Source: Amycolatopsis granulosa (GTDB taxonomy: Bacteria > Actinomycetota > Actinomycetes > Mycobacteriales > Pseudonocardiaceae). Taken from it: a stretch of DNA of 64,000 nucleotides. Below the pieces are notes generated by a model. The model was given only the letters and a program-made list of their open reading frames with translations. It was not told the DNA's origin and searched no databases. Each line of letters starts with the position of its first letter. Position 1 is the stretch's first letter. A program made the position numbers and the translations under genes. Location of the stretch: contig NZ_JAANOV010000001.1 in NCBI RefSeq assembly GCF_011758745.1, positions 1 through 64,000 of the forward strand, written 5' to 3'. Positions 1 to 64,000 of the stretch are shown in pieces.

Positions 1-535
1 GCCACACCGGATCGAGCCATTCGAGCGCGGCGACCCGCGGCCGGTCCCGGTGCTCGGTCCGCGCCCGCACGGCGTCCAGCCGCGCGCACAGTTCCCGGTG
101 CCGGTCGCGCGCGGCCTCCGGCACGCCGAGGACCGCACCCACCTGGCGGAGGCAGTCGAGCACCCCGGGCAGCGTGCGGGGCTCCAGGCTCAGCACCCGC
201 GGCCCGGCCTCCAGCAGGCGGACGGCGTCCGACACGCGCCGGTAGGAGACCGCGCAGACCTCGCAGAGATCCTGGGTGAGCACGACGTCCGGGGCCAGCT
301 CGGCGAGTTTCGCGGAGTCGAGCGCGTAGAGCGCGGAGCCGGAGTGGGCGCCGCCGACCGCCGCGGTGATCTCCCGGCTGCTCATGGCGGCGTGCAGGCC
401 GCTGCTCGTCACCACCGGCACGGTGTCGATGCCCGGTGGCCAGTCGCACTCGTGGGTGCGCCCCACCAGGTGATCGGCCAGGCCCAGCTCGGCCACGATG
501 TCGGTGGCGGCGGGCAGCAGCGACACGATCCGCAT
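1..535 (-). CDS. Cobalamin/iron-type ABC substrate-binding protein without signal peptide, partial
   Basis: The frame is open to the window edge, so the C-terminus is missing; 178 residues are visible from an ATG at 535. The opening [19 protein letters not shown] followed by GRTHECDWP is typical of the BtuF-like members of the periplasmic-binding-protein family that lack a secretion signal. These proteins are thought to bind corrinoid or metal complexes, but many are cytosolic and uncharacterised. The visible part covers the N-terminal lobe and the start of the linking helix. No cobalamin riboswitch or transporter partner is visible, because the upstream neighbour (a minus-strand flavin protein) is unrelated. 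Family assignment is firm; ligand is not known. Confidence 0.75.
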
Positions 536-568
536 GACCCGAGCCTAGAACGGCCGGCCGAGGGCGTC

Positions 569-1063
569 TCAGTCCTGGCCCTGGCGTTCCCGGATCAGGT
601 CCTCGACAGCCTTCGGGACCGTGTTCTCGAAGTCCAGCAGCTTCGCCCAGTGCGGCTCGACCGTGATCACCACCATCCGTTCGTAGAGCGCTCGCACGCC
701 CTGCTCCCATGCCTCGAACTCCGCTTCCGGGACCAGCTTGCGCGACGCCGCGACGTAGCCCTCCGGCACGCCCTCGACCTCCGTCAGGCGGGCCGTGCCG
801 CGGATCAGCAGCACCCGCGGCGGCCACCGGTCCTGCGTGTCGATGGTGAGGGCCACCCGCGGAGCGCGCCGCAGCGCCGGGACCTTCGCCGAGTTCGGCA
901 CGGTCGCCATCAGCAGGTTGCCGTCCTCGCACCAGAACCCGATCGGGATGACGCGCGGCTCGCCGTCGAGCCCGGCGTAGGCCAGCCGCGCCGGGATCGA
1001 CGATCCCAGCAGCTCCTGCGAGACCGGCTCGGCCAGCACCCCGGCCACGTCGTCGCGGTTCAT
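569..1063 (-). CDS. Pyridoxamine 5'-phosphate oxidase-like flavin/F420 split-barrel protein
   Basis: A 164-residue protein of the PNPOx-like split beta-barrel class, which binds FMN or F420 and commonly reduces small molecules. The N-terminal half carries the typical stretch ARLAYAGLDGEPRVIPIGFW, then strands ending in LLMATVPNSAK and a VALTIDTQD segment. An ATG at 1063 is chosen because GGAGG lies 7 bases upstream; an in-frame extension back to 1354 would run through the dinB promoter and start. It is divergent from dinB. Substrate and cofactor cannot be told from sequence. Actinomycetes carry many such paralogues. Confidence 0.8.
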   Translation of the reverse strand: MNRDDVAGVLAEPVSQELLGSSIPARLAYAGLDGEPRVIPIGFWCEDGNLLMATVPNSAKVPALRRAPRVALTIDTQDRWPPRVLLIRGTARLTEVEGVPEGYVAASRKLVPEAEFEAWEQGVRALYERMVVITVEPHWAKLLDFENTVPKAVEDLIRERQGQD

Positions 1064-1198
1064 GTCCGTCTCCTCCCGTGCACAGCGCCCGTCGTGGCGC
1101 AGTCTCGCCGGGGACGGAGCCCGCCGCACGATATCGACGTCCGCGGCGGGAGGCATGTCCGCCACCGGCATTTCCGCCTGGTGGGCCGGCGTGGCCGC

Positions 1199-1204
1199 TA
1201 GCCT
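1199..1204 (+). promoter_or_regulatory. Leaderless -10 element for dinB2
   Basis: TAGCCT lies 7 bases before the GTG at 1212, and there is no Shine-Dalgarno sequence. This supports a transcript that begins at the start codon and decides between the GTG at 1212 and the ATG at 1155, whose GGGAGG is only one base from the ATG. No convincing -35 hexamer was seen. Confidence 0.5.
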
Positions 1205-1211
1205 GGACCGC

Positions 1212-2246
1212 GTGTGCCCGGACACCTGGGTCCTGCACGTGGACCTGGACCAGTTCATCGCGGCGGTCGAGGTCGCCCGGCACCCCGAGCTGCGCGGCAG
1301 GCCGGTGGTGGTGGGCGGGTCCGGCAACCCGGCGGAGCGGGGTGTGGTGGCCACCGCCTCCTACGAGGCCCGCGAGTTCGGCATCCAGTCGGGCATGCCG
1401 TTGCGGCTCGCGGCCAGGCGGTGCCCGGAAGCGGTGTTCCTGCCCGTCGACAAAGAGGCCTACGAGGAGGTCTCCGAGCGGGTGATGGCCACGTTGCGGT
1501 CGTTCCCGGTGGTGGTCGAGGTGATCGGCTGGGACGAGGCGTTCCTCGGTGCGCGTACCGGCGATCCGGAGGCGCTCGCGGCGGAGGTCCGGACGCGGGT
1601 GGTGGAGACGACCGGCATGTCGTGCTCCATCGGGATCGGCGACAACAAGGTGCGCGCCAAGATCGCCACCGGGTTCGCCAAACCGGCCGGCATCTTCCGC
1701 CTCACGCGCGCCAACTGGGTCGAGGTGATGGCCGACCGTCCGACCGACGCGCTGTGGGGGATCGGCCGGAAGACGGCCCGGAAGCTCGAGGCCGCCGGGC
1801 TGACCACGGTCCGGCGGCTCGGCCTGGCCGATCCGGACGAGCTGGCCGCGCGGTTCGGCCCGACGATGGGCCCGTGGTACCGGCTGCTCGCCCAGGGCGC
1901 GGGCGACACCGAGGTCACCGCGACCCCGTACGTGGCGCGCTCGCGCAGTCGCGAGATCACCTTCCAGACCGACCTGACCGCCCGCGCGGAGATCGACGCG
2001 CAGGTGTCGGCGCTGGCGGCCCGCGTCGCCGGGGACGTGGTGGCGGAGGGTCGCCCCGCGGTGCGGATCGGGGTGAAGGTGCGGTTCAAGCCGTTCCTCA
2101 CCTACACCCGCAGCCTGACACTGCCCGACCCGACGAGCGACCGTGCGGAGATCGAACGCGCGGCGCTGTCGTTGCTGGACCGGTTCGACTGGGCGCGACC
2201 GGTGCGGTTGCTGGGGGTGCGGGCGGAGTTCGACCGGGTGGAGTGA
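1212..2246 (+). CDS. dinB2: DNA polymerase IV, DinB2-type Y-family polymerase
   Basis: A 344-residue translesion polymerase. The palm shows HVDLDQFIAAVEV (metal ligands D11 and D13 region) and GWDEAFLGA (D108, E109), and the fingers and thumb carry SYEAREFGI, SIGIGDNK and FAKPAGIF, all matching the mycobacterial DinB2 branch rather than E. coli-type DinB. The steric-gate position, Phe/Tyr in most DinB proteins and Leu in mycobacterial DinB2, is Ile16 here. The C-terminus ends at EFDRVE with no obvious beta-clamp-binding tail, as in DinB2. GTG 1212 is preferred over ATG 1155 because of the leaderless promoter. Divergent from the flavin protein. Confidence 0.9.
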   Translation: MCPDTWVLHVDLDQFIAAVEVARHPELRGRPVVVGGSGNPAERGVVATASYEAREFGIQSGMPLRLAARRCPEAVFLPVDKEAYEEVSERVMATLRSFPVVVEVIGWDEAFLGARTGDPEALAAEVRTRVVETTGMSCSIGIGDNKVRAKIATGFAKPAGIFRLTRANWVEVMADRPTDALWGIGRKTARKLEAAGLTTVRRLGLADPDELAARFGPTMGPWYRLLAQGAGDTEVTATPYVARSRSREITFQTDLTARAEIDAQVSALAARVAGDVVAEGRPAVRIGVKVRFKPFLTYTRSLTLPDPTSDRAEIERAALSLLDRFDWARPVRLLGVRAEFDRVE

Positions 2247-2251
2247 AGCGC

Positions 2252-2782
2252 TCAGGTGTGCGTGCGGCGGTAGTGGCGGCGGGCGCGGTCGCGGTTGCCG
2301 CAGTCGCCGGAGCTGCACCAGCGGCGTGATCCGTTGCGGCTGCGGTCGAGGAAGAGCCAGCCGCACGCCTCGTCGGCGCACTCCCGCAGCCGGGTGAGGT
2401 CCTCGAACTGCAGGAGCCGCCAGACCTCCAGCGCGAGCGCCGCGGGGAGGTCGCTGGTGCCGTGCACCGCGATCCGCCAGTCCAGCGGTGCCACCGACGC
2501 GATCGCCGCCCGGCCGAGTGCGCCGACGATCAGCCGGCGCACCGGCTCGGGATCCCCGGGCGCCGTCCCGGTGGCCAGCGGCCGCAGCACCTGGTAGGCC
2601 GCTTCCCGGAGTGCGCGGACCTCCGCCACGCCACCGTCCACGGCGACGGGGGTGAAGCCGGCGGCCTCGGCCCAGCGCCGCAGCGCGTCGTCGTCCGGGA
2701 GCCGCTCCTCGGTGCGCGCCGGGTCGAGCCGCCACGCCACGGTGTTGACCAGCTCCAGTGCCCGATGTCCACCGATGACCAT
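2252..2782 (-). CDS. ABATE/CGNR zinc-finger transcriptional regulator
   Basis: A 176-residue protein with the two-part layout of this family: an N-terminal ABATE (ligand-binding) region starting GGHRALELVNTVAWR and a C-terminal CGNR zinc finger. The finger shows CADEACGWLFLDRSRN followed by RWCSSGDCGNRDRARRH, with all four cysteines present. Such proteins are presumed stress- or ligand-responsive DNA-binding regulators; few have been studied. ATG 2782 follows a leaderless promoter. It converges on dinB2 with a 5-base gap and is divergent from the broken EamA gene, which is its most likely regulatory target. Confidence 0.85.
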   Translation of the reverse strand: MVIGGHRALELVNTVAWRLDPARTEERLPDDDALRRWAEAAGFTPVAVDGGVAEVRALREAAYQVLRPLATGTAPGDPEPVRRLIVGALGRAAIASVAPLDWRIAVHGTSDLPAALALEVWRLLQFEDLTRLRECADEACGWLFLDRSRNGSRRWCSSGDCGNRDRARRHYRRTHT

Positions 2783-2788
2783 ATAACG

Positions 2789-2818
2789 AGTCTAAGGGAG
2801 TTTGGTCGTTAGGTTCAC
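2789..2818 (-). promoter_or_regulatory. Promoter of the CGNR regulator (leaderless)
   Basis: On the minus strand GTGAAC (2818-2813), an 18-base spacer and TAGACT (2794-2789) stand 6 bases before ATG 2782. No ribosome binding site is present. Confidence 0.45.
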
Positions 2819-2833
2819 GGGTAGCCCCACGAC

Positions 2834-3509
2834 ATGCGACCTGCCTGGGGAGTCGCGACGGGGGCGCTGGGCGTCTCCGCCTCGGCCGTGCTGATCGAAC
2901 TGTCCGGGACGGCGCCCGGTACCGCGTCGTTCTTCCGGTGCCTGTTCGCGCTGCCGCCGCTGGCGCTGCTCGCCGGCGGCGAGCGGGCACGGGCCGGGCC
3001 GCTGGACCGCACGGCGGTCGTCCGCGCCGTGCCGGCCGGGGTGGGTGGTGCTGGCGGCGGGTGTGCTCGGCGGCGCGACCGGGCCCGCGCCGGTGGCCGG
3101 TGCGGTGCACGCGTCGCTGGCCGCGCTGTGCTACTCGGGTTTCCTGTTCCTGCTGCGCCGCGGCGGGCGGGACGGCCGGACGCGGCAGCCCTACCTCGTG
3201 GTCACCGCCGCGGCCATGATCGCGTCCCTGGTCGCGGGTGCCCTCGGCTACGGGCTGGACCTCGCGCCGGGGTGGGCCGCGGCCGGGTGGCTGCTGGTCG
3301 TGGCGGTGTGCGGGCAGGTCGTCGGATGGCTGCTGGTGGCGGAGGGCAGCCCGCGCCTGCCCAGCCACGCCGGTGCCGTGCTGCTCCTGCTCACGCCGGT
3401 GGGCGCGGTCGTGCTGGGCGCGCTGGTGCTGGGGGAGCGGCCGTCACCGGTGCAGATGCTCGGCTGCGGCCTGGTCCTGGCGGGAGCGGTCGTCACCGCA
3501 CGGCGCTGA
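2834..3509 (+). pseudogene. EamA/DMT-family transporter, internally deleted and frameshifted
   Basis: Two pieces of one EamA transporter lie in different frames. Frame 1 (2834 to about 3042) gives some 70 residues with two membrane helices (WGVATGALGVSASAVLIEL, then ALPPLALLAGG). The other frame (about 3039-3509) gives GWVVLAAGVLGG, then CYSGFLFLLRRGG, four to five further helices and the usual end ERPSPVQMLGCGLVLAGAVV. Together they make about 225 residues, whereas the family is normally near 290-300. Around 60 residues including helices 3-4 are therefore missing near position 3035, plus a frame change, so a single sequencing slip does not explain it. Probably non-functional. Divergent from the CGNR regulator. 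Confidence 0.75.
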
Positions 3510-3544
3510 CTTCACACCACCAGGGCTGACCTCACACCACCAGG
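3505..3544. repeat. Tandem 20-bp direct repeat at two converging gene ends
   Basis: Two adjacent copies (3505-3524 and 3525-3544) differ at one base: gctgacTtcacaccaccagg versus gctgacCtcacaccaccagg. Copy 1 contains the stop codon of the broken EamA gene; copy 2 contains the last codons and stop of the quinone oxidoreductase. Confidence 0.85.
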
Positions 3545-4476
3545 AGTGTTTTGCCCGTGGCCGTCCGGTTCTCCAGCGCCCGGTGCGCGTCGGCGGCGCG
3601 GGACAGCGGGAAGGTCTGCCCGACCACCGGGCGCACCGCGCCGCGGGCGGCCAGCCGCAGTACGCGTTCGGCGCGGGCGCGCCGGCCCGGTTCGTACTCG
3701 CTCAGCTGCTCCAGCCCGTAGGCCGTCACGCCACGCCGCGCGACCTCGTCGGCGGGCACCGGCGCGCCACCCGCGAAGCCGTAGTTCGAGTACCGGCCGC
3801 CGGGCACCACCAGCCGCGCGGCGGCCCGGCCGAGCTCGCCGCCGACGCCGTCGAACGCCACGTCCACCGGCCCGGCCCGGTCGGCCCAGCCGGGCTCGCT
3901 GTAGTCGATCACGACGTCCGCGCCCAGCCCGCGCACCGCCTCCAGCTTCGCCGCGCCCCGCGCCGCGCCGATAACCCGTGCTCCCGCCGCGTGCGCCAGC
4001 TGCACGAGCAGAATGCCCAGCCCACCCCCAGCCGGCTGGACGAGCACGGTCTCACCGCGCTGGACCCGCACCCGCTCGAACACCGCCAGCGCCGTGGCAC
4101 CGTCGTGCAGCAGCGCCATCGCCTCGCGCAGCCCGGCTCCCGGCGGGATGCGGATCAGCTGGTCCGGTGCCGCCAGCACCTGCTCGGCGTAGCCGCCGCC
4201 GTCGACATCGGCCAGCACCCACTGCCCGCACCACGACGGATCCACCCCCGCGCCGATCTCGGTGACCTGCCCGGCCGCGCCCGCGCCGGGCACGTAGGGC
4301 GGGGACACCGCGAACCGGTCCCCGCCCTCGCCCCGGCGGATCACCGTATCGAGCGACAGCACGCCCGCCACCTTCACCTCGACCACGACCTGCCCCGGCC
4401 CCGGATGCGGATCGGGCACGGTCTTGACCCGCAGCACCTCGGGACCGCCGAACCGGTCGACCACGATCACTCGCAT
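3532..4476 (-). CDS. NADPH:quinone oxidoreductase-like medium-chain dehydrogenase
   Basis: A 314-residue MDR-superfamily enzyme of the zeta-crystallin/QOR type. It has the N-terminal GroES-like fold (VVDRFGGPEVLRV, YVPGAGAAG) and a Rossmann domain with GGGLGILLVQLAHAAGARVIG followed by the cofactor-discriminating AARG. The structural and catalytic zinc cysteines of alcohol dehydrogenases are absent, as expected for NADPH-dependent quinone or enone reductases. ATG 4476 (MRVIVV) is chosen because an upstream in-frame start at 4491 falls inside the predicted -10. It is divergent from the universal stress protein gene across 57 bases. Substrate unknown. Confidence 0.85.
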   Translation of the reverse strand: MRVIVVDRFGGPEVLRVKTVPDPHPGPGQVVVEVKVAGVLSLDTVIRRGEGGDRFAVSPPYVPGAGAAGQVTEIGAGVDPSWCGQWVLADVDGGGYAEQVLAAPDQLIRIPPGAGLREAMALLHDGATALAVFERVRVQRGETVLVQPAGGGLGILLVQLAHAAGARVIGAARGAAKLEAVRGLGADVVIDYSEPGWADRAGPVDVAFDGVGGELGRAAARLVVPGGRYSNYGFAGGAPVPADEVARRGVTAYGLEQLSEYEPGRRARAERVLRLAARGAVRPVVGQTFPLSRAADAHRALENRTATGKTLLVV

Positions 4477-4482
4477 GGGGCC

Positions 4483-4513
4483 AGGCTGCAACTTCGAGCG
4501 CGCTGGAGGTCAA
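4483..4513 (-). promoter_or_regulatory. Promoter of the quinone oxidoreductase (leaderless)
   Basis: Minus strand: TTGACC (4513-4508), 19-base spacer, CAGCCT (4488-4483), then 6 bases to ATG 4476. No Shine-Dalgarno sequence precedes the start. Confidence 0.45.
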
Positions 4514-4520
4514 GGCTCGG

Positions 4521-4526
4521 TAGCGT
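4521..4526 (+). promoter_or_regulatory. Leaderless -10 element for the universal stress protein
   Basis: TAGCGT lies 7 bases before ATG 4534 with no ribosome binding site; no clear -35 seen. It sits back to back with the promoter of the quinone oxidoreductase. Confidence 0.45.
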
Positions 4527-4533
4527 GGGCGCA

Positions 4534-5373
4534 ATGGCGGACGAAATCGTGGTCGGCGTGGACGGCTCGGCGGCGGCGCTGGACGCGGTGCGGTGGGCGG
4601 CGGCGGAGGCGGTTTCGCGGAAACTGGCGTTGCGCCTGGTCCACGCGACCGACATCACCAGCGGCCTGGACGGCGGGCTGCCGATGCCGCAGAGCTTCTT
4701 CGACGAGCTGGAGCGCGCCGGTCAGGACTTCCTCGCCGACGCGGCGCGCGTCGCGGGGGAGGTCCCGGTGTCCACCGAAACGCCGTTCGCGCCGGCGGTG
4801 GCACTGCTGCTCGAACGGTCGCGCAGCGCGCGGATGCTCGCGCTCGGCGCGTCCGGGCGGAGCGGGTTCACCGGAATGCTCGCCGGCTCCACGGCCGTGT
4901 CGGTGGCCGCGCACGCGACCTGCCCGGTCGCGGTGGTCCGCGGGCGCCCAGCCACCGGCGGCCCGGTGGTCGTGGGCGTGGACGGCAGCCCGACCAGCGA
5001 GGAGGCGCTCTCGGTCGCGTTCGACGAGGCCGCGTGGCGCGCGGTGCCGCTGATCGCGGTGCATGCCTGGAGCGACGCCAAGGTACCGCTGCCCGCACCG
5101 GACCCCGGCTGGGCGGAGGTGGAGCGCGACCAGCTGCGGCTGCTGGCCGAGCGGCTGGCCGGCCGGCGCGAGCGCTACCCGGACGTGCGCGTCGAGCGGG
5201 TCGTGGTGCGGGACCGGCCGCGGGACGAGCTGCTGGCCCGCAGCCGGGAGGCGCAGCTGGTGGTCGTGGGCAGCCGCGGCCGCGGTGGCTTCCGCGGCCT
5301 GCTGCTGGGATCCACCAGCCAGGCGCTCATCCAGCAGGCCGAGTGCCCGGTGCTGGTGGTGCGTCCCCGGTAG
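4534..5373 (+). CDS. Tandem-domain universal stress protein
   Basis: A 279-residue cytoplasmic protein with two UspA domains. Domain 1 runs from IVVGVDGSAAALDAVRWA to CPVAVVRG (about 3-138), domain 2 from VVVGVDGSPTSEEALSVA to CPVLVVRPR (about 146-279). Both end in the ATP-binding signature of the family: GASGRSGFTGMLAGST in domain 1 and GSRGRGGFRGLLLGST in domain 2. Tandem Usp proteins bind ATP and often belong to hypoxia or stationary-phase regulons in actinobacteria; whether this one does is not shown. ATG 4534 is fixed by the leaderless promoter. Confidence 0.93.
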   Translation: MADEIVVGVDGSAAALDAVRWAAAEAVSRKLALRLVHATDITSGLDGGLPMPQSFFDELERAGQDFLADAARVAGEVPVSTETPFAPAVALLLERSRSARMLALGASGRSGFTGMLAGSTAVSVAAHATCPVAVVRGRPATGGPVVVGVDGSPTSEEALSVAFDEAAWRAVPLIAVHAWSDAKVPLPAPDPGWAEVERDQLRLLAERLAGRRERYPDVRVERVVVRDRPRDELLARSREAQLVVVGSRGRGGFRGLLLGSTSQALIQQAECPVLVVRPR

Positions 5374-5445
5374 GGCCAGCCCCACCACGCATCGGGTGGA
5401 CGGCACCGCTGACAGCGGGCCCGCCCGCGCGGTGGGATTGCCGTC

Positions 5446-6213
5446 ATGACAACGCCCGTGGAAACCGTGGCCGCCCCCGTGCGGGCTTCGGGCACACCAG
5501 CCGTCGAACTGCACGGCGTCACCCGGACCTACCGCGCCGGACAGCACGAGGTCCGGGCGCTGGACGGGGTGAGCGCAACCTTCCCCGCCGGGTCTTGGAC
5601 GGCGGTCATGGGCCCGTCCGGTTCCGGCAAGTCCACCCTCCTGCACTGCGCCGCCGGACTGGAACGCGTCACCCGCGGGCAGGTCGTGGTCGCCGGCCAG
5701 GACATCACCACCGCCACCGATGCCGACCTGACCGCGTTGCGGCGCCGCGAGATCGGGTTCGTGTTCCAGAGCTTCAACCTCATCGGCTCGCTCACCGCCG
5801 AGCAGAACGTCGCCCTCCCGATGCGCCTGGCGGGCCGGCGGCCGTCGGCGAAGGACGTCACCGCGGTGCTCGCCGCGGTCGGGCTGGCCGATCGCCGCAA
5901 GCACCGCCCCCGTGAGCTCTCCGGCGGCCAGCAGCAACGCGTCGCGATCGCCCGTGCCATGGTCACCCGGCCGCGCGTGCTGTTCGCCGACGAGCCCACC
6001 GGGGCCCTCGACTCCGCCGCCGCCCGCCGCGTGCTCGCGCTGCTGCGCGAGCTGGTCGGCGCGGACCGCAGCGTCGTGATGGTGACGCACGACCCGGCCG
6101 CCGCGGCCCACGCCGACTCGGTGATGTTCCTCCGGGACGGCCGTGTCGTCGACCACGCCGTGGCCCCGGACGCCCGCGAGGTCGCCGCCCGTCTCGCCGC
6201 CCTGGAGGCGTGA
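5446..6213 (+). CDS. ABC transporter ATP-binding protein, LolD/MacB type
   Basis: A 255-residue ATPase with Walker A GPSGSGKST, Q-loop FVFQSFNLIGSLTAEQNV, signature LSGGQQQRVAIARAM, Walker B VLFADEPTG and switch His in VMVTHD. The family partners FtsX-fold permeases and extrudes lipoproteins, peptides or drugs, or transmits signals through extracytoplasmic domains rather than importing solutes. The FtsX partner follows after 3 bases, so the two are co-translated. No histidine kinase or response regulator lies beside them, unlike BceAB-type resistance modules. The 72-base gap upstream shows no recognisable Shine-Dalgarno sequence. Confidence 0.93.
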   Translation: MTTPVETVAAPVRASGTPAVELHGVTRTYRAGQHEVRALDGVSATFPAGSWTAVMGPSGSGKSTLLHCAAGLERVTRGQVVVAGQDITTATDADLTALRRREIGFVFQSFNLIGSLTAEQNVALPMRLAGRRPSAKDVTAVLAAVGLADRRKHRPRELSGGQQQRVAIARAMVTRPRVLFADEPTGALDSAAARRVLALLRELVGADRSVVMVTHDPAAAAHADSVMFLRDGRVVDHAVAPDAREVAARLAALEA

Positions 6214-6216
6214 GCG

Positions 6217-8070
6217 ATGCTGCGCCTGTCCTGGACCACCTTCACCGACCGCTGGGCGCTGTTCCTCGGCGCGATCCTCACCGTGTGCCTCGGCGTCGCG
6301 CTCGTCCAGTCGTCCCTGCTGGTCCTGGTGTCCGCCGCGACCGCGGGCGGCGAGGTCACCGAGGCGATCACCCTGCTCGCGATGACCCTGGCTATCTCGG
6401 CGTTCCTCGCCGTCTTCATCGTCAGCTCGACGTTCGCCTTCACCGTCGCCCAGCGCCGCCGTGACCTCGCGCTGCTGCGGCTGACCGGCGCCGCGCGCGG
6501 CCAGGTGCGCCGGCTGCTGCTGTCGGAGGCGCTGCTGCTGGGCCTGCTCGGGACCGCCGCCGGCGTGCCGCTCGGCCTGCTGGTGATGCGGTTGCAGACC
6601 CGGCTGCTGCGCGACCTCGGGTTCGTCCCCGCGGCGTTCACCCCGCGCTGGCAGGACTGGATCCTCGCCGTGTCCGCGGGCACCGGGACCGGTGTCGCGC
6701 TGATCGGCGTGCTCGCCGCCTCCCGGCGGGCCGCGAAGGTCCGGCCCCTCGAGGCACTGCGCGAGACCCGCGCGGCGGCCCGGGTGATGACCGCGGTGCG
6801 CTGGTTCTTCGGGGTGCTGTTCCTCGCCGGTGCGATCGCCATGGCGACCGTCGCCGCGTTCGCCCCGCCGGAGGGCGCCATCCCGCTGGCGATCAACACC
6901 GCGCTCGCCGCCGCGGTCGCGCTCACCGCGTTGAGCCCGCTGGTCGTGCCCCTCGCCGGGCGGGTGGCCGGGCTGCTCCTGCGCGGCCCGCTCGGGCGGC
7001 TGGCTCAGGCGAACCTGCGCGACGGTGCCCGGCGCAGCGCCTCGACCGCGGCGCCGCTGATCGTGCTGGTCGCGTTGCTGGTCGCGCAGGCCGGGACACT
7101 CGCCACGATCGCCGGCGGGGCCGACCGGGAACGGCGCGCGGACATCCGCGGCGACCTCGTGGTGACCACGACCGGACCATCCGATTTGGACACTGCGGAC
7201 ACTGTGCACACTGGCGGCGTGGTGTCCCCGGAGAGCCGGGTGCCGATCACCGTCGTCACCCGTGACGAGGACGGCACCGAGGCCGACGAGGCGCTCGCGA
7301 CGGTGGTCGATCCCGGCGCCTACGCCGCGATCCACACCCGCGGCCCGGCGAGCGGATCACTCGCGGCTCTGACCGGCGACACCATCGCCGTCGCGGACGG
7401 TTCCGGCGCGCTCGGTGACGTGGTGACCGCCCGCATCGGCGGCAGCGAACGGGACCTGCGGGTGGTGGCGGTGATGCCGGAAAGCCTCAGTGGTGGGCCG
7501 GACTTCCTGCTGCCCTCCGGGGTGGTGCCCGCCGGGCTGCTCGCCACCGCACCCACCGAGACGATCGTCCGGCTCGCGCCCGGCGCGGGTCCCGCGACGG
7601 TGACCACCCGCGGCACGGTGTCCACGGTGGACGACTGGATCGCCGCGACCGGAGCCGCCGAGCAGCGGACCGGTACCGGCATCATGACCGTGCTGATGGG
7701 CCTGTCCGGGCTGTACGCACTGCTCGCGGTGATCAACGCCGTGGTGATCGCCGCCGCCGACCGCCGCCGCGAGTTCGCGGTCGCACGGGTGACCGGCCTG
7801 ACCCGCGGGCAGGTGGTGCGGGCCGCCGTGCTGGAGTCCGGCCTGGTCACCGCCATCGGTCTGGTGCTCGGCGGTCTCGCGGCGTCGGCGACCCTGGCCG
7901 GCATCTCCTCGGCCGCCGCCCGGATCTCCGGGCAGGCCGTCCTGGTGGTGCCGTGGACGTTGATCGCCGTCGTGGTGCTGGGCGCGTTCCTGGTGGTGGG
8001 TGTGACCAGCGCGGTCACCGCGCTGTCCGCGACCAGGCCGAACCCGGTGTCGCTCACCGGCGCGGCGTGA
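6217..8070 (+). CDS. FtsX-like ABC transporter permease
   Basis: A 617-residue membrane protein with the duplicated FtsX/MacB arrangement. Helix 1 (residues 12-40) precedes a first FtsX core with three helices around 55-180, ending in the coupling motif RRAAKVRPLEALR. A second pair of helices lies near 192-240. A large extracytoplasmic region (about 300-480) follows, and the second FtsX core spans 480-617 and ends RPNPVSLTG. ADRRREFAVARVTGLTRGQV is the second coupling segment. It works with the ATPase encoded just upstream. Substrate unknown. The gene contains a GTCCAC-N-GTGGAC motif at 7620. Confidence 0.9.
   Translation: MLRLSWTTFTDRWALFLGAILTVCLGVALVQSSLLVLVSAATAGGEVTEAITLLAMTLAISAFLAVFIVSSTFAFTVAQRRRDLALLRLTGAARGQVRRLLLSEALLLGLLGTAAGVPLGLLVMRLQTRLLRDLGFVPAAFTPRWQDWILAVSAGTGTGVALIGVLAASRRAAKVRPLEALRETRAAARVMTAVRWFFGVLFLAGAIAMATVAAFAPPEGAIPLAINTALAAAVALTALSPLVVPLAGRVAGLLLRGPLGRLAQANLRDGARRSASTAAPLIVLVALLVAQAGTLATIAGGADRERRADIRGDLVVTTTGPSDLDTADTVHTGGVVSPESRVPITVVTRDEDGTEADEALATVVDPGAYAAIHTRGPASGSLAALTGDTIAVADGSGALGDVVTARIGGSERDLRVVAVMPESLSGGPDFLLPSGVVPAGLLATAPTETIVRLAPGAGPATVTTRGTVSTVDDWIAATGAAEQRTGTGIMTVLMGLSGLYALLAVINAVVIAAADRRREFAVARVTGLTRGQVVRAAVLESGLVTAIGLVLGGLAASATLAGISSAAARISGQAVLVVPWTLIAVVVLGAFLVVGVTSAVTALSATRPNPVSLTGAA
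7620..7632. repeat. GTCCAC-N-GTGGAC palindrome, copy 1
   Basis: Centre base G. Lies in frame inside the FtsX permease and encodes V-S-T-V-D. Same motif at 16205 and 55875. Confidence 0.6.
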
Positions 8071-8121
8071 GTTCCGGCCGCGCCCGGCGGGCAGGCGCGG
8101 GCCGGCCCGGGCGCGCCGGCG

Positions 8122-8460
8122 TCACCGGAGTACCCGGCCCACCTCCGGCGGCGGGGCCTTGAACTCCAGCCACCGGCTGTCGGTGATCGCGCTGACCGTG
8201 TGGCGCACTCCGCGCGGGTGCAGCACCGTGTCACCGGGGCTCAGCCTGGCCGGCACGCCGTCGACCGTGCCGGTGAGTTCCCCGGACAGCACGTAGACGA
8301 AGCTGTCGTGGTCGTGCGCGTGTTCCGGCGACGACACGCCCGCCGGGTATTCGAGTTCGAGCAGCAGTCCCCGCGGGGTGTTCTGCAGGACGCGGAACCG
8401 GCCGGAGCCGCCGATCAGCGGAAGCCCTTCGACGGAGGTCAGGGTGCGGAAGTCGGTCAC
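8122..8460 (-). CDS. Small cupin-domain protein
   Basis: A 112-residue single cupin barrel. Metal-binding motif 1 is present as PEHAHDHDSFVYVLSGE (three His and a Glu) and motif 2 as PGDTVLHPRGVRHTV. Such small cupins bind a metal and act as isomerases, dioxygenases or sensors; the sequence does not say which. GTG 8460 is chosen because CAGGCT stands 6 bases before it in the leaderless pattern seen elsewhere here. An ATG at 8508 would add 16 unconserved residues. It converges on the FtsX gene and is divergent from ssuC. Confidence 0.8.
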   Translation of the reverse strand: MTDFRTLTSVEGLPLIGGSGRFRVLQNTPRGLLLELEYPAGVSSPEHAHDHDSFVYVLSGELTGTVDGVPARLSPGDTVLHPRGVRHTVSAITDSRWLEFKAPPPEVGRVLR

Positions 8461-8466
8461 GTTCGC

Positions 8467-8472
8467 AGCCTG
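8467..8472 (-). promoter_or_regulatory. Leaderless -10 element for the cupin gene
   Basis: Minus strand CAGGCT, then 6 bases, then GTG 8460. Used to choose the start. Confidence 0.35.
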
Positions 8473-8582
8473 ACCGGTGAATCCGGGTGCTGTCAACGTT
8501 TTCGGCAAGCGGGGAACGGAACTCCGGGCTGGTCAGCGGGAGCAGGTCCGCGATCCGGGACGCCGTTGACCCGTTCGCGGCC

Positions 8583-8602
8583 GGGAGGAAGCATTTCTTC
8601 CC
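8583..8602 (+). other. Hairpin in the ssuC leader
   Basis: gggaggaa-gcat-ttcttccc forms an 8-bp stem with one G-T pair and a 4-base loop. It ends about 20 bases before the ssuC ribosome binding site. It may be a leader structure of the sulfonate operon; no known riboswitch was recognised. Confidence 0.3.
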
Positions 8603-8630
8603 GAACCTTCCGCGAAAACTTGGAGAATCC

Positions 8631-9452
8631 GTGTCGCTTTCCGCAACGGACGTTCTCGTGCGCCCGGACGGGGCAACCGGGCCGCGCGCACGTCCGGCCC
8701 GAAGACGCCTGCCCGATCTGCGCCGCTGGATCAGTCCGGTCGCGTTGCTCGCCCTGTGGCAGCTGGCCTCCTCGACCGGGGTGCTGCCGCCCGACAAGCT
8801 CAGTTCACCGTGGACGGTCCTGCAGGCCGGCGCCGAGACCGCCCGCTCGGGGGAACTGGGTGAGGCGTTCGCCGTCTCGATCGTGCGGGTGGGCCTCGGG
8901 TTCGCCGCCGGTGCCGCGGTCGCGCTCGTGCTGGGCGTGATCGCCGGGCTGTCCCGCTGGGGCGGGGTGCTCGTCGACCCGCCCGTGCAGATGCTGCGCA
9001 CCCTGCCGTTCCTGGGCCTGATCCCGCTGTTCATCCTGTGGTTCGGCATCGGCGAGGAACCGAAGATCGTCCTGGTCGCGCTGGGCGTGGCGTTCCCGCT
9101 GTACCTCAACGTGCATTCCGGTATCCGGAGCGTCGACGAGCACCTCGTGGAGGCCGCCACCGCCCTCGGCTACACCCGCTGGGAACGGCTGGTCCACGTC
9201 GTGCTGCCGTCCGCGGTGCCGCAGGCCCTGGTGGGGTTGCGGCAGTCGCTGGGCGTGGCGTGGCTGGCGTTGATCGTCGGCGAGACCGTGAACGCCGACG
9301 CGGGCCTGGGCTACCTCATCACCAACGCCCGCGAGTTCCTGCGCACCGACGTGATCGTCGTCGGCCTGATCGTCTACGCCGTGCTCGGCCTGGCCACCGA
9401 CGCGCTGGTCCGCCTGATCGAACGGAGGGCGCTGCGATGGCGCGCGAACTGA
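8631..9452 (+). CDS. ssuC: Aliphatic sulfonate ABC transporter permease
   Basis: A 273-residue inner-membrane permease of the SsuC/TauC/NrtB family with about six helices. The binding-protein-dependent transport motif with its EAA loop reads EAATALGYTRWERLVHVVLPSAVPQ, followed by GVAWLALIVGETVNADAGLGY, typical of sulfonate permeases. It imports alkanesulfonates with SsuB and SsuA. GTG 8631 is chosen because GGAG lies 5 bases upstream; an in-frame ATG at 8487 overlaps the cupin promoter. The stop overlaps ssuB by 16 bases, so translation is coupled. First gene of ssuCBAD. Confidence 0.9.
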   Translation: MSLSATDVLVRPDGATGPRARPARRRLPDLRRWISPVALLALWQLASSTGVLPPDKLSSPWTVLQAGAETARSGELGEAFAVSIVRVGLGFAAGAAVALVLGVIAGLSRWGGVLVDPPVQMLRTLPFLGLIPLFILWFGIGEEPKIVLVALGVAFPLYLNVHSGIRSVDEHLVEAATALGYTRWERLVHVVLPSAVPQALVGLRQSLGVAWLALIVGETVNADAGLGYLITNAREFLRTDVIVVGLIVYAVLGLATDALVRLIERRALRWRAN

Positions 9453-10147
9453 TCGCCCGGGTGCGCGGCCTGACCAAACGCTTCGGCGCGCGTACCGTAC
9501 TGTCCGATGTGGACTTAGGCATCGGGCGCGGCGAGTTCGTCGCCCTGCTCGGCCGCAGCGGCTCGGGCAAGTCGACGCTGTTGCGGATCCTCGCCGGTCT
9601 GGACGCCGGCATCGAGGGCGAGGTGCGGGTCGCCGGCACGGTGTCCGTGGCGTTCCAGCAGCCGCGGCTGCTGCCGTGGCGGCGGGTGTGGCGCAACGTC
9701 GTCCTCGGCCTGCCCGGCCGCGGCCGGGACCGGGACCTCGCCGGGCGCGCGCTCGCCGAGGTCCGCCTCGCCGGTCACGCCGCCGCGTGGCCGCGCACGC
9801 TGTCCGGCGGTGAGGCGCAGCGCGTCTCGCTCGCCCGGGCGCTGGTCCGGGAACCCGGCCTGCTGCTGCTCGACGAGCCGTTCGGCGCGCTGGACGCCCT
9901 GACCCGGCTGGCGATGCACCGCCTCGTCGAGGACCTGTGGACCGAGCACCGGCCCGGTGTCCTGCTCGTGACCCACGACGTGGACGAGGCGCTGCTGCTC
10001 GCCGACCGCGTGCTCGTGCTCGGGGAGGGGCGGATCGTCGCCGAGCACGTCCTGGACCGCCCGCGGCCGCGCGCCGTGTCCGACCACCTCGACCTCCGGA
10101 CCAGGGTGCTGGCCGATCTGGGAGTGACCGATCATGCGATTGCCTAG
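9437..10147 (+). CDS. ssuB: Aliphatic sulfonate ABC transporter ATP-binding protein
   Basis: A 236-residue cytoplasmic ATPase. Walker A is GRSGSGKST, the Q-loop QQPRLLPWRRVWRNV is typical of nitrate/sulfonate/taurine importers, the signature is LSGGEAQRVSLARAL, Walker B is LLLLDEPFGALD and the switch region is LLVTHDVDEAL. ATG 9437 lies inside the end of ssuC with GGAGGG upstream. Its end overlaps ssuA by 14 bases. It powers sulfonate import through SsuC. Confidence 0.93.
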   Translation: MARELIARVRGLTKRFGARTVLSDVDLGIGRGEFVALLGRSGSGKSTLLRILAGLDAGIEGEVRVAGTVSVAFQQPRLLPWRRVWRNVVLGLPGRGRDRDLAGRALAEVRLAGHAAAWPRTLSGGEAQRVSLARALVREPGLLLLDEPFGALDALTRLAMHRLVEDLWTEHRPGVLLVTHDVDEALLLADRVLVLGEGRIVAEHVLDRPRPRAVSDHLDLRTRVLADLGVTDHAIA

Positions 10148-11153
10148 AACCCTCGCCGCATTCGGCGCCACCGCGGCGCTCGTGCTGAGCCTCACCGCCT
10201 GCGGCGGTGCCACCGGATCCTCGGGCGGCCCTTCGGTGCCGCCGCCGGTGAGCCCGGCCGACCTGGCGAAGGTGACCCTCAAGGTGGGCGACCAGAAGGG
10301 CGGCTCACAGGCCCTGCTCAAGGCCGCCGGTCTGCTGGACGGTCTGCCGTACCACCTCGAGTGGTCGACCTTCACCTCCGGCCCGCCGCTGCTGGAAGCC
10401 GCCTCGGGCGGCGCGATCGACGTCGGTGCGGTCGGCAACACGCCGCCGATCTTCGCCGCCGCCGCGAACGCCAGGATCGCGGTCGTCAGCTCCGCGCAGG
10501 GCGACGTCCGCGGCGACGCGCTGCTGGTGCCACCCGACTCGCCACTGCGCACCATCGCCGATCTCAAGGGCAAGACCATCGGCGTCGCCAAGGGCAGCTC
10601 GGCCCACGGCCAGATCCTGCTGAACCTGCGCAAGGCCGGAATGTCCACAAAGGACGTTCAGTTGTCCTTCCTGCAACCGGCCGACGCCTACGGCGCGTTC
10701 ACCCAGCATCGCATCGACGCGTGGGCGGTGTGGGACCCCTACACCTCGCAGGCGGTGCTGGAGGCCGGCGCTCGCGTGCTGGCCGACGGGACCGGCACCG
10801 CGAACGGATACTCCTTCGAGGTCGCCGGGCACGACGCGCTGGCCGACCCGGGCAAGAACGCGGCGATCCGCGACTTCGTGGTCCGCATCGCCAAGGCGCA
10901 GCGGTGGTCGGACACGCACCGCGACCAGTGGGGGCAGGCGTGGGCGGCCGACACCGGCCTGGCGCCCGGGGTGGCGCTGGCCGCGGCCCGCAACGGCCCG
11001 GACGTGCCGGTCGCGCTGGACGACCGGGTGATCGCCTCCGAACAGGAGCTCGCCGACGCCTTCACCGGCGAGAAGGTCCTGCCGGGCAAGGTCGAGTTCG
11101 CCCGGTTCGTCGACACCCGGTACGCCGCCGACCTGGCCGCCGCGAGGGGATGA
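10134..11153 (+). CDS. ssuA: Aliphatic sulfonate-binding lipoprotein
   Basis: A 339-residue extracytoplasmic binding protein. A lipoprotein signal peptide ends in the lipobox LTAC (Cys23), followed by a Gly/Ser/Pro linker and a type II periplasmic-binding fold. TLKVGDQKGGSQALLKAAGLL, WSTFTSGPPLLEAASGGAIDVG and VGNTPPIFAAA match the SsuA/TauA/NMT1 class. It captures sulfonates and delivers them to SsuC. Position between ssuB and ssuD supports sulfonate over nitrate or thiamine precursor. Four bases separate it from ssuD. Confidence 0.9.
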   Translation: MRLPRTLAAFGATAALVLSLTACGGATGSSGGPSVPPPVSPADLAKVTLKVGDQKGGSQALLKAAGLLDGLPYHLEWSTFTSGPPLLEAASGGAIDVGAVGNTPPIFAAAANARIAVVSSAQGDVRGDALLVPPDSPLRTIADLKGKTIGVAKGSSAHGQILLNLRKAGMSTKDVQLSFLQPADAYGAFTQHRIDAWAVWDPYTSQAVLEAGARVLADGTGTANGYSFEVAGHDALADPGKNAAIRDFVVRIAKAQRWSDTHRDQWGQAWAADTGLAPGVALAAARNGPDVPVALDDRVIASEQELADAFTGEKVLPGKVEFARFVDTRYAADLAAARG

Positions 11154-11156
11154 GAA

Positions 11157-12314
11157 ATGACCATCACACCGCACTGGTTCCTGCCCACCTCCGGGGATGG
11201 CCGGACGGTCGTGGAACGGTTCCACGCCAACCGGTCCCTCGGTCCGGCCGCGCAGCGGGAACCGAGCATCGACTACCTGGCGCAGATCGCGCGCGCCGCC
11301 GAGCAGCTCGGGTTCGAGGGCGTGCTGACGCCGACCGGCACCTGGTGCGAGGACGCGTGGCTGACCACCGCGGCGCTGATCCGCGAGACCAGCAGGCTGA
11401 AGTACCTCGTCGCGTTCCGGCCCGGAGTGCTCTCGCCGACCCTGGCCGCGCAGATGGCGGCCACCTACCAGCGCATCTCCGGTGGCCGGCTGCTGCTCAA
11501 CATCGTCACCGGCGGTGACTCCGTCGAGCAGCGGCGGTTCGGCGACTTCCACGACCACGACCAGCGTTACGCCCGCACCGACGAGTTCCTCACCATCGCC
11601 CGTGGGGTGTGGCGCGGGCAGCCGTTCGACTTCACCGGCGAGCACCTGTCGGTGGCGGGCGCGACCGTGCTCGCCGCGCCGGACCCGGTGCCGCCGCTGT
11701 ACTTCGGCGGCTCGTCCCCGGCCGCGCTGCCGGTCGCGGCCAGGCACGCCGACGTGTACCTGACGTGGGGCGAGCCGCCGGCACAGGTGGCGGACAAGAT
11801 CCGCCGGGTGCGGGAGCTGGCGCAGGCGCGCGGCCGGACGATCCGGTTCGGTATCCGGCTGCACACGATCTCCCGGGACAGTTCGGCGGAGGCCTGGGCG
11901 GAGGCGGCCAAGCTGCTCGACGCGCTGAGCCCCGAGCAGGTCGCGAAGGCCCAGGCGCAGCTGGCCGCGAGCGAGTCGGAGGGGCAGCGCCGCATGGTCG
12001 CGCTGCACGGCGGCGGCCTGGACCGCGGGGTGCGCGGGCTGGAGATCCACCCGAACCTGTGGGCCGGCATCGGCCTGGTCCGCGGTGGTGCCGGCACCGC
12101 ACTGGTGGGCAGCCACGGTGAGGTCGCGGACCTGATCGAGGAGTACCACGCGCTCGGTATCGAGGAGTTCGTGTTGTCCGGGTACCCGCACCTGGAGGAG
12201 GCGTACTGGTTCGCCGAGGGGGTGCTGCCGGAGCTCGCGCACCGCGGCCTGTGGCGCGGCACCCACGGCCGGCGGACGGGCCTGCCGGGGGAGCGGCACG
12301 CCGCCGCGCAGTAG
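11157..12314 (+). CDS. ssuD: FMNH2-dependent alkanesulfonate monooxygenase
   Basis: A 385-residue flavin-dependent luciferase-fold TIM barrel, close in length to E. coli SsuD (381). It cleaves alkanesulfonates to aldehyde and sulfite using reduced FMN and O2. Characteristic segments are the substrate-pocket HANRS, LTPTGTWCEDAW with Cys64 at the place of the family's conserved active-site cysteine, GRLLLNIVTGGD and YPHLEEAYWFAEGVLP. No ssuE-type flavin reductase lies in this operon, so reduced FMN must come from elsewhere. A strong hairpin follows the stop. Confidence 0.93.
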   Translation: MTITPHWFLPTSGDGRTVVERFHANRSLGPAAQREPSIDYLAQIARAAEQLGFEGVLTPTGTWCEDAWLTTAALIRETSRLKYLVAFRPGVLSPTLAAQMAATYQRISGGRLLLNIVTGGDSVEQRRFGDFHDHDQRYARTDEFLTIARGVWRGQPFDFTGEHLSVAGATVLAAPDPVPPLYFGGSSPAALPVAARHADVYLTWGEPPAQVADKIRRVRELAQARGRTIRFGIRLHTISRDSSAEAWAEAAKLLDALSPEQVAKAQAQLAASESEGQRRMVALHGGGLDRGVRGLEIHPNLWAGIGLVRGGAGTALVGSHGEVADLIEEYHALGIEEFVLSGYPHLEEAYWFAEGVLPELAHRGLWRGTHGRRTGLPGERHAAAQ

Positions 12315-12328
12315 CAGCGGCCCCGGCG

Positions 12329-12367
12329 GTCTCGTCCACCCGGGACACGGTCCCGGGTGGACGAGAC
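12329..12367. terminator. Bidirectional terminator hairpin between ssuD and pruB
   Basis: A perfect 17-bp inverted repeat (gtctcgtccacccggga / tcccgggtggacgagac) with a 5-base loop sits between two converging genes. There is no T tract, which is usual for high-GC actinobacterial terminators. Confidence 0.8.
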
Positions 12368-12376
12368 ACTCCGGCC

Positions 12377-13285
12377 TCAGCCGGTGAGCAGCGCCCGCAG
12401 GAAGAACGCCAGGTTCGCCGGCCGCTCGGCCAGCCGCCGCATGAAGTAGCCGTACCACTCGTCGCCGTAGGGCACGTACACCCGCATCCGGCCCCCGCCC
12501 GCGAGGCGGCGCTGCTCGGCGTCCCGGATGCCGTACAGCATCTGGTACTCCCAGCCCGGCCGGTCCTTGCCGAGCTCCGCGGCGATCGCGATCATCCGCG
12601 GGTCGTGGGTGGCCACCATCGGGTAGCCCTCGCCCGCCATGAGCACCCGCAGGCAGCGCACGTACGACCGGTCCACTTCGGACTTGTCCGGGTAGGCCAC
12701 CGAGGGCGGCTCGGAGTAGGCGCCCTTGCACAACCGGACGCGTGAGCCCGGGTACGCGAGGTCCCGGCAGTCCTGCTCGGTGCGTTTCAGGTACGCCTGC
12801 AGGACCGCGCCCACCCACGGGAAGTCCGCGCGCAGCTCGCGCAGGACGCCGAGCGTGGCGTCCGTCGTGGTGTGGTCCTCCATGTCCAGGGTGACCGTGG
12901 TGCCGGCGGCGGCCGCGGCCTCGCAGATCCGCCGCGCGTTGTCCAGGGCCACCCGGTCACCGTCGGGCAGGCGCTGCCCGACCGCGGACAGCTTCACCGA
13001 CACCTCGGCCCGGTCCGCCAGCCCCGAGTCGGCCAGCAGGGCCAGCAGTTCGACGTAGGCCTTGACGGTGGCCGCGGCCATCGCCGCGTCCGTGGTGTCC
13101 TCGCCGAGGTGGTCGAGCGTGACCAGCCGGCCGCTGCCGGCCAGCTCCCGGGTCACGGTGATCGCGTCGTCCACCCCGGCGCCCGCGACGAACCGGCGGA
13201 CCACCGGGCGGGTCAGCGGGGACCGCTCGACGAGCGACCGGCAGGCCGGCGATCCGGCCGCGGTGAGCAATGCGGTGCGCAGCAC
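12377..13285 (-). CDS. pruB: Proline dehydrogenase
   Basis: A 302-residue monofunctional FAD-dependent proline dehydrogenase. It oxidises proline to pyrroline-5-carboxylate, passing electrons to the quinone pool. The TIM-barrel core shows VSVKLSAVGQ, VTLDMEDHTTTD, RVRLCKGAYSEPPSVAY and the C-terminal helix motif YVPYGDEWYGYFMRRLAERPAN with the substrate-binding arginines. GTG 13285 has GAGGAGG 6 bases upstream. It follows pruA by 11 bases in the same operon, so product is handed to the next enzyme. Probably activated by the divergent PucR-type gene. Confidence 0.93.
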   Translation of the reverse strand: MLRTALLTAAGSPACRSLVERSPLTRPVVRRFVAGAGVDDAITVTRELAGSGRLVTLDHLGEDTTDAAMAAATVKAYVELLALLADSGLADRAEVSVKLSAVGQRLPDGDRVALDNARRICEAAAAAGTTVTLDMEDHTTTDATLGVLRELRADFPWVGAVLQAYLKRTEQDCRDLAYPGSRVRLCKGAYSEPPSVAYPDKSEVDRSYVRCLRVLMAGEGYPMVATHDPRMIAIAAELGKDRPGWEYQMLYGIRDAEQRRLAGGGRMRVYVPYGDEWYGYFMRRLAERPANLAFFLRALLTG

Positions 13286-13296
13286 GGTGGTCCTCC

Positions 13297-14922
13297 TCAG
13301 CCCTGGTGCGGGTAGCCGACGGTGGTGGGCGGCACGAACGTCTCCTTGATCGAGCGCGGGCTCACCCAGCGGAGCAGGTTGTGGATCGACCCGGCCTTGT
13401 CGTTGGTGCCCGACGCCCGGCCACCGCCGAACGGCTGCTGGCCCACGACCGCGCCGGTCGGCTTGTCGTTGACGTAGAAGTTGCCCGCCGCGAACCGCAG
13501 TTCCTCGCCGGCGTGCGCGATCGCCGCCCGGTCGGTCGCGATGATCGACCCGGTCAGCCCGTACGGCGCCACGCTCTCCAGCTGGCGCAGCACGCTGTCG
13601 TACCCGGCGTCGTCGAACACGTGCACCGCGAGCACTGGGCCGAAGTACTCGGTGGTGAACACCTCGTGCCCGGGGTTGTCCGACCGCAGCACCGTCGGCC
13701 GCACGAAGTAGCCCTCGCTGTCGTCGGCGGTGCCGCCGGCGAGGATCTCCAGCTGGTCGTCCCCGCGGGCGCGGTCCAGCACGCCGGCCAGCTTGTCGAA
13801 CGCCCGCCGGTCGATCACCGCGCCCAGGAAGTTGCCCAGGTCGGTGACGTCACCCATGGGCAGCGACTCGACCTCGGCCAGGAAGTCGTCCTGGATCCGG
13901 GTCCAGACCGAGCGGGGGACGTAGGCACGCGAGGCGGCCGAGCACTTCTGCCCCTGGTACTCGAACGCGCCGCGGATCAGCGCGGTGCGCAGCACCGCGG
14001 GATCGGCCGACGGGTGGGCGAGCACGAAGTCCTTGCCGCCGGTCTCGCCGACGATCCGCGGGTAGGTGCGGTAGTTCGCGATGTTCGCGCCCACCTGCGA
14101 CCACAGGTGCTGGAACGTGCGGGTGGAGCCGGTGAAGTGGATACCGGCCAGGTCCGGCGCGGCGAGCGCGACCTCGGAGACGGCCTGGCCGTCACCCGGC
14201 AGCAGGTTGATCACGCCGGGCGGCATCCCGGCCTCTTCCAGCAGCCGCATCGTCAGGTGCGCGGCGAAGCTCTGGGTGGGCGAGGGCTTCCACAGCACGA
14301 CATTGCCCATCAGCGCGGGCGCGGTGGGCAGGTTGGCCGCGATCGCGGTGAAGTTGAACGGGGTGATCGCGTAGACGAAACCTTCCAGCGGCCGGTGGTC
14401 GGTGCGGTTCCACACCCCCGGCGAGCTGGCGGGCTGCTCGGCGAGCAGCCGGCGGGCGAAGGCGACGTTGAAGCGCCAGAAGTCGGCCAGCTCGCACGCG
14501 GCGTCGATCTCGGCCTGGTACACGGTCTTGGACTGTCCGAGCATCGTCGCGGCGTTGAGCTTCGCGCGCCACGGGCCGGTGAGCAGGTCGGCGGCACGCA
14601 GCAGGATCGCGGCCCGGTCGTCGAAGGACAGGGCGCGCCAGGAGGGGGCGGCCGCGCGGGCGGCGGCCAGCGCGTCCCGGGTGTCCTGCTGGGTCGCGTA
14701 GCCGAGGGTGCCGAGCACCGCGCGGTGGTTGTGCGGCTGGACGACGTCGACCCGCTGCCCGCCGCCCATCCGCTGCTCGCCGCCGATGGTCGCGGTCAGC
14801 TCGACCGGTTCCTTGGCCAGTTCCGCGAGCGCCGCCTGCACCTCGGCGCGCTCCGGGCTGCCCGGCGCGTACTGCAGAACCGGCTCGTTGGCCGGGGTGG
14901 GCACGGTGGTCACGGCGTCCAC
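13297..14922 (-). CDS. pruA: 1-Pyrroline-5-carboxylate dehydrogenase
   Basis: A 541-residue aldehyde-dehydrogenase-fold enzyme, the usual size of stand-alone P5C dehydrogenases. It oxidises glutamate semialdehyde to glutamate with NAD+. Recognisable are MLGQSKTVYQAEIDAACEL, the FNFTAIAANLP nucleotide-binding stretch, ETGGKDFVLAH with the general base Glu, and GQKCSAASRAYVP with the catalytic Cys. GTG 14922 is chosen because GAGGAG precedes it by 5 bases; an in-frame ATG at 14958 has none. First gene of pruA-pruB, divergent from the PucR gene. Confidence 0.95.
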   Translation of the reverse strand: MDAVTTVPTPANEPVLQYAPGSPERAEVQAALAELAKEPVELTATIGGEQRMGGGQRVDVVQPHNHRAVLGTLGYATQQDTRDALAAARAAAPSWRALSFDDRAAILLRAADLLTGPWRAKLNAATMLGQSKTVYQAEIDAACELADFWRFNVAFARRLLAEQPASSPGVWNRTDHRPLEGFVYAITPFNFTAIAANLPTAPALMGNVVLWKPSPTQSFAAHLTMRLLEEAGMPPGVINLLPGDGQAVSEVALAAPDLAGIHFTGSTRTFQHLWSQVGANIANYRTYPRIVGETGGKDFVLAHPSADPAVLRTALIRGAFEYQGQKCSAASRAYVPRSVWTRIQDDFLAEVESLPMGDVTDLGNFLGAVIDRRAFDKLAGVLDRARGDDQLEILAGGTADDSEGYFVRPTVLRSDNPGHEVFTTEYFGPVLAVHVFDDAGYDSVLRQLESVAPYGLTGSIIATDRAAIAHAGEELRFAAGNFYVNDKPTGAVVGQQPFGGGRASGTNDKAGSIHNLLRWVSPRSIKETFVPPTTVGYPHQG

Positions 14923-14998
14923 GGCTGCTCCTCGTCGATCGGTTTGCTGGTGCCTCAACGCTAAGCAGACGGTGATCGCCGGATGTTGTCCGTTCGGC

Positions 14999-15004
14999 TA
15001 GGCT
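14999..15004 (+). promoter_or_regulatory. -10 element of the PucR-type regulator
   Basis: TAGGCT, placing transcription start near 15011 and giving a leader of about 25 bases before ATG 15036. It is flanked by TTGTC half-sites. Confidence 0.4.
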
Positions 15005-15017
15005 TGCGGGGTACTGC

Positions 15018-15033
15018 TTGTCGGATGGGACAA
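15018..15033. promoter_or_regulatory. Candidate PucR operator (TTGTC-N6-GACAA)
   Basis: TTGTCGGATGGGACAA is a perfect 5-bp-arm dyad just upstream of ATG 15036. A further TGTTGTCC at 14984-14991 is the inverse of GGACAACA at 15028-15035, on the other side of the -10. The arrangement suggests control of both the regulator and divergent pruA. Confidence 0.45.
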
Positions 15034-15035
15034 CA

Positions 15036-16589
15036 ATGAGCCTGCGGCAGATCCTGATCGCCCTCGGCGATCCGCTGGTCGAGGTGGAGGTCGCGCCGGA
15101 CGGGCTGGAGGGCGAGATCTCCGACGTCGTGGTGCTCGAACCCGACGACACCCCGGAGCTGCGCCCGGGCGACCTGGCGCTGGTGATCGGAGCACGCGGG
15201 CGTGCGGCGGTTCCGCTGATCCGCGCCGCGGGCCGCCGGGGCGCGGCCGCGGTCGCCGTCAAGGTGGAGGCCGACTCGGCTCTGCCGCTGCTGCGCAACG
15301 CGGCCACCGACGCCGGGGTCGCGCTGCTGGCCGTCGCCGCCGACGTGCGGTGGGAGCAGCTGGCCGCACTGGTGCGCGGCGTGCTGGAGACCGCCCGCGG
15401 CGCGGCGGACGAGGACGCGGGAGAGACGCTCGGCGACCTGTTCTCGCTGGCGCAGACGATCGCCGCGCTCACCGGGGGGATCGTCAGCATCGAGGACACC
15501 GCGAGCCGGGTGCTGGCCTACTCCCGGTCCGACGACGAGGTCGACGAACTACGGCGGTTGTCCATTCTCGGCAGGCAGGGACCCGCGCCGTACCTGAAGA
15601 TGCTCCACGAGTGGGGCGTCTACCAGCGGTTGCGGGCGACCGAGGAGGTCGTGCGCATCGAAGAACGGCCCGACCTGGGCATCCGCACCCGGCTCGCGAT
15701 CGGCGTGCACGCGGGTGCACGGCCGCTCGGGACGATCTGGGTGCAGGAGGGCGCGGCGCCGCTCGCCGCCCGCGCCGAGCAGGCCATGGTCGGCGCGGCC
15801 CGGGTGGCCGCGCTGCACCTGGTGCAGCGGCGCAGCGCGGCCGGCACGCGCTTCCGGGAGAACCTGCTGGCCGGGATGCTCGAGGGGCGCAGCGATCCGG
15901 TGTCGGTCGCCCGGCAGATCGGTGCCGACCCGGCCAAACCCGCCGCGGTGGTGGCGTTCGCGCCGCGCGAAGCCGAACCGGTGGACCGCACGGAGCTGGA
16001 ACTGCGCCGGTCCGCGCTGGCGGCGGTGATCTCGGTGCACGCGGCCGCGTACCGGCGCAGCGCCCTGGTGACCCAGCTCGGCGACCGCACCTACGCCTTC
16101 CTGCCCGATCTGCCGCCGGGGGTGGAGGGCGTGCTGCTGGACCTGACCCGCGAGATGGCCGCGGGCGCGCAGACCCCGGTGCGGGCCGCGGTCGGGCGGG
16201 TCGTGTCCACTGTGGACGAGGTGGGCGTCTCCCGGCAGGAGGCCGACCGCGTGCTGGACGCGATGTCCCGCGGCCTCGACCTGGAGGTGGCCACGCTCGC
16301 CGACGTCCGGTCGCAGGTGCTGGTCAGCGAGACGCTGGCGGTGCTGGCCGAGCAGCCGCGCCTGCGGGACCCGCGGCTGTCGGCGTTGCGCGCGGAGCAC
16401 GGCGAGCTGGCGACCTCGCTGCTGGCCTACCTGGACGCGTTCGGCGACGTCCGTTCCGCCGCGGCGAAGCTGCACATCCACCCGAACACCGTGCGCTACC
16501 GGGTCCGCCGGGCGGCGGAGGTGGCCGGCCTCGACCTGGCGGATCCGCTGGTCCGGTTGTTCGCCTCGCTCCAGCTCCGGCTGCCATAA
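15036..16589 (+). CDS. PucR-family regulator of proline catabolism
   Basis: A 517-residue regulator with an N-terminal PucR-like ligand domain (about 1-125: LIALGDPLVEVEVAPDGLEG, LRPGDLALVIGA), a central GGDEF-like/CdaR region and a C-terminal HTH_30 domain. The helix-turn-helix reads AYLDAFGDVRSAAAKLHIHPNTVRYRVRRA in two segments near 455-490. Members next to pru genes activate proline use in mycobacteria and relatives; position divergent from pruA-pruB supports this here. ATG 15036 is preferred to a TTG at 15018 that lies inside the candidate operator. A GTCCAC-N-GTGGAC motif occurs at 16205. Confidence 0.88.
   Translation: MSLRQILIALGDPLVEVEVAPDGLEGEISDVVVLEPDDTPELRPGDLALVIGARGRAAVPLIRAAGRRGAAAVAVKVEADSALPLLRNAATDAGVALLAVAADVRWEQLAALVRGVLETARGAADEDAGETLGDLFSLAQTIAALTGGIVSIEDTASRVLAYSRSDDEVDELRRLSILGRQGPAPYLKMLHEWGVYQRLRATEEVVRIEERPDLGIRTRLAIGVHAGARPLGTIWVQEGAAPLAARAEQAMVGAARVAALHLVQRRSAAGTRFRENLLAGMLEGRSDPVSVARQIGADPAKPAAVVAFAPREAEPVDRTELELRRSALAAVISVHAAAYRRSALVTQLGDRTYAFLPDLPPGVEGVLLDLTREMAAGAQTPVRAAVGRVVSTVDEVGVSRQEADRVLDAMSRGLDLEVATLADVRSQVLVSETLAVLAEQPRLRDPRLSALRAEHGELATSLLAYLDAFGDVRSAAAKLHIHPNTVRYRVRRAAEVAGLDLADPLVRLFASLQLRLP
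16205..16217. repeat. GTCCAC-N-GTGGAC palindrome, copy 2
   Basis: Centre base T. In frame inside the PucR gene, encoding V-S-T-V-D with an ACT codon, which is uncommon in this window. Confidence 0.6.
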
Positions 16590-16621
16590 CCGAGCGTTAT
16601 CGTCGCTAGACCAACCAGATC

Positions 16622-16651
16622 TTGGACTTCTGGGCCGTCCGGCGCGAGGCT
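16622..16651 (+). promoter_or_regulatory. Promoter of the BBE flavoprotein (leaderless)
   Basis: TTGGAC (16622-16627), an 18-base spacer and GAGGCT (16646-16651), then 6 bases to ATG 16658. Confidence 0.45.
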
Positions 16652-16657
16652 GGAGGC

Positions 16658-17884
16658 ATGATGCTCAAGCCTGGTGACAACGGTTTCGACGCCGAACTCG
16701 CGGGATTCCAGACTGCTTACCGGCACCGCCCGTCCGTGGTGTTCGCCGCCCGGGACGCCGGGGACGTGCGGCAGGCGGTGGAGTACGCGGCCGTCCGGGA
16801 CCTGCCGGTCGCCGTGCAGGCGACGGGGCACGGGTTGTCGGTGCCCGTGGAGGAAGGGGTGCTGGTCAGCACCCGACGGATGACGGAGCTGGCGGTCGAC
16901 CCGCGGCGCCGGGTCGCCCGGGTCGGTGCCGGGGTGCGTGCGGGAGCGCTGATCGAGGCCGCGGCGGTGCACGGACTGGCCCCGCTGAACGGGTCGTCCC
17001 CGTCGGTCGGGGTGGTCGGCTACACGCTCGGCGGCGGTGTCGGCCTGCTGGCGCGGCGGTTCGGGTTCGCCGCGGACCACGTGCGCGGCATCGAGATCGT
17101 CACCGCCGACGGCCGGCTGCGGAACCTGGACCCGGCGGACGAGCTGTTCGGCGCGGTTCTCGGCAGCGGCGGGAACTTCGGGATCGTGACCGCGCTGGAG
17201 GTGGACCTGGTCGCGGTGCCGGCGGTGTTCGGCGGCCAGCTCGTGTTCGACGCGGCCCTGGCGGGGCAGGCGCTGTCGGCGTGGCAGCGGTGGACGGCGA
17301 CCGTGCCCGAGGAGGTCACGTCGTCGCTCACGCTCCTGCCGAACGGGATGGCGTCGGTGCGGGTGGCGTCGCTGGTGGCCGACGACGAGCTGCTGGCTCC
17401 GTTGCGGGCGGTGGGGGAGCGGGTGGCGGACACCGTGCGGCTCATGCCGTACCGCGAATCGCCGAGCATCCACCGCGACCCGGACGAGCCGCACCCCTAC
17501 CGCGCGACGAACGTGCTGCTGCGGGAGCTGCCGGCGGAGGCGCTGGAGGAGGTCCGGTCGGCGCGCGGGGCCGTGGTGGACATCCGCCACCTGGGCGGGG
17601 CGATGTCCCGGCCGGGACCGGCGTGCGTGGGTCACCGCGCGGCGCGGTACGTCGTGCGGGTGATCACCGGGCCGGAGCAGGACCACGCGCACGACACGAT
17701 CCGGCGGGCCCTGTCGCCGTGGGCGCTCGGCCACCTGCCGGTCTTCCTCTACGGCGACGTGCCGGACTGGCCGCTGCCCGGCTACGAGCCGGAACTGCAC
17801 CAGCGCCTGCGGCGGCTCAAGGCCCGGTACGACCCGCGCAACATGTTCCGCTGCAACCGCAACATCGTCCCGGCCGCCGGATAG
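16658..17884 (+). CDS. FAD-binding oxidoreductase, berberine-bridge-enzyme type
   Basis: A 408-residue PCMH-fold flavoprotein. The FAD domain (about 30-205) shows VAVQATGHGLSVP, whose His is the usual site of covalent flavin attachment, SVGVVGYTLGGGVGLLARRFG and GSGGNFGIVT. The C-terminal BBE motif reads YDPRNMFRCNRNI (usually N-x-N-x-N/H). The second covalent cysteine of bicovalent enzymes is not evident. Such enzymes oxidise sugars, aldehydes or secondary metabolites with O2. No biosynthetic genes are adjacent. ATG 16658 fits the leaderless promoter. Confidence 0.85.
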   Translation: MMLKPGDNGFDAELAGFQTAYRHRPSVVFAARDAGDVRQAVEYAAVRDLPVAVQATGHGLSVPVEEGVLVSTRRMTELAVDPRRRVARVGAGVRAGALIEAAAVHGLAPLNGSSPSVGVVGYTLGGGVGLLARRFGFAADHVRGIEIVTADGRLRNLDPADELFGAVLGSGGNFGIVTALEVDLVAVPAVFGGQLVFDAALAGQALSAWQRWTATVPEEVTSSLTLLPNGMASVRVASLVADDELLAPLRAVGERVADTVRLMPYRESPSIHRDPDEPHPYRATNVLLRELPAEALEEVRSARGAVVDIRHLGGAMSRPGPACVGHRAARYVVRVITGPEQDHAHDTIRRALSPWALGHLPVFLYGDVPDWPLPGYEPELHQRLRRLKARYDPRNMFRCNRNIVPAAG

Positions 17885-17888
17885 CGGG

Positions 17889-18341
17889 TCAGCGGTAGCG
17901 GCCGGCCGAGCGGATCGCGGCGAGGACGGCCGTCAGGCTGGGCAGCCAGCGCTGGTGCGGGTCCGGCGGCACGATCCAGCGGGCGAGGTTCGCGGCGCCG
18001 TGGGTGCCCGGCATCGGGATCGAGGTGCCCGCGGTGAGGACCCGGACGTCGGGCGGGAGGAACTCGGCGTCGCTGCCCAGAATGTCCGCCTCGACGAGGA
18101 AGATGACCACCGAACCGTGCTTGGTGGGCACGCTCAGCGCCGGGCCGCGGCAGCCCTGGCGCGTCAGGTTCTCCAGCACCTGCTCGGCGCGGGACCGCGG
18201 TACCGCCACGGCCCCGATGCCGGCCCCGATCACGAAGTTCAGGGTGCCGTTGTGCCAGTGGACCGGCCAGCCGAACGTGCGGCGGTAGTCCACGGGCGTG
18301 CTGCCCGGACGCTTGGTGCCCAGGTCGGAATCGACGCTCAT
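17889..18341 (-). CDS. Conserved-looking 150-aa protein of unknown function
   Basis: Not recognised with confidence. A soluble alpha/beta protein with no signal peptide or membrane helix. It starts MSVDSDLGTKRPGSTP and has FGWPVHWHNGTLNFVIG, ALSVPTKHGSVVIFLVEAD, and a Trp/Pro-rich end ARWIVPPDPHQRWLPSLTAV. The layout faintly recalls the N-terminal part of bifunctional primase-polymerase domains, but no catalytic acidic triad is visible. GGGGGCC upstream of ATG 18341 is a weak ribosome site. It is divergent from the TetR gene, whose operator lies between them, so it may be a TetR target. It converges on the flavoprotein with a 4-base gap. Confidence 0.65.
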   Translation of the reverse strand: MSVDSDLGTKRPGSTPVDYRRTFGWPVHWHNGTLNFVIGAGIGAVAVPRSRAEQVLENLTRQGCRGPALSVPTKHGSVVIFLVEADILGSDAEFLPPDVRVLTAGTSIPMPGTHGAANLARWIVPPDPHQRWLPSLTAVLAAIRSAGRYR

Positions 18342-18411
18342 GACAGGCCCCCTTCCTGGTGAGGTGGGGCACCAGAGGCGCAGTGCCCGGAACGGTGGTG
18401 GATGGCTGTGA

Positions 18412-18438
18412 TGCTAATGGCACTGCGTGCCCTTAGCA
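18412..18438. promoter_or_regulatory. Candidate TetR operator
   Basis: tgctaatggca-ctgcg-tgcccttagca: 11-base arms matching at 10 positions around a 5-base centre. It ends 13 bases before the -10 of the TetR gene, so a bound repressor would cover the -35 region and could also affect the divergent 150-aa gene. Confidence 0.6.
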
Positions 18439-18450
18439 AGCCCGGGGTGT

Positions 18451-18456
18451 TAGGTT
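18451..18456 (+). promoter_or_regulatory. Leaderless -10 element of the TetR gene
   Basis: TAGGTT, then 6 bases, then ATG 18463; no Shine-Dalgarno sequence. Confidence 0.5.
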
Positions 18457-18462
18457 CGGCCC

Positions 18463-19236
18463 ATGTCCGACGAGTCCCGGTCCGCCCCGCGGCCGCGCGT
18501 GGGCAGGACCACCGCGGGGCGCCGACGGCTGCGTCACGCCCTGACCGTGGCGGCCATCGAGAAGTTCTCCGAGCAGGGCTACGACGCCACCACGGTCGAC
18601 GAGATCGCCTCCGCCGCGGGCGTCGGGCGGCGCACCTTCTTCCGGTACTTCCGGTCCAAGGAGGACGCGATCTTCCCCAACCACGAGGAGGTCCTCGGCC
18701 GCATCGAGCAGCTCTTCGCGGACGCCGACGACCGGCAGAACCCCCTCGAGGTGGCGTGCGCCGGGGTCGGGCTGGTCCTGGACTCCTACCTCGACGACCC
18801 GGAGGTGTCGGTCAAGCGGTTCGCGCTCACCCGCACCGTGCCCTCGTTGCGGGACAAGGAGGTCGCGAGCGTCGACCGCTACCAGCGCGTGCTCGCGACC
18901 TACCTGCGGGCCCGGTTCCAGGCCACCGGCGACCCGCTGTGGGACCTGCGCGGCTCGGTCGCCGCGGCGGCCGTCGCGGCGGCGCACAACCACGTGCTGC
19001 GCCGGTGGCTGCGCAGCGGCGGCTCCGAGGACGCGCACGCGCACGCCAAGGAGGCGTTCGCCCTCGTCATCGACGCGTTCGGCGACACCCCGGACACGGA
19101 CGGCACCGGCACCACCGGTACGACGGGGCCGCGCGGTGACCAGGACGACGAGTCCGTGGTCGCGGTGCTGCGGGCCTCGGCTCCGCTGTCCGAAGTGGTC
19201 CGCCAGATCAGCCGGGCGCTGCGGAGCGACAGCTGA
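18463..19236 (+). CDS. TetR/AcrR-family transcriptional regulator
   Basis: A 257-residue regulator with the TetR DNA-binding domain at about 25-75: LTVAAIEKFSEQGYDATTVDEIAS, then AAGVGRRTFFRYFRSKEDAIF. The C-terminal ligand domain is unusually extended, ending in a Thr/Gly/Asp-rich linker (about 208-232) and a final helical tail SEVVRQISRALRS. The 'AcyR/MftR-like' DNA-binding domain with an FRYFRSKED helix is common in regulators of lipid or redox genes. It probably represses itself and the divergent 150-aa gene through the palindrome at 18412. Ligand unknown. Confidence 0.9.
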   Translation: MSDESRSAPRPRVGRTTAGRRRLRHALTVAAIEKFSEQGYDATTVDEIASAAGVGRRTFFRYFRSKEDAIFPNHEEVLGRIEQLFADADDRQNPLEVACAGVGLVLDSYLDDPEVSVKRFALTRTVPSLRDKEVASVDRYQRVLATYLRARFQATGDPLWDLRGSVAAAAVAAAHNHVLRRWLRSGGSEDAHAHAKEAFALVIDAFGDTPDTDGTGTTGTTGPRGDQDDESVVAVLRASAPLSEVVRQISRALRSDS

Positions 19237-19238
19237 CG

Positions 19239-19280
19239 TGGCACGGGGTGCCACTCCCGCGGGAGTGGCACCCCGTGCCA
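19239..19280. terminator. 42-bp perfect palindrome, bidirectional terminator of tetR and glgB
   Basis: Two 20-base arms (tggcacggggtgccactccc and its complement) meet at a central gc, so the whole 42 bp is its own reverse complement. Each arm contains a smaller dyad (ggcac-ggg-gtgcc). It lies 3 bases after the tetR stop and 9 bases before the glgB stop. Confidence 0.85.
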
Positions 19281-19288
19281 TTAGAACC

Positions 19289-21475
<2,187 letters not shown>

Positions 21476-21478
21476 GGG

Positions 21479-22873
21479 TTATTCGCCTCCTGCGGTGATC
21501 CGGGCGATGGACGCCAGCGGCACGCTCAGCCATTCCGGCCGGTTGGCGTGTTCGTAGGCCACCTCGTAGACGGCCTTGTCGAGCTCGAAGGCACGCAGCA
21601 GATCCGCGTGCGTGCGCGGGTCGCCGATCGTCTCCGGCGCGGCCTTGGCGTAGCCGTCGCAGAACGCCGACCGGTTGCGCCGGGCCCATTCCAGTGCCCG
21701 TTCGGTGAGGCGCGGGTCGTCCTCGTCCTGGCCGATCAGCATCTGGTGCGCCGCGTAGTCGAACGAGCGGAGCATCCCGGCGACGTCCCGCAGCGGCGAG
21801 CGCAGCGCCACCCGTTCGGCTGCCGGCGCGGCCGGTTCGCCCTCGAAGTCGATCAGCAGCCATCCGGTGACGGTGCGCAGCACCTGCCCCAGGTGCAGAT
21901 CGCCGTGGATGAACTGCATGGTCACCGGGCCCTGGGCCGCCCGCACCTTCTCGAAGGCGGCCCGCAGCGCCGTGGTGTGCTCGGCCAGCTGGGGCACCGC
22001 CCTGGCGACGGTGTCCAGACGATCCCGCATCGCCTTGACCGTGCGGTCGAACTCGCCCTCGTCGGCGATCTCGTCGCCGAGGGCCTGCCGCAGGTCGCTG
22101 TGCACGGAGGCGACAGCCTGGCCGAGCCGCTGCGCCTCCCCGGCGAAATCGCCGCCCACCTCGTCGGGGGGCAGCTCGGGATCGGCCATCAGGTCACGGA
22201 CGCTGGTGGTGGCCATGGCCCAGCCGTCCACCGCGTCGGTCACGAACTTCTGCAGCATCCCGATGGTGACCTGCTCCCCGGCGAGTTCGCCGGTGATGGA
22301 GCCGAGCAGCTCGGCGATGTGCTTGCAGCCCACCCCGTGCAGAGCCCGGTGCAGCCGCAGGTCCGGGTTCTCGCCGGGGGTGAGCTTGCGGAACAGCTTG
22401 AGGATGTAGTGGTGCCCGAACACGAGCGAGGTGTTGCTCTGCTCCGCGCCCACCGGCCGGGCCCGCAGCCCGCCGCGCACCTGCGCGCCCGGCTCGAGCT
22501 CGAACCGCAGCGAACCGACGTGCGCGCCCGCGGCGAGCAGGTCGAGCAGCCTGCTGGTGAGGTCGGCGTCCCCGGTGGCCTCGTAGCAGGGCAGGCCCCG
22601 CTCGGTGCCGATCCAGCTCGAACCGAGGTACTCCGGCAGGTGCGCCCTGCTGCCGATGAGCAGCTGGTACGGCTCGCGCCGCTCGTCCTGCTCCACCTCG
22701 ACCACGAGGTGGACCAGCAGCGGGTCGCCCTCCATCAGGACGGTCGAGCTCAGCGGGCGGACCGCCGTGATCGGGCGGTCCTTCCCGGCGAACCACCGCT
22801 GCGCCGGCAGCCACCCCGGCAGTTCGGTCACCAGCGCGCCGACCAGGTCACGGGGATCGGTCACGTCACTCAC
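21479..22873 (-). CDS. mak: Maltokinase
   Basis: A 464-residue kinase that makes maltose-1-phosphate from maltose and ATP, the donor for GlgE. It has the N-terminal cap of the family ([18 protein letters not shown]) and an aminoglycoside-phosphotransferase-like core with [12 protein letters not shown] (catalytic Asp) and LLIDFEGEP (metal-binding Asp), followed by [14 protein letters not shown]. It is a separate gene, not fused to treS as in many other bacteria. It overlaps treS by 8 bases, so the two subunits of the TreS-Mak complex are co-translated. Confidence 0.95.
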
Positions 22874-24677
22874 CTCGCCTCGCCTTCGCGTCCGCGTCCA
22901 GCAGCTGGAACCAGTAGAAGCCGTGCCCCGGCAACGTCAGCAGGTACGGCAGTTCCCCGACGTCGGGGAACTGAACACCACCGGTGAGCTCCAGGGGCGT
23001 GCAACCGTGATGTTCCGACAGGTCCAGCTCGACCGGCTGCGGGAATCGCGACAGATTGTTCACACACAGGACGATGTCCAGCCGCCCGTCGGGACGGATC
23101 CAGGTGCGCTTGTACGCCAGCACGCTCGGGTTGGACCCGCCGAGCTCGACGAAGTCGCCTTCGGCGAACGCGTGGTGCTGCTTGCGGACCTCGATCATCC
23201 GCCGGGTCCAGTTGAGCAGCGACGAGCCGCTGTCCCGCTGGGCCTCGACGTTGATCGCCTGGTAGCCGTAGACCGGGTCCATGATGACGGGCAGGTAGAT
23301 CCGGCCCGGGTCGCAACCCGAGAAGCCGGCGTTGCGGTCGGGCGACCACTGCATGGGTGTGCGCACCGCGTCGCGGTCACCCAGCCAGATGTTGTCGCCC
23401 ATGCCGATCTCGTCACCGTAGTACAGAACGGGTGACCCGGGCAGCGAGAGCAGCAAAGCCGTGAACAATTCGAGCTGGTTGCGGTCGTTCTCCAGCAGCG
23501 GCGCCAGCCGGCGGCGGATGCCGATGTTCGCCTTCATCCGCGGGTCCTTGGCGTACTCCGCGTACATGTAGTCGCGTTCCTCGTCGCTGACCATCTCCAG
23601 GGTCAGCTCGTCGTGGTTGCGCAGGAAGATGCCCCACTGCGCGCCGTCGGGGATCTTCGGCGTCTGGGCGAGGATCTCCGAGATCGGGAACCGCGACTCG
23701 CGCCGCACCGCCATGAAGATGCGCGGCATCAGCGGGAAGTGGAACGCCATGTGGCACTCGTCGCCGCCGGTGGCCGGGTCGCCGAAGTACTCGACCACGT
23801 CGGAGGGCCACTGGTTGGCCTCGGCCAGCAGTACCCGGCCCGGGTACTCGTCGTCGACGACCTTGCGGCAGCGCTTGAGGAACTCGTGGGTGCGCGGCAG
23901 GTTCTCGCAGTTGGTGCCCTCCTGCTCGAACAGGTAGGGCACCGCGTCCAGGCGGAACCCGTCGATGCCGAGGTCCAGCCAGAACCGCAGGACGTCGAGC
24001 ATGGCCTCGGCCACGTCCGGGTTCTCGTAGTTGAGGTCGGGCTGGTGGGAGAAGAACCGGTGCCAGTAGAACTGCCCGCGCACCGGGTCGTAGGTCCAGT
24101 TGGACGTCTCGGTGTCGACGAAGATGATCCGCGCGTCGGCGTAGCGCGAGTCGTCGTCGCTCCAGACGTAGTAGTCGCCGTAGGGCCCGTCGGGGTCGGA
24201 CCGGGACTGCTGGAACCACGGATGCATGTCGGAGGTGTGGTTCAGGACGAGGTCGGTGATCACCCGGATGCCGCGCTTGTGCGCCTCGTCGAGCAGGTAG
24301 ACGAAGTCCTCGACGGTGCCGAACTCCGGCAGCACCGCCCGGAAGTCGCTGATGTCGTAGCCGCCGTCCCGCAGCGGCGAGGCGTAGAACGGCGGCAGCC
24401 AGAGGCAGTCGACGCCGAGCCACTCCAGGTAGTCCAGGCGGCCGGCCAGGCCGCGCAGGTCGCCGGTGCCGTCGCCGTTGGAGTCGGCGAACGCGCGCAC
24501 CAGCACCTCGTAGAAGACCGCCGACTTGTACCAGTGCGGGTTGTCCGGCGCCTGCTTCGCGGATTTGAAATCGTCGGCCTGCGGCTCGACCAGCATCCCG
24601 TCGGGGGTCATCGCCTCACCGGTGTGCGGGATGCCCTCCAGACCGAGCGCCGCGTCGGGCCGGGCGTCTTCGTCCAT
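22866..24677 (-). CDS. treS: Trehalose synthase (maltose/trehalose interconversion)
   Basis: A 603-residue GH13 enzyme, the length of mycobacterial TreS. It isomerises trehalose to maltose, feeding Mak. Barrel motifs are [43 protein letters not shown] (nucleophile Asp), [10 protein letters not shown] (acid/base Glu) and [12 protein letters not shown]. The N-terminal [24 protein letters not shown] and a C-terminal beta domain are typical. ATG 24677 is preferred to 24701 since GAGAGG and GGAG precede it. Overlaps mak by 8 bases. Confidence 0.95.
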
Positions 24678-24718
24678 GAACTCCACCTCTCCCCACCTCA
24701 TCCGGGTGCGTTCCAGTA

Positions 24719-24744
24719 CCCCGGCGCCGGTCGGTGCGCCGGGG
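24719..24744 (-). terminator. Hairpin between glgE and treS
   Basis: ccccggcgc and gcgccgggg form a 9-bp stem with an 8-base loop in the 141-base gap between glgE and treS. It may attenuate read-through from glgE into treS-mak-glgB. The same gap has a 15-bp direct repeat, ccggtcccggccgtg at 24785 and 24802. Confidence 0.5.
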
Positions 24745-24818
24745 GCTCGCGGTTGCGGGAAACTCTGTTGTCGGAACCGCTGTGCCGGTCCCGGCCGTGT
24801 CCCGGTCCCGGCCGTGGC

Positions 24819-26804
24819 TCAGTCCTGCCCGGCCAGGCGCCGTTGCACGGCGACGACGTGTGCCACCGCTCGCCACGGTTCCAGGCGCACGTAGTTGGCC
24901 TGGCCCCAGTCCCAGGTCTCACCGGTGACCTCGTCGTGCGCGATCAGCCGCTCGTGCCAGTCGAACCCGAGAGCGGGCAGATCGAGCCAGACCGTCCCCT
25001 CCTGCGCCTGGTGCGGATCCAGCGTGACCACGACGACCACGGTGTCGCCCGTGGCCGGATCCTGCTTGGAATAGGCCAGCAGCGCACCGTTGTCCACGTG
25101 GTGGAAGCGCAGGGTGCGCATCTGCTGCAGGGCGGGGTGGGCCCGGCGGATCGCGTTGAGCTTCGTCAGCCACGGCTCCAGCGAGCGCCCTTCGGCGAGC
25201 GCCCGCTCGAAGTCACGCGGGCGCAGCTCGTACTTCTCGGAGTCGAGGTACTCCTCGCTGCCCTCACGCACCGGCTGGTTCTCGTACAGCTCGTAGCCGG
25301 AGTAGACGCCCCACGACGGGGACAGGGTCGCGGCCAGGGCGGCGCGCAGCGCGAACATGCCCGGCCCACCCTTCTGCAGCGACTCGTGCAGGATGTCCGG
25401 GGTGTTGACGAACAGGTTCGGGCGGCCCTCGTCCCAGTGCTCGACCAGGTCCACGCCGAACTCGATCAGCTCCTCCTTCGTGGTGCGCCACGTGAAATAG
25501 CTGTAGGACTGGGTGAAGCCGAGCCTGGCCAGGCCCCACAGCCGCGCCGGGCGGGTGAACGCCTCGGACAGGAACAGCACGTCCGGGTGCGCGTCCTTGA
25601 CCGTCTTGATCAGCCACGCCCAGAAGTCCGGCGGCTTGGTGTGCGGGTTGTCCACCCGGAAGATCCGCACCCCGTGCGAGACCCAGTGCAGCACCACGCG
25701 CAGCACCTCCGCGTAGATGCCCTCCGGGTCGTTGTCGAAGTTGATCGGGTAGATGTCCTGGTACTTCTTCGGCGGGTTCTCCGCGTAGGCGATGGTGCCG
25801 TCCGGGCGGGTGGTGAAGAATTCCGGGTTCTTCAGCACCCACGGGTGGTCGGGGGCGGCCTGCAACGCCAGGTCGAGCGCGACCTCGAGGCCGAGCTCGT
25901 GGGCGCGGGCGACGAAGTCGTCGAAGTCGTCGAGCGTGCCCAGCTGCGGGTGGACCGCGTCGTGCCCGCCCTCGTCCGAGCCGATGGCCCACGGCGAACC
26001 GACGTCGTGCTCGTCCGGGTTGAGGGTGTTGTTGCGGCCCTTGCGGTTGACGCGGCCGATCGGGTGGATCGGCGGGAGGTAGACGACGTCGAAACCCATG
26101 CGCGCGACGCGGTCGAGGGCCCCGGCGGCGGTGGCGAAGGTGCCGTGCACCGGGCGGCCCTGCTCGTCCCACCCGCCGGTGGAGCGGGGGAAGAACTCGT
26201 ACCAGGACCCGAATGCGGCACGCTCCCGGTCCACCCAGATGCGCATCGGTTTGCCCTTGGTCACCAGTTCCCGCACCGGGTACTCGTGCATGATCCGGTC
26301 GACGTCCACGGACAACGCCGGCCCGACGCGTTCGGCGAGGTAGCGCTCGCTGTCGCGCAGGGCGTGCGCGGCGCTGCCGAGCAGTGCGCGTTCCCGGCGG
26401 CGGTCCGGGCGGCGCGAGACCCGGTCCAGCAGGCGGGCGCCGGTCTCCAGGTCGTTGGCCAGCTCGTGGGCGTCCTGCCCCGCGGCGACCTTGACCTTGA
26501 CGGCGTGCTTCCAGGTCGACCACGGATCGCTCCAGGCGTCGACCCGGAAGGTCCACAGGCCCTCCGCGTCCGGGACGATGACCGCGCCGAAGCGGTCCAG
26601 ACCAGTGCCCTGCTCGGTCATCCGGGTGCGGCGGGAGATCCGGTCGTTCGGGCCACGCCAGGAGACGGTCGCGGCGACCGCGTCATGACCCTCCCGCCAG
26701 ACCGTCGCCGAGACCGGAACGTGTTCTCCCACCACCGCTTTCGCCGGATAGGTGCCACAGCTGACCGCTGGGGTCACGTCGTCGATGCCGAGCCGGCCGG
26801 TCAT
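24819..26804 (-). CDS. glgE: Alpha-1,4-glucan:maltose-1-phosphate maltosyltransferase
   Basis: A 661-residue GH13_3 enzyme that extends alpha-1,4-glucans with maltosyl units from maltose-1-phosphate. The N-terminal domain (1-110) precedes [20 protein letters not shown], a signature of GlgE. Barrel motifs include [34 protein letters not shown] (nucleophile Asp), [11 protein letters not shown] (acid/base Glu) and [13 protein letters not shown] (third Asp). ATG 26804 has GAGAGGGG upstream; an in-frame alternative is at 26822. A candidate promoter lies about 110 bases upstream. Confidence 0.95.
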
Positions 26805-26845
26805 CGGCAGCGCCCCTCTCACCAGAAGTTGTCGGAATGTGCAGA

Positions 26846-26868
26846 CCCCACCCGACGGCCCGGTGGGG
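26846..26868 (-). other. Leader hairpin upstream of glgE
   Basis: ccccacc and ggtgggg form a 7-bp stem with a 9-base loop about 42 bases before ATG 26804. It could affect translation or termination in the leader; not matched to a known riboswitch. Confidence 0.35.
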
Positions 26869-26912
26869 AGAAACAGGTCTTCGAAAGGAAGTACCCAGCT
26901 GCGACTGTGCGC

Positions 26913-26918
26913 AAACTA
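26913..26918 (-). promoter_or_regulatory. Candidate -10 of the glgE promoter
   Basis: Minus strand TAGTTT in a locally AT-richer stretch. CTGACG stands 20 bases upstream as an imperfect -35. Predicted leader about 100 bases. Confidence 0.35.
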
Positions 26919-27229
26919 CCTCTTCGGGGTTCACTCTCCGTCAGGGGGCCACGTGTGTCCAGTGTGGTCACCGGCTGGTAACCCGGAGCTTCACGGCATG
27001 GTCCGTTCCGGCGCTGTCCTCGCGCACTGTCGACCCTTCAACGGTGTTCAGGCAAGCCGGGCAACCCCAACGGGCGTCAGCTCGAAAGGGCTTGCTGCGC
27101 CGGCACCGGGATGCCCCGGCCTACCCGTCGGTAATCGTGTGTGCCGCTGCTTTCGCCCGGGTGCCTGTCCCGGTCCGCCGGGATCGCGCAGCGTGACCGG
27201 AGGGCCCGGCGCATCGCGGCAGCTCCCGC

Positions 27230-29362
27230 CTAACTCGCCTGGATGTCGCGCGGGGCGCGCAGCAGCAGCAGCGACCGGGCGGGCAGGGTCAGCCGGCTGC
27301 CGGCCGTCAGGGCGCCGGGCGTGGCGGGGCTGCCGTCGGGCGTGGTGGTGTCCAGGGTGGGTTTCAGGGTGGCGCCGAACTCCGGCCCGGGCAGCGTCAC
27401 CTTCACCGGTTCGCCCCCGGCGTGCAGGATCAGCAGCCAGGAGTGGTCGGCGATCAGTTCGCCTTCGCGGGTGCGGGACTGGCTGTTGGAGCCGTCGATC
27501 CACATCATCAGCGTGCGGCGGCTGCCGTCGAACCAGTCCTCCTCCGTCATCTCCTCGCCGTCCGGGCGGAACCAGATCAGATCCGGCCGTCCGGTCGGTG
27601 TCGTGCGGCCCTCGAAGAACTCCGGCTGCCGCAGCGCGGGGCTGGCGGCACGCAGGTGGACCAGCCGCCGGGTGAACGCCAGCATCGCCGTCGCGTCCGG
27701 GTCGCCGGACCAGTCCAGCCACGAGGTCTCGTCGTCCAGGCAGTAAGCGTTGTTGTTACCGCCCTGGGTGCGCCACAGCTCGTCGCCCGCGACGAGCATC
27801 GGGGTGCCCGTCGACAGCAGCAGCGTGGCGAGCAGGTTGCGCGCCTGCCGGCCCCGCAGCTGCCGGACCTCCGGGTCGCCGGTCTCGCCCTCGGCGCCGT
27901 GGTTCCAGGACCGGTTGTCGTTGGTGCCGTCCCGGTTGTCCTCGCCGTTGTCCCCGTTGTGCTTCTCGTTGTAGGACACCAGATCCCGCAGCGTGAACCC
28001 GTCGTGGGCGGTCACGAAGTTGATCGACTGCCACGGCCGGCGCAGGTTGTGGTCGTAGAGGTCGGACGAGCCGGACAGGCGGAACGCCAGGTCGTCCACC
28101 CCGGCGGCACCGCGCCAGAAGTCGCGGACCGTGTCGCGGTAGCGGCCGTTCCACTCCGCCCACTGCGCCCCGAAGTCCCCGACGCGGTAGCCGTGACCGG
28201 TCACGTCCCACGGCTCGGCGATCAGCTTGCAGCGGGACAGCACCGGGTCGGTGGTGATGGCGGTCAGCAGCGCCGAGTCCCGGTCGAACGCGCCGCCACC
28301 GGGCCGGCCCAGGGTGCTGGCCAGGTCGAAGCGGAACCCGTCGACACCCATCTCGGTGGCCCAGTACCGCAGCGAGTCGGTGACCAGCCGGATCACCGTC
28401 GGCGACCGCGCCTCCAGGGTGTTGCCGCACCCGGTCAGGTCGATCACGTTGCCGCGCCCGGCGTGCACGTAGTAGGCCGGGGCGTCCAGCCCGCGGAAGG
28501 ACAGCGTCGGGCCGTCCAGGCCGCCCTCGCAGGTGTGGTTGAACACCACGTCGAGGATGACCTCGATGTTGGCCGCGTGCAGGGCGGCCACCATGGTGCG
28601 GAACTCGGCCACCTCGCGGCCCGGCTCGCTCGCGTACCCGGTGTGCGGCGCGAAGTAACCCAGTGGCGAGTAGCCCCAGTAGTTCTTCCGCCCGGTGCGC
28701 ACCAGGTACGGCTCCTCGGTGAACCAGTGCACCGGCAGCAGCTCCACCGCGGTGACCCCGAGCCGCACCAGGTGCTCGATGGCCGCCGGGTGCGCCAGGC
28801 CGAGGTAGGTGCCGCGCAGGTTCGCCGGGATCTCCGGATTGCGCTGCGTGAAGCCCTTGACGTGCATTTCGTAGACGACCGACTCCTCGAACGGCACCTC
28901 CGGCTTCACCCCGGTGTCCGGGCCGCCGTGCGAGCTGACCACCGACAGCGGCACGCTGCCCAGCGAGTCCACCTTCGACCGCCGGTGCTGCATCGGATCG
29001 CCCGCGTAGCCCAGCGCCGCGGTCAGGTCCCTCAGCGCGCCGGTGATCCGGGTGGCGTACGGGTCGACGAGGATCTTCGCCGGGTTGCAGCGCAGGCCGC
29101 GGGACGGGTCGTACGGGCCGTGCACACGGTAGCCGTACTTCTGACCGGAGGTCACCCCGGGCACCAGGCCGTGCCAGACGCCGAAGGTGCGCTCGGTCAG
29201 CTCGACGCGGCGCTCGGTGCCGTCGTCGCCGATCAGGCACACCTCCACGGCGTCGGCGACGGTCGAGGTCACGGCGAACCGGACGCCCCCGCCCTCCGGG
29301 TGCGCGCCCAGCGGGAACGGGCGCCCGGCGAGCAGGTTGTCGGTGGCAGGTCGGATGGCCAT
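27230..29362 (-). CDS. glgX: Glycogen debranching enzyme GlgX, paralogue 2
   Basis: A 710-residue isoamylase-type GH13_11 enzyme that hydrolyses alpha-1,6 branches. CBM48 (about 12-110) has PLGAHPEGGGVRFAV and YGYRVHGPYDPSRGLRCNPAKILVDPY in two parts. Barrel motifs are VILDVVFNHTCEG, GVDGFRFDLASTLGR (nucleophile Asp), KLIAEPWDVTGHGY (Glu) and VTAHDGFTLRDLVSYN. It differs from the other glgX by a 20-residue insert with MQHRRSKVDSLGSVP and by the segment after the nucleophile. A leaderless promoter suggests independent transcription, although treZ ends only 92 bases upstream. Confidence 0.92.
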   Translation of the reverse strand: MAIRPATDNLLAGRPFPLGAHPEGGGVRFAVTSTVADAVEVCLIGDDGTERRVELTERTFGVWHGLVPGVTSGQKYGYRVHGPYDPSRGLRCNPAKILVDPYATRITGALRDLTAALGYAGDPMQHRRSKVDSLGSVPLSVVSSHGGPDTGVKPEVPFEESVVYEMHVKGFTQRNPEIPANLRGTYLGLAHPAAIEHLVRLGVTAVELLPVHWFTEEPYLVRTGRKNYWGYSPLGYFAPHTGYASEPGREVAEFRTMVAALHAANIEVILDVVFNHTCEGGLDGPTLSFRGLDAPAYYVHAGRGNVIDLTGCGNTLEARSPTVIRLVTDSLRYWATEMGVDGFRFDLASTLGRPGGGAFDRDSALLTAITTDPVLSRCKLIAEPWDVTGHGYRVGDFGAQWAEWNGRYRDTVRDFWRGAAGVDDLAFRLSGSSDLYDHNLRRPWQSINFVTAHDGFTLRDLVSYNEKHNGDNGEDNRDGTNDNRSWNHGAEGETGDPEVRQLRGRQARNLLATLLLSTGTPMLVAGDELWRTQGGNNNAYCLDDETSWLDWSGDPDATAMLAFTRRLVHLRAASPALRQPEFFEGRTTPTGRPDLIWFRPDGEEMTEEDWFDGSRRTLMMWIDGSNSQSRTREGELIADHSWLLILHAGGEPVKVTLPGPEFGATLKPTLDTTTPDGSPATPGALTAGSRLTLPARSLLLLRAPRDIQAS

Positions 29363-29368
29363 GTCCCG

Positions 29369-29374
29369 ATTGTC
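29369..29374 (-). promoter_or_regulatory. Leaderless -10 element of the second glgX
   Basis: Minus strand GACAAT, then 6 bases, then ATG 29362. TGACGG lies 19 bases further upstream as a possible -35. No ribosome site is present. Confidence 0.45.
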
Positions 29375-29454
29375 CCAGCCACCCCCGACAGTTCCGTCAC
29401 CGCCGATCGGTGCGGATCCGGATCACCGTCCCGGCGGGAAGTGACCAGGCGTGA

Positions 29455-31161
29455 TCAACCGGCGGTGTCGATCAGGACGAACGTGTCCGGCGGGAGGTGA
29501 CCGGCCGTCGCGCCGCCCCAGGAGAGCACCACCGATCCGGCCGGTTCGCCGAGGTCCACGCCGTCCGGGCCGAAGTTGCACACCAGCCGGAGCGGGCCGC
29601 GGTCCAGCACCAGGCACGAGCCCTCCGCCCGGACGGCGAACCGGTCCAGCCACGGGTCCGCCAGCTCCGGCCGGGACCGGCGCAGCGCGATCAGCGCCCG
29701 GTACAGCTCGAGCATCTCGCGGTGCCCCGCCCGGCCCGGTTCCGACCAGTCCAGCCGGGAGCGCTCGACCGTCGCCGGGTCCATCGGGTCCGGCACCTCG
29801 GCCTCGCCCCAGCCGTGCCGCGCGAACTCACGCCGGCGGCCCGTCCGCACCGCCTCGGCCAGCTCCGGGTCCGGGAAGGACGCGAAGAACTGCCACGGCG
29901 TGCTCGCCGCCCACTCCTCGCCCATGAAGATCATCGGCGTGTACGGCGAGCAGAACACGATGGCCGCGCCACAGGCGAGGCGGCCGGGGGAGACCGACGC
30001 GGACAACCGGTCCCCGGTGGCGCGGTTGCCGATCTGGTCGTGGTTCTGCAGGTAGATCAGGAACCGGTGCCCGGGCACCCGGGACCGGTCCACCGGGCGG
30101 CCGTGCGTGCGCTCCCGGAACGACGACCACGTGCCGGCGTGGAAGAACGCCTGCCGCAGCGTCGTCTCCAGCGCGCCGGGCGCCCCGAAATCCGCGTAGT
30201 ACCCGCTGGTCTCGCCGGACAACGCGACGTGCAGCGCGTGGTGCAGGTCGTCGCACCACTGGGCCTGCAGGCCGTACCCGCCGCCCTCGCGCGCGGTCAC
30301 CAGGCGCGGGTCGTTGAGGTCCGACTCGGCGATCAGCGTCAGCGGCCGCCGCACCGCCGCCGACAGCGACTCGGTCTCCACCGCGAGCTCCTCCAGCAGG
30401 TGTGTGGCGCGCCGGTCGCTCAGCGCGTGCACGGCGTCCAGCCGCAACGCGTCGACGTGGAAGTCCCGCAGCCAGCCCAGCGCGTTGTCGAGCACGTACC
30501 GGCGGACCTCGTCGGAGCCCTCGCCGTCGAGGTTGAGCCCGGGGCCCCAGTCGTTCCGCCCGGCGAAGTACGGGCCGAACCGGTCCAGGTACGCCCCGGA
30601 CGGGCCGAGGTGGTTGTAGACCACGTCGAGCACGACGGCCAGCCCGCGGGCGTGGCAGGCGTCGACGAACCGCTTGAACCCGTCCGGCCCGCCGTAGGGC
30701 TCGTGCACCGCCCCCCACAGCACGCCGTCGTAGCCCCAGCCGCCGGTGCCGTCGAAGGAGTTCACCGGGAGCACCTCGACGAACGTGACACCCAGGTCGG
30801 CGAGGTGGTCCAGCCGGTCGATCGCCGAGTCGAAGGTGCCGCCGGGGGTGAACGTGCCGATGTGCAGCTCGTAGATCACCGCGCCGGGCAGGGCGCGCCC
30901 GGTCCAGCTCTGATCGGTCCAGGCGAACGCGGCGTGGTCGTAGACGCGGGACGGCCCGTGCACGCCCTGCGGCTGCCAGGACGAGCGCGGGTCGGGAAGC
31001 GCTTTCCCGTCCTCGCCGAGCAGGAACGCGTAGTCGGTCCCGGGTGGCGCCGGGACGTCGGAGAACCACCACCCCCCGTCCCCGGCGGTCATCTCGTGCT
31101 CGGCTCCCCGGCTGCGCACGCGGACACGCGGGGCCGCCGGGGCCCAGACGCGGAACGTCAT
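29455..31161 (-). CDS. treZ: Malto-oligosyltrehalose trehalohydrolase
   Basis: A 568-residue GH13_10 enzyme that releases trehalose from the maltooligosyl-trehalose made by TreY. It starts MTFRVWAPAAPRVRV (CBM48-like, 1-100). Barrel motifs are VVLDVVYNHLGPSGAYL, VDALRLDAVHALSDRRATH (nucleophile Asp), LTLIAESDLNDPR (Glu) and YLQNHDQIGNRA. SPYTPMIFMGEEWAASTPW is characteristic of TreZ. ATG 31161 overlaps the treY stop by 4 bases (ATGA), so translation is coupled. Confidence 0.96.
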   Translation of the reverse strand: MTFRVWAPAAPRVRVRSRGAEHEMTAGDGGWWFSDVPAPPGTDYAFLLGEDGKALPDPRSSWQPQGVHGPSRVYDHAAFAWTDQSWTGRALPGAVIYELHIGTFTPGGTFDSAIDRLDHLADLGVTFVEVLPVNSFDGTGGWGYDGVLWGAVHEPYGGPDGFKRFVDACHARGLAVVLDVVYNHLGPSGAYLDRFGPYFAGRNDWGPGLNLDGEGSDEVRRYVLDNALGWLRDFHVDALRLDAVHALSDRRATHLLEELAVETESLSAAVRRPLTLIAESDLNDPRLVTAREGGGYGLQAQWCDDLHHALHVALSGETSGYYADFGAPGALETTLRQAFFHAGTWSSFRERTHGRPVDRSRVPGHRFLIYLQNHDQIGNRATGDRLSASVSPGRLACGAAIVFCSPYTPMIFMGEEWAASTPWQFFASFPDPELAEAVRTGRRREFARHGWGEAEVPDPMDPATVERSRLDWSEPGRAGHREMLELYRALIALRRSRPELADPWLDRFAVRAEGSCLVLDRGPLRLVCNFGPDGVDLGEPAGSVVLSWGGATAGHLPPDTFVLIDTAG

Positions 31162-33431
31162 GACTCTCCTCGCACCAGCAGCGCCACCGGGTAGCGGGCC
31201 AGCATCGCCGACAGCTGACCGGTGACCACGGTCCCGGTGAGCGTGTCCGTCCACTCGCCATCGGGCAGCGGCAGCACGGTGTCCCGCCAGCCGCCGCCCG
31301 CGGCCAGGCCCACCGGCAGCCGGGTGCCCACCGTGATCAGCCCGCGCCGCTCGAAGGCGACCGCGTGCGCGGCTGCGGGACCTTCGGCGTGCAGGCGGCG
31401 GTAACCGGTGAACAGCTCCGGCCGGTCCCGGCGCAGGGTCAGCGCCCGGTGCACGACGAGCAGTTTCGCCGCGCCGGAGGAGTCGACCTCCGGCAGCCAC
31501 CCGCCGGCGATCTCCGCCAGCAGCGCGGCGCGCGCCGGGTAGTCCACCGGCCGCCGGTTGTCCGGGTCGACCAGGGAGAAGTCCCACAGCTCGGTGCCCT
31601 GGTAGACGTCCGGCACGCCGGGCGCGGTGAGCTGGACCAGCTTCTGCGTCAGCGAATTCGACCACCCAGGGCCGCGCACCCGCCCGGCGAACGCCTCGAC
31701 CTCCGCGCGCAGCTCCGCGTCGCCGAGCACCTCGTCCGGCCACGCCGCGACCGCCCGCTCGAACTCCTCGTCGTGGTCGGTCCAGGTGGTGCGGAGCTTG
31801 CTCTCCTTGGCCGCCTTGTCCAGGTAGCCGCGCAGCCGGTCCGCCTCGATCGGCCAGGCGCCGACCAGGGTCTGCCAGGCCAGCAGGTTCAGCGACGGCT
31901 CGTCGATGCCGCGCCGCGCGGTCCACCGCGTCACCGCGTCGGCGAACTCCCCGGGCATCTCCGACAGCACGGCCAGCCGTGCCCGCACGTCCTCCGAGCG
32001 CTTGGTGTCGTGCGTGGTCAGGGTGGTCATCGCGGCCGGCCACCCGGCGGCGCGCGCGGTGGCGGAGGTGTGGAACGCGGCCACGTCCGCGCCGAAGTCG
32101 TTCGGCGACCCGCCCACCTCGTTGAGCGCGGCGAAGCGGGTGTACCGGTAGAACGTGGTGTCCTCGGTGCCCTTGGCCACCACCATCCCCGACGTCTGCT
32201 GGAACCGGGTGGCCAGCTCGCCGTGCGGGTCCTCCCGCACCTGGAAGTCGAGCGCGTCGATCGCCTCGGCCAGGTCCGGTCGCGCGGCGCGGGCGGCGGC
32301 GATCGCGGCCGCCCAGTGCGCCGCACCCTCGGGCAGGTAGGACCGGTAGACCGGGAACGCGATCATCGTCTCCGCGACCGCACCCGCCGCGGCCTCCTGC
32401 TCGACACCGCGCACCAGCGCGGCGATCCGGTGCACCTCGGCGACCAGGATCCGGTCGGTGACCAGCCGCCGGGCCCGGTCCTCCACCTCGTGGTAGTCCA
32501 CCGGCTGGCCCAGCCGCCGCGCCAGTTCGGTGAGCGGCGCCTCGCCGGCCGGGTCCACCAGGAGCCCGGTGATCTCACGCAGGGCGTCGTAGCCGGTGGT
32601 GCCGTCGACCGGCCAGCTCTGCGGCAGGTCCTCGCCCGGATGCAGGATCTTCTCCACCACCAGCCATGCCTCCGGCGCGCCGGCGCGCAACATCCGCATG
32701 TAGCCGCCGGGGTCGGCGAGACCGTCCGGGTGGTCCACGCGCAGACCGGTGACCTCGCCCTCGGCCACCCAGCGCAGCACCTCGTCGTGCGTGGCGTGGA
32801 AGACGTCCGGCAGCTCGACCCGCACCGCCGCGAGGGTGGTGATGTCGAAGAAGCGGCGGTAGTTCAGCTCCGCGTTGCCGCGCCGCCAGCCCACCAGCTC
32901 GTAGTGCTGGCGCGCGTGCACCTCCTGCGGGCTGCCCTCGCCGGTGCCCGGCGCGATGGGGAACCGGTGGTCGTAGTAGACCAGCTCGTCGCCGTCGATG
33001 CGCAGCTCCGCCACGTCCGCGTCGTCGCCGAGCACGGGCAGCAGCACCTTGCCGCGCCGCCAGTCGATGTCGAAGAAGTCGGCGTGCGCCGACCCGGGAC
33101 CGCGCCGCAGCACGTCCCACCACCACCGGTTCGCCTTCGCGACCTCGACCGCCATGTGGTTGGGCACGATGTCCACGACGAACCCCAGCCCGGCTTCCCG
33201 CAGTCGTTTCGCCAGCAGCCGCCGGGCCTCCTCACCGCCCAGCTCCGGCCGGGCCCGCGCCGGGTCGACCACGTCGTAGCCGTGGGTCGACCCGGGCGTG
33301 GCGTCCAGCACCGGCGAGGCGTAGAGCGCGCCGACGCCGAGCCGGCGCAGGTAAGGGATCTGACCGGTGGCGTCGCTGAAGGTGAACTCCGGGCGCAGCT
33401 GGACCCGGTAGGTCGACGAAGGTGGCGTCAT
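31158..33431 (-). CDS. treY: Malto-oligosyltrehalose synthase
   Basis: A 757-residue GH13_26 enzyme that turns the reducing-end alpha-1,4 bond of a maltooligosaccharide into the alpha,alpha-1,1 bond of trehalose. N-terminal STYRVQLRPEFTF and LYASPVLDATPGSTHGYD are diagnostic. Catalytic motifs are VTGLRVDHPDGLADPGGYM (nucleophile Asp), WLVVEKILHPGE (Glu) and TTHDTKRSEDVRARL (Asp). C-terminal PDVYQGTELWDFSLVDPDNRRP is typical. It sits between glgX and treZ, overlapping each by 4 bases. Confidence 0.96.
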   Translation of the reverse strand: MTPPSSTYRVQLRPEFTFSDATGQIPYLRRLGVGALYASPVLDATPGSTHGYDVVDPARARPELGGEEARRLLAKRLREAGLGFVVDIVPNHMAVEVAKANRWWWDVLRRGPGSAHADFFDIDWRRGKVLLPVLGDDADVAELRIDGDELVYYDHRFPIAPGTGEGSPQEVHARQHYELVGWRRGNAELNYRRFFDITTLAAVRVELPDVFHATHDEVLRWVAEGEVTGLRVDHPDGLADPGGYMRMLRAGAPEAWLVVEKILHPGEDLPQSWPVDGTTGYDALREITGLLVDPAGEAPLTELARRLGQPVDYHEVEDRARRLVTDRILVAEVHRIAALVRGVEQEAAAGAVAETMIAFPVYRSYLPEGAAHWAAAIAAARAARPDLAEAIDALDFQVREDPHGELATRFQQTSGMVVAKGTEDTTFYRYTRFAALNEVGGSPNDFGADVAAFHTSATARAAGWPAAMTTLTTHDTKRSEDVRARLAVLSEMPGEFADAVTRWTARRGIDEPSLNLLAWQTLVGAWPIEADRLRGYLDKAAKESKLRTTWTDHDEEFERAVAAWPDEVLGDAELRAEVEAFAGRVRGPGWSNSLTQKLVQLTAPGVPDVYQGTELWDFSLVDPDNRRPVDYPARAALLAEIAGGWLPEVDSSGAAKLLVVHRALTLRRDRPELFTGYRRLHAEGPAAAHAVAFERRGLITVGTRLPVGLAAGGGWRDTVLPLPDGEWTDTLTGTVVTGQLSAMLARYPVALLVRGES

Positions 33432-35545
33432 GCCCCCACCCGCTGCAGCACCACGAGCGAGCGGGCGGGCAGGTTCAGGGAGCCGCCCGCCGGTACCGGT
33501 TCACCCGGTTCCTCGGCGACCGTGCCGGCCTCGGTGTCCACCACGACCGCCCAGCCCGCGCCGTAGTCGGCGTTCGGCAGGGTCAGCTCGATGTCCTCGT
33601 AGTGCGCGTTGAACGCCAGCAGGAACGAGTCGTCGGTGACCTTCATGCCGCGGGCGTCGAGGTCGTTGATGCCCTCGCCGTTGAGGAACGCGACGATGGC
33701 CTTGCCGAAGCCGTCGTCCCAGTTCTGCTCCTTCATCTCCTCGCCCGACGGCGTGAACCAGGCGATGTCCCGCAGCTCCTCACCCTTGCCGATGGGCTTC
33801 CCGGCGAAGAACCGGCGGCGCCGGAACACCGGGTGCTTCTTGCGGAACGCCGCGAGCGCGGCGGTGAACTCGACCTGGTCGGCGTTGGTGTCCGCGAGCG
33901 ACCAGTCCATCCAGGACAGCTCGTTGTCCTGGCAGTAAACGTTGTTGTTGCCCTGCTGGGTGCGGCCCATCTCGTCGCCGTGCAGCAGCATCGGCACGCC
34001 CTGCGACAGCAGCAACGTGGCGAGCAGGTTGCGGCGCTGCTTGGCGCGCAGCGCGAGCACCTCCGCGTCGTCGGTGGGCCCTTCCACCCCGCAGTTCCAC
34101 GAGCGGTTGTCGTCGGCGCCGTCGCGGCCGTCCTCGCCGTTGGCCTCGTTGTGCTTGCTGTTGTAGGACACCAGGTCCTGGAGTGTGAAGCCGTCGTGCG
34201 CGGTGACGAAGTTGACCGAGGCGTACGGGCGGCGGCCGTCGTCCTGGTACAGGTCCGACGACCCGGTGAGGCGGGACGCGAACTCGCCGAGCGTGGCCGG
34301 CTCGCCACGCCAGAAGTCGCGCACCGTGTCCCGGAACTTGCCGTTCCACTCTGTCCACAGTGGAGGGAAATTGCCCACCTGGTAGCCCCCCGGGCCGACG
34401 TCCCACGGCTCGGCGATCAGCTTCACCCGGCTCACGGTCGGGTCCTGCTGCACCAGGTCGAAGAACGTGGACAGCCGGTCCACGTCGTAGAACTCGCGGG
34501 CCAGGGTGGCGGCGAGATCGAACCGGAACCCGTCCACGTGCATCTCGGTGACCCAGTACCGCAGCGAGTCCATGATCAGCTGCAGGGTGTGCGGGTGGCG
34601 CACGTTCAGCGAGTTGCCGGTGCCGGTGTAGTCCATGTAGTACTGCGGCTCGTCCTCGACCAGCCGGTAGTACGCATGGTTGTCGATACCGCGCATGGAC
34701 AGCGTGGGGCCGAGGTGGTTGCCCTCCGCGGTGTGGTTGTAGACGACGTCGAGGATCACCTCGATGCCGGCCTCGTGCAGGGCCTTGACCATGCCCTTGA
34801 ACTCCTGCACCTGGCCGGCCTGCTCGGGCAGCGCCGCGTACCCCTCGTGCGGGGCGAAGAAGCCGACGGTGTTGTAGCCCCAGTAGTTGCGCAGGCCCTT
34901 CTCGCTCAGCCCGTGGTCGGTGATGAACTGGTGCACCGGCATCAGCTCGATCGCGGTGACGCCCAGCTTCGTCAGGTGGTCGATCACCGCCGGGTGCGCG
35001 AGCCCCGCGTAGGTGCCGCGCAGCCGCGGCGGGACCTCGGGGTGGTTCATCGTCAGGCCGCGCACGTGCGCCTCGTAGACGACCGTCTCGTTGTACGGCG
35101 TGCGCGGCGGGCGGTCGTCACCCCAGTCGAAGAACGGGTTGACCACCACCGCGTGCGGCACGTGCGCGGCGGAGTCGGCGTCGTTGCGCTCGCCGGGCGC
35201 GCCGAACGGGTACCCGAACAGCGCCTCGTCCCAGTCGACGTCACCGGCGATCGCCTTGGCGTAGGGGTCGATCAGCAGCTTGTTCGGGTTGCAGCGCAGC
35301 CCGCGCGACGGGTCGTAGGGACCGTGCACGCGGTAGCCGTAGCGCTGTCCGGGACCGACGCCGAGCAGGTACCCGTGGTGGACGAACCCGTCCACCTCGG
35401 TCAGGCGATGACGTTCCTCGGTGCCGTCCGCGTCGATCAGGCACAGCTCGACGTACTCCGCGACCTCCGAGAAGAGGGCGAAGTTGGTGCCCACACCGTC
35501 GTAGGTGGCGCCGAGCGGGTAGGGCATTCCGGGCCAGGGCGGCAC
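33428..35545 (-). CDS. glgX: Glycogen debranching enzyme GlgX/TreX, paralogue 1
   Basis: A 705-residue isoamylase-type debranching enzyme. It provides linear maltodextrins to TreY, the next gene, in the classical TreX-TreY-TreZ order. CBM48 has PLGATYDGVGTNFALFSEVAE; barrel motifs are VILDVVYNHTAEGNH, VDGFRFDLAATLAREFYDVD (nucleophile Asp), KLIAEPWDVGPGGYQ (Glu) and VTAHDGFTLQDLVSYN. GTG 35545 follows AAGGAG by 6 bases. It overlaps treY by 4 bases and follows malQ by 60 bases. Confidence 0.95.
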   Translation of the reverse strand: MPPWPGMPYPLGATYDGVGTNFALFSEVAEYVELCLIDADGTEERHRLTEVDGFVHHGYLLGVGPGQRYGYRVHGPYDPSRGLRCNPNKLLIDPYAKAIAGDVDWDEALFGYPFGAPGERNDADSAAHVPHAVVVNPFFDWGDDRPPRTPYNETVVYEAHVRGLTMNHPEVPPRLRGTYAGLAHPAVIDHLTKLGVTAIELMPVHQFITDHGLSEKGLRNYWGYNTVGFFAPHEGYAALPEQAGQVQEFKGMVKALHEAGIEVILDVVYNHTAEGNHLGPTLSMRGIDNHAYYRLVEDEPQYYMDYTGTGNSLNVRHPHTLQLIMDSLRYWVTEMHVDGFRFDLAATLAREFYDVDRLSTFFDLVQQDPTVSRVKLIAEPWDVGPGGYQVGNFPPLWTEWNGKFRDTVRDFWRGEPATLGEFASRLTGSSDLYQDDGRRPYASVNFVTAHDGFTLQDLVSYNSKHNEANGEDGRDGADDNRSWNCGVEGPTDDAEVLALRAKQRRNLLATLLLSQGVPMLLHGDEMGRTQQGNNNVYCQDNELSWMDWSLADTNADQVEFTAALAAFRKKHPVFRRRRFFAGKPIGKGEELRDIAWFTPSGEEMKEQNWDDGFGKAIVAFLNGEGINDLDARGMKVTDDSFLLAFNAHYEDIELTLPNADYGAGWAVVVDTEAGTVAEEPGEPVPAGGSLNLPARSLVVLQRVGA

Positions 35546-35605
35546 AGGTTCTCCTTCTAGCGTTCGCGAGCGGTGGCTTCGGACGTGTGCCCAATGTAGC
35601 CGTTC

Positions 35606-37555
35606 TCAAGCACTCCGCCCGGGTAACGGACGCGCCGCGCGCAATGCGCTCACGACATGGCGCACTCGTGCATCCGCGAAGAACGCTTCCAGCGTGACCG
35701 GCAGGGGAATGCGCCAGTTCGGGTACTCCTCGGTCGTCCCCGGCAGGTTCGGCTGGCGGCGTTCGCCCAGCACGTCCGCCGGCGCGGTCAGCAACAGCCG
35801 CGAGGCGGCCGACGCGAGCAGCGTGTGCAGCGCCGTCACCGGGTCGCCGGCCGGGATCCCCTGAGCCGAAACGAATCCGAGCAGGTCCGACCGCTCGGCC
35901 TCGGCGGCGGCCTGCTCCTTCTCCGGCGGCCCGTCGAGCAGCCCCAGCTCGGCCCGCACCCGCACGTGCTCGCCGGCGAGCCAGCCGGCCACGGTGGGCA
36001 GGTCGTGCGTGGTGATGCTCGCCATCGCGTCGCGGTCCCACTCGCCGGGCGGCACGAACGGATGGCCGGGCGTGTCGTAGTCCCGTTGGAACCACAGCAC
36101 CGCCGAGCTGAGCACGCCGCGCTCGTGCAGGGTCTTGGTCACCGTGGCCTCGACCGTGCCCAGGTCCTCGCCGACCACGACCGCGCCCGCGCGGTGCGCC
36201 TCCAGCGCCAGGATCCCGAGCATGGCGTCCGCGTCGTAGTGCACGTACGTGCCGCGCGAGGGCGGCTCACCTGGCGGGATCCACCACAGCCGCCACAACC
36301 CGGCGACGTGGTCGATCCGGATGCCGTCGGCGTGCCGCAGCACGCCGCGGATGACGTCGCGGAACGGCGCGTAGCCGAGTTCGGCGAGCCGGTCCGGACG
36401 GAACGGCGGCAGGTTCCAGTCCTGGCCCTGCTGGCTGAACGCATCCGGCGGGGCGCCCACGGTCACCCGCGCCGCGAACGCCTCGCCCAGCGCCCAGGTG
36501 TCCGCACCACCGGGGTGCACGCCCACCGGCAGATCGTGCACGATGCCCACCGGCATCGCCCGGGCCGCCTCGCGCGCGGCGCCGAGCTGGTCCTCGCACA
36601 GCTGCTGGAGCCAGCCGTGGAAGGCGATCCGGTCCGCGAGTTCGGTGCGGGCCGCCGCGACCGCCGGGTGATGCGGATCACGCAGTTGCTCCGGCCACTC
36701 CCGCCAGTCCGGGCCGTGCCGTTCGGCCAGCGCGCAGAAGGTCGCGAAGTCGTGCACCGCCTCGTCCAGCGGTGCCGGGTCGTGCTCCGGCCACAGCAGC
36801 TCCAGCGCGGCGAGCTTGGCGCGCCACACGGCGTCGTAGTCGATCAGCTCCGGTTGCGGCACCGTGTCCGGCCGCAGGGCGAGCACCCGCGCCCGCAGGT
36901 CCTCGCCGGCCCGGGCGAACTCCGGGGTCGCGGTGACCCGCAGGTAGAACGGGTTGGCGTAGCGGCGGCTGGCCGGCGAGTACGGCGACCGCTCGACCGG
37001 GTGCACCGGGCTGATCGCCTGCACCGGGTTGACCAGCACCACACCGGCGCCGAGTTCGGCGGCCGAGCGCCGGGCGAACTCGGCCAGGTCGGCGAAGTCC
37101 CCGGCGCCCCACGAGGCGTCCGAGCGCAGCGCGTACAGCTGCAGCATCCAGCCCCACGCCGGGGGCACCTCGGGCAGCCGGTGCGGCACCACGGCCAGCA
37201 CCACGTCCTGGTCGGCGGTCTCGATCCGGTGCCAGCCCAGCGGCAGGTCACCGGGGATCATCCGGTCGGTCTCCCGGCGCGTGCCGTCCTCGAGGTGCAG
37301 GACGGCGCGCCCGCCCGCGTCGTGTTCGGTACCTTCACGCAGCACGAGGGTCGGGGGCAGCAGGGTGGCCGCCCGCCGCTCGCGGACCGCGGCCAGCTCG
37401 CGGCGGACCGCGTCCGGCCCGGACGCGTCCACGCCGAACTGCGCGAGCACGGCCACGACGACGTCCGGCTCGACCTCCACCTCGCGTTGCTCGGCGTTTT
37501 CGTACCGGGTGGCCACACCATGGGCGTGCGCGAGGGCGGTCAGGTCGGCATCCAC
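35606..37555 (-). CDS. malQ: 4-alpha-glucanotransferase (amylomaltase)
   Basis: A 649-residue GH77 enzyme that moves glucan chains between malto-oligosaccharides. After an N-terminal all-alpha/beta extension (about 1-150) typical of actinobacterial MalQ, the barrel shows SPYSPASRRYANPFYL, GIRIDHVAGLWRLWWIP (nucleophile Asp), VVGEDLGTVE (Glu) and TTHDLPTVAGW (Asp). Mycobacterial homologues are somewhat longer (about 720). GTG 37555 fits a leaderless GATCCT promoter. A far-upstream start would run antisense through the divergent amylase gene and is rejected. Confidence 0.93.
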   Translation of the reverse strand: MDADLTALAHAHGVATRYENAEQREVEVEPDVVVAVLAQFGVDASGPDAVRRELAAVRERRAATLLPPTLVLREGTEHDAGGRAVLHLEDGTRRETDRMIPGDLPLGWHRIETADQDVVLAVVPHRLPEVPPAWGWMLQLYALRSDASWGAGDFADLAEFARRSAAELGAGVVLVNPVQAISPVHPVERSPYSPASRRYANPFYLRVTATPEFARAGEDLRARVLALRPDTVPQPELIDYDAVWRAKLAALELLWPEHDPAPLDEAVHDFATFCALAERHGPDWREWPEQLRDPHHPAVAAARTELADRIAFHGWLQQLCEDQLGAAREAARAMPVGIVHDLPVGVHPGGADTWALGEAFAARVTVGAPPDAFSQQGQDWNLPPFRPDRLAELGYAPFRDVIRGVLRHADGIRIDHVAGLWRLWWIPPGEPPSRGTYVHYDADAMLGILALEAHRAGAVVVGEDLGTVEATVTKTLHERGVLSSAVLWFQRDYDTPGHPFVPPGEWDRDAMASITTHDLPTVAGWLAGEHVRVRAELGLLDGPPEKEQAAAEAERSDLLGFVSAQGIPAGDPVTALHTLLASAASRLLLTAPADVLGERRQPNLPGTTEEYPNWRIPLPVTLEAFFADARVRHVVSALRAARPLPGRSA

Positions 37556-37561
37556 CCGTTC

Positions 37562-37567
37562 AGGATC
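37562..37567 (-). promoter_or_regulatory. Leaderless -10 element of malQ
   Basis: Minus strand GATCCT, then 6 bases, then GTG 37555; no -35 or ribosome site recognised. It lies in the 57-base divergent gap with the amylase gene. Confidence 0.35.
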
Positions 37568-37612
37568 CCGGTCCGCGGCGGGTGCCGCCACACGAGGAGA
37601 CGAGGAGAACGC

Positions 37613-38887
37613 ATGGCGCACCCGGCCGACCACGCGACCTGGGCCGACCACGTGATCTGGTGGCACGTGTACCCGCTCGGCTTCACCGGCGCGCCACCGC
37701 GTGCGCTGCCGGCGGGCAGTCCGCCCGAGCACCGCCTGGGCCGGCTGGCCGGCTGGCTCGACTACGCCGTCGAACTGGGTTGTTCCGGTCTGCTGCTCGG
37801 TCCGGTGTTCGCGTCGGAGACGCACGGCTACGACACGACCGACCACTTCCGCATCGATCCGCGGCTCGGCGACGACGCCGACTTCGACCGGCTGGTCGCC
37901 GCCGCCCGCGACCGCGGGATGCGGATCGTGCTGGACGGGGTGTTCAACCACGTGGCCCGCGGGTTCGGGCATCCGCAGTGGTGGCGCCGCGACGGGGACG
38001 ACTACGCGGTGTTCGAGGGGCACCGGCACCTCGTCGCGCTGGACCACACCCAGCCCGCGGTGGCCGATCACGTGGGGCGGGTGATGAGCCACTGGCTCGG
38101 CCGCGGCGTGGACGGCTGGCGGCTGGACGCCGCCTACGCGGTGCCTGCCGGGTTTTGGGCACGGGTCCTGCCCGGCGTGCGCCGGCAGTACCCCGGCGCG
38201 TGGTTCCTCGGCGAGGTGCTGCACGGCGACTACGCCGGCTACGTCACGCGCAGCGGCCTGGACTCGGTCACCCAGTACGAGCTGTGGAAGGCGATCTGGA
38301 GCTCCCTGCACGACGGGAACTTCTTCGAACTGGCCTGGGCGCTGAACCGGCACGACGAACTGCTCGGCTCGTTCGTGCCGCAGACCTTCGCCGGCAACCA
38401 CGACGTGACCCGGCTCGCCAGCACGCTGCCCGACGAGCGGCACCTGGCGCACGCGCTGGCCGTGCTGTTCACCGTCGGCGGCGTGCCGAGCGTGTACTAC
38501 GGCGACGAGCAGGCGTTCCGCGGGATCAAGGAGGACCGGGCCGGGGGTGACGACGAGATCCGCCCGGAGTTCCCGGCGGATCCCGCGCAGCTGGCGCCCT
38601 ACGGGTGGCCGGTGTACCGGCTGCACCAGCGGCTGATCGGCCTGCGCCGGCGCAACGCGTGGCTGGTGCGGGCGCGCACGTCGGTGGAGCACCTGACGAA
38701 CCGGGAGCTCGCCCTGCGCTCGCGCAGCGGCGATGACGAGATCCTCACGCTGCTCAACACCGGCGACGAACCGCGCCGGTTCCCGGTGCGCATCGACGGC
38801 CTGCGCGTGCTGGACTCCTCCTCCCCGGGCGGGCGGGAGCCGTGGCCGACCGTGCCGGCCCACGGGTGGGCGATCTTCGGCCGGTAG
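37613..38887 (+). CDS. Small cytosolic alpha-amylase-family (GH13) protein
   Basis: A 424-residue GH13 protein with no signal peptide, so it acts inside the cell. The barrel opens VIWWHVYPLGFTGAPP and has VLDGVFNHVARGF, GVDGWRLDAAYAVP (nucleophile Asp), WFLGEVLHGDYAGY (Glu) and TFAGNHDVTRLAS (third Asp). A short beta domain ends at WAIFGR. It is smaller than TreS, GlgB or neopullulanase and lacks CBM48. It probably hydrolyses or transglycosylates maltodextrins; exact activity unknown. A strong site GAGGAG stands 5 bases before ATG 37613. Divergent from malQ, so it belongs to the glucan locus. Confidence 0.85.
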   Translation: MAHPADHATWADHVIWWHVYPLGFTGAPPRALPAGSPPEHRLGRLAGWLDYAVELGCSGLLLGPVFASETHGYDTTDHFRIDPRLGDDADFDRLVAAARDRGMRIVLDGVFNHVARGFGHPQWWRRDGDDYAVFEGHRHLVALDHTQPAVADHVGRVMSHWLGRGVDGWRLDAAYAVPAGFWARVLPGVRRQYPGAWFLGEVLHGDYAGYVTRSGLDSVTQYELWKAIWSSLHDGNFFELAWALNRHDELLGSFVPQTFAGNHDVTRLASTLPDERHLAHALAVLFTVGGVPSVYYGDEQAFRGIKEDRAGGDDEIRPEFPADPAQLAPYGWPVYRLHQRLIGLRRRNAWLVRARTSVEHLTNRELALRSRSGDDEILTLLNTGDEPRRFPVRIDGLRVLDSSSPGGREPWPTVPAHGWAIFGR

Positions 38888-38905
38888 GGGATCGCGGCCG
38901 GGGAG

Positions 38906-39205
38906 TCAGGCGGTGTCCTCCGGGCGGCGGCGCTCGATCATCGTGTCGGGCGCCGACTCCGGGACCTCCGTGCGCAGGTCCGAGTCGCGCAGGACCTCGC
39001 GGGCCTGCGCCTCGGGGTCGGCGCTGCCGGCGTGCTCCTCCTCGGGCAGCAACGTCGACCGCGTCTCCGCGCGGTCGTCCACCGCGTTGCGCTCGTCGAA
39101 CACCCGTGGCCGGTCGAGATCGTGCTCGGCGCGGATGCGATGCTCCTCGGCGGCGGACAGCTCCGTCGCACCCAGGTCCAGTGGTTCGTCGTCGCGGGCT
39201 GTCAC
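38906..39205 (-). CDS. Small highly charged protein of unknown function
   Basis: A 99-residue hydrophilic protein rich in Asp, Glu and Arg, with no predicted membrane or signal segment. It begins MTARDDEPLDLGATELSAAE and ends MIERRRPEDTA. Low hydrophobicity suggests a disordered protein. It converges with the amylase gene across 18 bases and is divergent from the DUF2235 gene. Codon use is as biased at third positions as the neighbours, supporting a real gene. Function not recognised. Confidence 0.6.
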   Translation of the reverse strand: MTARDDEPLDLGATELSAAEEHRIRAEHDLDRPRVFDERNAVDDRAETRSTLLPEEEHAGSADPEAQAREVLRDSDLRTEVPESAPDTMIERRRPEDTA

Positions 39206-39304
39206 GTCGCGGGAGGTACCCGATCACGGCGCCGTTCACACCCGGCCACCGGTAACCGCGGGCGCCCGGTCCGCGACTGAACTGGCGTCGAGGGGAGAGG
39301 TGGC

Positions 39305-40378
39305 ATGACCAAGCGCCTGGTGATCTGCTGCGACGGGACCTGGAACACGCCGGACCAGCCGGCGCCCACCAACGTGTCCCGGTTCGCGCTGGGTGTCGCG
39401 CCGGTGGACGGTGCCGGGCACGAGCAACGCGTCTACTACCACCCCGGTGTCGGGACCCGGCCCGGCGAACGGCTGTGGGGCGGGGCGTTCGGGTTCGGGC
39501 TGTCCCGCGCGGTGCGCGATGCCTACCGGTTCCTGGTGCGGACCTACCGCCCGGGGGACGAGCTGTTCCTGGTCGGGTTCAGCCGGGGCGCCTACACCGC
39601 GCGCAGCCTCGCCGGTCTGCTGCGCAACTGCGGCATCCTGCGCCCCGAGCACGAGGACCGGATCGGCGAGGCGTACGCGCTGTACCGCGCGCGCGGATCG
39701 GCGACGCACCCGCGGTCCGCCGCGGCGGAACTGTTCCGCCGGTCCCGCTCCCGGGAGACCCGGATCCGCTTCCTCGGCGTGTGGGACACGGTCGGTGCCC
39801 TGGGCATCCCGCTGTCCGGGCTGCGGCTGGTCAACCTCGTGAACCGGCGCTGGCAGTTCCACGACACCGAGCTGAGCTCGAGCGTGGACGCCGCCTTCCA
39901 GGCGCTGGCCATCGACGAGCGGCGGCCGCCGTTCCGGCCGGCGCTGTGGCACCCCCGCCCCGGCACGGCCGGCCAGCGGGTCGAACAGGTGTGGTTCTCC
40001 GGTGTGCACTCCGATGTCGGCGGTGGCTATCCGGACCGGGCGCTCGCCGACATCAGTCTGAACTGGATGGTGGAGCGGGCGCGGGCGCACGGGCTGGCGT
40101 TCTCACCGGGCGCGTTTTCCGGCGCGGACCCGGACCCGCTCGGGCCGGCCCACGAGTCGCGCACCGGGTTCTACCGCCTGATGCGCGCCTACGTGCGGCC
40201 GCTGGGCACGACCGCGTTCGAGTACGCGGCGTCCAGCGCGGTGCAGCGGCGGGCGATGGTGACCGGCTACGCGGCGAACCTCGGCGCGTACCTGGCCGAG
40301 GGCGGCGCGGTGCTGCCGGTCGGTACCGGCTCGGGCGAAGCGCGCCCGGCGCCGCACCGGGAGGCCGAGCCGGCGTGA
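39305..40378 (+). CDS. DUF2235 alpha/beta-hydrolase (Tle1-like) protein
   Basis: A 357-residue protein of the DUF2235 family. The start KRLVICCDGTWNTPD and the later FLGVWDTVGALGIP and VWFSGVHSDVGGGYPD are the family signatures. The nucleophile elbow is GFSRGAYTARS with Ser93; Asp and His of the triad fit DTVGALG and GVHSDVGGG. Relatives in proteobacteria are type VI secretion phospholipase effectors (Tle1), but no secretion genes, immunity gene or signal peptide is seen here, so it is probably an intracellular lipase/esterase. GGGAGAGG precedes ATG 39305. Confidence 0.88.
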   Translation: MTKRLVICCDGTWNTPDQPAPTNVSRFALGVAPVDGAGHEQRVYYHPGVGTRPGERLWGGAFGFGLSRAVRDAYRFLVRTYRPGDELFLVGFSRGAYTARSLAGLLRNCGILRPEHEDRIGEAYALYRARGSATHPRSAAAELFRRSRSRETRIRFLGVWDTVGALGIPLSGLRLVNLVNRRWQFHDTELSSSVDAAFQALAIDERRPPFRPALWHPRPGTAGQRVEQVWFSGVHSDVGGGYPDRALADISLNWMVERARAHGLAFSPGAFSGADPDPLGPAHESRTGFYRLMRAYVRPLGTTAFEYAASSAVQRRAMVTGYAANLGAYLAEGGAVLPVGTGSGEARPAPHREAEPA

Positions 40379-40405
40379 CCGGGCATCCGGGGGAGTCGGC
40401 GGCGG

Positions 40406-41518
40406 TCAGCCGCGGGTGAGGCCCTGTGCCGCCGCGCCGCGGCTGAGGACCACCTCATCGGTCCGGGCGAGCGCCTGCGCGGCGCGGGCGGGGTTCAGCG
40501 CCGGGTCGCCGGTGGTGCGCAGCCGGATCGGCGGCCCGAGGTCGAGCACGGTCGGCACGTACTCGGCCCGGTCGACCGTCCACCCCGGACCGCTGCGGGT
40601 GAAGTGGAACCTGCCGATCAGGCCCTCCTCGGTGTCCCCGTGCGGTTCGGAGTGCCGGGCGATCGAGTTGCCCAGCCCGTAGGCGACCCACTTGCCCGCG
40701 ATCTTCTCGATCGGCTGCACCACGTGCGCGTGGTGGCCGATGATCAGGTCGACGGCCGGGTCGGCCAGCACCCGCTGTGCGATGCGCTGCTGGTCGGCCG
40801 TCGGCGCGTGCTGGTATTCGGTGCCCCAGTGCAGGCTGGCGATGACGACCTGCGCCCCCGCCGCGCGGGCGGCCCGCGCCCCGGCCAGCACGGCGTCCGC
40901 GTCGAGCGTGTTCGACACCCACTCGGTGGGCGGTTTCCTGCCGTTGAACCCGAACGTGTAGGACACGTGCCCCACCTTCACCCCGTGCACGTCGAGCACC
41001 AGCGGGGTGCGGGCCTCCTGCTGGGTGCGGGCCGACCCGGTGTGCCGGATGCCGGCCTGGTCCAGGTCGTCCAGCGTCCGGTTCACGCCGTCGCCGCCCT
41101 GGTCGAGGGTGTGGTTCGACGCGGTCGAGCAGTCGTCGTAGCCGGTGGCGGCGAGCGCTCCCGCGATCTCCGGTGGGGCGCTGAACTCGGGGTAGCCCCG
41201 GAACGGGCCCGCCGCGGGCGCGAGCGGGGTCTCCAGGTGACAGATCGCCAGGTCGGCGGCGCTGACGGTGTCCCGGATCCCGGCCAGCAATTGCCGGTAG
41301 TCCCGCCGGCCGCCACCGTCGGCGGTGGCCTGGTCGGTCAGCGCCGGGTGGATCAGCACGTCCCCGGTCGCCACGACGCTGAACCCGGGACCGGCGGGCG
41401 GACCGGCCGGGCGGGCACCGGCCGTCGCGCCGGGCTGTGCCGGGTCGTCGGCGGGGGCGAAGCAGGCGGCGAGCAGTGCGCCGGCCGCGACGCCCGCGAG
41501 GACCAAGCGGATCCGCAT
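40406..41518 (-). CDS. CapA/PgsA-family metallophosphatase-like lipoprotein
   Basis: A 370-residue surface lipoprotein with lipobox LAAC (Cys19) and a Pro/Ala-rich linker, then a CapA domain (about 55-310). Motifs of this calcineurin-like fold are VATGDVLIHPAL, LAICHLETPLAP, TASNHTLDQGG, VIASLHWGTEYQ and LIIGHHAHVVQPIE. CapA proteins take part in poly-gamma-glutamate synthesis in bacilli; isolated actinobacterial copies have unknown roles in the envelope. No capB/capC genes are near. ATG 41518 gives a proper lipoprotein signal, whereas an upstream start would not. Confidence 0.85.
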   Translation of the reverse strand: MRIRLVLAGVAAGALLAACFAPADDPAQPGATAGARPAGPPAGPGFSVVATGDVLIHPALTDQATADGGGRRDYRQLLAGIRDTVSAADLAICHLETPLAPAAGPFRGYPEFSAPPEIAGALAATGYDDCSTASNHTLDQGGDGVNRTLDDLDQAGIRHTGSARTQQEARTPLVLDVHGVKVGHVSYTFGFNGRKPPTEWVSNTLDADAVLAGARAARAAGAQVVIASLHWGTEYQHAPTADQQRIAQRVLADPAVDLIIGHHAHVVQPIEKIAGKWVAYGLGNSIARHSEPHGDTEEGLIGRFHFTRSGPGWTVDRAEYVPTVLDLGPPIRLRTTGDPALNPARAAQALARTDEVVLSRGAAAQGLTRG

Positions 41519-41536
41519 GGATGCTGATCCTGCCAG

Positions 41537-41574
41537 AGGGCCACTCCCGGCGCCCATGCCCCGGGAGTGGCCCT
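41537..41574 (-). terminator. Terminator hairpin after the GSDH-type dehydrogenase
   Basis: agggccactcccgg and ccgggagtggccct form a perfect 14-bp stem with a 10-base loop. It lies 13 bases after the dehydrogenase stop and before capA. It shares the core ccactcccg/cgggagtgg with the 42-bp palindrome at 19239. Confidence 0.8.
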
Positions 41575-41587
41575 CGTGTGCGGCGGA

Positions 41588-44500
41588 TCAGGACGTCAGC
41601 GACCCCGACAGGGCGGTGGCGTCCCGGCGCAGTGTCCCCGCGGCGAGCGCGTCCCGGACCTTCGTGCCGTCCCCGGTGACCGCTGCGAAGTTCTGCAGCG
41701 CGTCCCGGGCGGCGTTGATCCGTCCGGCGTCGGCGTGCTTCTGGGCCTGGTCGAGCGCGTTGTGCAGCTGCATCGCGCCCACCCTGGTCACCCACCCGGC
41801 ATCGGCGAAGCGGTCGACGAGCGTCCGCAGGTCACCGAACGACGTGCCGGTCGTGAAGCTCACGACCTTGGTCGTGGTGAGCCCGGCCTGGTCGGTGACC
41901 GTCACCGACAGCTGGTGCGTGCCCAGCGGCAACCGCCACAGCTCCACCGGCGTGCCCGGGGTGACCGGCTGACCGTCCACTGTGGCCACGGTGGTGGCCA
42001 CTCCGGACGCCCGGTCGGTCGCGGTGATCACCGGGGCCGGTGCGGCGGAGTCGCCGAGGTGCTGGCCCTCGGTCACCCCGCCGACCGTCACCGCCGGTGC
42101 CGTCTTGTCGATCTTGACGGTCAGGCTGCCCGGTGCGGACACGTTGCCGGCGCTGTCGGTCGCCCGGTACAGCACGGTGGTCGTGCCCTCGGCCGACAAC
42201 GTCACCGGATTGGCCGCGCTGGCCCACGTCGCGCCGTTGTTCAGCGAGTACTGCCGGCTCGACACCGTGCCGTTGTCCGTGGCGGACACGGTCAGGGTGA
42301 CGTTGCCGGTGTACCAGCCGTTCGCACCGGACGGGGTGGACGGCGTCAGCGCGGCCGTCACCGTGGGCGGTGTCTTGTCCGCGACGCCGGCCCCCTGGAA
42401 GGTGAAGGCGTCCACGTCGACCCCGCCGCCGGAGGTGACGAACAGCTTCCCGGCACCGGTGGGCAGCCCGGACAGTGGTGTGGTCACCGTCTGCCAGCCG
42501 TCCCCGGCGGGCACGTCGATCGTCGCGAACGGCGCCGCGTCGGCAGCGTTCCACCGCAGCTGCAGTCGCCCGGCGCCGTGCGCCTTGGTCTGCACGCCGG
42601 TGATGCCGGCGAAGTTGACCGGGTCGTAGGCCAGCCAGTCGCCGGGATCGAAGCCGGTGACCGAGCGCAGCCCGGACGCGGTCGCGTCGTCGGTGATCGT
42701 CACGCCGCTGCTGGCGTCGGCGTGCTCGCCCTGCATGAGCTTCGGGTTGAGGATCGCCTGCGCCTCACCGGTCGCGCCCGGAACCCCGTTCGCACCGTTG
42801 TCGGTGTAGGTCACGTTGAGCACACCGAAGACGTTCTCGGTCGCCCCGTGCCCGGCGTCGGTCGGGGTGGCCACCGCACCGGCACAACCGGTGCCGCTGT
42901 TGACAGGGTGCCCGTGCTGGTTGTGCCCGAGGCCGAACGCCCACGCCACCCGGCTGCACACCGGGGTGCCGCCGTCCTCGGGGTCGGTCACCGTCACCGC
43001 GTAGGGGATCGCGTCACCCCAGTCGAAGAACCCGCCGTTGACCGGCGCGGCCAGCGTGACCGTCGGCGCGGTGTTGCCGATGGTCACCTGCTGCGAGGTC
43101 AGGCCGTGCTTGCCGGCCGGGTCGGTGACCCGCAGCCGGGCCTCGACCTGGCCGTTGCCGGTGTAGGTGTGGCTCGCCCGCGGCCCGGTGGCGTCGAACG
43201 TGCCGTCCCCGTCGAAGTCCCACTCGTAGGTCAGCGCGCCGCCTTCGGGGTCGCTCGATGCGGTGGCGTCGAAGGACACCGTCAGCGGGGCCTGCCCGGA
43301 GGACGGGGTCGCCGTCATCCGCGCGGTCGGGCTCTTGTCGCCGGGGGCGAAGTCGATCCGGTACAGCCCGGCGTCGGGGTTCTGCCGGAAGAAGCCGTCG
43401 CCGTACTCCAGCACGTAGAGCGAACCGTCCGGACCGAACTCCAGGTCCATCGGGTTGTCCCAGATCGGCTGGCCCAGAGTGGACAGATCCTTGTTGGGCA
43501 GGAAGTTCTCCAGCTTCGTCACCGGGCCGTCCGGGCCGGACAGCGTGAACGCGGCGACGTAGTCCTGGGAGAATTCGCCGAAGAACGCCTTGCCGTCCCA
43601 GTACGGCGGGAACTTCGTCGGCGACGGGTTGTTCGCGTCGTAGTGGTAGACCGGGCCGGCCATCGGGGCCTGGCCGCTGCTGGAGCGGAACGCGGTGAGC
43701 TCGGGCCACGGCTGGTCGCTGTCGCGGTCGCCGTACCAGAGCGTGGCGGGGGTGGCCGGCGGCAGGGTGCGCAGACCGGTGTTCCACCGCGAGTCGTTGA
43801 CCGGTGCGGCGCAGTCGAACGCCGGGCCGGGGGTGAGCGTGGCGAAGTCGAAGTCCCGGTAGGGCTGGGAGTTGTCGGCCGTGCAGTACGGCCAGCCCGA
43901 GTTCATCGGCTTCGTCGTGCTCTGCCACTCGACATAGCCCATCGGGCCGCGGTTGGGGTCGGCGGTGCCGGCGTCGGGTCCGTAGTCGCCCCACATCACC
44001 GCGCCGGTCACCTTGTCCACGGTCATCCGGAACGGGTTGCGCAGGCCCATCACGAAGATCTCCGGGCGCGTCAGCGGCGTACCGGGGGCGAACAGGTTGC
44101 CGTCGGGGATCGTGTAGCTGCCGTCGTCGTTGACGTGGATGCGCAGGATCTTGCCGCGCAGGTCGTTGGTGTTGCCGGAGCCGCGGCGCTCGTCGAGGCC
44201 GGGGTTGTAGCCGGGCGCGTCGTTGATCGGCGTGTAGCCGTTGACGTTCGGGCCGGAGGCGGGGGTGTTGCCGCCGGTCGCCAGGTACAGGTTGCCCTGC
44301 GCGTCGAAGTCGACGTCACCGGCCTCGTGGCAGCACTGGCCGCGGTTGGTCGTGACGCGGATGATCTCCTGTTCGGTGCTCAGGTCCAGTGCGTCGCCGG
44401 TCCACTTGAACCGGGACAGGACGTCGTAGCCCTCCCACTGCTTCCAGTACGAGTCGTCCGCACCGGCGGGCAGCGTGTTCGGCGCGGAGCCGGCCGGGGT

Positions 44501-44866
44501 GTTCAGCTTGGGGGAGTAGTACAGGTAGACCCAGTGGTTCTCGGCGAAGCCGGGGTCCAGGGTCACCGTCTGCAGGCCCATTTCCGAGTTCTGGTAGACG
44601 GGGATGGTGTTGACGACCTTGGTGACGCCGGTCTTCGGGTCGGTCAGCCGCAGCTCGCCGCTGCGGGCGGTGTGCAGGACCCGGCCCTCCGGCAGCACGG
44701 CCAGGTCGATGGGCTCGCCCACGTTCTTGGTGAGCGTGACCTTTTCGTAGTTGTCCCAATGCAGGGCGGGGTCTTCGTCGTGGGCCGAGGCGGGCGCGGC
44801 GAGGCCGAGCACCGCCAGGGCCGTCACCGCCGCGGCGGTGATCAACCGTCTCAGGGCAGGGTGCAT
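41588..44866 (-). CDS. Secreted multidomain glucose/sorbosone-dehydrogenase-type (PQQ) protein
   Basis: A 1092-residue exported protein. A Sec signal peptide ends APASA at 28. A GSDH six-blade propeller (about 45-490) has WVYLYYSP, RGQCCHEAGDVDFDAQGNLYLATG, VMGLRNPFRMTVD and FGPDGSLYVLEYGDGF. PKD follows (about 505-590: DATASSDPEGGALTYEWDFD), then a second Ig-like segment, a CBM6-like domain (about 690-830), an Ig-like domain with NGWYTGNVTLTVSATD, another beta domain, and a C-terminal helical FIMAH-type domain (about 1010-1092). It likely oxidises sugars or binds glycans outside the cell. It follows the isomerase by 49 bases. Confidence 0.88.
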   Translation of the reverse strand: MHPALRRLITAAAVTALAVLGLAAPASAHDEDPALHWDNYEKVTLTKNVGEPIDLAVLPEGRVLHTARSGELRLTDPKTGVTKVVNTIPVYQNSEMGLQTVTLDPGFAENHWVYLYYSPKLNTPAGSAPNTLPAGADDSYWKQWEGYDVLSRFKWTGDALDLSTEQEIIRVTTNRGQCCHEAGDVDFDAQGNLYLATGGNTPASGPNVNGYTPINDAPGYNPGLDERRGSGNTNDLRGKILRIHVNDDGSYTIPDGNLFAPGTPLTRPEIFVMGLRNPFRMTVDKVTGAVMWGDYGPDAGTADPNRGPMGYVEWQSTTKPMNSGWPYCTADNSQPYRDFDFATLTPGPAFDCAAPVNDSRWNTGLRTLPPATPATLWYGDRDSDQPWPELTAFRSSSGQAPMAGPVYHYDANNPSPTKFPPYWDGKAFFGEFSQDYVAAFTLSGPDGPVTKLENFLPNKDLSTLGQPIWDNPMDLEFGPDGSLYVLEYGDGFFRQNPDAGLYRIDFAPGDKSPTARMTATPSSGQAPLTVSFDATASSDPEGGALTYEWDFDGDGTFDATGPRASHTYTGNGQVEARLRVTDPAGKHGLTSQQVTIGNTAPTVTLAAPVNGGFFDWGDAIPYAVTVTDPEDGGTPVCSRVAWAFGLGHNQHGHPVNSGTGCAGAVATPTDAGHGATENVFGVLNVTYTDNGANGVPGATGEAQAILNPKLMQGEHADASSGVTITDDATASGLRSVTGFDPGDWLAYDPVNFAGITGVQTKAHGAGRLQLRWNAADAAPFATIDVPAGDGWQTVTTPLSGLPTGAGKLFVTSGGGVDVDAFTFQGAGVADKTPPTVTAALTPSTPSGANGWYTGNVTLTVSATDNGTVSSRQYSLNNGATWASAANPVTLSAEGTTTVLYRATDSAGNVSAPGSLTVKIDKTAPAVTVGGVTEGQHLGDSAAPAPVITATDRASGVATTVATVDGQPVTPGTPVELWRLPLGTHQLSVTVTDQAGLTTTKVVSFTTGTSFGDLRTLVDRFADAGWVTRVGAMQLHNALDQAQKHADAGRINAARDALQNFAAVTGDGTKVRDALAAGTLRRDATALSGSLTS

Positions 44867-44915
44867 CGCGAGATCACTCCGATGGGGATTTCGACGGGGA
44901 GGACGGGGAGGGAGA

Positions 44916-45869
44916 TCAGCCGCGGAGCTCGGTGAGCGCCTGGTAGCTGCGCAGTGCCGCGCCGAACGAGCCGGGCGGGCTGGGCTGGGTGCTGGGGGCG
45001 GTGTCCTGCTCCCAGATGCCGTGGTAGCGGCCGCGGCCGTGGACCCGGCGCAGGAACTGGCTGTAGGGCAGGTCGCCCGCGCCGAACTCGACGATGTCGT
45101 AGCCGTTGGGGTTGGCCGGGTTCTCGTCGCCGTCCTTGAGGTGCAGCAACGGGTAGCGGTGCGGGGCGCGGGTGATGTAGTCGGCCGGGTCGAAGCCGGG
45201 GAAGCGGTACCGGCCGACGTAGGCCCAGTACACGTCCATCTCCAGGTAGACCAGGTCCGGGTCGGTGTGGTCGAAGAACACGTCGTAGAGGCGCACGTCC
45301 GGGCGGTCGGTGGCGAAGGCGAACTCGCCGGCGTGGTTGTGCTGGTAGAACTTCAGGCCACGAGCGGCGGCGGCGGCGCCGATCCGGTTGAACTCCTCGG
45401 CCGCCGCCCGGTAACCGTCCACAGTGTTCACATTGCTGGGGGCGTTGGCGGTGCCGATGTGCTCGAGCCCGAGGATCTCGGCGTTGTCCAGTTCGCCCTG
45501 GAGGTTGGTGCGGAAGTTGCCGAGCCCGACGTGGCTGCCGACCGCCTTGAGGCCGAAGTCCTTCAGCAGCTGGGCGATCTCGGGCACCGTGATCTGCCTG
45601 CCGAGGATCGAGGTGCTCTGGGTGTAGCCGGCGAACTCGATCTCCCGGTAGCCGATGCGGGACAGCTCCTCGAACACGGCGCGGAAACCGAGCTGGGAGA
45701 CCTTGTCGCGGACGCTGTAGAGCTGGATGCCGATCTGGTTCTGCGGGACGAGACGACCCTGGCCGGCGGCGGCGGGCAGCGACCCGGCGAGCGCCACGGC
45801 GCTGACCGCGACGGTCGCCCCGGCCGCGGTGCGCAGGAAACCGCGGCGGTTGAACGACGAGTGGGACAC
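44916..45869 (-). CDS. Tat-exported sugar phosphate isomerase/epimerase-like TIM barrel
   Basis: A 317-residue xylose-isomerase-like TIM-barrel protein with a twin-arginine signal (NRRGFLRTAAGA; R8, R9) and an AxA cleavage region near 35. Barrel motifs include NQIGIQLYSVRDK, KAVGSHVGLGNF, GLKFYQHNHAGEF (metal-ligand His/Glu region) and LVYLEMDVYWAYVGRYRF, HLKDGDE. Folded export with a metal already bound fits Tat use. GTG 45869 has AGGAG 6 bases upstream and makes the Tat n-region compact. First gene of a unit with the GSDH-type protein; the pair recurs in actinobacteria and suggests extracytoplasmic sugar handling. Confidence 0.87.
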   Translation of the reverse strand: MSHSSFNRRGFLRTAAGATVAVSAVALAGSLPAAAGQGRLVPQNQIGIQLYSVRDKVSQLGFRAVFEELSRIGYREIEFAGYTQSTSILGRQITVPEIAQLLKDFGLKAVGSHVGLGNFRTNLQGELDNAEILGLEHIGTANAPSNVNTVDGYRAAAEEFNRIGAAAAARGLKFYQHNHAGEFAFATDRPDVRLYDVFFDHTDPDLVYLEMDVYWAYVGRYRFPGFDPADYITRAPHRYPLLHLKDGDENPANPNGYDIVEFGAGDLPYSQFLRRVHGRGRYHGIWEQDTAPSTQPSPPGSFGAALRSYQALTELRG

Positions 45870-45922
45870 GGGTTTCTCCTTCGAGCGAGTGGGAACCGAC
45901 CCCCTTGCCACGTGCGCCGGTC

Positions 45923-45952
45923 AACGTAGGCAGCTTCCGTCGAAAGTGTCCA
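45923..45952 (-). promoter_or_regulatory. Promoter of the isomerase/GSDH unit with overlapping dyad
   Basis: Minus strand TGGACA (45952-45947), 18-base spacer, TACGTT (45928-45923). A small dyad cgaaa-N10-tttcg (45941-45960) overlaps the -35 and could be an operator. Confidence 0.5.
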
Positions 45953-46099
45953 GAGTTTCGCATTTCGCGGAACAAAGTTCGTGCGCCGCTGCTCACCAGC
46001 GCGGTGGGCGCGCTCCTGTCCGGTGCGCCACGCGCCGGCCGGGATCACCCGGACGGCCGGCGGATGTGGTTCCGGCACGGTCTGCCGGGGAGCACATGG

Positions 46100-47251
46100 T
46101 CAGCGGGCCGGCCTGAGCGTCCGGAAGAACTCCCGGATGTCGGTGACCAGGAGGTCCGGGGCCTGCAACGAGGCGAAGTGCCCGCCCCGGGGATGGTTCG
46201 TCCACCGCGTGACCGTGTTGGACAGTTCCGCGAGACCGCGGATCGCCCGGTCGCCCGGGAAGTTCGCCACGGCGGTCGGCACGGGTGAGCGCGCGGGGCG
46301 GCGGCCCCACGCCTCCGGGACCGCCTCGTAGTAGAGCCGGGCGGCCGAGCCCGCGGTGCCGGTCAGCCAGAAGATCGTCACGTCGGTGAGGATGGCGTCC
46401 CGCTCGACCGGGGTCTGCTCGCTGTGGCCGGGGTCCCAGTCGGCGAACCACTCCAGGTTCCAGGCGAGTTGCCCGGCCGGGGAGTCGTTCAGCGCGTAGG
46501 CGAGCGTCTGCGGCCGCGTCGACATCTGGGTGGCGTAGCCGGAGTGGCCGTACCACCACCGCTGGTTGTCGCGGGCCCGTTCCCGCTCCGCCGCGTTCAG
46601 GGCGTCCAGCTCCGCGGGATCGATCGGGGTCGCGGCGTTCGCCAGCGCGTTGACGTGCACGCCGAGCACGTCCTCGGGCGCGATCCGGGCGAGTTCCGGG
46701 GACACGATGCTGCCGAAGTCGCCGCCCTGGGCGCCGTAGCGCCGGTAGCCCAGCCGTCGCATCAGCTCCGCCCAGGCGCTGGCGGTGCGGCGCACGCCCC
46801 AGCCGGGCTCGCGGGTCGGGCCGGAGAACGCGAACCCCGGCACCGACGGCGCCACCACGTGGAAGGCGTCCGCCGGGTCCCCGCCGTGCGCGCGCGGATC
46901 GGTCAGCGGGCCCAGGATGTCCAGCAGGTCGTACACGGTGCTGGGCCAGCCGTGCGTGATGATCAGCGGCGTCGCGTCCGGCTCGGGGGAGCGCGCGTGC
47001 AGGAAGTGCACCGTCTGGCCGTCGATCGTCGTGGTGAACTGCGGGATCCGGTTCAGCCGGGCCTCGTGGCAGCGCCAGTCGTACCCGGTCCGCCAGTAGC
47101 CGGCGAGGTCCCTCAGGTAGTCCTTGGGCACGCCGTAGGCCCAGCCTGCGCCGGGCAGCTCGTCGGGCCAGCGGGTGCGCGCCAGCCGCGCGTTGAGCTC
47201 GTCGAGGTCGGCCTGCGGCACGGCGACGCGGAACGGTCGTGGTGTGGTCAT
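46100..47251 (-). CDS. Epoxide hydrolase (EHN-domain alpha/beta hydrolase)
   Basis: A 383-residue soluble epoxide hydrolase. The N-terminal EHN domain (about 4-110) begins PFRVAVPQADLDELNARLARTRWPDE, as in microsomal-type epoxide hydrolases. The hydrolase core has HGWPST (oxyanion hole, 100-105), nucleophile Asp178 in AQGGDFGS and catalytic His in HPRGGHFASLQAPDLL. It opens epoxides to diols without cofactor. Monocistronic as far as visible. No signal peptide. Upstream bases hold the promoter area of the divergent ROK operon. Confidence 0.92.
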   Translation of the reverse strand: MTTPRPFRVAVPQADLDELNARLARTRWPDELPGAGWAYGVPKDYLRDLAGYWRTGYDWRCHEARLNRIPQFTTTIDGQTVHFLHARSPEPDATPLIITHGWPSTVYDLLDILGPLTDPRAHGGDPADAFHVVAPSVPGFAFSGPTREPGWGVRRTASAWAELMRRLGYRRYGAQGGDFGSIVSPELARIAPEDVLGVHVNALANAATPIDPAELDALNAAERERARDNQRWWYGHSGYATQMSTRPQTLAYALNDSPAGQLAWNLEWFADWDPGHSEQTPVERDAILTDVTIFWLTGTAGSAARLYYEAVPEAWGRRPARSPVPTAVANFPGDRAIRGLAELSNTVTRWTNHPRGGHFASLQAPDLLVTDIREFFRTLRPAR

Positions 47252-47335
47252 GCCCGCAGGGTGGCACGAACTGCGGACGGATTCGGGCCTGAAGCTCGTC
47301 CGGCGTCGAGCACACTTTCGGCAATCTGGTTCATA

Positions 47336-47356
47336 AGTAACGATCTGACTGTTACT
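47336..47356. promoter_or_regulatory. Candidate operator 1 upstream of the ROK/ABC/ebo operon
   Basis: AGTAAC-N9-GTTACT, a perfect 6-bp-arm dyad in an unusually AT-rich patch between the epoxide hydrolase and the ROK gene. Confidence 0.45.
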
Positions 47357-47380
47357 CCTTTTGCCGGATTGTGGCAGAAG

Positions 47381-47399
47381 TACTCAGCCGGTCAGAGTA
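47381..47399. promoter_or_regulatory. Candidate operator 2 upstream of the ROK/ABC/ebo operon
   Basis: TACTC-N9-GAGTA, with the same 9-base spacing as operator 1 and centred 44 bp away, about four helical turns. Confidence 0.4.
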
Positions 47400-47457
47400 G
47401 GCCGGTAGTCACGAGCACTGAGATCCGGTCAGTTTCCCGACGAAGTGGAGCTCCGCG

Positions 47458-48690
47458 GTGCCCCCTCTCCTCGACCGGCCGCCCGACCGCGCCGGTGTCC
47501 GCCGGGCGAACCTCGCCCTGCTCGTCCGGCTCCTGCGCCGCCACGGTGCGCAGTCCCGGGCGCAGCTGTCGACCCGGAGCGGGCTGAGCAAGGCGACGGT
47601 CTCCAACCTCGTCGCCGAACTGGAGGCCCGCGCACTGGTCCAGTCCGGCGGGCGCCACGAGGGCGGGCAGGGCCGGCCCGGTCAGCTGGTGGAGCTGCGC
47701 CCGCGCGGCACCTGGGGCCTCGGCCTGGAACTGGACGCCGGCCACGTCGGCAGCACCCTCCTAGACCTCTCCGGCACCGCCACCACCCGGCGCCGCACCG
47801 CCGCCGACGTGCGTGCCCTCGGCCCCGAGCGCACCCTCGACGAACTCGCCGCCCTCGTCACCGCCGCGATGTCCGAAGTGGACGGCGGGAGCGGTGCGGG
47901 CACGGTGGCCGGGATCGCCGTCGCGGTGCCCGGCCTCGTCGGTGCCGGCACGGTCCGCGTGGCGCCCGGGCTCGGCTGGCGCGACGTCGCCCTCGCCGAC
48001 GGCCTCGCCGCCCGCACCGGCCTGCCGCCGGAGCGCATCGTCGTTGGCAACGACGCCGGCCTCGCCGCCGTCGCCGAAACCGACCGGGGTAGCGCCCGCG
48101 GCTGCCCCGACGTCGTGTTCCTGCTCGGCGGCCCCGGCGTCGGCGCCGGCCTGATCGCCGGCGGCAACCTGATCCGGGCCGGCGAGGCCGGGCACCTGCC
48201 GCTCGGACCGGCCGGACGGCCGTGCGCCTGCGGTCGTCGCGGCTGCTGGCAGACCGCCGTCGGCGTCGGTGCGCTGCTGCGTGCCTTCGCCGCGCCCGGC
48301 GACCTGGTGCGTGACCCCGCCCTGGACCTGGCGCAGCGCACCTCCATCGTGCGCCGGCGCGCCCAGCAGGGCGACCGCGGCGTCCTGGACGCGCTCGCCG
48401 GGCTGGGCACCGCGCTCGGCCTGGGTATCGCGGTGCTGGCCGATCTGCTCGACCCGCGGATGGTCGTGCTCGGCGGTTACTTCGCGCCGCTGAGCGATTG
48501 GCTCGCCGAGCCGATCCGCGCCGAACTCACCGCCCGCTCGGTGACCGCCGAGGCGGGCGGGCTCCGGATCGTGCCGTCCCGGCTCGGGTTCACCGCGGTC
48601 GGCACCGGCGCGGCGCAGGCCGCGATCCGGCCCCTGCTGGACGACCCGGCGCAGGCCCCGGCCGGCGCCCCGGTGAGCGTGGAGGCGTGA
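47458..48690 (+). CDS. ROK-family transcriptional regulator
   Basis: A 410-residue NagC/XylR-type regulator. A winged helix-turn-helix (about 15-75: AQLSTRSGLSKATVSNLVAELEAR) precedes the ROK sugar-binding domain with GIAVAVPGLVGAG, VGNDAGLAAVAE, EAGHLPLG and the zinc motif CACGRRGC. The residue after the zinc motif is WQ rather than the usual xE. It probably represses its own operon until a sugar or cyclitol binds. GTG 47458 has GGAG 6 bases upstream. Its stop overlaps the next start by one base (TGATG), making it the first gene of the 12-gene run. Confidence 0.9.
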   Translation: MPPLLDRPPDRAGVRRANLALLVRLLRRHGAQSRAQLSTRSGLSKATVSNLVAELEARALVQSGGRHEGGQGRPGQLVELRPRGTWGLGLELDAGHVGSTLLDLSGTATTRRRTAADVRALGPERTLDELAALVTAAMSEVDGGSGAGTVAGIAVAVPGLVGAGTVRVAPGLGWRDVALADGLAARTGLPPERIVVGNDAGLAAVAETDRGSARGCPDVVFLLGGPGVGAGLIAGGNLIRAGEAGHLPLGPAGRPCACGRRGCWQTAVGVGALLRAFAAPGDLVRDPALDLAQRTSIVRRRAQQGDRGVLDALAGLGTALGLGIAVLADLLDPRMVVLGGYFAPLSDWLAEPIRAELTARSVTAEAGGLRIVPSRLGFTAVGTGAAQAAIRPLLDDPAQAPAGAPVSVEA

Positions 48691-50198
48691 TGACCGAAGA
48701 CCTGCTGACCATGCGCGGCATCGTCAAGACGTTCCCGGGTGTCCGGGCGCTGGACGGGGTCGAGCTGTCGGTGCGGGCGGGGGAGGTGCACTGCCTGCTC
48801 GGCCAGAACGGTGCCGGCAAGTCCACGCTCATCAAGGTGCTCGCCGGGGCGCATCAGCCGGACGCGGGCGAGATCCGCTGGCGCCGCGAGCCCGTCACGC
48901 TGTCCTCGCCGGTCACCGCGCTGCGCTGCGGCATCGCGACCATGTACCAGGAGCTCGACCTCATTCCCGCGCTGTCCGTGGCGGACAACATCTTCCTCGG
49001 CCACGAGCCCGCCCAGGCCGGTTTCACCCGTGACCGGCACGCGCGTGCCGCGGCGAGCGAGCTGCTGGCCCGGCTGGGACACCCGGAGATCCACCCCGAC
49101 CGCGAGGTCGCCGACCTGTCCGCGGCCGGGCAGCAACTGGTGTCGATGGCCCGCGCGCTGGCCCACGACGCCCGGCTGATCGTGATGGACGAGCCGACCG
49201 CGGCGCTCGCCGCCGACGAGGTGGACAACCTGTTCCGCATCGTCGCCGAGCTCACCGCCACCGGGGTCGCCGTCGTCTACATCTCGCACCGGCTGGAGGA
49301 AATCCGCCGGATCGGCCACCGGGTCACCGTCCTCAAGGACGGCGCGACCGTCGCCGCCGGGCTCGAGGTCGCCGGCGTGACCACCGGCCACCTGGTGTCG
49401 CTGATGTCCGGCCGCCGCGTGGAAACCGTCTACCCGGAACGACTCGTATCCACGGTGGACAGTTCCGCGGAGCTGCTGCGGGTGGCGAACCTGACCCGGC
49501 ACGGCGAGTTCGAAGACGTCGGCTTCACCCTCCGGCGCGGCGAGATCCTCGGCGTGGCCGGGCTTGTCGGCGCCGGTCGCAGCGAGCTGCTGGAGACCGT
49601 CTTCGGTGCCCGCAAACCCGACGCGGGCACCGTGCACGTGGACGGCAAACGCCTCAAGCCGGGTGACGTGCCCGCGGCCGTGGCCGCCGGGATCGGCCTG
49701 GCGCCGGAGGAACGCAAGAGCCAGGCGCTGCTGCTGGAGATGTCGGTGGCGCACAACGTGACGCTGGCCAGTCTGCCCGCCTACAGCCGGTTCGGCTTCA
49801 CCGACCGCGCCCGTGAGCTCGGCGACTCGGCTGAGCGGCTGCGGCAGCTGGACCTGCGCCCGGCCGACCCGCGCCGTCCGGTGGGCACGCTCTCCGGCGG
49901 CAACCAGCAGAAGGCGGTGGTGGCGCGCTGGCTCGTGCGGGGCTGCTCGATCCTGCTGCTGGACGAGCCGACCCGCGGCGTCGACGTGGGCGCGCGGGCC
50001 GAGCTGTACCGGCTGATCCGCGAGCTCGCCGCGTCCGGGGTCGGGATCGTGCTGGTCTCCAGCGAGATGCCCGAGGTGCTCGGGCTCGCCGACCGCGTGC
50101 TCGTGCTGCGGGAGGGCCGGGTGGTCCGCGAGGCGCCCGCCGACGAGCTGACCGAAGCAGACGTGCTGAATCTGGTGATGGAGGGAAGTGCGGCATGA
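48690..50198 (+). CDS. Sugar ABC importer, duplicated ATP-binding protein (RbsA type)
   Basis: A 502-residue ATPase with two ABC domains. Domain 1 has Walker A GQNGAGKST, a degenerate signature LSAAGQQLVSMARAL and Walker B LIVMDEPTAAL. Domain 2 has the usual weak Walker A GLVGAGRSE, signature LSGGNQQKAVVARWL and LLLDEPTRGVDVGA. This asymmetry is typical of CUT2 importers for ribose, xylose, galactose and inositol. ATG 48690 overlaps the ROK stop; the end overlaps the permease by 4 bases. Confidence 0.95.
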   Translation: MTEDLLTMRGIVKTFPGVRALDGVELSVRAGEVHCLLGQNGAGKSTLIKVLAGAHQPDAGEIRWRREPVTLSSPVTALRCGIATMYQELDLIPALSVADNIFLGHEPAQAGFTRDRHARAAASELLARLGHPEIHPDREVADLSAAGQQLVSMARALAHDARLIVMDEPTAALAADEVDNLFRIVAELTATGVAVVYISHRLEEIRRIGHRVTVLKDGATVAAGLEVAGVTTGHLVSLMSGRRVETVYPERLVSTVDSSAELLRVANLTRHGEFEDVGFTLRRGEILGVAGLVGAGRSELLETVFGARKPDAGTVHVDGKRLKPGDVPAAVAAGIGLAPEERKSQALLLEMSVAHNVTLASLPAYSRFGFTDRARELGDSAERLRQLDLRPADPRRPVGTLSGGNQQKAVVARWLVRGCSILLLDEPTRGVDVGARAELYRLIRELAASGVGIVLVSSEMPEVLGLADRVLVLREGRVVREAPADELTEADVLNLVMEGSAA

Positions 50199-51226
50199 CG
50201 AAGGACTCCTCGTCGGTGTTGCCCGAGGCCACGCAGGCCCCGCCACCCCGGGCGGCGCCGGCGGCCAGGCCCGTGCGCGGGCGGTTTCCGCTGGACGCCC
50301 GGCTGGCCGGCCTGTTCGGCGTGTTCGTCCTGCTGTGCGTGGTCGGCTGGCTGACCCGGCCGGACGCGTTCTTCACCGAGGGCAACCTGTCCACCGTGCT
50401 GCGGCTGGCCGCCGCGATCGGCGTGGTGAGCGTCGGCATGACGTTCGTGATCATCAGCGGCGGGATCGACCTGTCCGTCGGGTCGATCGTCGCGCTGTCC
50501 GGCGTGTGGGCCACGACGCTGGCGACGCAGTCGTTCGGCCCGGTGGTGATGGTGATCTGCGCGCTGGCGGTCGGGCTGGGCTGCGGCCTGGTCAACGGGG
50601 TGCTCGTCGCCTACGGCCGCGTGGTGCCGTTCATCGCCACACTCGCGATGTACGCCTCCGCCCGCGGCCTCGCCGAGCGGATCAGCGGCCGCAACACGCA
50701 GGTGGTGCGCCAGAGCGGTTTCCTCGCGTTCTTCCGCGGTGACCTGCTCGGCATCCCGGTGCTGATCTGGATGTTCGCCGCGGTGTTCGTGGTGGGCTGG
50801 GTCCTGCTCAACCGCACCACGTTCGGGCGACGCACGTTCGCCGTCGGCGGCAACACCGAGGCGGCGCGGCTGGCCGGCATCAACGTCAAGCGGCACACCG
50901 CGCTCGTCTACGGCGTGGCCGGGCTGTGCTGCGGCATCGCGGCGCTGATGGTCGTCGCGCGCACCACATCGGGTGCCTCCACCAACGGGCTGTACTACGA
51001 ACTGGACGCGATCGCGGCGGTGGTCATCGGCGGCACCCTGCTCTCCGGCGGGCGCGGCACCCTGATCGGCACGCTCATCGGTGTCCTGATCTTCACCGTG
51101 CTCGGCAACATCTTCACGCTCAACAACCTCGACACCGACATCCAGAACATCGCCAAGGGCGCCATCATCGTCCTCGCCGTGCTCCTGCAGTTCCGCACCA
51201 GGCGGCGCGCCCGGCGATCCACTTAG
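50195..51226 (+). CDS. Sugar ABC importer permease (RbsC type)
   Basis: A 343-residue membrane permease with about nine to ten helices. Characteristic CUT2 motifs are GMTFVIISGGIDLSVGSIVALSG (written here in part), GLVNGVLVAYGRVVPFIATLAM, and the coupling segment FGRRTFAVGGNTEAARLAGINV. A long disordered N-terminus (1-35) precedes helix 1. It forms the channel with the ATPase, which it overlaps by 4 bases. The binding protein follows after 56 bases, the only real gap in the operon. Confidence 0.94.
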   Translation: MTKDSSSVLPEATQAPPPRAAPAARPVRGRFPLDARLAGLFGVFVLLCVVGWLTRPDAFFTEGNLSTVLRLAAAIGVVSVGMTFVIISGGIDLSVGSIVALSGVWATTLATQSFGPVVMVICALAVGLGCGLVNGVLVAYGRVVPFIATLAMYASARGLAERISGRNTQVVRQSGFLAFFRGDLLGIPVLIWMFAAVFVVGWVLLNRTTFGRRTFAVGGNTEAARLAGINVKRHTALVYGVAGLCCGIAALMVVARTTSGASTNGLYYELDAIAAVVIGGTLLSGGRGTLIGTLIGVLIFTVLGNIFTLNNLDTDIQNIAKGAIIVLAVLLQFRTRRRARRST

Positions 51227-51282
51227 GACCAGGTTTCCCGACCACGTCCCGACCGCTTCCCCGACGACCCCCTGGAGCTCCC

Positions 51283-52338
51283 ATGCCCGGACCATCCTCC
51301 CTCGCCCGCCGCCGTTTCCTCACCGGTGGCGCGGCCGTCGGCGCCGGTGCCCTGCTGGCCGCCTGCACCTCCAACGAGTCCCCGCAGTCCGCGCCGCAGG
51401 CCGTCGCCGGCACCGCGGGCCAGAACGCCCAGCCCGGCAAGCACGTCACCATCGGCTTCTCCGCGCCGGCCGCCGACCACGGCTGGATGGCGGCGATGAC
51501 GAAGAACGCCCGCGCCCAGGCCGGCCGCTTCTCCGACGTCACCTTCACCGCCACCGAGGGCACCAACGACGTCAACCAGCAGATCGCCCAGGTCGAGACC
51601 CTGATCAACCAGAAGGTCGACGTCCTGGTGATCCTGCCCTTCGACGGCAAGGCCCTCACCCAGGCCGGTCAGCAGGCGATGGACGCCGGCATCCCGGTGG
51701 TCAACGTGGACCGGGTGTTCGACACGCCACTGGCCTACCGCACCTGGATCGGCGGCGACAACTACCGGATGGGCGTCAACGCCGGCAACTACATCGCCGC
51801 GGAGCTGAAGCGCAAGGGCGTGGGCAACCCGGTGATCGGCGAGGTCGCCGGCATCGACTCGCTGCCGCTGACCCAGGAACGCAGCCAGGGGTTCAAGGAC
51901 GCGCTGGCCAAGAACGGGTTCCGCGTCGGACCGCGCGTCTCGGCGCAGTTCACCCCGGAGAGCGGCGAGCAGATGACGGCGAACCTGCTGCAGTCGGCGA
52001 GCAGGCTGGACGCGTTGTGGAACCACGACGACGACCAGGGCATCGGCGTCCTCGCAGCGGTCGACAGCGCCCGCCGGTCGGAGTTCTTCCTGGTCGGCGG
52101 CGCCGGGTCGCGCAACATGATGGACCTGGTCAAGGCCGACAGCAGCGTCATCAAGGCCACCGTGCTCTACAGCCCGTCGATGGCGTCCTCGGCGATCGCC
52201 CTGGCCCGGCTGCTCGGCCAGGGCAAGGGCATCGGCGACCTCGCCGAGCACGAGATCCCCGCGACCGTCACGACCTACTCGGCCGTGGTGACCAAGGAGA
52301 ACGTCGATTCCTATGCCGATGTCGCCTTCGACTCCTGA
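51283..52338 (+). CDS. Sugar ABC importer substrate-binding lipoprotein
   Basis: A 351-residue type I periplasmic-binding protein with both a twin-arginine-like n-region (RRRFLTG, residues 9-15) and a lipobox LAAC (Cys28), so it is probably a Tat-exported lipoprotein. The binding fold shows VTIGFSAPAADHGWMAAMTKNA, VDVLVILPFDGKALTQAG, GIPVVNVDRVF and ALWNHDDDQGIGVLAAV, matching ribose/xylose/inositol binders. It decides what the operon imports; ligand not deducible. Its last 26 bases overlap the oxidoreductase gene. Confidence 0.92.
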   Translation: MPGPSSLARRRFLTGGAAVGAGALLAACTSNESPQSAPQAVAGTAGQNAQPGKHVTIGFSAPAADHGWMAAMTKNARAQAGRFSDVTFTATEGTNDVNQQIAQVETLINQKVDVLVILPFDGKALTQAGQQAMDAGIPVVNVDRVFDTPLAYRTWIGGDNYRMGVNAGNYIAAELKRKGVGNPVIGEVAGIDSLPLTQERSQGFKDALAKNGFRVGPRVSAQFTPESGEQMTANLLQSASRLDALWNHDDDQGIGVLAAVDSARRSEFFLVGGAGSRNMMDLVKADSSVIKATVLYSPSMASSAIALARLLGQGKGIGDLAEHEIPATVTTYSAVVTKENVDSYADVAFDS

Positions 52339-53524
52339 CCCGGCGGCCACCCCGGGCGCCGTGATCGGCGTCGGCATGGTGGGGCACGCCTTCATGGGCG
52401 CCGTGCACGCCCACGCGTGGCGCTCGGTGCACCGGTTCTTCGACGTGCCGCTGGTGCCGCGGCTGGCCGTGCTCGGCGGCCGCGACCCGGAACGCACGAA
52501 GGCCGCCGCCGCCCGGCAGGGCTGGCCGGACGTGGAGACCGACTGGGCGGCCCTGATCACCCGCGACGACGTGGGCATCGTCGACATCTGCACGCCCGGG
52601 GACTCGCACTGCGAGATCGCCATCGCCGCGCTCGCGGCCGGCAAGCACGTGCTGTGCGAGAAGCCGCTGGCCAATTCGGTGGCCGAGGCCGAGGAGATGG
52701 CGGCGGCCGCGGAACGGGCGGCGCTGCGCGGGCAGCGGGCCATGGTCGGCTTCAACTACCGGCGTGTGCCGGCCATCGCGCTGGCGCGCAAGCTGGTCGC
52801 CGAGGGCAGGCTGGGCACGATCCGCCAGGTCCGGGCCGCCTACCTGCAGGACTGGCTGGCCGACCCGGCCACACCGATGACGTGGCGGCTGCGCCGGGAC
52901 CGGGCCGGGTCCGGGGCGCTGGGGGACATCGCCGCGCACGCGGTGGACACCGCCCAGTTCATCCTGGGTGACCGCATCACCGGGGTGTCGGCGATGACCG
53001 AGACGTTCGTGCGGCAGCGGCCGGTGAGTGCGGCGCCGGGCAGCGCGCTGGGTGAGGTCGACGTCGACGACGTCACGGTGTTCCTCGCCCGGTTCACCGG
53101 CGGGGCGGTCGCCACCTTCGAGGCCACCCGGTTCGCGCTGGGCCGCAAGAACGCGCTGCGGGTGGAGGTCAACGGGTCGCGCGGCAGCCTGGCGTTCGAC
53201 TTCGAGTCGATGAACGAGCTGTCCTTCTACGACGGTGACGCCGATCCGGCCGAGGCCGGGTTCCGCCGCATCCTGGTGACCGAGCCGGCGCACCCGTACG
53301 TGGGTGCGTGGTGGCCGCCCGGGCACCTGCTCGGGTACGAGCACACCTTCACCCACGAGATCGCCGATTTCCTGACCGCGATCGGGGAGCGGCGCGACCC
53401 GGAGCCGTCGTTCGCCGACGGGCTGCAGGTGCAGCGGGTGCTGGAGGCGGTGCAGGACAGCGCCGGCAACGGAACGTCCTGGGTCGGCGTACCAAGGTCG
53501 ACCGAAAGGGTGATCGATGCCTGA
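52313..53524 (+). CDS. Gfo/Idh/MocA-family oxidoreductase
   Basis: A 403-residue NAD(P)-dependent dehydrogenase. The Rossmann part has IGVGMVGHAFMGAVHAHAW, GIVDICTPGDSHCEIAIAAL and the family hallmark GKHVLCEKPLANSVAEAE (catalytic Lys). The C-terminal domain has MVGFNYRRVPAIALARKL and a GSGALGDIAAHAVDTAQFILG stretch with Asp/His of the active site. Relatives oxidise inositol, sugars or sugar acids. ATG 52313 and 52319 are both possible; AAGGAG stands 12 bases before the first. It overlaps the genes on both sides (26 and 8 bases), tying the transporter to the cyclitol genes. Confidence 0.9.
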   Translation: MPMSPSTPDPAATPGAVIGVGMVGHAFMGAVHAHAWRSVHRFFDVPLVPRLAVLGGRDPERTKAAAARQGWPDVETDWAALITRDDVGIVDICTPGDSHCEIAIAALAAGKHVLCEKPLANSVAEAEEMAAAAERAALRGQRAMVGFNYRRVPAIALARKLVAEGRLGTIRQVRAAYLQDWLADPATPMTWRLRRDRAGSGALGDIAAHAVDTAQFILGDRITGVSAMTETFVRQRPVSAAPGSALGEVDVDDVTVFLARFTGGAVATFEATRFALGRKNALRVEVNGSRGSLAFDFESMNELSFYDGDADPAEAGFRRILVTEPAHPYVGAWWPPGHLLGYEHTFTHEIADFLTAIGERRDPEPSFADGLQVQRVLEAVQDSAGNGTSWVGVPRSTERVIDA

Positions 53525-54668
53525 CCGTACTGGATTGTGGCTCATCGGCGCGCGGGGCTCCGTGGCCACGACGGCGATCAGCGGACTGCTCGCGATCCGC
53601 TCCCGCCTCGCCGCGCCGGACGGCTGCGTGACCGAACGGCTGGACGTCGCACCGGGCGTGCTGCCGGGCTGGGACGAGCTCGTCGTCGGCGGGCACGACG
53701 TGGTGGACACGCCGCTGGAGAAGAAGGCCGAGCAGCTCACCGCCGCCGGACTGCTGCCGGCCGGCCTGCTGCCGGCGATCCGGGACGGCCTGCGCGCGGT
53801 CGAGGCGGACCTGCGCCCGGTCGTTCCCGCGGGCACGCAGGCCGGGACCGCCGCGCGGCTGGCCGGCGATCTGCGGGAGTTCCGCGCCCGGCACGGGTTG
53901 TCGGCTGTCGTGGTGGTCAATGTCGCCTCCACCGAACCGCCGGCCGCGGACGTTCCGGAGCACCACGACCTCGACGCGCTCGTGGCGGCGCTGGACGAGC
54001 CGGGCCGCGAGGTCCTGCCGTCCAGCTCGCTGGCGGCCTACGCGGCGGTCTCGGCGGGTTGCCCGTTCGTGGACTTCACGCCGTCCCCCGGCATCCGGCT
54101 GCCCGCGCTCGTCGAGTTCGCCCGGCGGCAGGGACTGGCGTATGCCGGGTCGGACGGCAAGACCGGGGAGACGCTGCTGCGCTCGGTGCTCGCGCCGATG
54201 TTCGCGGCACGGGCCCTGACGGTGCGCTCGTGGGCGGGGACCAACCTGCTCGGCGGTGGGGACGGCGCGACGCTGGCCGACCCGGCGACGGCGGCCGGGA
54301 AGCTCGAGTCCAAGGCCCGCGGCCTGGCCGCCCTGCTCGGCGACGACGTGACCGCGCCGCTGCACATCGATCACGTGCCCGACCTCGGCGAGCAGAAGAC
54401 CGCGTGGGACCACGTGTCCTTCGAAGGGTTCCTCGGCGCCCGGATGACCCTGCAGTTCACCTGGACCGGCTACGACTCGGCGCTGGCCGCGCCGCTGGTG
54501 CTGGATCTGGCCCGGCTCACCGCGGCCGCGCACCGGGCGGGCGAGACCGGGCCGCTGGCGCCACTGGCGTTCTTCTTCAAGGACCCGGTGGGCACCGGCG
54601 AGCACCGGTTCGCCGAACAGGCCCGGATCCTGGCCGCGTGGGCGGCGTCGCTGGGGCGGCCGGCGTGA
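53517..54668 (+). CDS. Inositol-3-phosphate synthase-type cyclase (in the EboD position)
   Basis: A 383-residue NAD+-dependent cyclase of the Ino1 family, close to mycobacterial Ino1 in length. The N-terminal Rossmann site is LIGARGSVATTAISGLLAI; LPSSSLAAYAAVSAGCPFVDFTP and GSDGKTGETLLRSVLAPMF carry family motifs, and lysines in KLESKARGL and GEQKTAWDHVSFEGFLG fit the catalytic set. True Ino1 turns glucose-6-phosphate into inositol-3-phosphate. Here it lies with eboC, eboA, eboB, eboE and eboF, where other bacteria have EboD, a dehydroquinate-synthase-like cyclase. It may use a different sugar phosphate. Overlaps eboC by 4 bases. Confidence 0.85.
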   Translation: MPDRTGLWLIGARGSVATTAISGLLAIRSRLAAPDGCVTERLDVAPGVLPGWDELVVGGHDVVDTPLEKKAEQLTAAGLLPAGLLPAIRDGLRAVEADLRPVVPAGTQAGTAARLAGDLREFRARHGLSAVVVVNVASTEPPAADVPEHHDLDALVAALDEPGREVLPSSSLAAYAAVSAGCPFVDFTPSPGIRLPALVEFARRQGLAYAGSDGKTGETLLRSVLAPMFAARALTVRSWAGTNLLGGGDGATLADPATAAGKLESKARGLAALLGDDVTAPLHIDHVPDLGEQKTAWDHVSFEGFLGARMTLQFTWTGYDSALAAPLVLDLARLTAAAHRAGETGPLAPLAFFFKDPVGTGEHRFAEQARILAAWAASLGRPA

Positions 54669-55519
54669 ACCCGTACGTGCAGCTGGTGCGGGCCCCGGCG
54701 GCGCTGAGCGTCCTGGGCGACACCGTGGCGGGCGCGGCGGCGGCCGGGCGTCCGCTGCGTGGGCGGCGGCTCGCGCTGCCGCTGGCGTCGGTCGCGTTCT
54801 ACTGGTCCGGCATGGCGCTCAACGACTGGGCGGACCGGCGGCTGGACGCGGTGGAGCGGCCGGAGCGCCCGATCCCGTCCGGGCGGATCGGCGCGTCCCG
54901 GGCGTTCGGCGTGGCGGCCGGGCTGACCGGGGCGGGCCTGGTGTTGTCCGCGCTCGCCGGCGGCCGCGATGCCCTGACGGTCGCCGCGCCCCTCGCGGCG
55001 GCGGTGTGGGCCTACGACACCGTGCTGAAGAAGACCCCGCTCGCGCCGGTGGCGATGGCCGCGTGCCGGTCGCTGGACGTCCTGCTCGGCGCGGGCGGGC
55101 GCGCCGCGTCCCGTGCGCTGGTGCCGGCGGCCGTGCTCGGCGGGCACACGCTGGGGGTGACCGCGTTGTCGGCGGGCGAGGTGCACGGCGCGTCCCCGGC
55201 GCGGGCGGCCGGTGCCCTCGCGCTGACCTCCGTGTCGGCCGCCACGGCGGCCTCCGGCCGGGGCGGCCGCCCTGGGCAGCGCGCCGCCGCGCTGGCCGCG
55301 GCCGCCGGGTACGGGGTGAGCGTGGGAACCAGGCAGTACGCGGCCGTGCGGACGCCGACCGCGGCGGTGGTGCGGACGGCGACGGCTGCCGGCATCCACG
55401 GCATGGTGCCGTTGCAGGCGGCGCTCGCGGCCCGGCGCGGAGGTGTCCGCGGAGCCGCCCTCGTCGCGCTGGCGCTCCCGCTGGCCCGGCGGCTCGGCCG
55501 GAAAGTGAGCCCGACATGA
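54665..55519 (+). CDS. eboC: EboC-like UbiA-superfamily prenyltransferase (SCO3242 type)
   Basis: A 284-residue integral membrane protein with about seven to nine helices. The first Asp-rich motif of UbiA enzymes is NDWADRRLDAVERPERPIPSGR (split: NDWAD and ERPERPIPSG). The second, usually DxxxD, is reduced to AYDTVLKK. These enzymes attach a polyprenyl chain to an aromatic or cyclitol acceptor at the membrane. In the Nostoc ebo cluster the homologue is implicated in moving a precursor to the periplasm. GTG 54665 overlaps the cyclase stop (GTGA). Acceptor and prenyl donor unknown. Confidence 0.82.
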   Translation: MNPYVQLVRAPAALSVLGDTVAGAAAAGRPLRGRRLALPLASVAFYWSGMALNDWADRRLDAVERPERPIPSGRIGASRAFGVAAGLTGAGLVLSALAGGRDALTVAAPLAAAVWAYDTVLKKTPLAPVAMAACRSLDVLLGAGGRAASRALVPAAVLGGHTLGVTALSAGEVHGASPARAAGALALTSVSAATAASGRGGRPGQRAAALAAAAGYGVSVGTRQYAAVRTPTAAVVRTATAAGIHGMVPLQAALAARRGGVRGAALVALALPLARRLGRKVSPT

Positions 55520-56928
55520 GCGGATACCACCTCGGCTACGGCACCAACGGTTTCGCCAACCACCGGCTGGACGACGCGCTGGCGATCATCGCCGACCTCG
55601 GCTACACCGCGGTCGCGCTGACCCTGGACCACCAGCACCTCGACCCGTACGCACACGACCTGGCCGCGTGCGTGGACCGGCTCGCGGCCCGGCTGGACAC
55701 GCTCGGCCTGCGATGCGTGGTGGAGACCGGCGCGCGGTTCCTGCTCGACCCGTGGCACAAGCACGAACCGACGCTGGTCAGCGAGGACGCGGACAAGCGG
55801 CTGGACTTCCTGGCCCGGGCCATCCGGGTCGCCGGGGGGCTGGGCGCGGACTGCGTGTCGTTCTGGTCCGGCGTGTCCACTGTGGACCACGACACGGCCT
55901 GGCGGCGGCTGCGCGAACGGATGCCCGCGGTGCTGGCCGAGGCGGACCGGCGCGGCGTGCGGCTCGGCCTGGAGCCCGAACCGGGCATGCTGGTCGAAAC
56001 GCTGTCGGACGCGCTGCGGCTGCGCACCGAGCTCGGCGAGCCCGAGCCGCTCGGGATCACCCTGGACGTCGGGCACTGCGTCGCGGTCGAGGAGGTCGAT
56101 GCGGCCACCTGCCTCCGGCGGGCCGGCGGGCTGCTGGTCAACGTGCAACTCGACGACATGCGGCCGGGCGTGCACGAGCACCTCGAGTTCGGCGACGGGG
56201 AGCTGGACCTGCCGGCCACCCTCGCCGCGCTGGACGAGATCGGCTACCGCGGCGTCGCCGCCGTCGAGCTGCCGCGGCATGGCCACGCCGCGCCGCAGGT
56301 CGCCCGCACCGCCCTGACCGCGCTGCGTGCCGCGCGGCTGGACCAGTCCTGGCTCGGGCCCGCGCAACGCCGGGTGGCGGCCGACCCGGGCGCGATCCGC
56401 ACGCTGTTCCCGGCGGCCGGCCGGCACGCCGGGCGGGCACCGCTGCACCCGCACTCCGATCCGGACGGCCTGGTCCACGGCACGGCCGACGACCTCGCCC
56501 GCACCCGGCTGCTGGAAACGCTCGCCACGGTACTGCCCGCGGCGGAGTTCGCCACCGAGCTGGCCGACCTCTACCGCTACGGCGACGGCGCCGAACGGCG
56601 CGGCGTGCTGCGTGCGCTGTCCGCGGTGGGTGACCGGGCGCCGGCCACCGGCCTCGCCCTCGTCCGGGACGCCCTGCGCAGCAACGACACCGGCCTGATC
56701 GCGGCCGCGCTCGGCCCGTTCGCCGCCCGGCACCTGGACCAGCACGGCTGGCGCCACGGGGTGCTCAAGTGCCTGTTCACCGGGATCCCGGTGGCCGCGG
56801 TCGCCGAGCTGGACCGGCGGGCCGACGACGAGCTGCGCCGCATGATCACCGACTACGCCGGGGAGCGCCGGGCCGCCGGGCGCGCGGTCCCCGCCGACGC
56901 CCTCCGCCTCCTGGAAGGGGCCCGCTGA
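55516..56928 (+). CDS. eboA: Fusion of a sugar-isomerase TIM barrel with an EboA domain
   Basis: A 470-residue two-domain protein. The N-terminal xylose-isomerase-like barrel (about 1-280) has GYGTNGFANHRLDDALAII, RCVVETGARFLLDPW, GLEPEPGMLVETLSDAL (metal-ligand Glu) and GITLDVGHCVAVEE, NVQLDDM. The C-terminal EboA domain (about 320-470) has LYRYGDGAERRGVLRALSAVGD, ALRSNDTGLIAAALGPFAARHL and GVLKCLFTGIPVAAV. EboA alone is of unknown function; fusion to a metal-dependent isomerase suggests that it acts on or holds the same intermediate. It overlaps both neighbours (4 and 1 bases). Confidence 0.83.
   Translation: MSGYHLGYGTNGFANHRLDDALAIIADLGYTAVALTLDHQHLDPYAHDLAACVDRLAARLDTLGLRCVVETGARFLLDPWHKHEPTLVSEDADKRLDFLARAIRVAGGLGADCVSFWSGVSTVDHDTAWRRLRERMPAVLAEADRRGVRLGLEPEPGMLVETLSDALRLRTELGEPEPLGITLDVGHCVAVEEVDAATCLRRAGGLLVNVQLDDMRPGVHEHLEFGDGELDLPATLAALDEIGYRGVAAVELPRHGHAAPQVARTALTALRAARLDQSWLGPAQRRVAADPGAIRTLFPAAGRHAGRAPLHPHSDPDGLVHGTADDLARTRLLETLATVLPAAEFATELADLYRYGDGAERRGVLRALSAVGDRAPATGLALVRDALRSNDTGLIAAALGPFAARHLDQHGWRHGVLKCLFTGIPVAAVAELDRRADDELRRMITDYAGERRAAGRAVPADALRLLEGAR
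55875..55887. repeat. GTCCAC-N-GTGGAC palindrome, copy 3
   Basis: Centre base T. In frame inside the eboA fusion gene, encoding V-S-T-V-D, identical in sequence to the copy at 16205. Confidence 0.6.
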
Positions 56929-57803
56929 TGCGCCTGTTCGATCCGCACATCCACATGACCTCCCGCACCACCGACGACTACGAGGCCATGTACGCCGCCG
57001 GCGTGCGGGCGCTGGTCGAACCCGCGTTCTGGCTCGGCCAGCCCCGCACCGGGGTGTCCTCGTTCACCGACTACTTCGACGGGCTGATCGGCTGGGAACG
57101 GTTCCGCGCCGCCCAGTTCGGCATCCGCCACCACTGCACGATCGCGCTCAACCCGAAGGAGGCCAACGACCCGCGCTGCACCCCGGTGCTCGACGTGCTG
57201 CCGCGCTACCTCGCCAAGGACGGTGTGGTCGCGGTCGGCGAGGTCGGCTACGACTCGATGACCCCGGCCGAGGACGCCGCCTTCGCCCGGCAGCTGGAAC
57301 TGGCGAAGGAGCACGACCTGCCGGTCCTGGTGCACACCCCGCACCGGGACAAGCTGGCGGGCACCAGGCGCACGCTGGCCGTGGTGGCCGAGTCCGGCGT
57401 CCCGCCGGAGCGGGTTGTGGTCGACCACCTCAACGAGGTCACCGTCGGACTGGTCGAGGAGTCCGGGTGCTGGATGGGCTTTTCCATCTACCCGGACACC
57501 AAGATGGACGAGCAGCGCATGGTGGCGATCCTGCGCGAGTACGGCACCGAGCGGATGCTGGTCAACTCCGCCGCCGACTGGGGCCGCTCCGACCCGCTGA
57601 AGGTGCGCAAGACCGGCTTGGCGATGCTGGACGGCGGGTTCACCGAGTCCGATGTGGACCGGGTGCTGTGGGCCAACCCGGTGGCCTTCTACGGGCAGAG
57701 CGGGCGGCTGGTGCTCGACGAGCTGCCCTCCTTCGCCGCGGCGAAGGAGACGTTCGCGGGCAACTCGGTGCTGCGCGGCGGCCGGGACGAGGCGGTCGCG
57801 TGA
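56928..57803 (+). CDS. eboB: EboB-like TatD-family metal-dependent hydrolase
   Basis: A 291-residue amidohydrolase-fold protein. All TatD metal ligands are visible: DPHIHMTSRT near the N-terminus, GEVGYDSMTPAE (Glu), LVHTPHRDK (His), VVDHLNEVT (His) and NSAADWGRSDPLKV (Asp). Unlike DNA-cleaving TatD it has the ebo-type segments CTIALNPKEANDPRC and FYGQSGRLVL. It probably hydrolyses a phosphoester or ester in the ebo pathway. ATG 56928 shares one base with the eboA stop; its end overlaps eboE by 4 bases. Confidence 0.85.
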   Translation: MRLFDPHIHMTSRTTDDYEAMYAAGVRALVEPAFWLGQPRTGVSSFTDYFDGLIGWERFRAAQFGIRHHCTIALNPKEANDPRCTPVLDVLPRYLAKDGVVAVGEVGYDSMTPAEDAAFARQLELAKEHDLPVLVHTPHRDKLAGTRRTLAVVAESGVPPERVVVDHLNEVTVGLVEESGCWMGFSIYPDTKMDEQRMVAILREYGTERMLVNSAADWGRSDPLKVRKTGLAMLDGGFTESDVDRVLWANPVAFYGQSGRLVLDELPSFAAAKETFAGNSVLRGGRDEAVA

Positions 57804-58885
57804 CACCGCTGTCCTACTGCACCAACGTCCACCCGGCCGAGGACCTGCCCGGGGTCCTCGCCCAGCTCGACGCCTTCGCCCTGCCGGTGCGGGAACGGCT
57901 CGGCGCGGACCGGCTCGGGCTCGGACTGTGGCTGGCCGCGGGCGTGGCGTCGGCGCTGGCCGCCGACCCGGCCGAGCGCAAGCGGTTGCGGGCCGAACTC
58001 GACGCGCGCGGCCTGGAGGTGGTGACACTCAACGCCTTCCCGTACGGCGGCTTCCACGACCGGGTGGTCAAGCACCAGGTCTACGATCCACGATGGACGG
58101 ACCGGGCGCGGGCGGCGTACACACTGGACTGCGCGACCGTGCTGTCCGCGCTGCTGCCCGCCGAGGTGGCGTACGGCAGCATCTCGACGCTGCCGCTGGG
58201 CTGGCGCGAGCCGTGGACACCCGGGGACGACGCGGCCGCCGCCCGGCTGCTCGACGAGGTCACCGCCGGGCTGCGGGCCCAGGACCGGACCATCCGGCTC
58301 GCCGTCGAACCGGAGCCGGGCTGCGTCCTGGACACCGTGCACGACGCGGTGACCTGGCTCGCCGGACGCGTCGATCCGCAGCACGTCGGAGTGTGCCTGG
58401 ACACCTGCCACCTCGCGGTGTCCTTCGCCGACCCGGCCGGGGCGGTCGCCGAGATCACCGCGGCCGGGCTGGACGTGGTCAAGGTCCAGCTGTCGGCCGC
58501 GCTGCACGTGCCCGATCCGCGGGACCCGGCCGCGCGGGAGGCGCTCGCCGCGTTCGACGAGCCGCGTTACCTGCACCAGACGCGCGAGCTGGCCGGCGGC
58601 AGCGTGCGCGCCGCCGACGACCTGGGTGAGGCGTTCACGCACCTGCCGGGGGAGGGTCCGTGGCGCGTGCACTTCCACGTGCCGCTGCACGCCCGGCCCG
58701 CGGCGCCGCTGTCCTCGACCACCGGGGTGCTCGCGGCCGCGCTCGCCGTGCTCCCGGACCGGGCGGTGCACCGGGAAGTGGAGACCTACACCTGGACGGT
58801 GCTGCCCGAAGCGCACCGGCACGACCTCGTCGGCGGGATCGCGGCGGAGCTGGCGTTCGCCGCGGGATTGGTGGAGCAGGCATGA
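57800..58885 (+). CDS. eboE: EboE-like xylose-isomerase-type TIM barrel ('metabolite traffic')
   Basis: A 361-residue TIM-barrel protein. It begins with the family signature LSYCTNVHPAEDLPGVLAQL and has VVTLNAFPYGGFH, RLAVEPEPGCVLDTV (Glu ligand), GVCLDTCHLAVSF (Asp/His) and VHFHVPLHARP, VETYTWTVLP near the end. EboE is grouped with ebo cluster proteins linked to precursor transport in scytonemin producers, but its chemistry is unproven; the barrel suggests metal-dependent isomerisation of a sugar or cyclitol. GTG 57800 overlaps the eboB stop. Confidence 0.85.
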   Translation: MTPLSYCTNVHPAEDLPGVLAQLDAFALPVRERLGADRLGLGLWLAAGVASALAADPAERKRLRAELDARGLEVVTLNAFPYGGFHDRVVKHQVYDPRWTDRARAAYTLDCATVLSALLPAEVAYGSISTLPLGWREPWTPGDDAAAARLLDEVTAGLRAQDRTIRLAVEPEPGCVLDTVHDAVTWLAGRVDPQHVGVCLDTCHLAVSFADPAGAVAEITAAGLDVVKVQLSAALHVPDPRDPAAREALAAFDEPRYLHQTRELAGGSVRAADDLGEAFTHLPGEGPWRVHFHVPLHARPAAPLSSTTGVLAAALAVLPDRAVHREVETYTWTVLPEAHRHDLVGGIAAELAFAAGLVEQA

Positions 58886-60276
58886 AACCACTCCTGGTGC
58901 TCGACATCGTCGGCATGACCCCCCGGCTGCTCGACCACATGCCGAACGTGGCGCGGCTGGGGCGGCAGGGCTGGCAGGCGCAGCTGGACACCGTGCTGCC
59001 CGCGGTGACCTGCAGCGTCCAGTCCACGTTCCTGACCGGGCGGATGCCCGCGGGGCACGGCATCGTCGGCAACGGCTGGTACTTCCGCGAACTCGGCGAG
59101 GTCTTCCTGTGGCGCCAGCACAACCGGCTCGTCGAGGGCGAGAAGCTGTGGGAGAGCGCGCGCGCCGCGCACCCCGGGTACCGCGCGGCCAACGTGTGCT
59201 GGTGGTACGCGATGGGCGCCACCACGGACCTCACCGTCACCCCCCGGCCGATCTACTACGCGGACGGGAAGAAGGCGCCGGACTGCTACACCCGGCCGCC
59301 GCAGCTGCACGACCGGCTCACCGCACGGCTGGGTGAGTTCCCGCTGTTCCAGTACTGGGGCCCGACCGCGTCGATCGCCTCGACCGACTGGATCGTCGGC
59401 GCCACGTCGGCCATCCTGCGCGCCGACCGGCCCGATCTGACCCTGGCCTACCTGCCGCACCTGGACTACGACCTGCAGCGGTTCGGCCCGGACTCGCCGC
59501 AGGCACTGGCGGCGGCACGCGCGGTCGACGCGTCCGTCGCTCCACTGCTGGAACAGGCCTGCGCCGACGGGGTGGCCGTGGTGGCGCTGAGCGAGTACGG
59601 CATCACCAGCGCGCACCGGCCGGTCGACGTCAACCGGCTGTTGCGCCGCGCGGGGCTGCTCGAGGTCCACACCCAGGACGGCATGGAGTACCTGGACACG
59701 TGGACATCGCGGGCCTTCGCCGTCGCCGACCACCAGGTTGCCCACGTCTACGTCGCCGACCCCGCCGATCTCCCGCGGGTGCGCGGCCTGCTGGCCGGAC
59801 TGTCCGGTGTGGACGAGGTGCTGGACAGGACCGCCCAGGCGCGGTACGGGATAGACCACGCGCGGGCGGGCGAGTTCGTGGTGACCGCGGAGCCGGACGC
59901 GTGGTTCACCTACTACTACTGGCTCGACGACGACCGCGCCCCGGACTTCGCGCGGGGCGTGGAGATCCACCGCAAACCCGGCTACGACCCGGCGGAGCTG
60001 TTCTTCGACCCGGCCGATCGGCTGGTCAAACTGAAGGCCGGGCTGAACCTGGTGCGCAAGCGGGCCGGGCTGCGGTACGCGATGAACGTGGTGCCGCTCG
60101 ATCCGGCGCCGGTGCGCGGCTCGCACGGCCGCCTGCCGGACTCGCCGGCGGACGGGCCGGTGCTGCTGTGCGGTGAGGCAGGGGTGCCGGAGCGGGAGCG
60201 GCTGGCCGCGACCGAGGTGCGGGACCTGCTGCTGAGCGTGCAAGGACTCAAGGCGAGGGAAGGGAGCCGGCGATGA
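58882..60276 (+). CDS. eboF: EboF-like alkaline-phosphatase-superfamily phosphodiesterase
   Basis: A 464-residue enzyme of the nucleotide pyrophosphatase/phosphodiesterase type. [10 protein letters not shown] supplies the first metal Asp, [14 protein letters not shown] the nucleophile Thr, [13 protein letters not shown] the typical substrate loop, [17 protein letters not shown] and [14 protein letters not shown] the second metal set. No signal peptide, so it is cytoplasmic. It probably removes or cleaves a phosphate or nucleotide from an ebo intermediate, complementing a cyclase that makes a phosphorylated product. It overlaps neighbours by 4 bases at each end. Confidence 0.85.
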
Positions 60277-61277
60277 GCCGTCCGGTCACGTTGTTCACCG
60301 GCCAGTGGGCCGACCTGCCGTTCGAGGAGGTGTGCCGGCTCGCGGCGCAGTGGGGTTACGACGGGCTGGAGATCGCGTGCAGCGGCGACCACTTCGAGGT
60401 CGGCCGCGCGCTCGCCGACGACGACTACGTCGCGGGGCGGCACAAGATCCTGTCCTCCTACGGCTTGAAGGTGTGGGCCATTTCGAACCACCTGGTCGGG
60501 CAGGCGGTGTGCGACGACCCGATCGACGAGCGGCACCGCAACATCCTGCCCGCCCACGTCTGGGGCGACGGGGAGCCGGAGGGTGTGCGGCGGCGGGCGG
60601 CCGCGGAGATGGCGGACACCGCGCGCGCCGCGGCGAAGCTCGGGGTGAACACCGTGGTCGGCTTCACCGGGTCGAAGATCTGGAAGTACGTGGCGATGTT
60701 CCCGCCGGTGCCGCAGGAGGTCATCGACGACGGCTACGCCGACTTCGCGGCGCGGTGGAACCCGATCCTGGATGTGTTCGACGAGGCGGGTGTCCGGTTC
60801 GCGCACGAGGTGCACCCGTCGGAGATCGCCTACGACTTCTGGACGACGAAACGCGCCCTGGAGGCCGTGGGGCACCGGCCGGCGTTCGGGCTGAACTGGG
60901 ACCCGTCGCACTTCGTCTGGCAGGACCTGGACCCGGTCGGGTTCATCCTCGACTTCGCCGACCGCATCTACCACGTGGACTGCAAGGACACCAAGAAGCG
61001 GTTCGACGGCCGCAACGGGCGGCTCGGGTCGCACCTGCCGTGGGCCGATCCGCGGCGCGGCTGGGATTTCGTGTCCACCGGCCACGGCGACGTGCCGTGG
61101 GAGGAAAGTTTCCGCGCGCTGAACGCGATCGGCTACGCCGGACCGGTCTCGGTGGAGTGGGAGGACGCCGGCATGGACCGGCTGCGCGGCGCGGAGGAGG
61201 CGGTGCGCTTCGTCCGCGGCCTGCTGTGGGACAAGCCCGCGTCCGCCTTCGACGCCGCCTTCCGCACCGAGCACTGA
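60273..61277 (+). CDS. Sugar phosphate isomerase/epimerase, last gene of the ebo-type operon
   Basis: A 334-residue xylose-isomerase-like TIM barrel distinct from the two other barrels in the operon. It starts [31 protein letters not shown] and has [14 protein letters not shown] (Glu), [13 protein letters not shown] (Asp/His), [11 protein letters not shown] and [11 protein letters not shown] (last Glu). Metal ligands are complete. Similar proteins serve as ketose epimerases or cyclitol dehydratases/isomerases. ATG 60273 overlaps eboF by 4 bases. A hairpin-rich region follows, ending the operon. Confidence 0.88.
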
Positions 61278-61298
61278 CCCACCCCCACCCGCCACCAG

Positions 61299-61409
61299 CG
61301 GTAAACAATCCGCCGCTCCCGGCGAACACACCGCCACGAGCGGCGAACACGCCGGGTTTGGCGTGTTTGCCGCTGCGGGCATCGTGTTGGCCGCCGTGGG
61401 CGGTGGGTT
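61299..61409. repeat. Degenerate GCGGCGAACAC repeat array with terminator hairpin
   Basis: The gap between the ebo-type operon and acdS contains five imperfect copies of a GCGGcgAACACnCCGcc unit, three in direct and two in inverted orientation. The central pair forms a 14-bp stem with one G-T pair: gcggcgaacacgcc (61340-61353), gggttt loop, ggcgtgtttgccgc (61360-61373). It lies between converging genes and probably terminates both. Confidence 0.6.
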
Positions 61410-61421
61410 GGCCGGTCCGGG

Positions 61422-62426
61422 TCAGCTGAACAGCGCGCTGTAGCCGTTGAGCGCGGGCTGGCCGCCGAGGTGCGCGTAGAGCACCGTCGCCTCCGCCGGG
61501 ATCTCCCGGCGGGACACCAGGTCGATGAGCCCGGCCATCGACTTGCCCTCGTACACCGGGTCGGTGATCATGCCCTCGGTGCGCGCGGCGACACGCATCG
61601 CGTCCACGGTCCGCTCGTCCGGGATGCCGTAGGTGCCCGCGTGGTAGCGCTCGTCCAGCTCGACCGCCAACTCCTGCTCGACGCCGAGCAGTGACGCGGT
61701 GTGCCGTGCGATGCGGGCGATCTGGTCGCGGGTCGCCGCCGGCTCGGCGGAGCCGTCGATGCCCAGGACGCGCCGCGGGCGGTCCTCGCCCAGCGCGGCG
61801 AATCCGGCGATCATCCCGGCCTGCGTGGAACCGGTCACCGAGCAGACGATGATCGTGTCGAAGTGCACGCCCAGCTCGCGCTCCTGCTCGGCCACCTCGG
61901 CGGCCCACCGCGCGAAGCCGAGCCCGCCGAGCGGGTGGTCGGACGCGCCGGCCGGGATGGCGTACGGCTTGCCGCCGCGCTCGCGGATCTCCGCCAGCGC
62001 CTGCTCCCAGCTCTCCTTCACCCCGATGCCGAACCCGGCCCGCACCAACCGCACCTCGGCGCCCGCCAGCCGGCTGATCAGGATGTTGCCGACCTTGTCG
62101 TAGACGGCGTCCGGCCAGTCGACCCAGCTCTCCTGCACCAGCACGCACTTGAGTCCGGTCCGCGCCGCGACCGCGGCGACCTGGCGGGTGTGGTTGGACT
62201 GCACACCGCCGATCGACACCAGCGTGTCGCAGCCCTGCGCGAGTGCGTCCGCGACGAGGTACTCCAGCTTGCGGGTCTTGTTGCCGCCGAAGGCGATGCC
62301 GGAGTTGCAGTCCTCGCGCTTGGCCCAGATCCCGGCGCCGCCGAGGTGCGCGGTCAGCCGGTCCAGCCGGTGCACCGGCGAGGGGCCGAACAGCAGGGGA
62401 TGGCGCGCGAACGATTCGAGGGACAT
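61422..62426 (-). CDS. acdS: 1-Aminocyclopropane-1-carboxylate deaminase
   Basis: A 334-residue PLP enzyme that opens ACC, the plant ethylene precursor, to 2-oxobutyrate and ammonia. It closely follows Pseudomonas ACC deaminase: [23 protein letters not shown] with PLP Lys50, [29 protein letters not shown]. The residues that separate true ACC deaminases from D-cysteine desulfhydrases are present: Tyr292/Glu293 in DPVYEGKS and Leu320 in YAHLGG. GGAG stands 6 bases before ATG 62426. It lies 54 bases downstream of the GntR gene on the same strand, so the two probably form an operon. Confidence 0.93.
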
Positions 62427-62480
62427 GGCGGCTCCATTCCGGTGCGGGAGTCCGGGCTCGTGAGCGCGGAACTCGCGGGG

Positions 62481-63113
62481 TCAGTCGGCGAGGTCTTCCA
62501 GCTCCCGCCAGATCTCGGTGGTGACGGCGGTGGCCGCGGCCGCGTCGCGTGCCCGGCAGGCGGCGATCAGGCGGTCGTGCAGCTCGACCGACTGCTGCCC
62601 GGCTGCGGCGCTGAACCGCAGTCGCTCCAGCCGCCGGATCAGCGGGGTGTAGCGGTCGATGGTCGCGGCCACCGCGCGGTTGCCGCAGGCCCGGACGAGG
62701 ACGTCGTGCAGTTCGTCGTCCGCGCGCAGGGCGGTGTCGACGTCCCCGGCACGGGCGGCGGTGGCGAAGCGGTCGTTGGCCGCCGCCATCGCCGCGCAGT
62801 CGGCGCCGGTCAGCAGGGGGACCGCGGTGCGCGCGGCCAGTTCGTGCATCGCCCGGACCACCGCGGCCGCGTCGCGTACGTCGCGGGAGAGCAGGGGAGT
62901 GACGCGAGTGTGGCTCTGCGGCTTGGTCTCGATCAGGCCCTCGTCGGCCAGCCGGGCCAGCGCGTCACGCACCGGTGCCCGGGACAGGCCCAGCTCCTCG
63001 GCCAGGTCGGCGTCGCGCACCACGCTGCCGGGGGCGAGATCGCCGCGCACGATCGCATCCCGGATCACCTGGTGCGCGGTCTCGCGCAGGAGGGTCCGCC
63101 GCACTCGTTCCAC
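62481..63113 (-). CDS. GntR-family (FCD-type) regulator of acdS
   Basis: A 210-residue regulator. A winged helix-turn-helix (about 8-72: IRDAIVRGDLAPGSVVRDADLAEELGL, SRAPVRDALARLADEGLIE) precedes an all-helical FCD ligand domain with HELAARTAVPLLTG and DDELHDVLVRACGN, where Asp/His residues bind a metal. GTG 63113 directly abuts a perfect operator that contains its -10, so autoregulation is likely, and acdS would follow. The inducer may be ACC or another amino or carboxylic acid. Confidence 0.9.
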   Translation of the reverse strand: MERVRRTLLRETAHQVIRDAIVRGDLAPGSVVRDADLAEELGLSRAPVRDALARLADEGLIETKPQSHTRVTPLLSRDVRDAAAVVRAMHELAARTAVPLLTGADCAAMAAANDRFATAARAGDVDTALRADDELHDVLVRACGNRAVAATIDRYTPLIRRLERLRFSAAAGQQSVELHDRLIAACRARDAAAATAVTTEIWRELEDLAD

Positions 63114-63134
63114 ATTGACATGTTAGATGTCAAT
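63114..63134. promoter_or_regulatory. GntR operator overlapping the gntR-acdS promoter
   Basis: ATTGACAT-gttag-ATGTCAAT: perfect 8-bp arms around a 5-base centre. On the minus strand the -10 TAACAT (63125-63120) lies within it, 6 bases before GTG 63113, so a bound repressor would block the promoter. Confidence 0.7.
63120..63125 (-). promoter_or_regulatory. Leaderless -10 element of gntR-acdS
   Basis: Minus strand TAACAT, 6 bases, then GTG 63113; no Shine-Dalgarno sequence. Confidence 0.5.
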
Positions 63135-63188
63135 CACCGGTGGCGCCAGCCCGGTTTCACCACGCGCTTCCCGGGCTATTCGCCCGGC

Positions 63189-64000
63189 GTGGCGGCCTCA
63201 GCAGCGGGTGCGGGCGGATCGGACGAGCTCGTCGGGCAGCGCCGGGACGCGGTCCCGGGCCCGGTCGCCGACGCCGAGGCACTCGCCGAGCGGATCAGCA
63301 GCGCGGATCACCCGCTGGGCCCGCACGGCAGGCCGGTGAACAGGCGCTCGCCGTTCTTCGTCGGCATGGCCGCCGCCGCCGGAGCCGCCGTCACCGCCGG
63401 CGGCGTGTGGTTTCTCCTCATCGCGAGCAGCACCCTGCTGCTGATCGGCGTCGCGTTGTTCGTCGCGATCGGACTGGAGCCCGTGGCGGCCTGGCTCGTG
63501 CGCCGCGGCCTGCCGCGGCCGCTGGCCGTCGCGATCATCGTGCTCGGCGGTCTCGGCCTGGCCGCCGGCTTCTTCGCCGCGCTGATCCCGCCGCTGGTCG
63601 ACCAGGCCGGCCGGTTCATCCACCAGGCCCCGCAGTACCTGGCGCGGCTGAGCGATCGCAGCTCGTGGCTCGGCCAGGTCAGCGACCGGTTCCAGCTCCA
63701 GCAACGGCTCCAGAGCACGTTCCGCAACCCCGACCCGTCCCTGATCAACGGGCTCCTCGGCAGCGGCCGCGCGGTGCTGGGCACCTTGACCGACACGCTG
63801 ATCGTGTTCGTGCTGACGATCTACTTCCTCGCCGACTTCCCGCGGCTGCGCGCCACGCTCTACCGCTTCGTGCCGCACACCCGGCGCCCGCGGGCGATCC
63901 TCCTCGGCGACGAGATCTTCACGAAGGTCGGCGCGTACGTGCTCGGCAACGTGGTCATCTCGGTCGTCGCCGGGGTGCTCGGCTTCATCTGGTTCACGAT
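63189..64000 (+). CDS. AI-2E-family (PerM-like) transporter, partial
   Basis: About 270 residues are visible before the window edge. After a hydrophilic N-terminus (1-52) come two helices (VGMAAAAGAAVTAGGVWFLL and LLLIGVALFVAIGLEPVAAW), a third (VAIIVLGGLGLAAGFFAALI) ending in the family motif PPLVDQAGRF, a cytoplasmic helical region (QAPQYLARLSD), and further helices around FVLTIYFLADFPRLR. Family members export small molecules or ions; few act on AI-2. GTG 63189 follows CTATTC-like sequence, but an in-frame ATG at 63120, inside the GntR operator, is possible. Confidence 0.8.
   Translation, partial: MAASAAGAGGSDELVGQRRDAVPGPVADAEALAERISSADHPLGPHGRPVNRRSPFFVGMAAAAGAAVTAGGVWFLLIASSTLLLIGVALFVAIGLEPVAAWLVRRGLPRPLAVAIIVLGGLGLAAGFFAALIPPLVDQAGRFIHQAPQYLARLSDRSSWLGQVSDRFQLQQRLQSTFRNPDPSLINGLLGSGRAVLGTLTDTLIVFVLTIYFLADFPRLRATLYRFVPHTRRPRAILLGDEIFTKVGAYVLGNVVISVVAGVLGFIWFT

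What the first reader, a model, noticed from the sequence alone, without database searches (positions are those of the whole stretch)
52313..61277. Actinobacterial ebo-type cluster in which the EboD cyclase is replaced by an inositol-phosphate-synthase-type enzyme
Seen: EboC-, EboA-, EboB-, EboE- and EboF-like genes in one overlapping run, with an Ino1-family cyclase and a Gfo/Idh dehydrogenase, but no dehydroquinate-synthase-like EboD. Known: ebo clusters occur in cyanobacteria, algae-associated bacteria and plastids of some algae, and have been implicated in precursor export during scytonemin synthesis; the core product is unknown. Inference: DHQS-like and Ino1-like enzymes are unrelated but both make a cyclitol from a sugar phosphate. 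Their interchange in the same context suggests that the core ebo product contains a cyclitol, which is then prenylated by EboC and dephosphorylated by EboF.
Basis: partly seen in the sequence, partly recalled or inferred. Interest (0 to 1): 0.85.

Follow-up and report, generated by a model that had tools for sequence, protein, structure and literature searches.

The report
Ebo gene cluster with swapped cyclase
A widespread bacterial gene set of unknown product, the ebo cluster, here carries an inositol-making type of enzyme in place of its usual, unrelated ring-forming enzyme; the same swap is seen in other bacteria and in salt-loving archaea, which points to a ring-shaped sugar alcohol inside the unknown product.

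Summary
Window 53517-61277 is one overlapping run: Ino1-type cyclase, UbiA prenyltransferase, sugar-isomerase barrel fused to an EboA domain, EboB, EboE, EboF, second barrel; a Gfo/Idh gene precedes it. No EboD. The genome's mycothiol Ino1 lies elsewhere.

In Actinomycetota the swap is the rule. Of 28 surveyed ebo loci 25 carry Ino1, one EboD, none both; of 80 named loci 68 carry Ino1, none EboD. Genome-wide, EboD occurs in 1 of 27 surveyed ebo genomes (one without this Ino1) and 0 of 79 named ones. Three haloarchaeal plasmids and Gemmatirosa have Ino1 versions; Gemmatirosa's has an EboG-type backbone whose two relatives here use EboD, so the exchange probably happened at least twice. Nine inositol-phosphate-synthase active-site positions are kept in 98 of 98 sequences.

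Corrections: EboD is replaced by Ino1 plus a specific barrel; the Gfo/Idh gene and last barrel resemble glycoside-oxidation enzymes and are separable.

Best reading: a modular pathway to a prenylated cyclitol. An isoprenoid-cyclitol product was proposed in 2016 from EboD; the interchange is independent support. No product is shown.

The parts
53517..54668 (+). Ino1-type cyclase (myo-inositol-1-phosphate synthase family, 383 aa), standing in for EboD
   Evidence: PF07994/PF01658; best solved relative A. fulgidus inositol-1-phosphate synthase 1u1i, E 1.9e-60; nine active-site positions kept in 98 of 98; not the mycothiol type (22 bits against cut-off 638)
54665..55519 (+). UbiA-superfamily prenyltransferase (EboC-like; SCO3242 family), 284 aa
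   Evidence: NF045897 356 bits, cut-off 260; EboC model NF035940 134 bits, cut-off 250; NDxxDxxxD motif in 113 of 114 homologues scoring 100 bits or more
55516..56331 (+). Xylose-isomerase-like TIM barrel, N-terminal part of the fusion protein (end approximate); the barrel that accompanies Ino1
   Evidence: PF01261 132 bits over residues 23-272; AlphaFold model pLDDT 89; Foldseek best UlaE 3-epimerase, SCO6571; YcjR also high; with Ino1 at 24 of 25 and 66 of 68 loci, at 0 of 9 EboD loci
56488..56928 (+). EboA domain, C-terminal part of the same gene (gene 55516-56928); all-helical in the model
   Evidence: NF035938 162 bits over residues 325-465, cut-off 50; helices only in the model
56928..57803 (+). 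EboB-like TatD-superfamily hydrolase, 291 aa
   Evidence: PF01026 51 bits, cut-off 27; EboB-type homologue at 28 of 28 and 80 of 80 loci
57800..58885 (+). EboE, TIM-barrel protein, 361 aa
   Evidence: NF035939 422 bits, cut-off 250; model pLDDT 93, xylose-isomerase-like fold
58882..60276 (+). EboF-like type I phosphodiesterase / nucleotide pyrophosphatase, 464 aa
   Evidence: PF01663 211 bits; nearest solved phosphonoacetate hydrolase 3szy, E 2.4e-8
60273..61277 (+). Second xylose-isomerase-like barrel (SCO6571 family), accessory
   Evidence: 2zds 590 bits; 8ro4 2-hydroxy-3-keto-glucal hydratase 140 bits
52313..53524 (+). Gfo/Idh/MocA oxidoreductase, accessory
   Evidence: 4h3v 566 bits, 6a3f 296 bits (named putative dehydrogenase by the depositors; levoglucosan dehydrogenase is recalled), scyllo-inositol dehydrogenase 5ya8 220 bits; NCBIfam levoglucosan dehydrogenase NF052479 356 bits, under its cut-off of 650
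51283..52338 (+). Periplasmic sugar-binding protein, overlaps the Gfo/Idh gene by 26 bp (accessory)
   Evidence: PF13407 147 bits; Tat signal models match below their cut-offs
50195..51226 (+). Sugar ABC transporter permease (accessory)
   Evidence: PF02653 136 bits
48696..50198 (+). Sugar ABC transporter ATP-binding protein (start approximate; accessory)
   Evidence: AraG-type model 522 bits (cut-off 689) over residues 67-563 of ORF 48498-50198
41588..44866 (-). Large glucose/sorbosone-dehydrogenase-domain protein with PKD, CBM6 and FIMAH domains; Pfam family linked to ebo loci
   Evidence: PF07995 98 bits and others; a PF07995 gene within 15 kb of EboE in 15 of 19 genomes against 0.49 expected
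44916..45911 (-). Xylose-isomerase-like barrel with a twin-arginine-like N-terminus (by eye), probably secreted; linked to ebo loci
   Evidence: PF01261 47 bits; homologues at 37 of 109 loci including the window

Best explanation
This is a cyclase-exchanged form of the ebo pathway. Ino1 most likely cyclises glucose 6-phosphate to an inositol phosphate (inferred from family and active-site residues). The linked barrel then isomerises or otherwise tailors that cyclitol or its keto form (inferred from fold and linkage). The UbiA enzyme joins a prenyl chain to the cyclitol-derived acceptor at the membrane (inferred). EboB, EboE and EboF, common to both cyclase types in the bacteria seen, carry out the shared later or donor-side steps. 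The product is a prenylated cyclitol(-derived) lipid; the head group probably differs between types (C6 inositol-derived here, C7 sedoheptulose-derived with EboD), while the role, plausibly moving or holding small substrates for extracytoplasmic enzymes as shown genetically for scytonemin in Nostoc, is kept. Shown: gene content, mutual exclusion in Actinomycetota, kept active site; well supported: at least two exchanges. Not shown: any reaction, intermediate or product.
For: Mutual exclusion: 28 surveyed loci, Ino1 25, EboD 1, both 0; 80 named loci, Ino1 68, EboD 0. Genome level: a true EboD (558 bits) in 1 of 27 EboE genomes, the other 26 at most 188 bits; that one genome has only a 63-bit, mycothiol-like match to the Ino1 profile. 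No EboD in 79 of the 80 named genomes searched (best 209 bits; one genome not held). All 6 named genomes with a long ebo locus lacking local Ino1 carry an ebo-type Ino1 elsewhere. Two exchanges: the Gemmatirosa operon has an EboG-like ORF and an EboB 71% identical to those of Deinococcus and G301, both EboD-type, yet Ino1 + barrel; one Ino1-type clade is rejected by EboB+EboF+UbiA (p-AU 1e-83) and by EboB alone (p-AU 7.5e-5; 3.7e-6 without haloarchaea). Active site: 9 positions, 98 of 98. A separate mycothiol Ino1, 698 bits against cut-off 638. A polyprenyl-synthetase family at 9 of 109 loci (one member Pfam-checked). Literature: in Nostoc all ebo mutants made kept the scytonemin monomer in the cytoplasm (PMC6282210, part 1 of 6 and passages).
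Against: No biochemistry. The only EboC homologues seen assayed (Flavobacteria and a relative) farnesylated quinoline-type aromatics best, 6 of 14 aromatic acceptors tested, none of the phenols or catechols (PMC9235831, parts 1-2 of 4). Ino1 also stands with the Gfo/barrel module away from ebo genes (L174, L175, L168), and some ebo loci lack a local Ino1. That the prenyltransferase changes together with the cyclase is only suggestive: in the UbiA tree Gemmatirosa sits with the actinobacterial Ino1 type (support 90), but the alternative is not rejected (p-AU 0.23). A single origin of all ebo-linked Ino1 genes is not shown. Single-gene tests on EboE (p 0.49) and EboF (p 0.08; 0.04 without haloarchaea) reject one Ino1-type clade weakly or not at all, and UbiA does not (0.47); the strong rejection comes from EboB, whose full tree carries a long-branch warning. 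In EboF Gemmatirosa does not group with Deinococcus and G301 (p 0.013), so its operon looks mixed. Gemmatirosa is a single locus. Haloarchaeal clusters matched neither EboE nor EboA profiles.
Confidence: 0.58

Rival explanations
1. The cyclase product is not the prenyl acceptor. EboC prenylates an aromatic or quinoline-like compound, and the cyclitol is a separate polar unit, or the cyclitol is aromatised first (inosose-dehydratase-like barrels) and then prenylated.
For: Flavobacterial EboC enzymes farnesylate 8-hydroxyquinoline-2-carboxylic acid in vitro (PMC9235831, parts 1-2 of 4). Epimerase-like barrels occur in both cluster types (EboE), with weak matches of the window's barrels to inosose dehydratase IolE.
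Against: No aromatic-precursor gene was recognised among the recurring neighbour families looked at, though that look was crude; the exchange of two unrelated cyclases is not explained unless the cyclitol is central.
Confidence: 0.2
2. Ino1 belongs to the neighbouring glycoside-oxidation module (Gfo/Idh, SCO6571-type barrel, secreted dehydrogenase, ABC transporter) and is only a frequent neighbour of ebo.
For: Ino1-barrel-Gfo sets away from ebo genes (L174, L175, L168); ebo loci without local Ino1; strong linkage of a GSDH-domain protein to ebo loci.
Against: Gfo and the SCO6571-type barrel occur together at only 3 of 28 and 17 of 80 loci, Ino1 at 25 and 68. Ino1 lies next to UbiA without the module in between in Streptomyces and Gemmatirosa. 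The one of 27 EboE genomes without such an Ino1 has EboD instead.
Confidence: 0.13
3. The cluster Ino1 is a spare inositol-phosphate synthase for mycothiol or phosphatidylinositol.
For: Same enzyme family and active site; product probably the same.
Against: The genome has a mycothiol-type Ino1 above its curated cut-off; the cluster enzyme is of a different, archaeal-like branch; it excludes EboD; haloarchaea, which do not use mycothiol (recalled), have it in a similar context.
Confidence: 0.04
4. Both cyclases lead to one and the same core product by convergent chemistry (Ino1 plus barrel imitating the EboD product).
For: EboD is replaced by two genes, Ino1 and a barrel, consistently; EboB, EboE and EboF are kept in the bacteria seen.
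Against: EboD was placed near enzymes that use a seven-carbon sugar phosphate (PMC5133447, passages), whereas Ino1 gives a six-carbon ring; UbiA of the two types are divergent.
Confidence: 0.05

Closest known systems
ebo (eustigmatophyte/bacterial operon) cluster, eboABCDEF, including the Pseudomonas EDB cluster and the Nostoc scytonemin-linked cluster
   Same: EboA domain, EboB-like, UbiA, EboE above its curated cut-off, EboF-like; compact operon
   Different: EboD absent; Ino1-type cyclase plus an extra barrel (fused to EboA here) in its place; UbiA belongs to the SCO3242 family, not the curated EboC family
EboG-type ebo operon (Deinococcus, Herpetosiphon and others; described in PMC5133447)
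   Same: The Gemmatirosa locus has this kind of backbone (EboG-like ORF, EboB 71% identical)
   Different: The window is EboA-type; Gemmatirosa has Ino1 + barrel where the Deinococcus operon has EboD
Ubi-297 / ebo clusters of Flavobacteria and Saccharomonospora (PMC9235831)
   Same: UbiA within ebo genes; the Saccharomonospora loci L085 and L144 here carry Ino1
   Different: The paper describes the cluster as eboA-E with EboD and its main text does not use the word inositol; the assayed enzymes are from Maribacter, Zobellia and Algoriphagus
myo-inositol-1-phosphate synthase, archaeal type (A. fulgidus 1u1i)
   Same: Family, nine active-site positions, length
   Different: Genomic role: linked to ebo genes and excludes EboD
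Five-membered-cyclitol-phosphate synthase (6k96; Ari2 of the aristeromycin pathway, recalled)
   Same: Ino1-family cyclase in secondary metabolism
   Different: Far weaker match (44 bits against 209 for 1u1i)
Agrobacterium O-glycoside oxidation/elimination/hydration operon (AtOGE, AtHYD; PMC10628242) and the levoglucosan pathway
   Same: Gfo/Idh plus xylose-isomerase-like barrels like the window's two accessory genes
   Different: No ebo genes mentioned in the passages read

Membership tests
ebo cluster (six-gene definition of Yurchenko et al. 2016) | EboE present | tested here: met
   NF035939 422 bits, cut-off 250
ebo cluster (six-gene definition of Yurchenko et al. 2016) | EboA present | tested here: met
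   EboA domain 162 bits, cut-off 50, as a C-terminal domain; the stand-alone EboA family model is below its cut-off (58 of 320)
ebo cluster (six-gene definition of Yurchenko et al. 2016) | EboB (TatD-like) present | tested here: met
   PF01026 51 bits, cut-off 27; 43% identical to EboB of the EboD-type locus L046. No curated EboB model was matched
ebo cluster (six-gene definition of Yurchenko et al. 2016) | EboC (UbiA) present | tested here: inconclusive
   UbiA present, but EboC model 134 bits against 250; SCO3242 family 356 against 260. The EboD-type Ketogulonicigenium enzyme also misses both cut-offs
ebo cluster (six-gene definition of Yurchenko et al. 2016) | EboD (sugar phosphate cyclase, DHQS-like) present | tested here: not met
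   None in the run; best in the whole genome 145 bits at 5.50 Mb against 558 for the true EboD of G301
ebo cluster (six-gene definition of Yurchenko et al. 2016) | EboF (type I phosphodiesterase) present | tested here: met
   PF01663 211 bits
ebo cluster (six-gene definition of Yurchenko et al. 2016) | Needed for transfer of a metabolite to the periplasm (proposed role) | not testable with these tools
   Reported for Nostoc (PMC6282210); I found no phenotype for the Ino1 type
myo-inositol-1-phosphate synthase (Ino1) | Family domains PF07994 and PF01658 | tested here: met
   163 and 104 bits, cut-offs 25 and 27
myo-inositol-1-phosphate synthase (Ino1) | Active-site residues of the A. fulgidus enzyme (D225, K227, N255, D261, K274, K278, K306, D332, K367; choice of positions recalled, alignment computed) | tested here: met
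   98 of 98 ebo-linked sequences over 300 bits; two of 100 left out as low-scoring pieces
myo-inositol-1-phosphate synthase (Ino1) | Converts glucose 6-phosphate to inositol phosphate | not testable with these tools
   No assay
mycothiol-type Ino1 (TIGR03450) | Score above the curated cut-off of 638 | tested here: not met
   Window cyclase 22 bits; the genome's other Ino1 698 bits
Five-membered-cyclitol-phosphate synthase (6k96) | Closer to 6k96 than to inositol-phosphate synthases | tested here: not met
   44 bits against 209 for 1u1i

The most novel reading that the evidence does not exclude
The ebo pathway is a modular system for prenylated cyclitols in which at least two unrelated cyclases, EboD or an Ino1 + barrel pair, can be plugged in, with two or more independent exchanges and a version in haloarchaea. 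The Ino1 form would make a prenylated inositol lipid, a class without a known biosynthetic pathway (to my recollection), placed beside secreted sugar-oxidising proteins and serving as a carrier or anchor for extracytoplasmic oxidation.
Probability: 0.3. Interest if true: 0.88.

Novelty: new variant of a known kind. Interest (0 to 1): 0.72.

Why it matters
The product of the ebo cluster, found in cyanobacteria, many other bacteria and some algal plastids, is unknown. A natural exchange of two unrelated cyclases at one place in a conserved pathway says that a cyclitol is probably part of the product and tells which atoms to label: inositol in actinomycetes or haloarchaea. That makes an open question directly testable in culturable strains, and it may re-assign genes now listed with other pathways (SCO3242 and SCO3243 are counted with the calcium-dependent antibiotic cluster in PMC3610822).

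Tried and rejected
Rejected: mycothiol/PI role for the cluster Ino1; a five-ring cyclase like 6k96; a hidden EboD elsewhere in the window's genome. At seven ebo loci without Ino1 (L081, L083, L103, L104, L121, L147, L039) I looked again for Ino1 and EboD by profile and for Ino1 by tblastn and found none; an unrelated third cyclase was not searched for.

Led nowhere or weak: the UbiA-with-cyclase switch in Gemmatirosa (p-AU 0.23); a ScyE-like neighbour (L033 by annotation; only L128 and L136 among the 109 loci scanned); fold searches of the EboE and barrel-EboA models gave only general epimerase-type barrels; the housekeeping Ino1 is too distant to root the Ino1 tree. The neighbour-family count used a crude gene caller that also produced antisense ORF families; only families checked by Pfam or by reading are cited. 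Literature searches gave little or noise.

Limits: other phyla could not be surveyed at genome level. EboD-type named loci come from a plasmid collection and were picked for EboD (one, Gloeothece L153, holds only EboB and EboD), so their 0 of 8 Ino1 is a local co-occurrence count, not a survey. The survey is an even sample of 396 genomes of the phylum. One search scored only up to four candidates a genome, so G301 was searched again in full. The EboB test result was cut from the output and was run again.


Full report
WHAT IS THERE. The window holds a tight + strand run: Gfo/Idh 52313-53524, Ino1-like 53517-54668, UbiA 54665-55519, barrel + EboA fusion 55516-56928, EboB-like 56928-57803, EboE 57800-58885, EboF-like 58882-60276, second barrel 60273-61277. 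A sugar ABC transporter (about 48.7-52.3 kb) runs into it: the binding-protein gene overlaps the Gfo/Idh gene by 26 bp. EboE is above its curated cut-off; UbiA is above the cut-off of the NCBI 'SCO3242 family prenyltransferase', not of EboC; EboA is present as a domain. No EboD is in the run. The nearest named EboE relatives are from Prauserella, Kibdelosporangium and kin.

THE CYCLASE. It matches Pfam's inositol-phosphate-synthase families and is closest among solved structures to the archaeal A. fulgidus enzyme (209 bits, E 1.9e-60), with the five-membered-cyclitol-phosphate synthase 6k96 (44 bits) and inositol-3-phosphate synthase 1gr0 (30 bits; mycobacterial, recalled) far behind. Nine positions of the A. 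fulgidus active site (positions chosen from memory, alignment computed) are kept in 98 of 98 ebo-linked sequences; two low-scoring pieces out of 100 were left out before the count. The genome has a second Ino1 that passes the mycothiol Ino1 cut-off (698 against 638); the cluster enzyme does not (22 bits).

SURVEY. EboE occurs in 27 of 396 sampled Actinomycetota genomes. I fetched 28 EboE neighbourhoods from the 26 genomes other than the window's and annotated them with profiles built from reference proteins: Ino1 25 of 28 (one, L044, only a 69-bit piece, with a full copy on another contig), EboD 1 of 28, both 0, neither 2 (L039, whose genome has a second ebo locus with Ino1; L065, with a split EboE). 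Of 80 named loci 68 have Ino1 (one, L086, a 97-bit piece), 0 EboD, 12 neither; six of those 12 are shorter than 15 kb (L120, L122, L131, L134, L139, L146). The genomes of the other six all carry an ebo-type Ino1 elsewhere: in a second ebo locus (L173, L177, L180; part of one, L178), in an Ino1-barrel-Gfo set (L174, L175), or with Gfo or alone (L176, L179).

GENOME LEVEL. An EboD-profile match of 558 bits occurs in G301 only; the other 26 EboE genomes reach at most 188 bits. G301 has only a 63-bit match to the ebo-Ino1 profile, the level of the window genome's mycothiol enzyme (65 bits). The other 26 all match the ebo-Ino1 profile at E<=1e-60, one of them (G244, the one with the split EboE) only with an Ino1 of the separate cassette listed under noticed in passing. 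Of the 80 named genomes 79 were searched for EboD (one is not held): the best match is 209 bits, so none has a true EboD (true EboD of the distant Aureibacter and Gloeothece score 466 and 505 on a like profile). In the plasmid collection none of the 16 records with a close EboD match is among the 40 listed of 44 records with an Ino1 match.

EBOD VERSUS INO1 PLUS BARREL. The xylose-isomerase-like barrel found as the N-terminal half of the window's fusion accompanies Ino1 at 24 of 25 surveyed and 66 of 68 named loci, at 2 of 2 Streptomyces plasmid loci looked at, 3 of 3 haloarchaeal (weaker, 112-136 bits, two copies each) and 1 of 1 Gemmatirosa Ino1 loci, and at 0 of 9 EboD loci (8 named plus L046). 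Fusion with EboA occurs in 16 of the 123 loci scanned, window included. The 2016 paper mentions such actinobacterial hybrids as data not shown (PMC5133447, passage). The same barrel subfamily stands near Ino1 in a quite different gene set (see noticed in passing), which suggests that it acts on the Ino1 product (inference).

A SECOND EXCHANGE, AND ARCHAEA. Plasmids of Halobaculum, Natronococcus and Halocatena carry Ino1, UbiA, EboB-like, EboF-like and two barrels; Haladaptatus has the set without an adjacent Ino1. No EboE or EboA matched there, and no EboD in those four records or Gemmatirosa's (chromosomes not searched, and the tool warns that an empty answer without a positive control shows nothing). 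Gemmatirosa kalamazoonensis (L068) has Ino1 and the barrel, but its EboB is 71% identical to those of Deinococcus and G301 (EboD-type), an EboG-like ORF precedes EboB as in those two, and its EboE and EboF are nearest to EboD-type proteins. In a tree of EboB+EboF+UbiA (32 loci) it sits with EboD-type loci, and holding all Ino1-type loci (with Haladaptatus) together is rejected (p-AU 1e-83). Gene by gene: EboB rejects it (p-AU 7.5e-5; 3.7e-6 without the haloarchaea, the partners in the long-branch warning); EboF is borderline (0.08; 0.04 without haloarchaea), though it places Gemmatirosa beside proteobacterial EboD-type rows with 99 support; EboE (0.49) and UbiA (0.47) do not reject it. In EboF Gemmatirosa does not join Deinococcus and G301 (p 0.013), so the operon looks mixed. 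UbiA leans the other way, Gemmatirosa with the actinobacterial Ino1 type at support 90, alternative not rejected (p 0.23). If real, this would mean that the prenyltransferase changes with the cyclase, as expected if it acts on the cyclase's product. In the Ino1 tree the actinobacterial ebo genes and four from Ino1-Gfo sets form one branch (100), the haloarchaeal ones with two Halomarina genes another (95), and Gemmatirosa falls outside both, so independent recruitment is possible.

THE NEIGHBOURS. The Gfo/Idh gene is nearest to 4h3v (unassigned) and 6a3f, and to the levoglucosan dehydrogenase model below its cut-off; the last barrel is nearest to SCO6571 and 2-hydroxy-3-keto-glucal hydratase. 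An Agrobacterium operon uses such enzymes to cleave glycosides by oxidation, elimination, hydration and reduction (PMC10628242, passages). Both occur together at 3 of 28 and 17 of 80 loci, so they are accessory, but they also stand with Ino1 away from ebo genes (L168, L174, L175). A glucose/sorbosone-dehydrogenase-domain gene lies within 15 kb of EboE in 15 of 19 genomes against 0.49 expected from genome counts; in the window it is the gene 41588-44866. A ThuA + 3-keto-disaccharide-hydrolase family (12 of 109 loci) and a polyprenyl-synthetase family (9 of 109) also recur (one member of each checked). In Nostoc the ebo genes serve a periplasmic enzyme, ScyE; a neighbouring secreted oxidising protein is thus a shared theme, though only an analogy.

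MECHANISM. Most likely: glucose 6-phosphate to inositol phosphate (Ino1), tailoring by the barrel, prenylation by UbiA, and shared steps by EboB, EboE and EboF, giving a prenylated cyclitol lipid. EboF is kept in both types although EboD-like enzymes release phosphate themselves (recalled), so its substrate may be on the prenyl side, as PMC5133447 also considered (passage). The models of EboE (pLDDT 93) and barrel-EboA (pLDDT 89) show epimerase-like barrels and an all-helical EboA domain; they do not fix the reactions. Against: the only EboC assays I saw used aromatic acceptors (PMC9235831).

KNOWN OR NEW. The isoprenoid-cyclitol proposal is from 2016 (PMC5133447, abstract and passages). I found no paper on Ino1 in ebo clusters: searches (80 papers, of which 25 were listed; 1,753, of which 5 were listed). 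The word inositol occurs 0 times in the main texts of PMC5133447, PMC6282210 and PMC9235831. Read: PMC5133447 passages only (one holds its abstract); PMC6282210 part 1 of 6 and passages; PMC9235831 parts 1 and 2 of 4 and passages; PMC10628242 and PMC3610822 passages only; the rest as search listings. SCO3242 and SCO3243 are listed as genes of the calcium-dependent antibiotic cluster in PMC3610822; the NCBI family name and the annotation suggest that they belong to this variant instead (inference, not checked on sequence). Subscription papers were not searched.

Noticed in passing
L158-L164, L070 (Roseomonas plasmid), L071 (Methylobacterium plasmid): A second, non-ebo gene set with Ino1 and the same barrel subfamily (all nine loci) and a Gfo/Idh (eight of nine); in Roseomonas also a methyltransferase, a YcaO-like protein, a GT4 glycosyltransferase and a PIG-L deacetylase. 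Possibly an unknown inositol-glycoside pathway.
   Followed up: partly
window 41588-44866 (-) and 44916-45911 (-): GSDH-domain protein with PKD/CBM6/FIMAH domains and a barrel protein with a twin-arginine-like start; relatives lie beside ebo loci often, the GSDH family far more often than expected.
   Followed up: partly
L033 2990-4189; L128 14027-15268; L136 14046-15284: ScyD/ScyE-family protein near an Ino1-type ebo cluster in Streptomyces (annotated in L033; homologues by phmmer in L128 and L136).
   Followed up: partly
L038, L064, L081, L083, L090, L100, L123, L138, L140: Polyprenyl-synthetase family near the ebo run at 9 of 109 loci, a possible prenyl donor enzyme (L138 Pfam-checked).
   Followed up: no
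L067 and L172 (Halomarina plasmids): Ino1 close to the haloarchaeal ebo type, but beside glycosyltransferase genes in L067 and without UbiA or EboF matches nearby.
   Followed up: no
L034: The EboD-type cluster of Ketogulonicigenium also has two Gfo/Idh genes and a xylose-isomerase-like barrel of another subfamily, so sugar-oxidoreductase neighbours occur with both cyclase types.
   Followed up: no
window 61422-62426 (-): 1-aminocyclopropane-1-carboxylate deaminase, above its curated cut-off (545 against 392 bits).
   Followed up: no
window 39305-40378 (+), 40406-41557 (-), about 35.6-38.9 kb: Tle1-like phospholipase-domain protein, PGA_cap domain protein, and opposite-strand ORFs with 4-alpha-glucanotransferase (-) and alpha-amylase (+) domains.
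   Followed up: no
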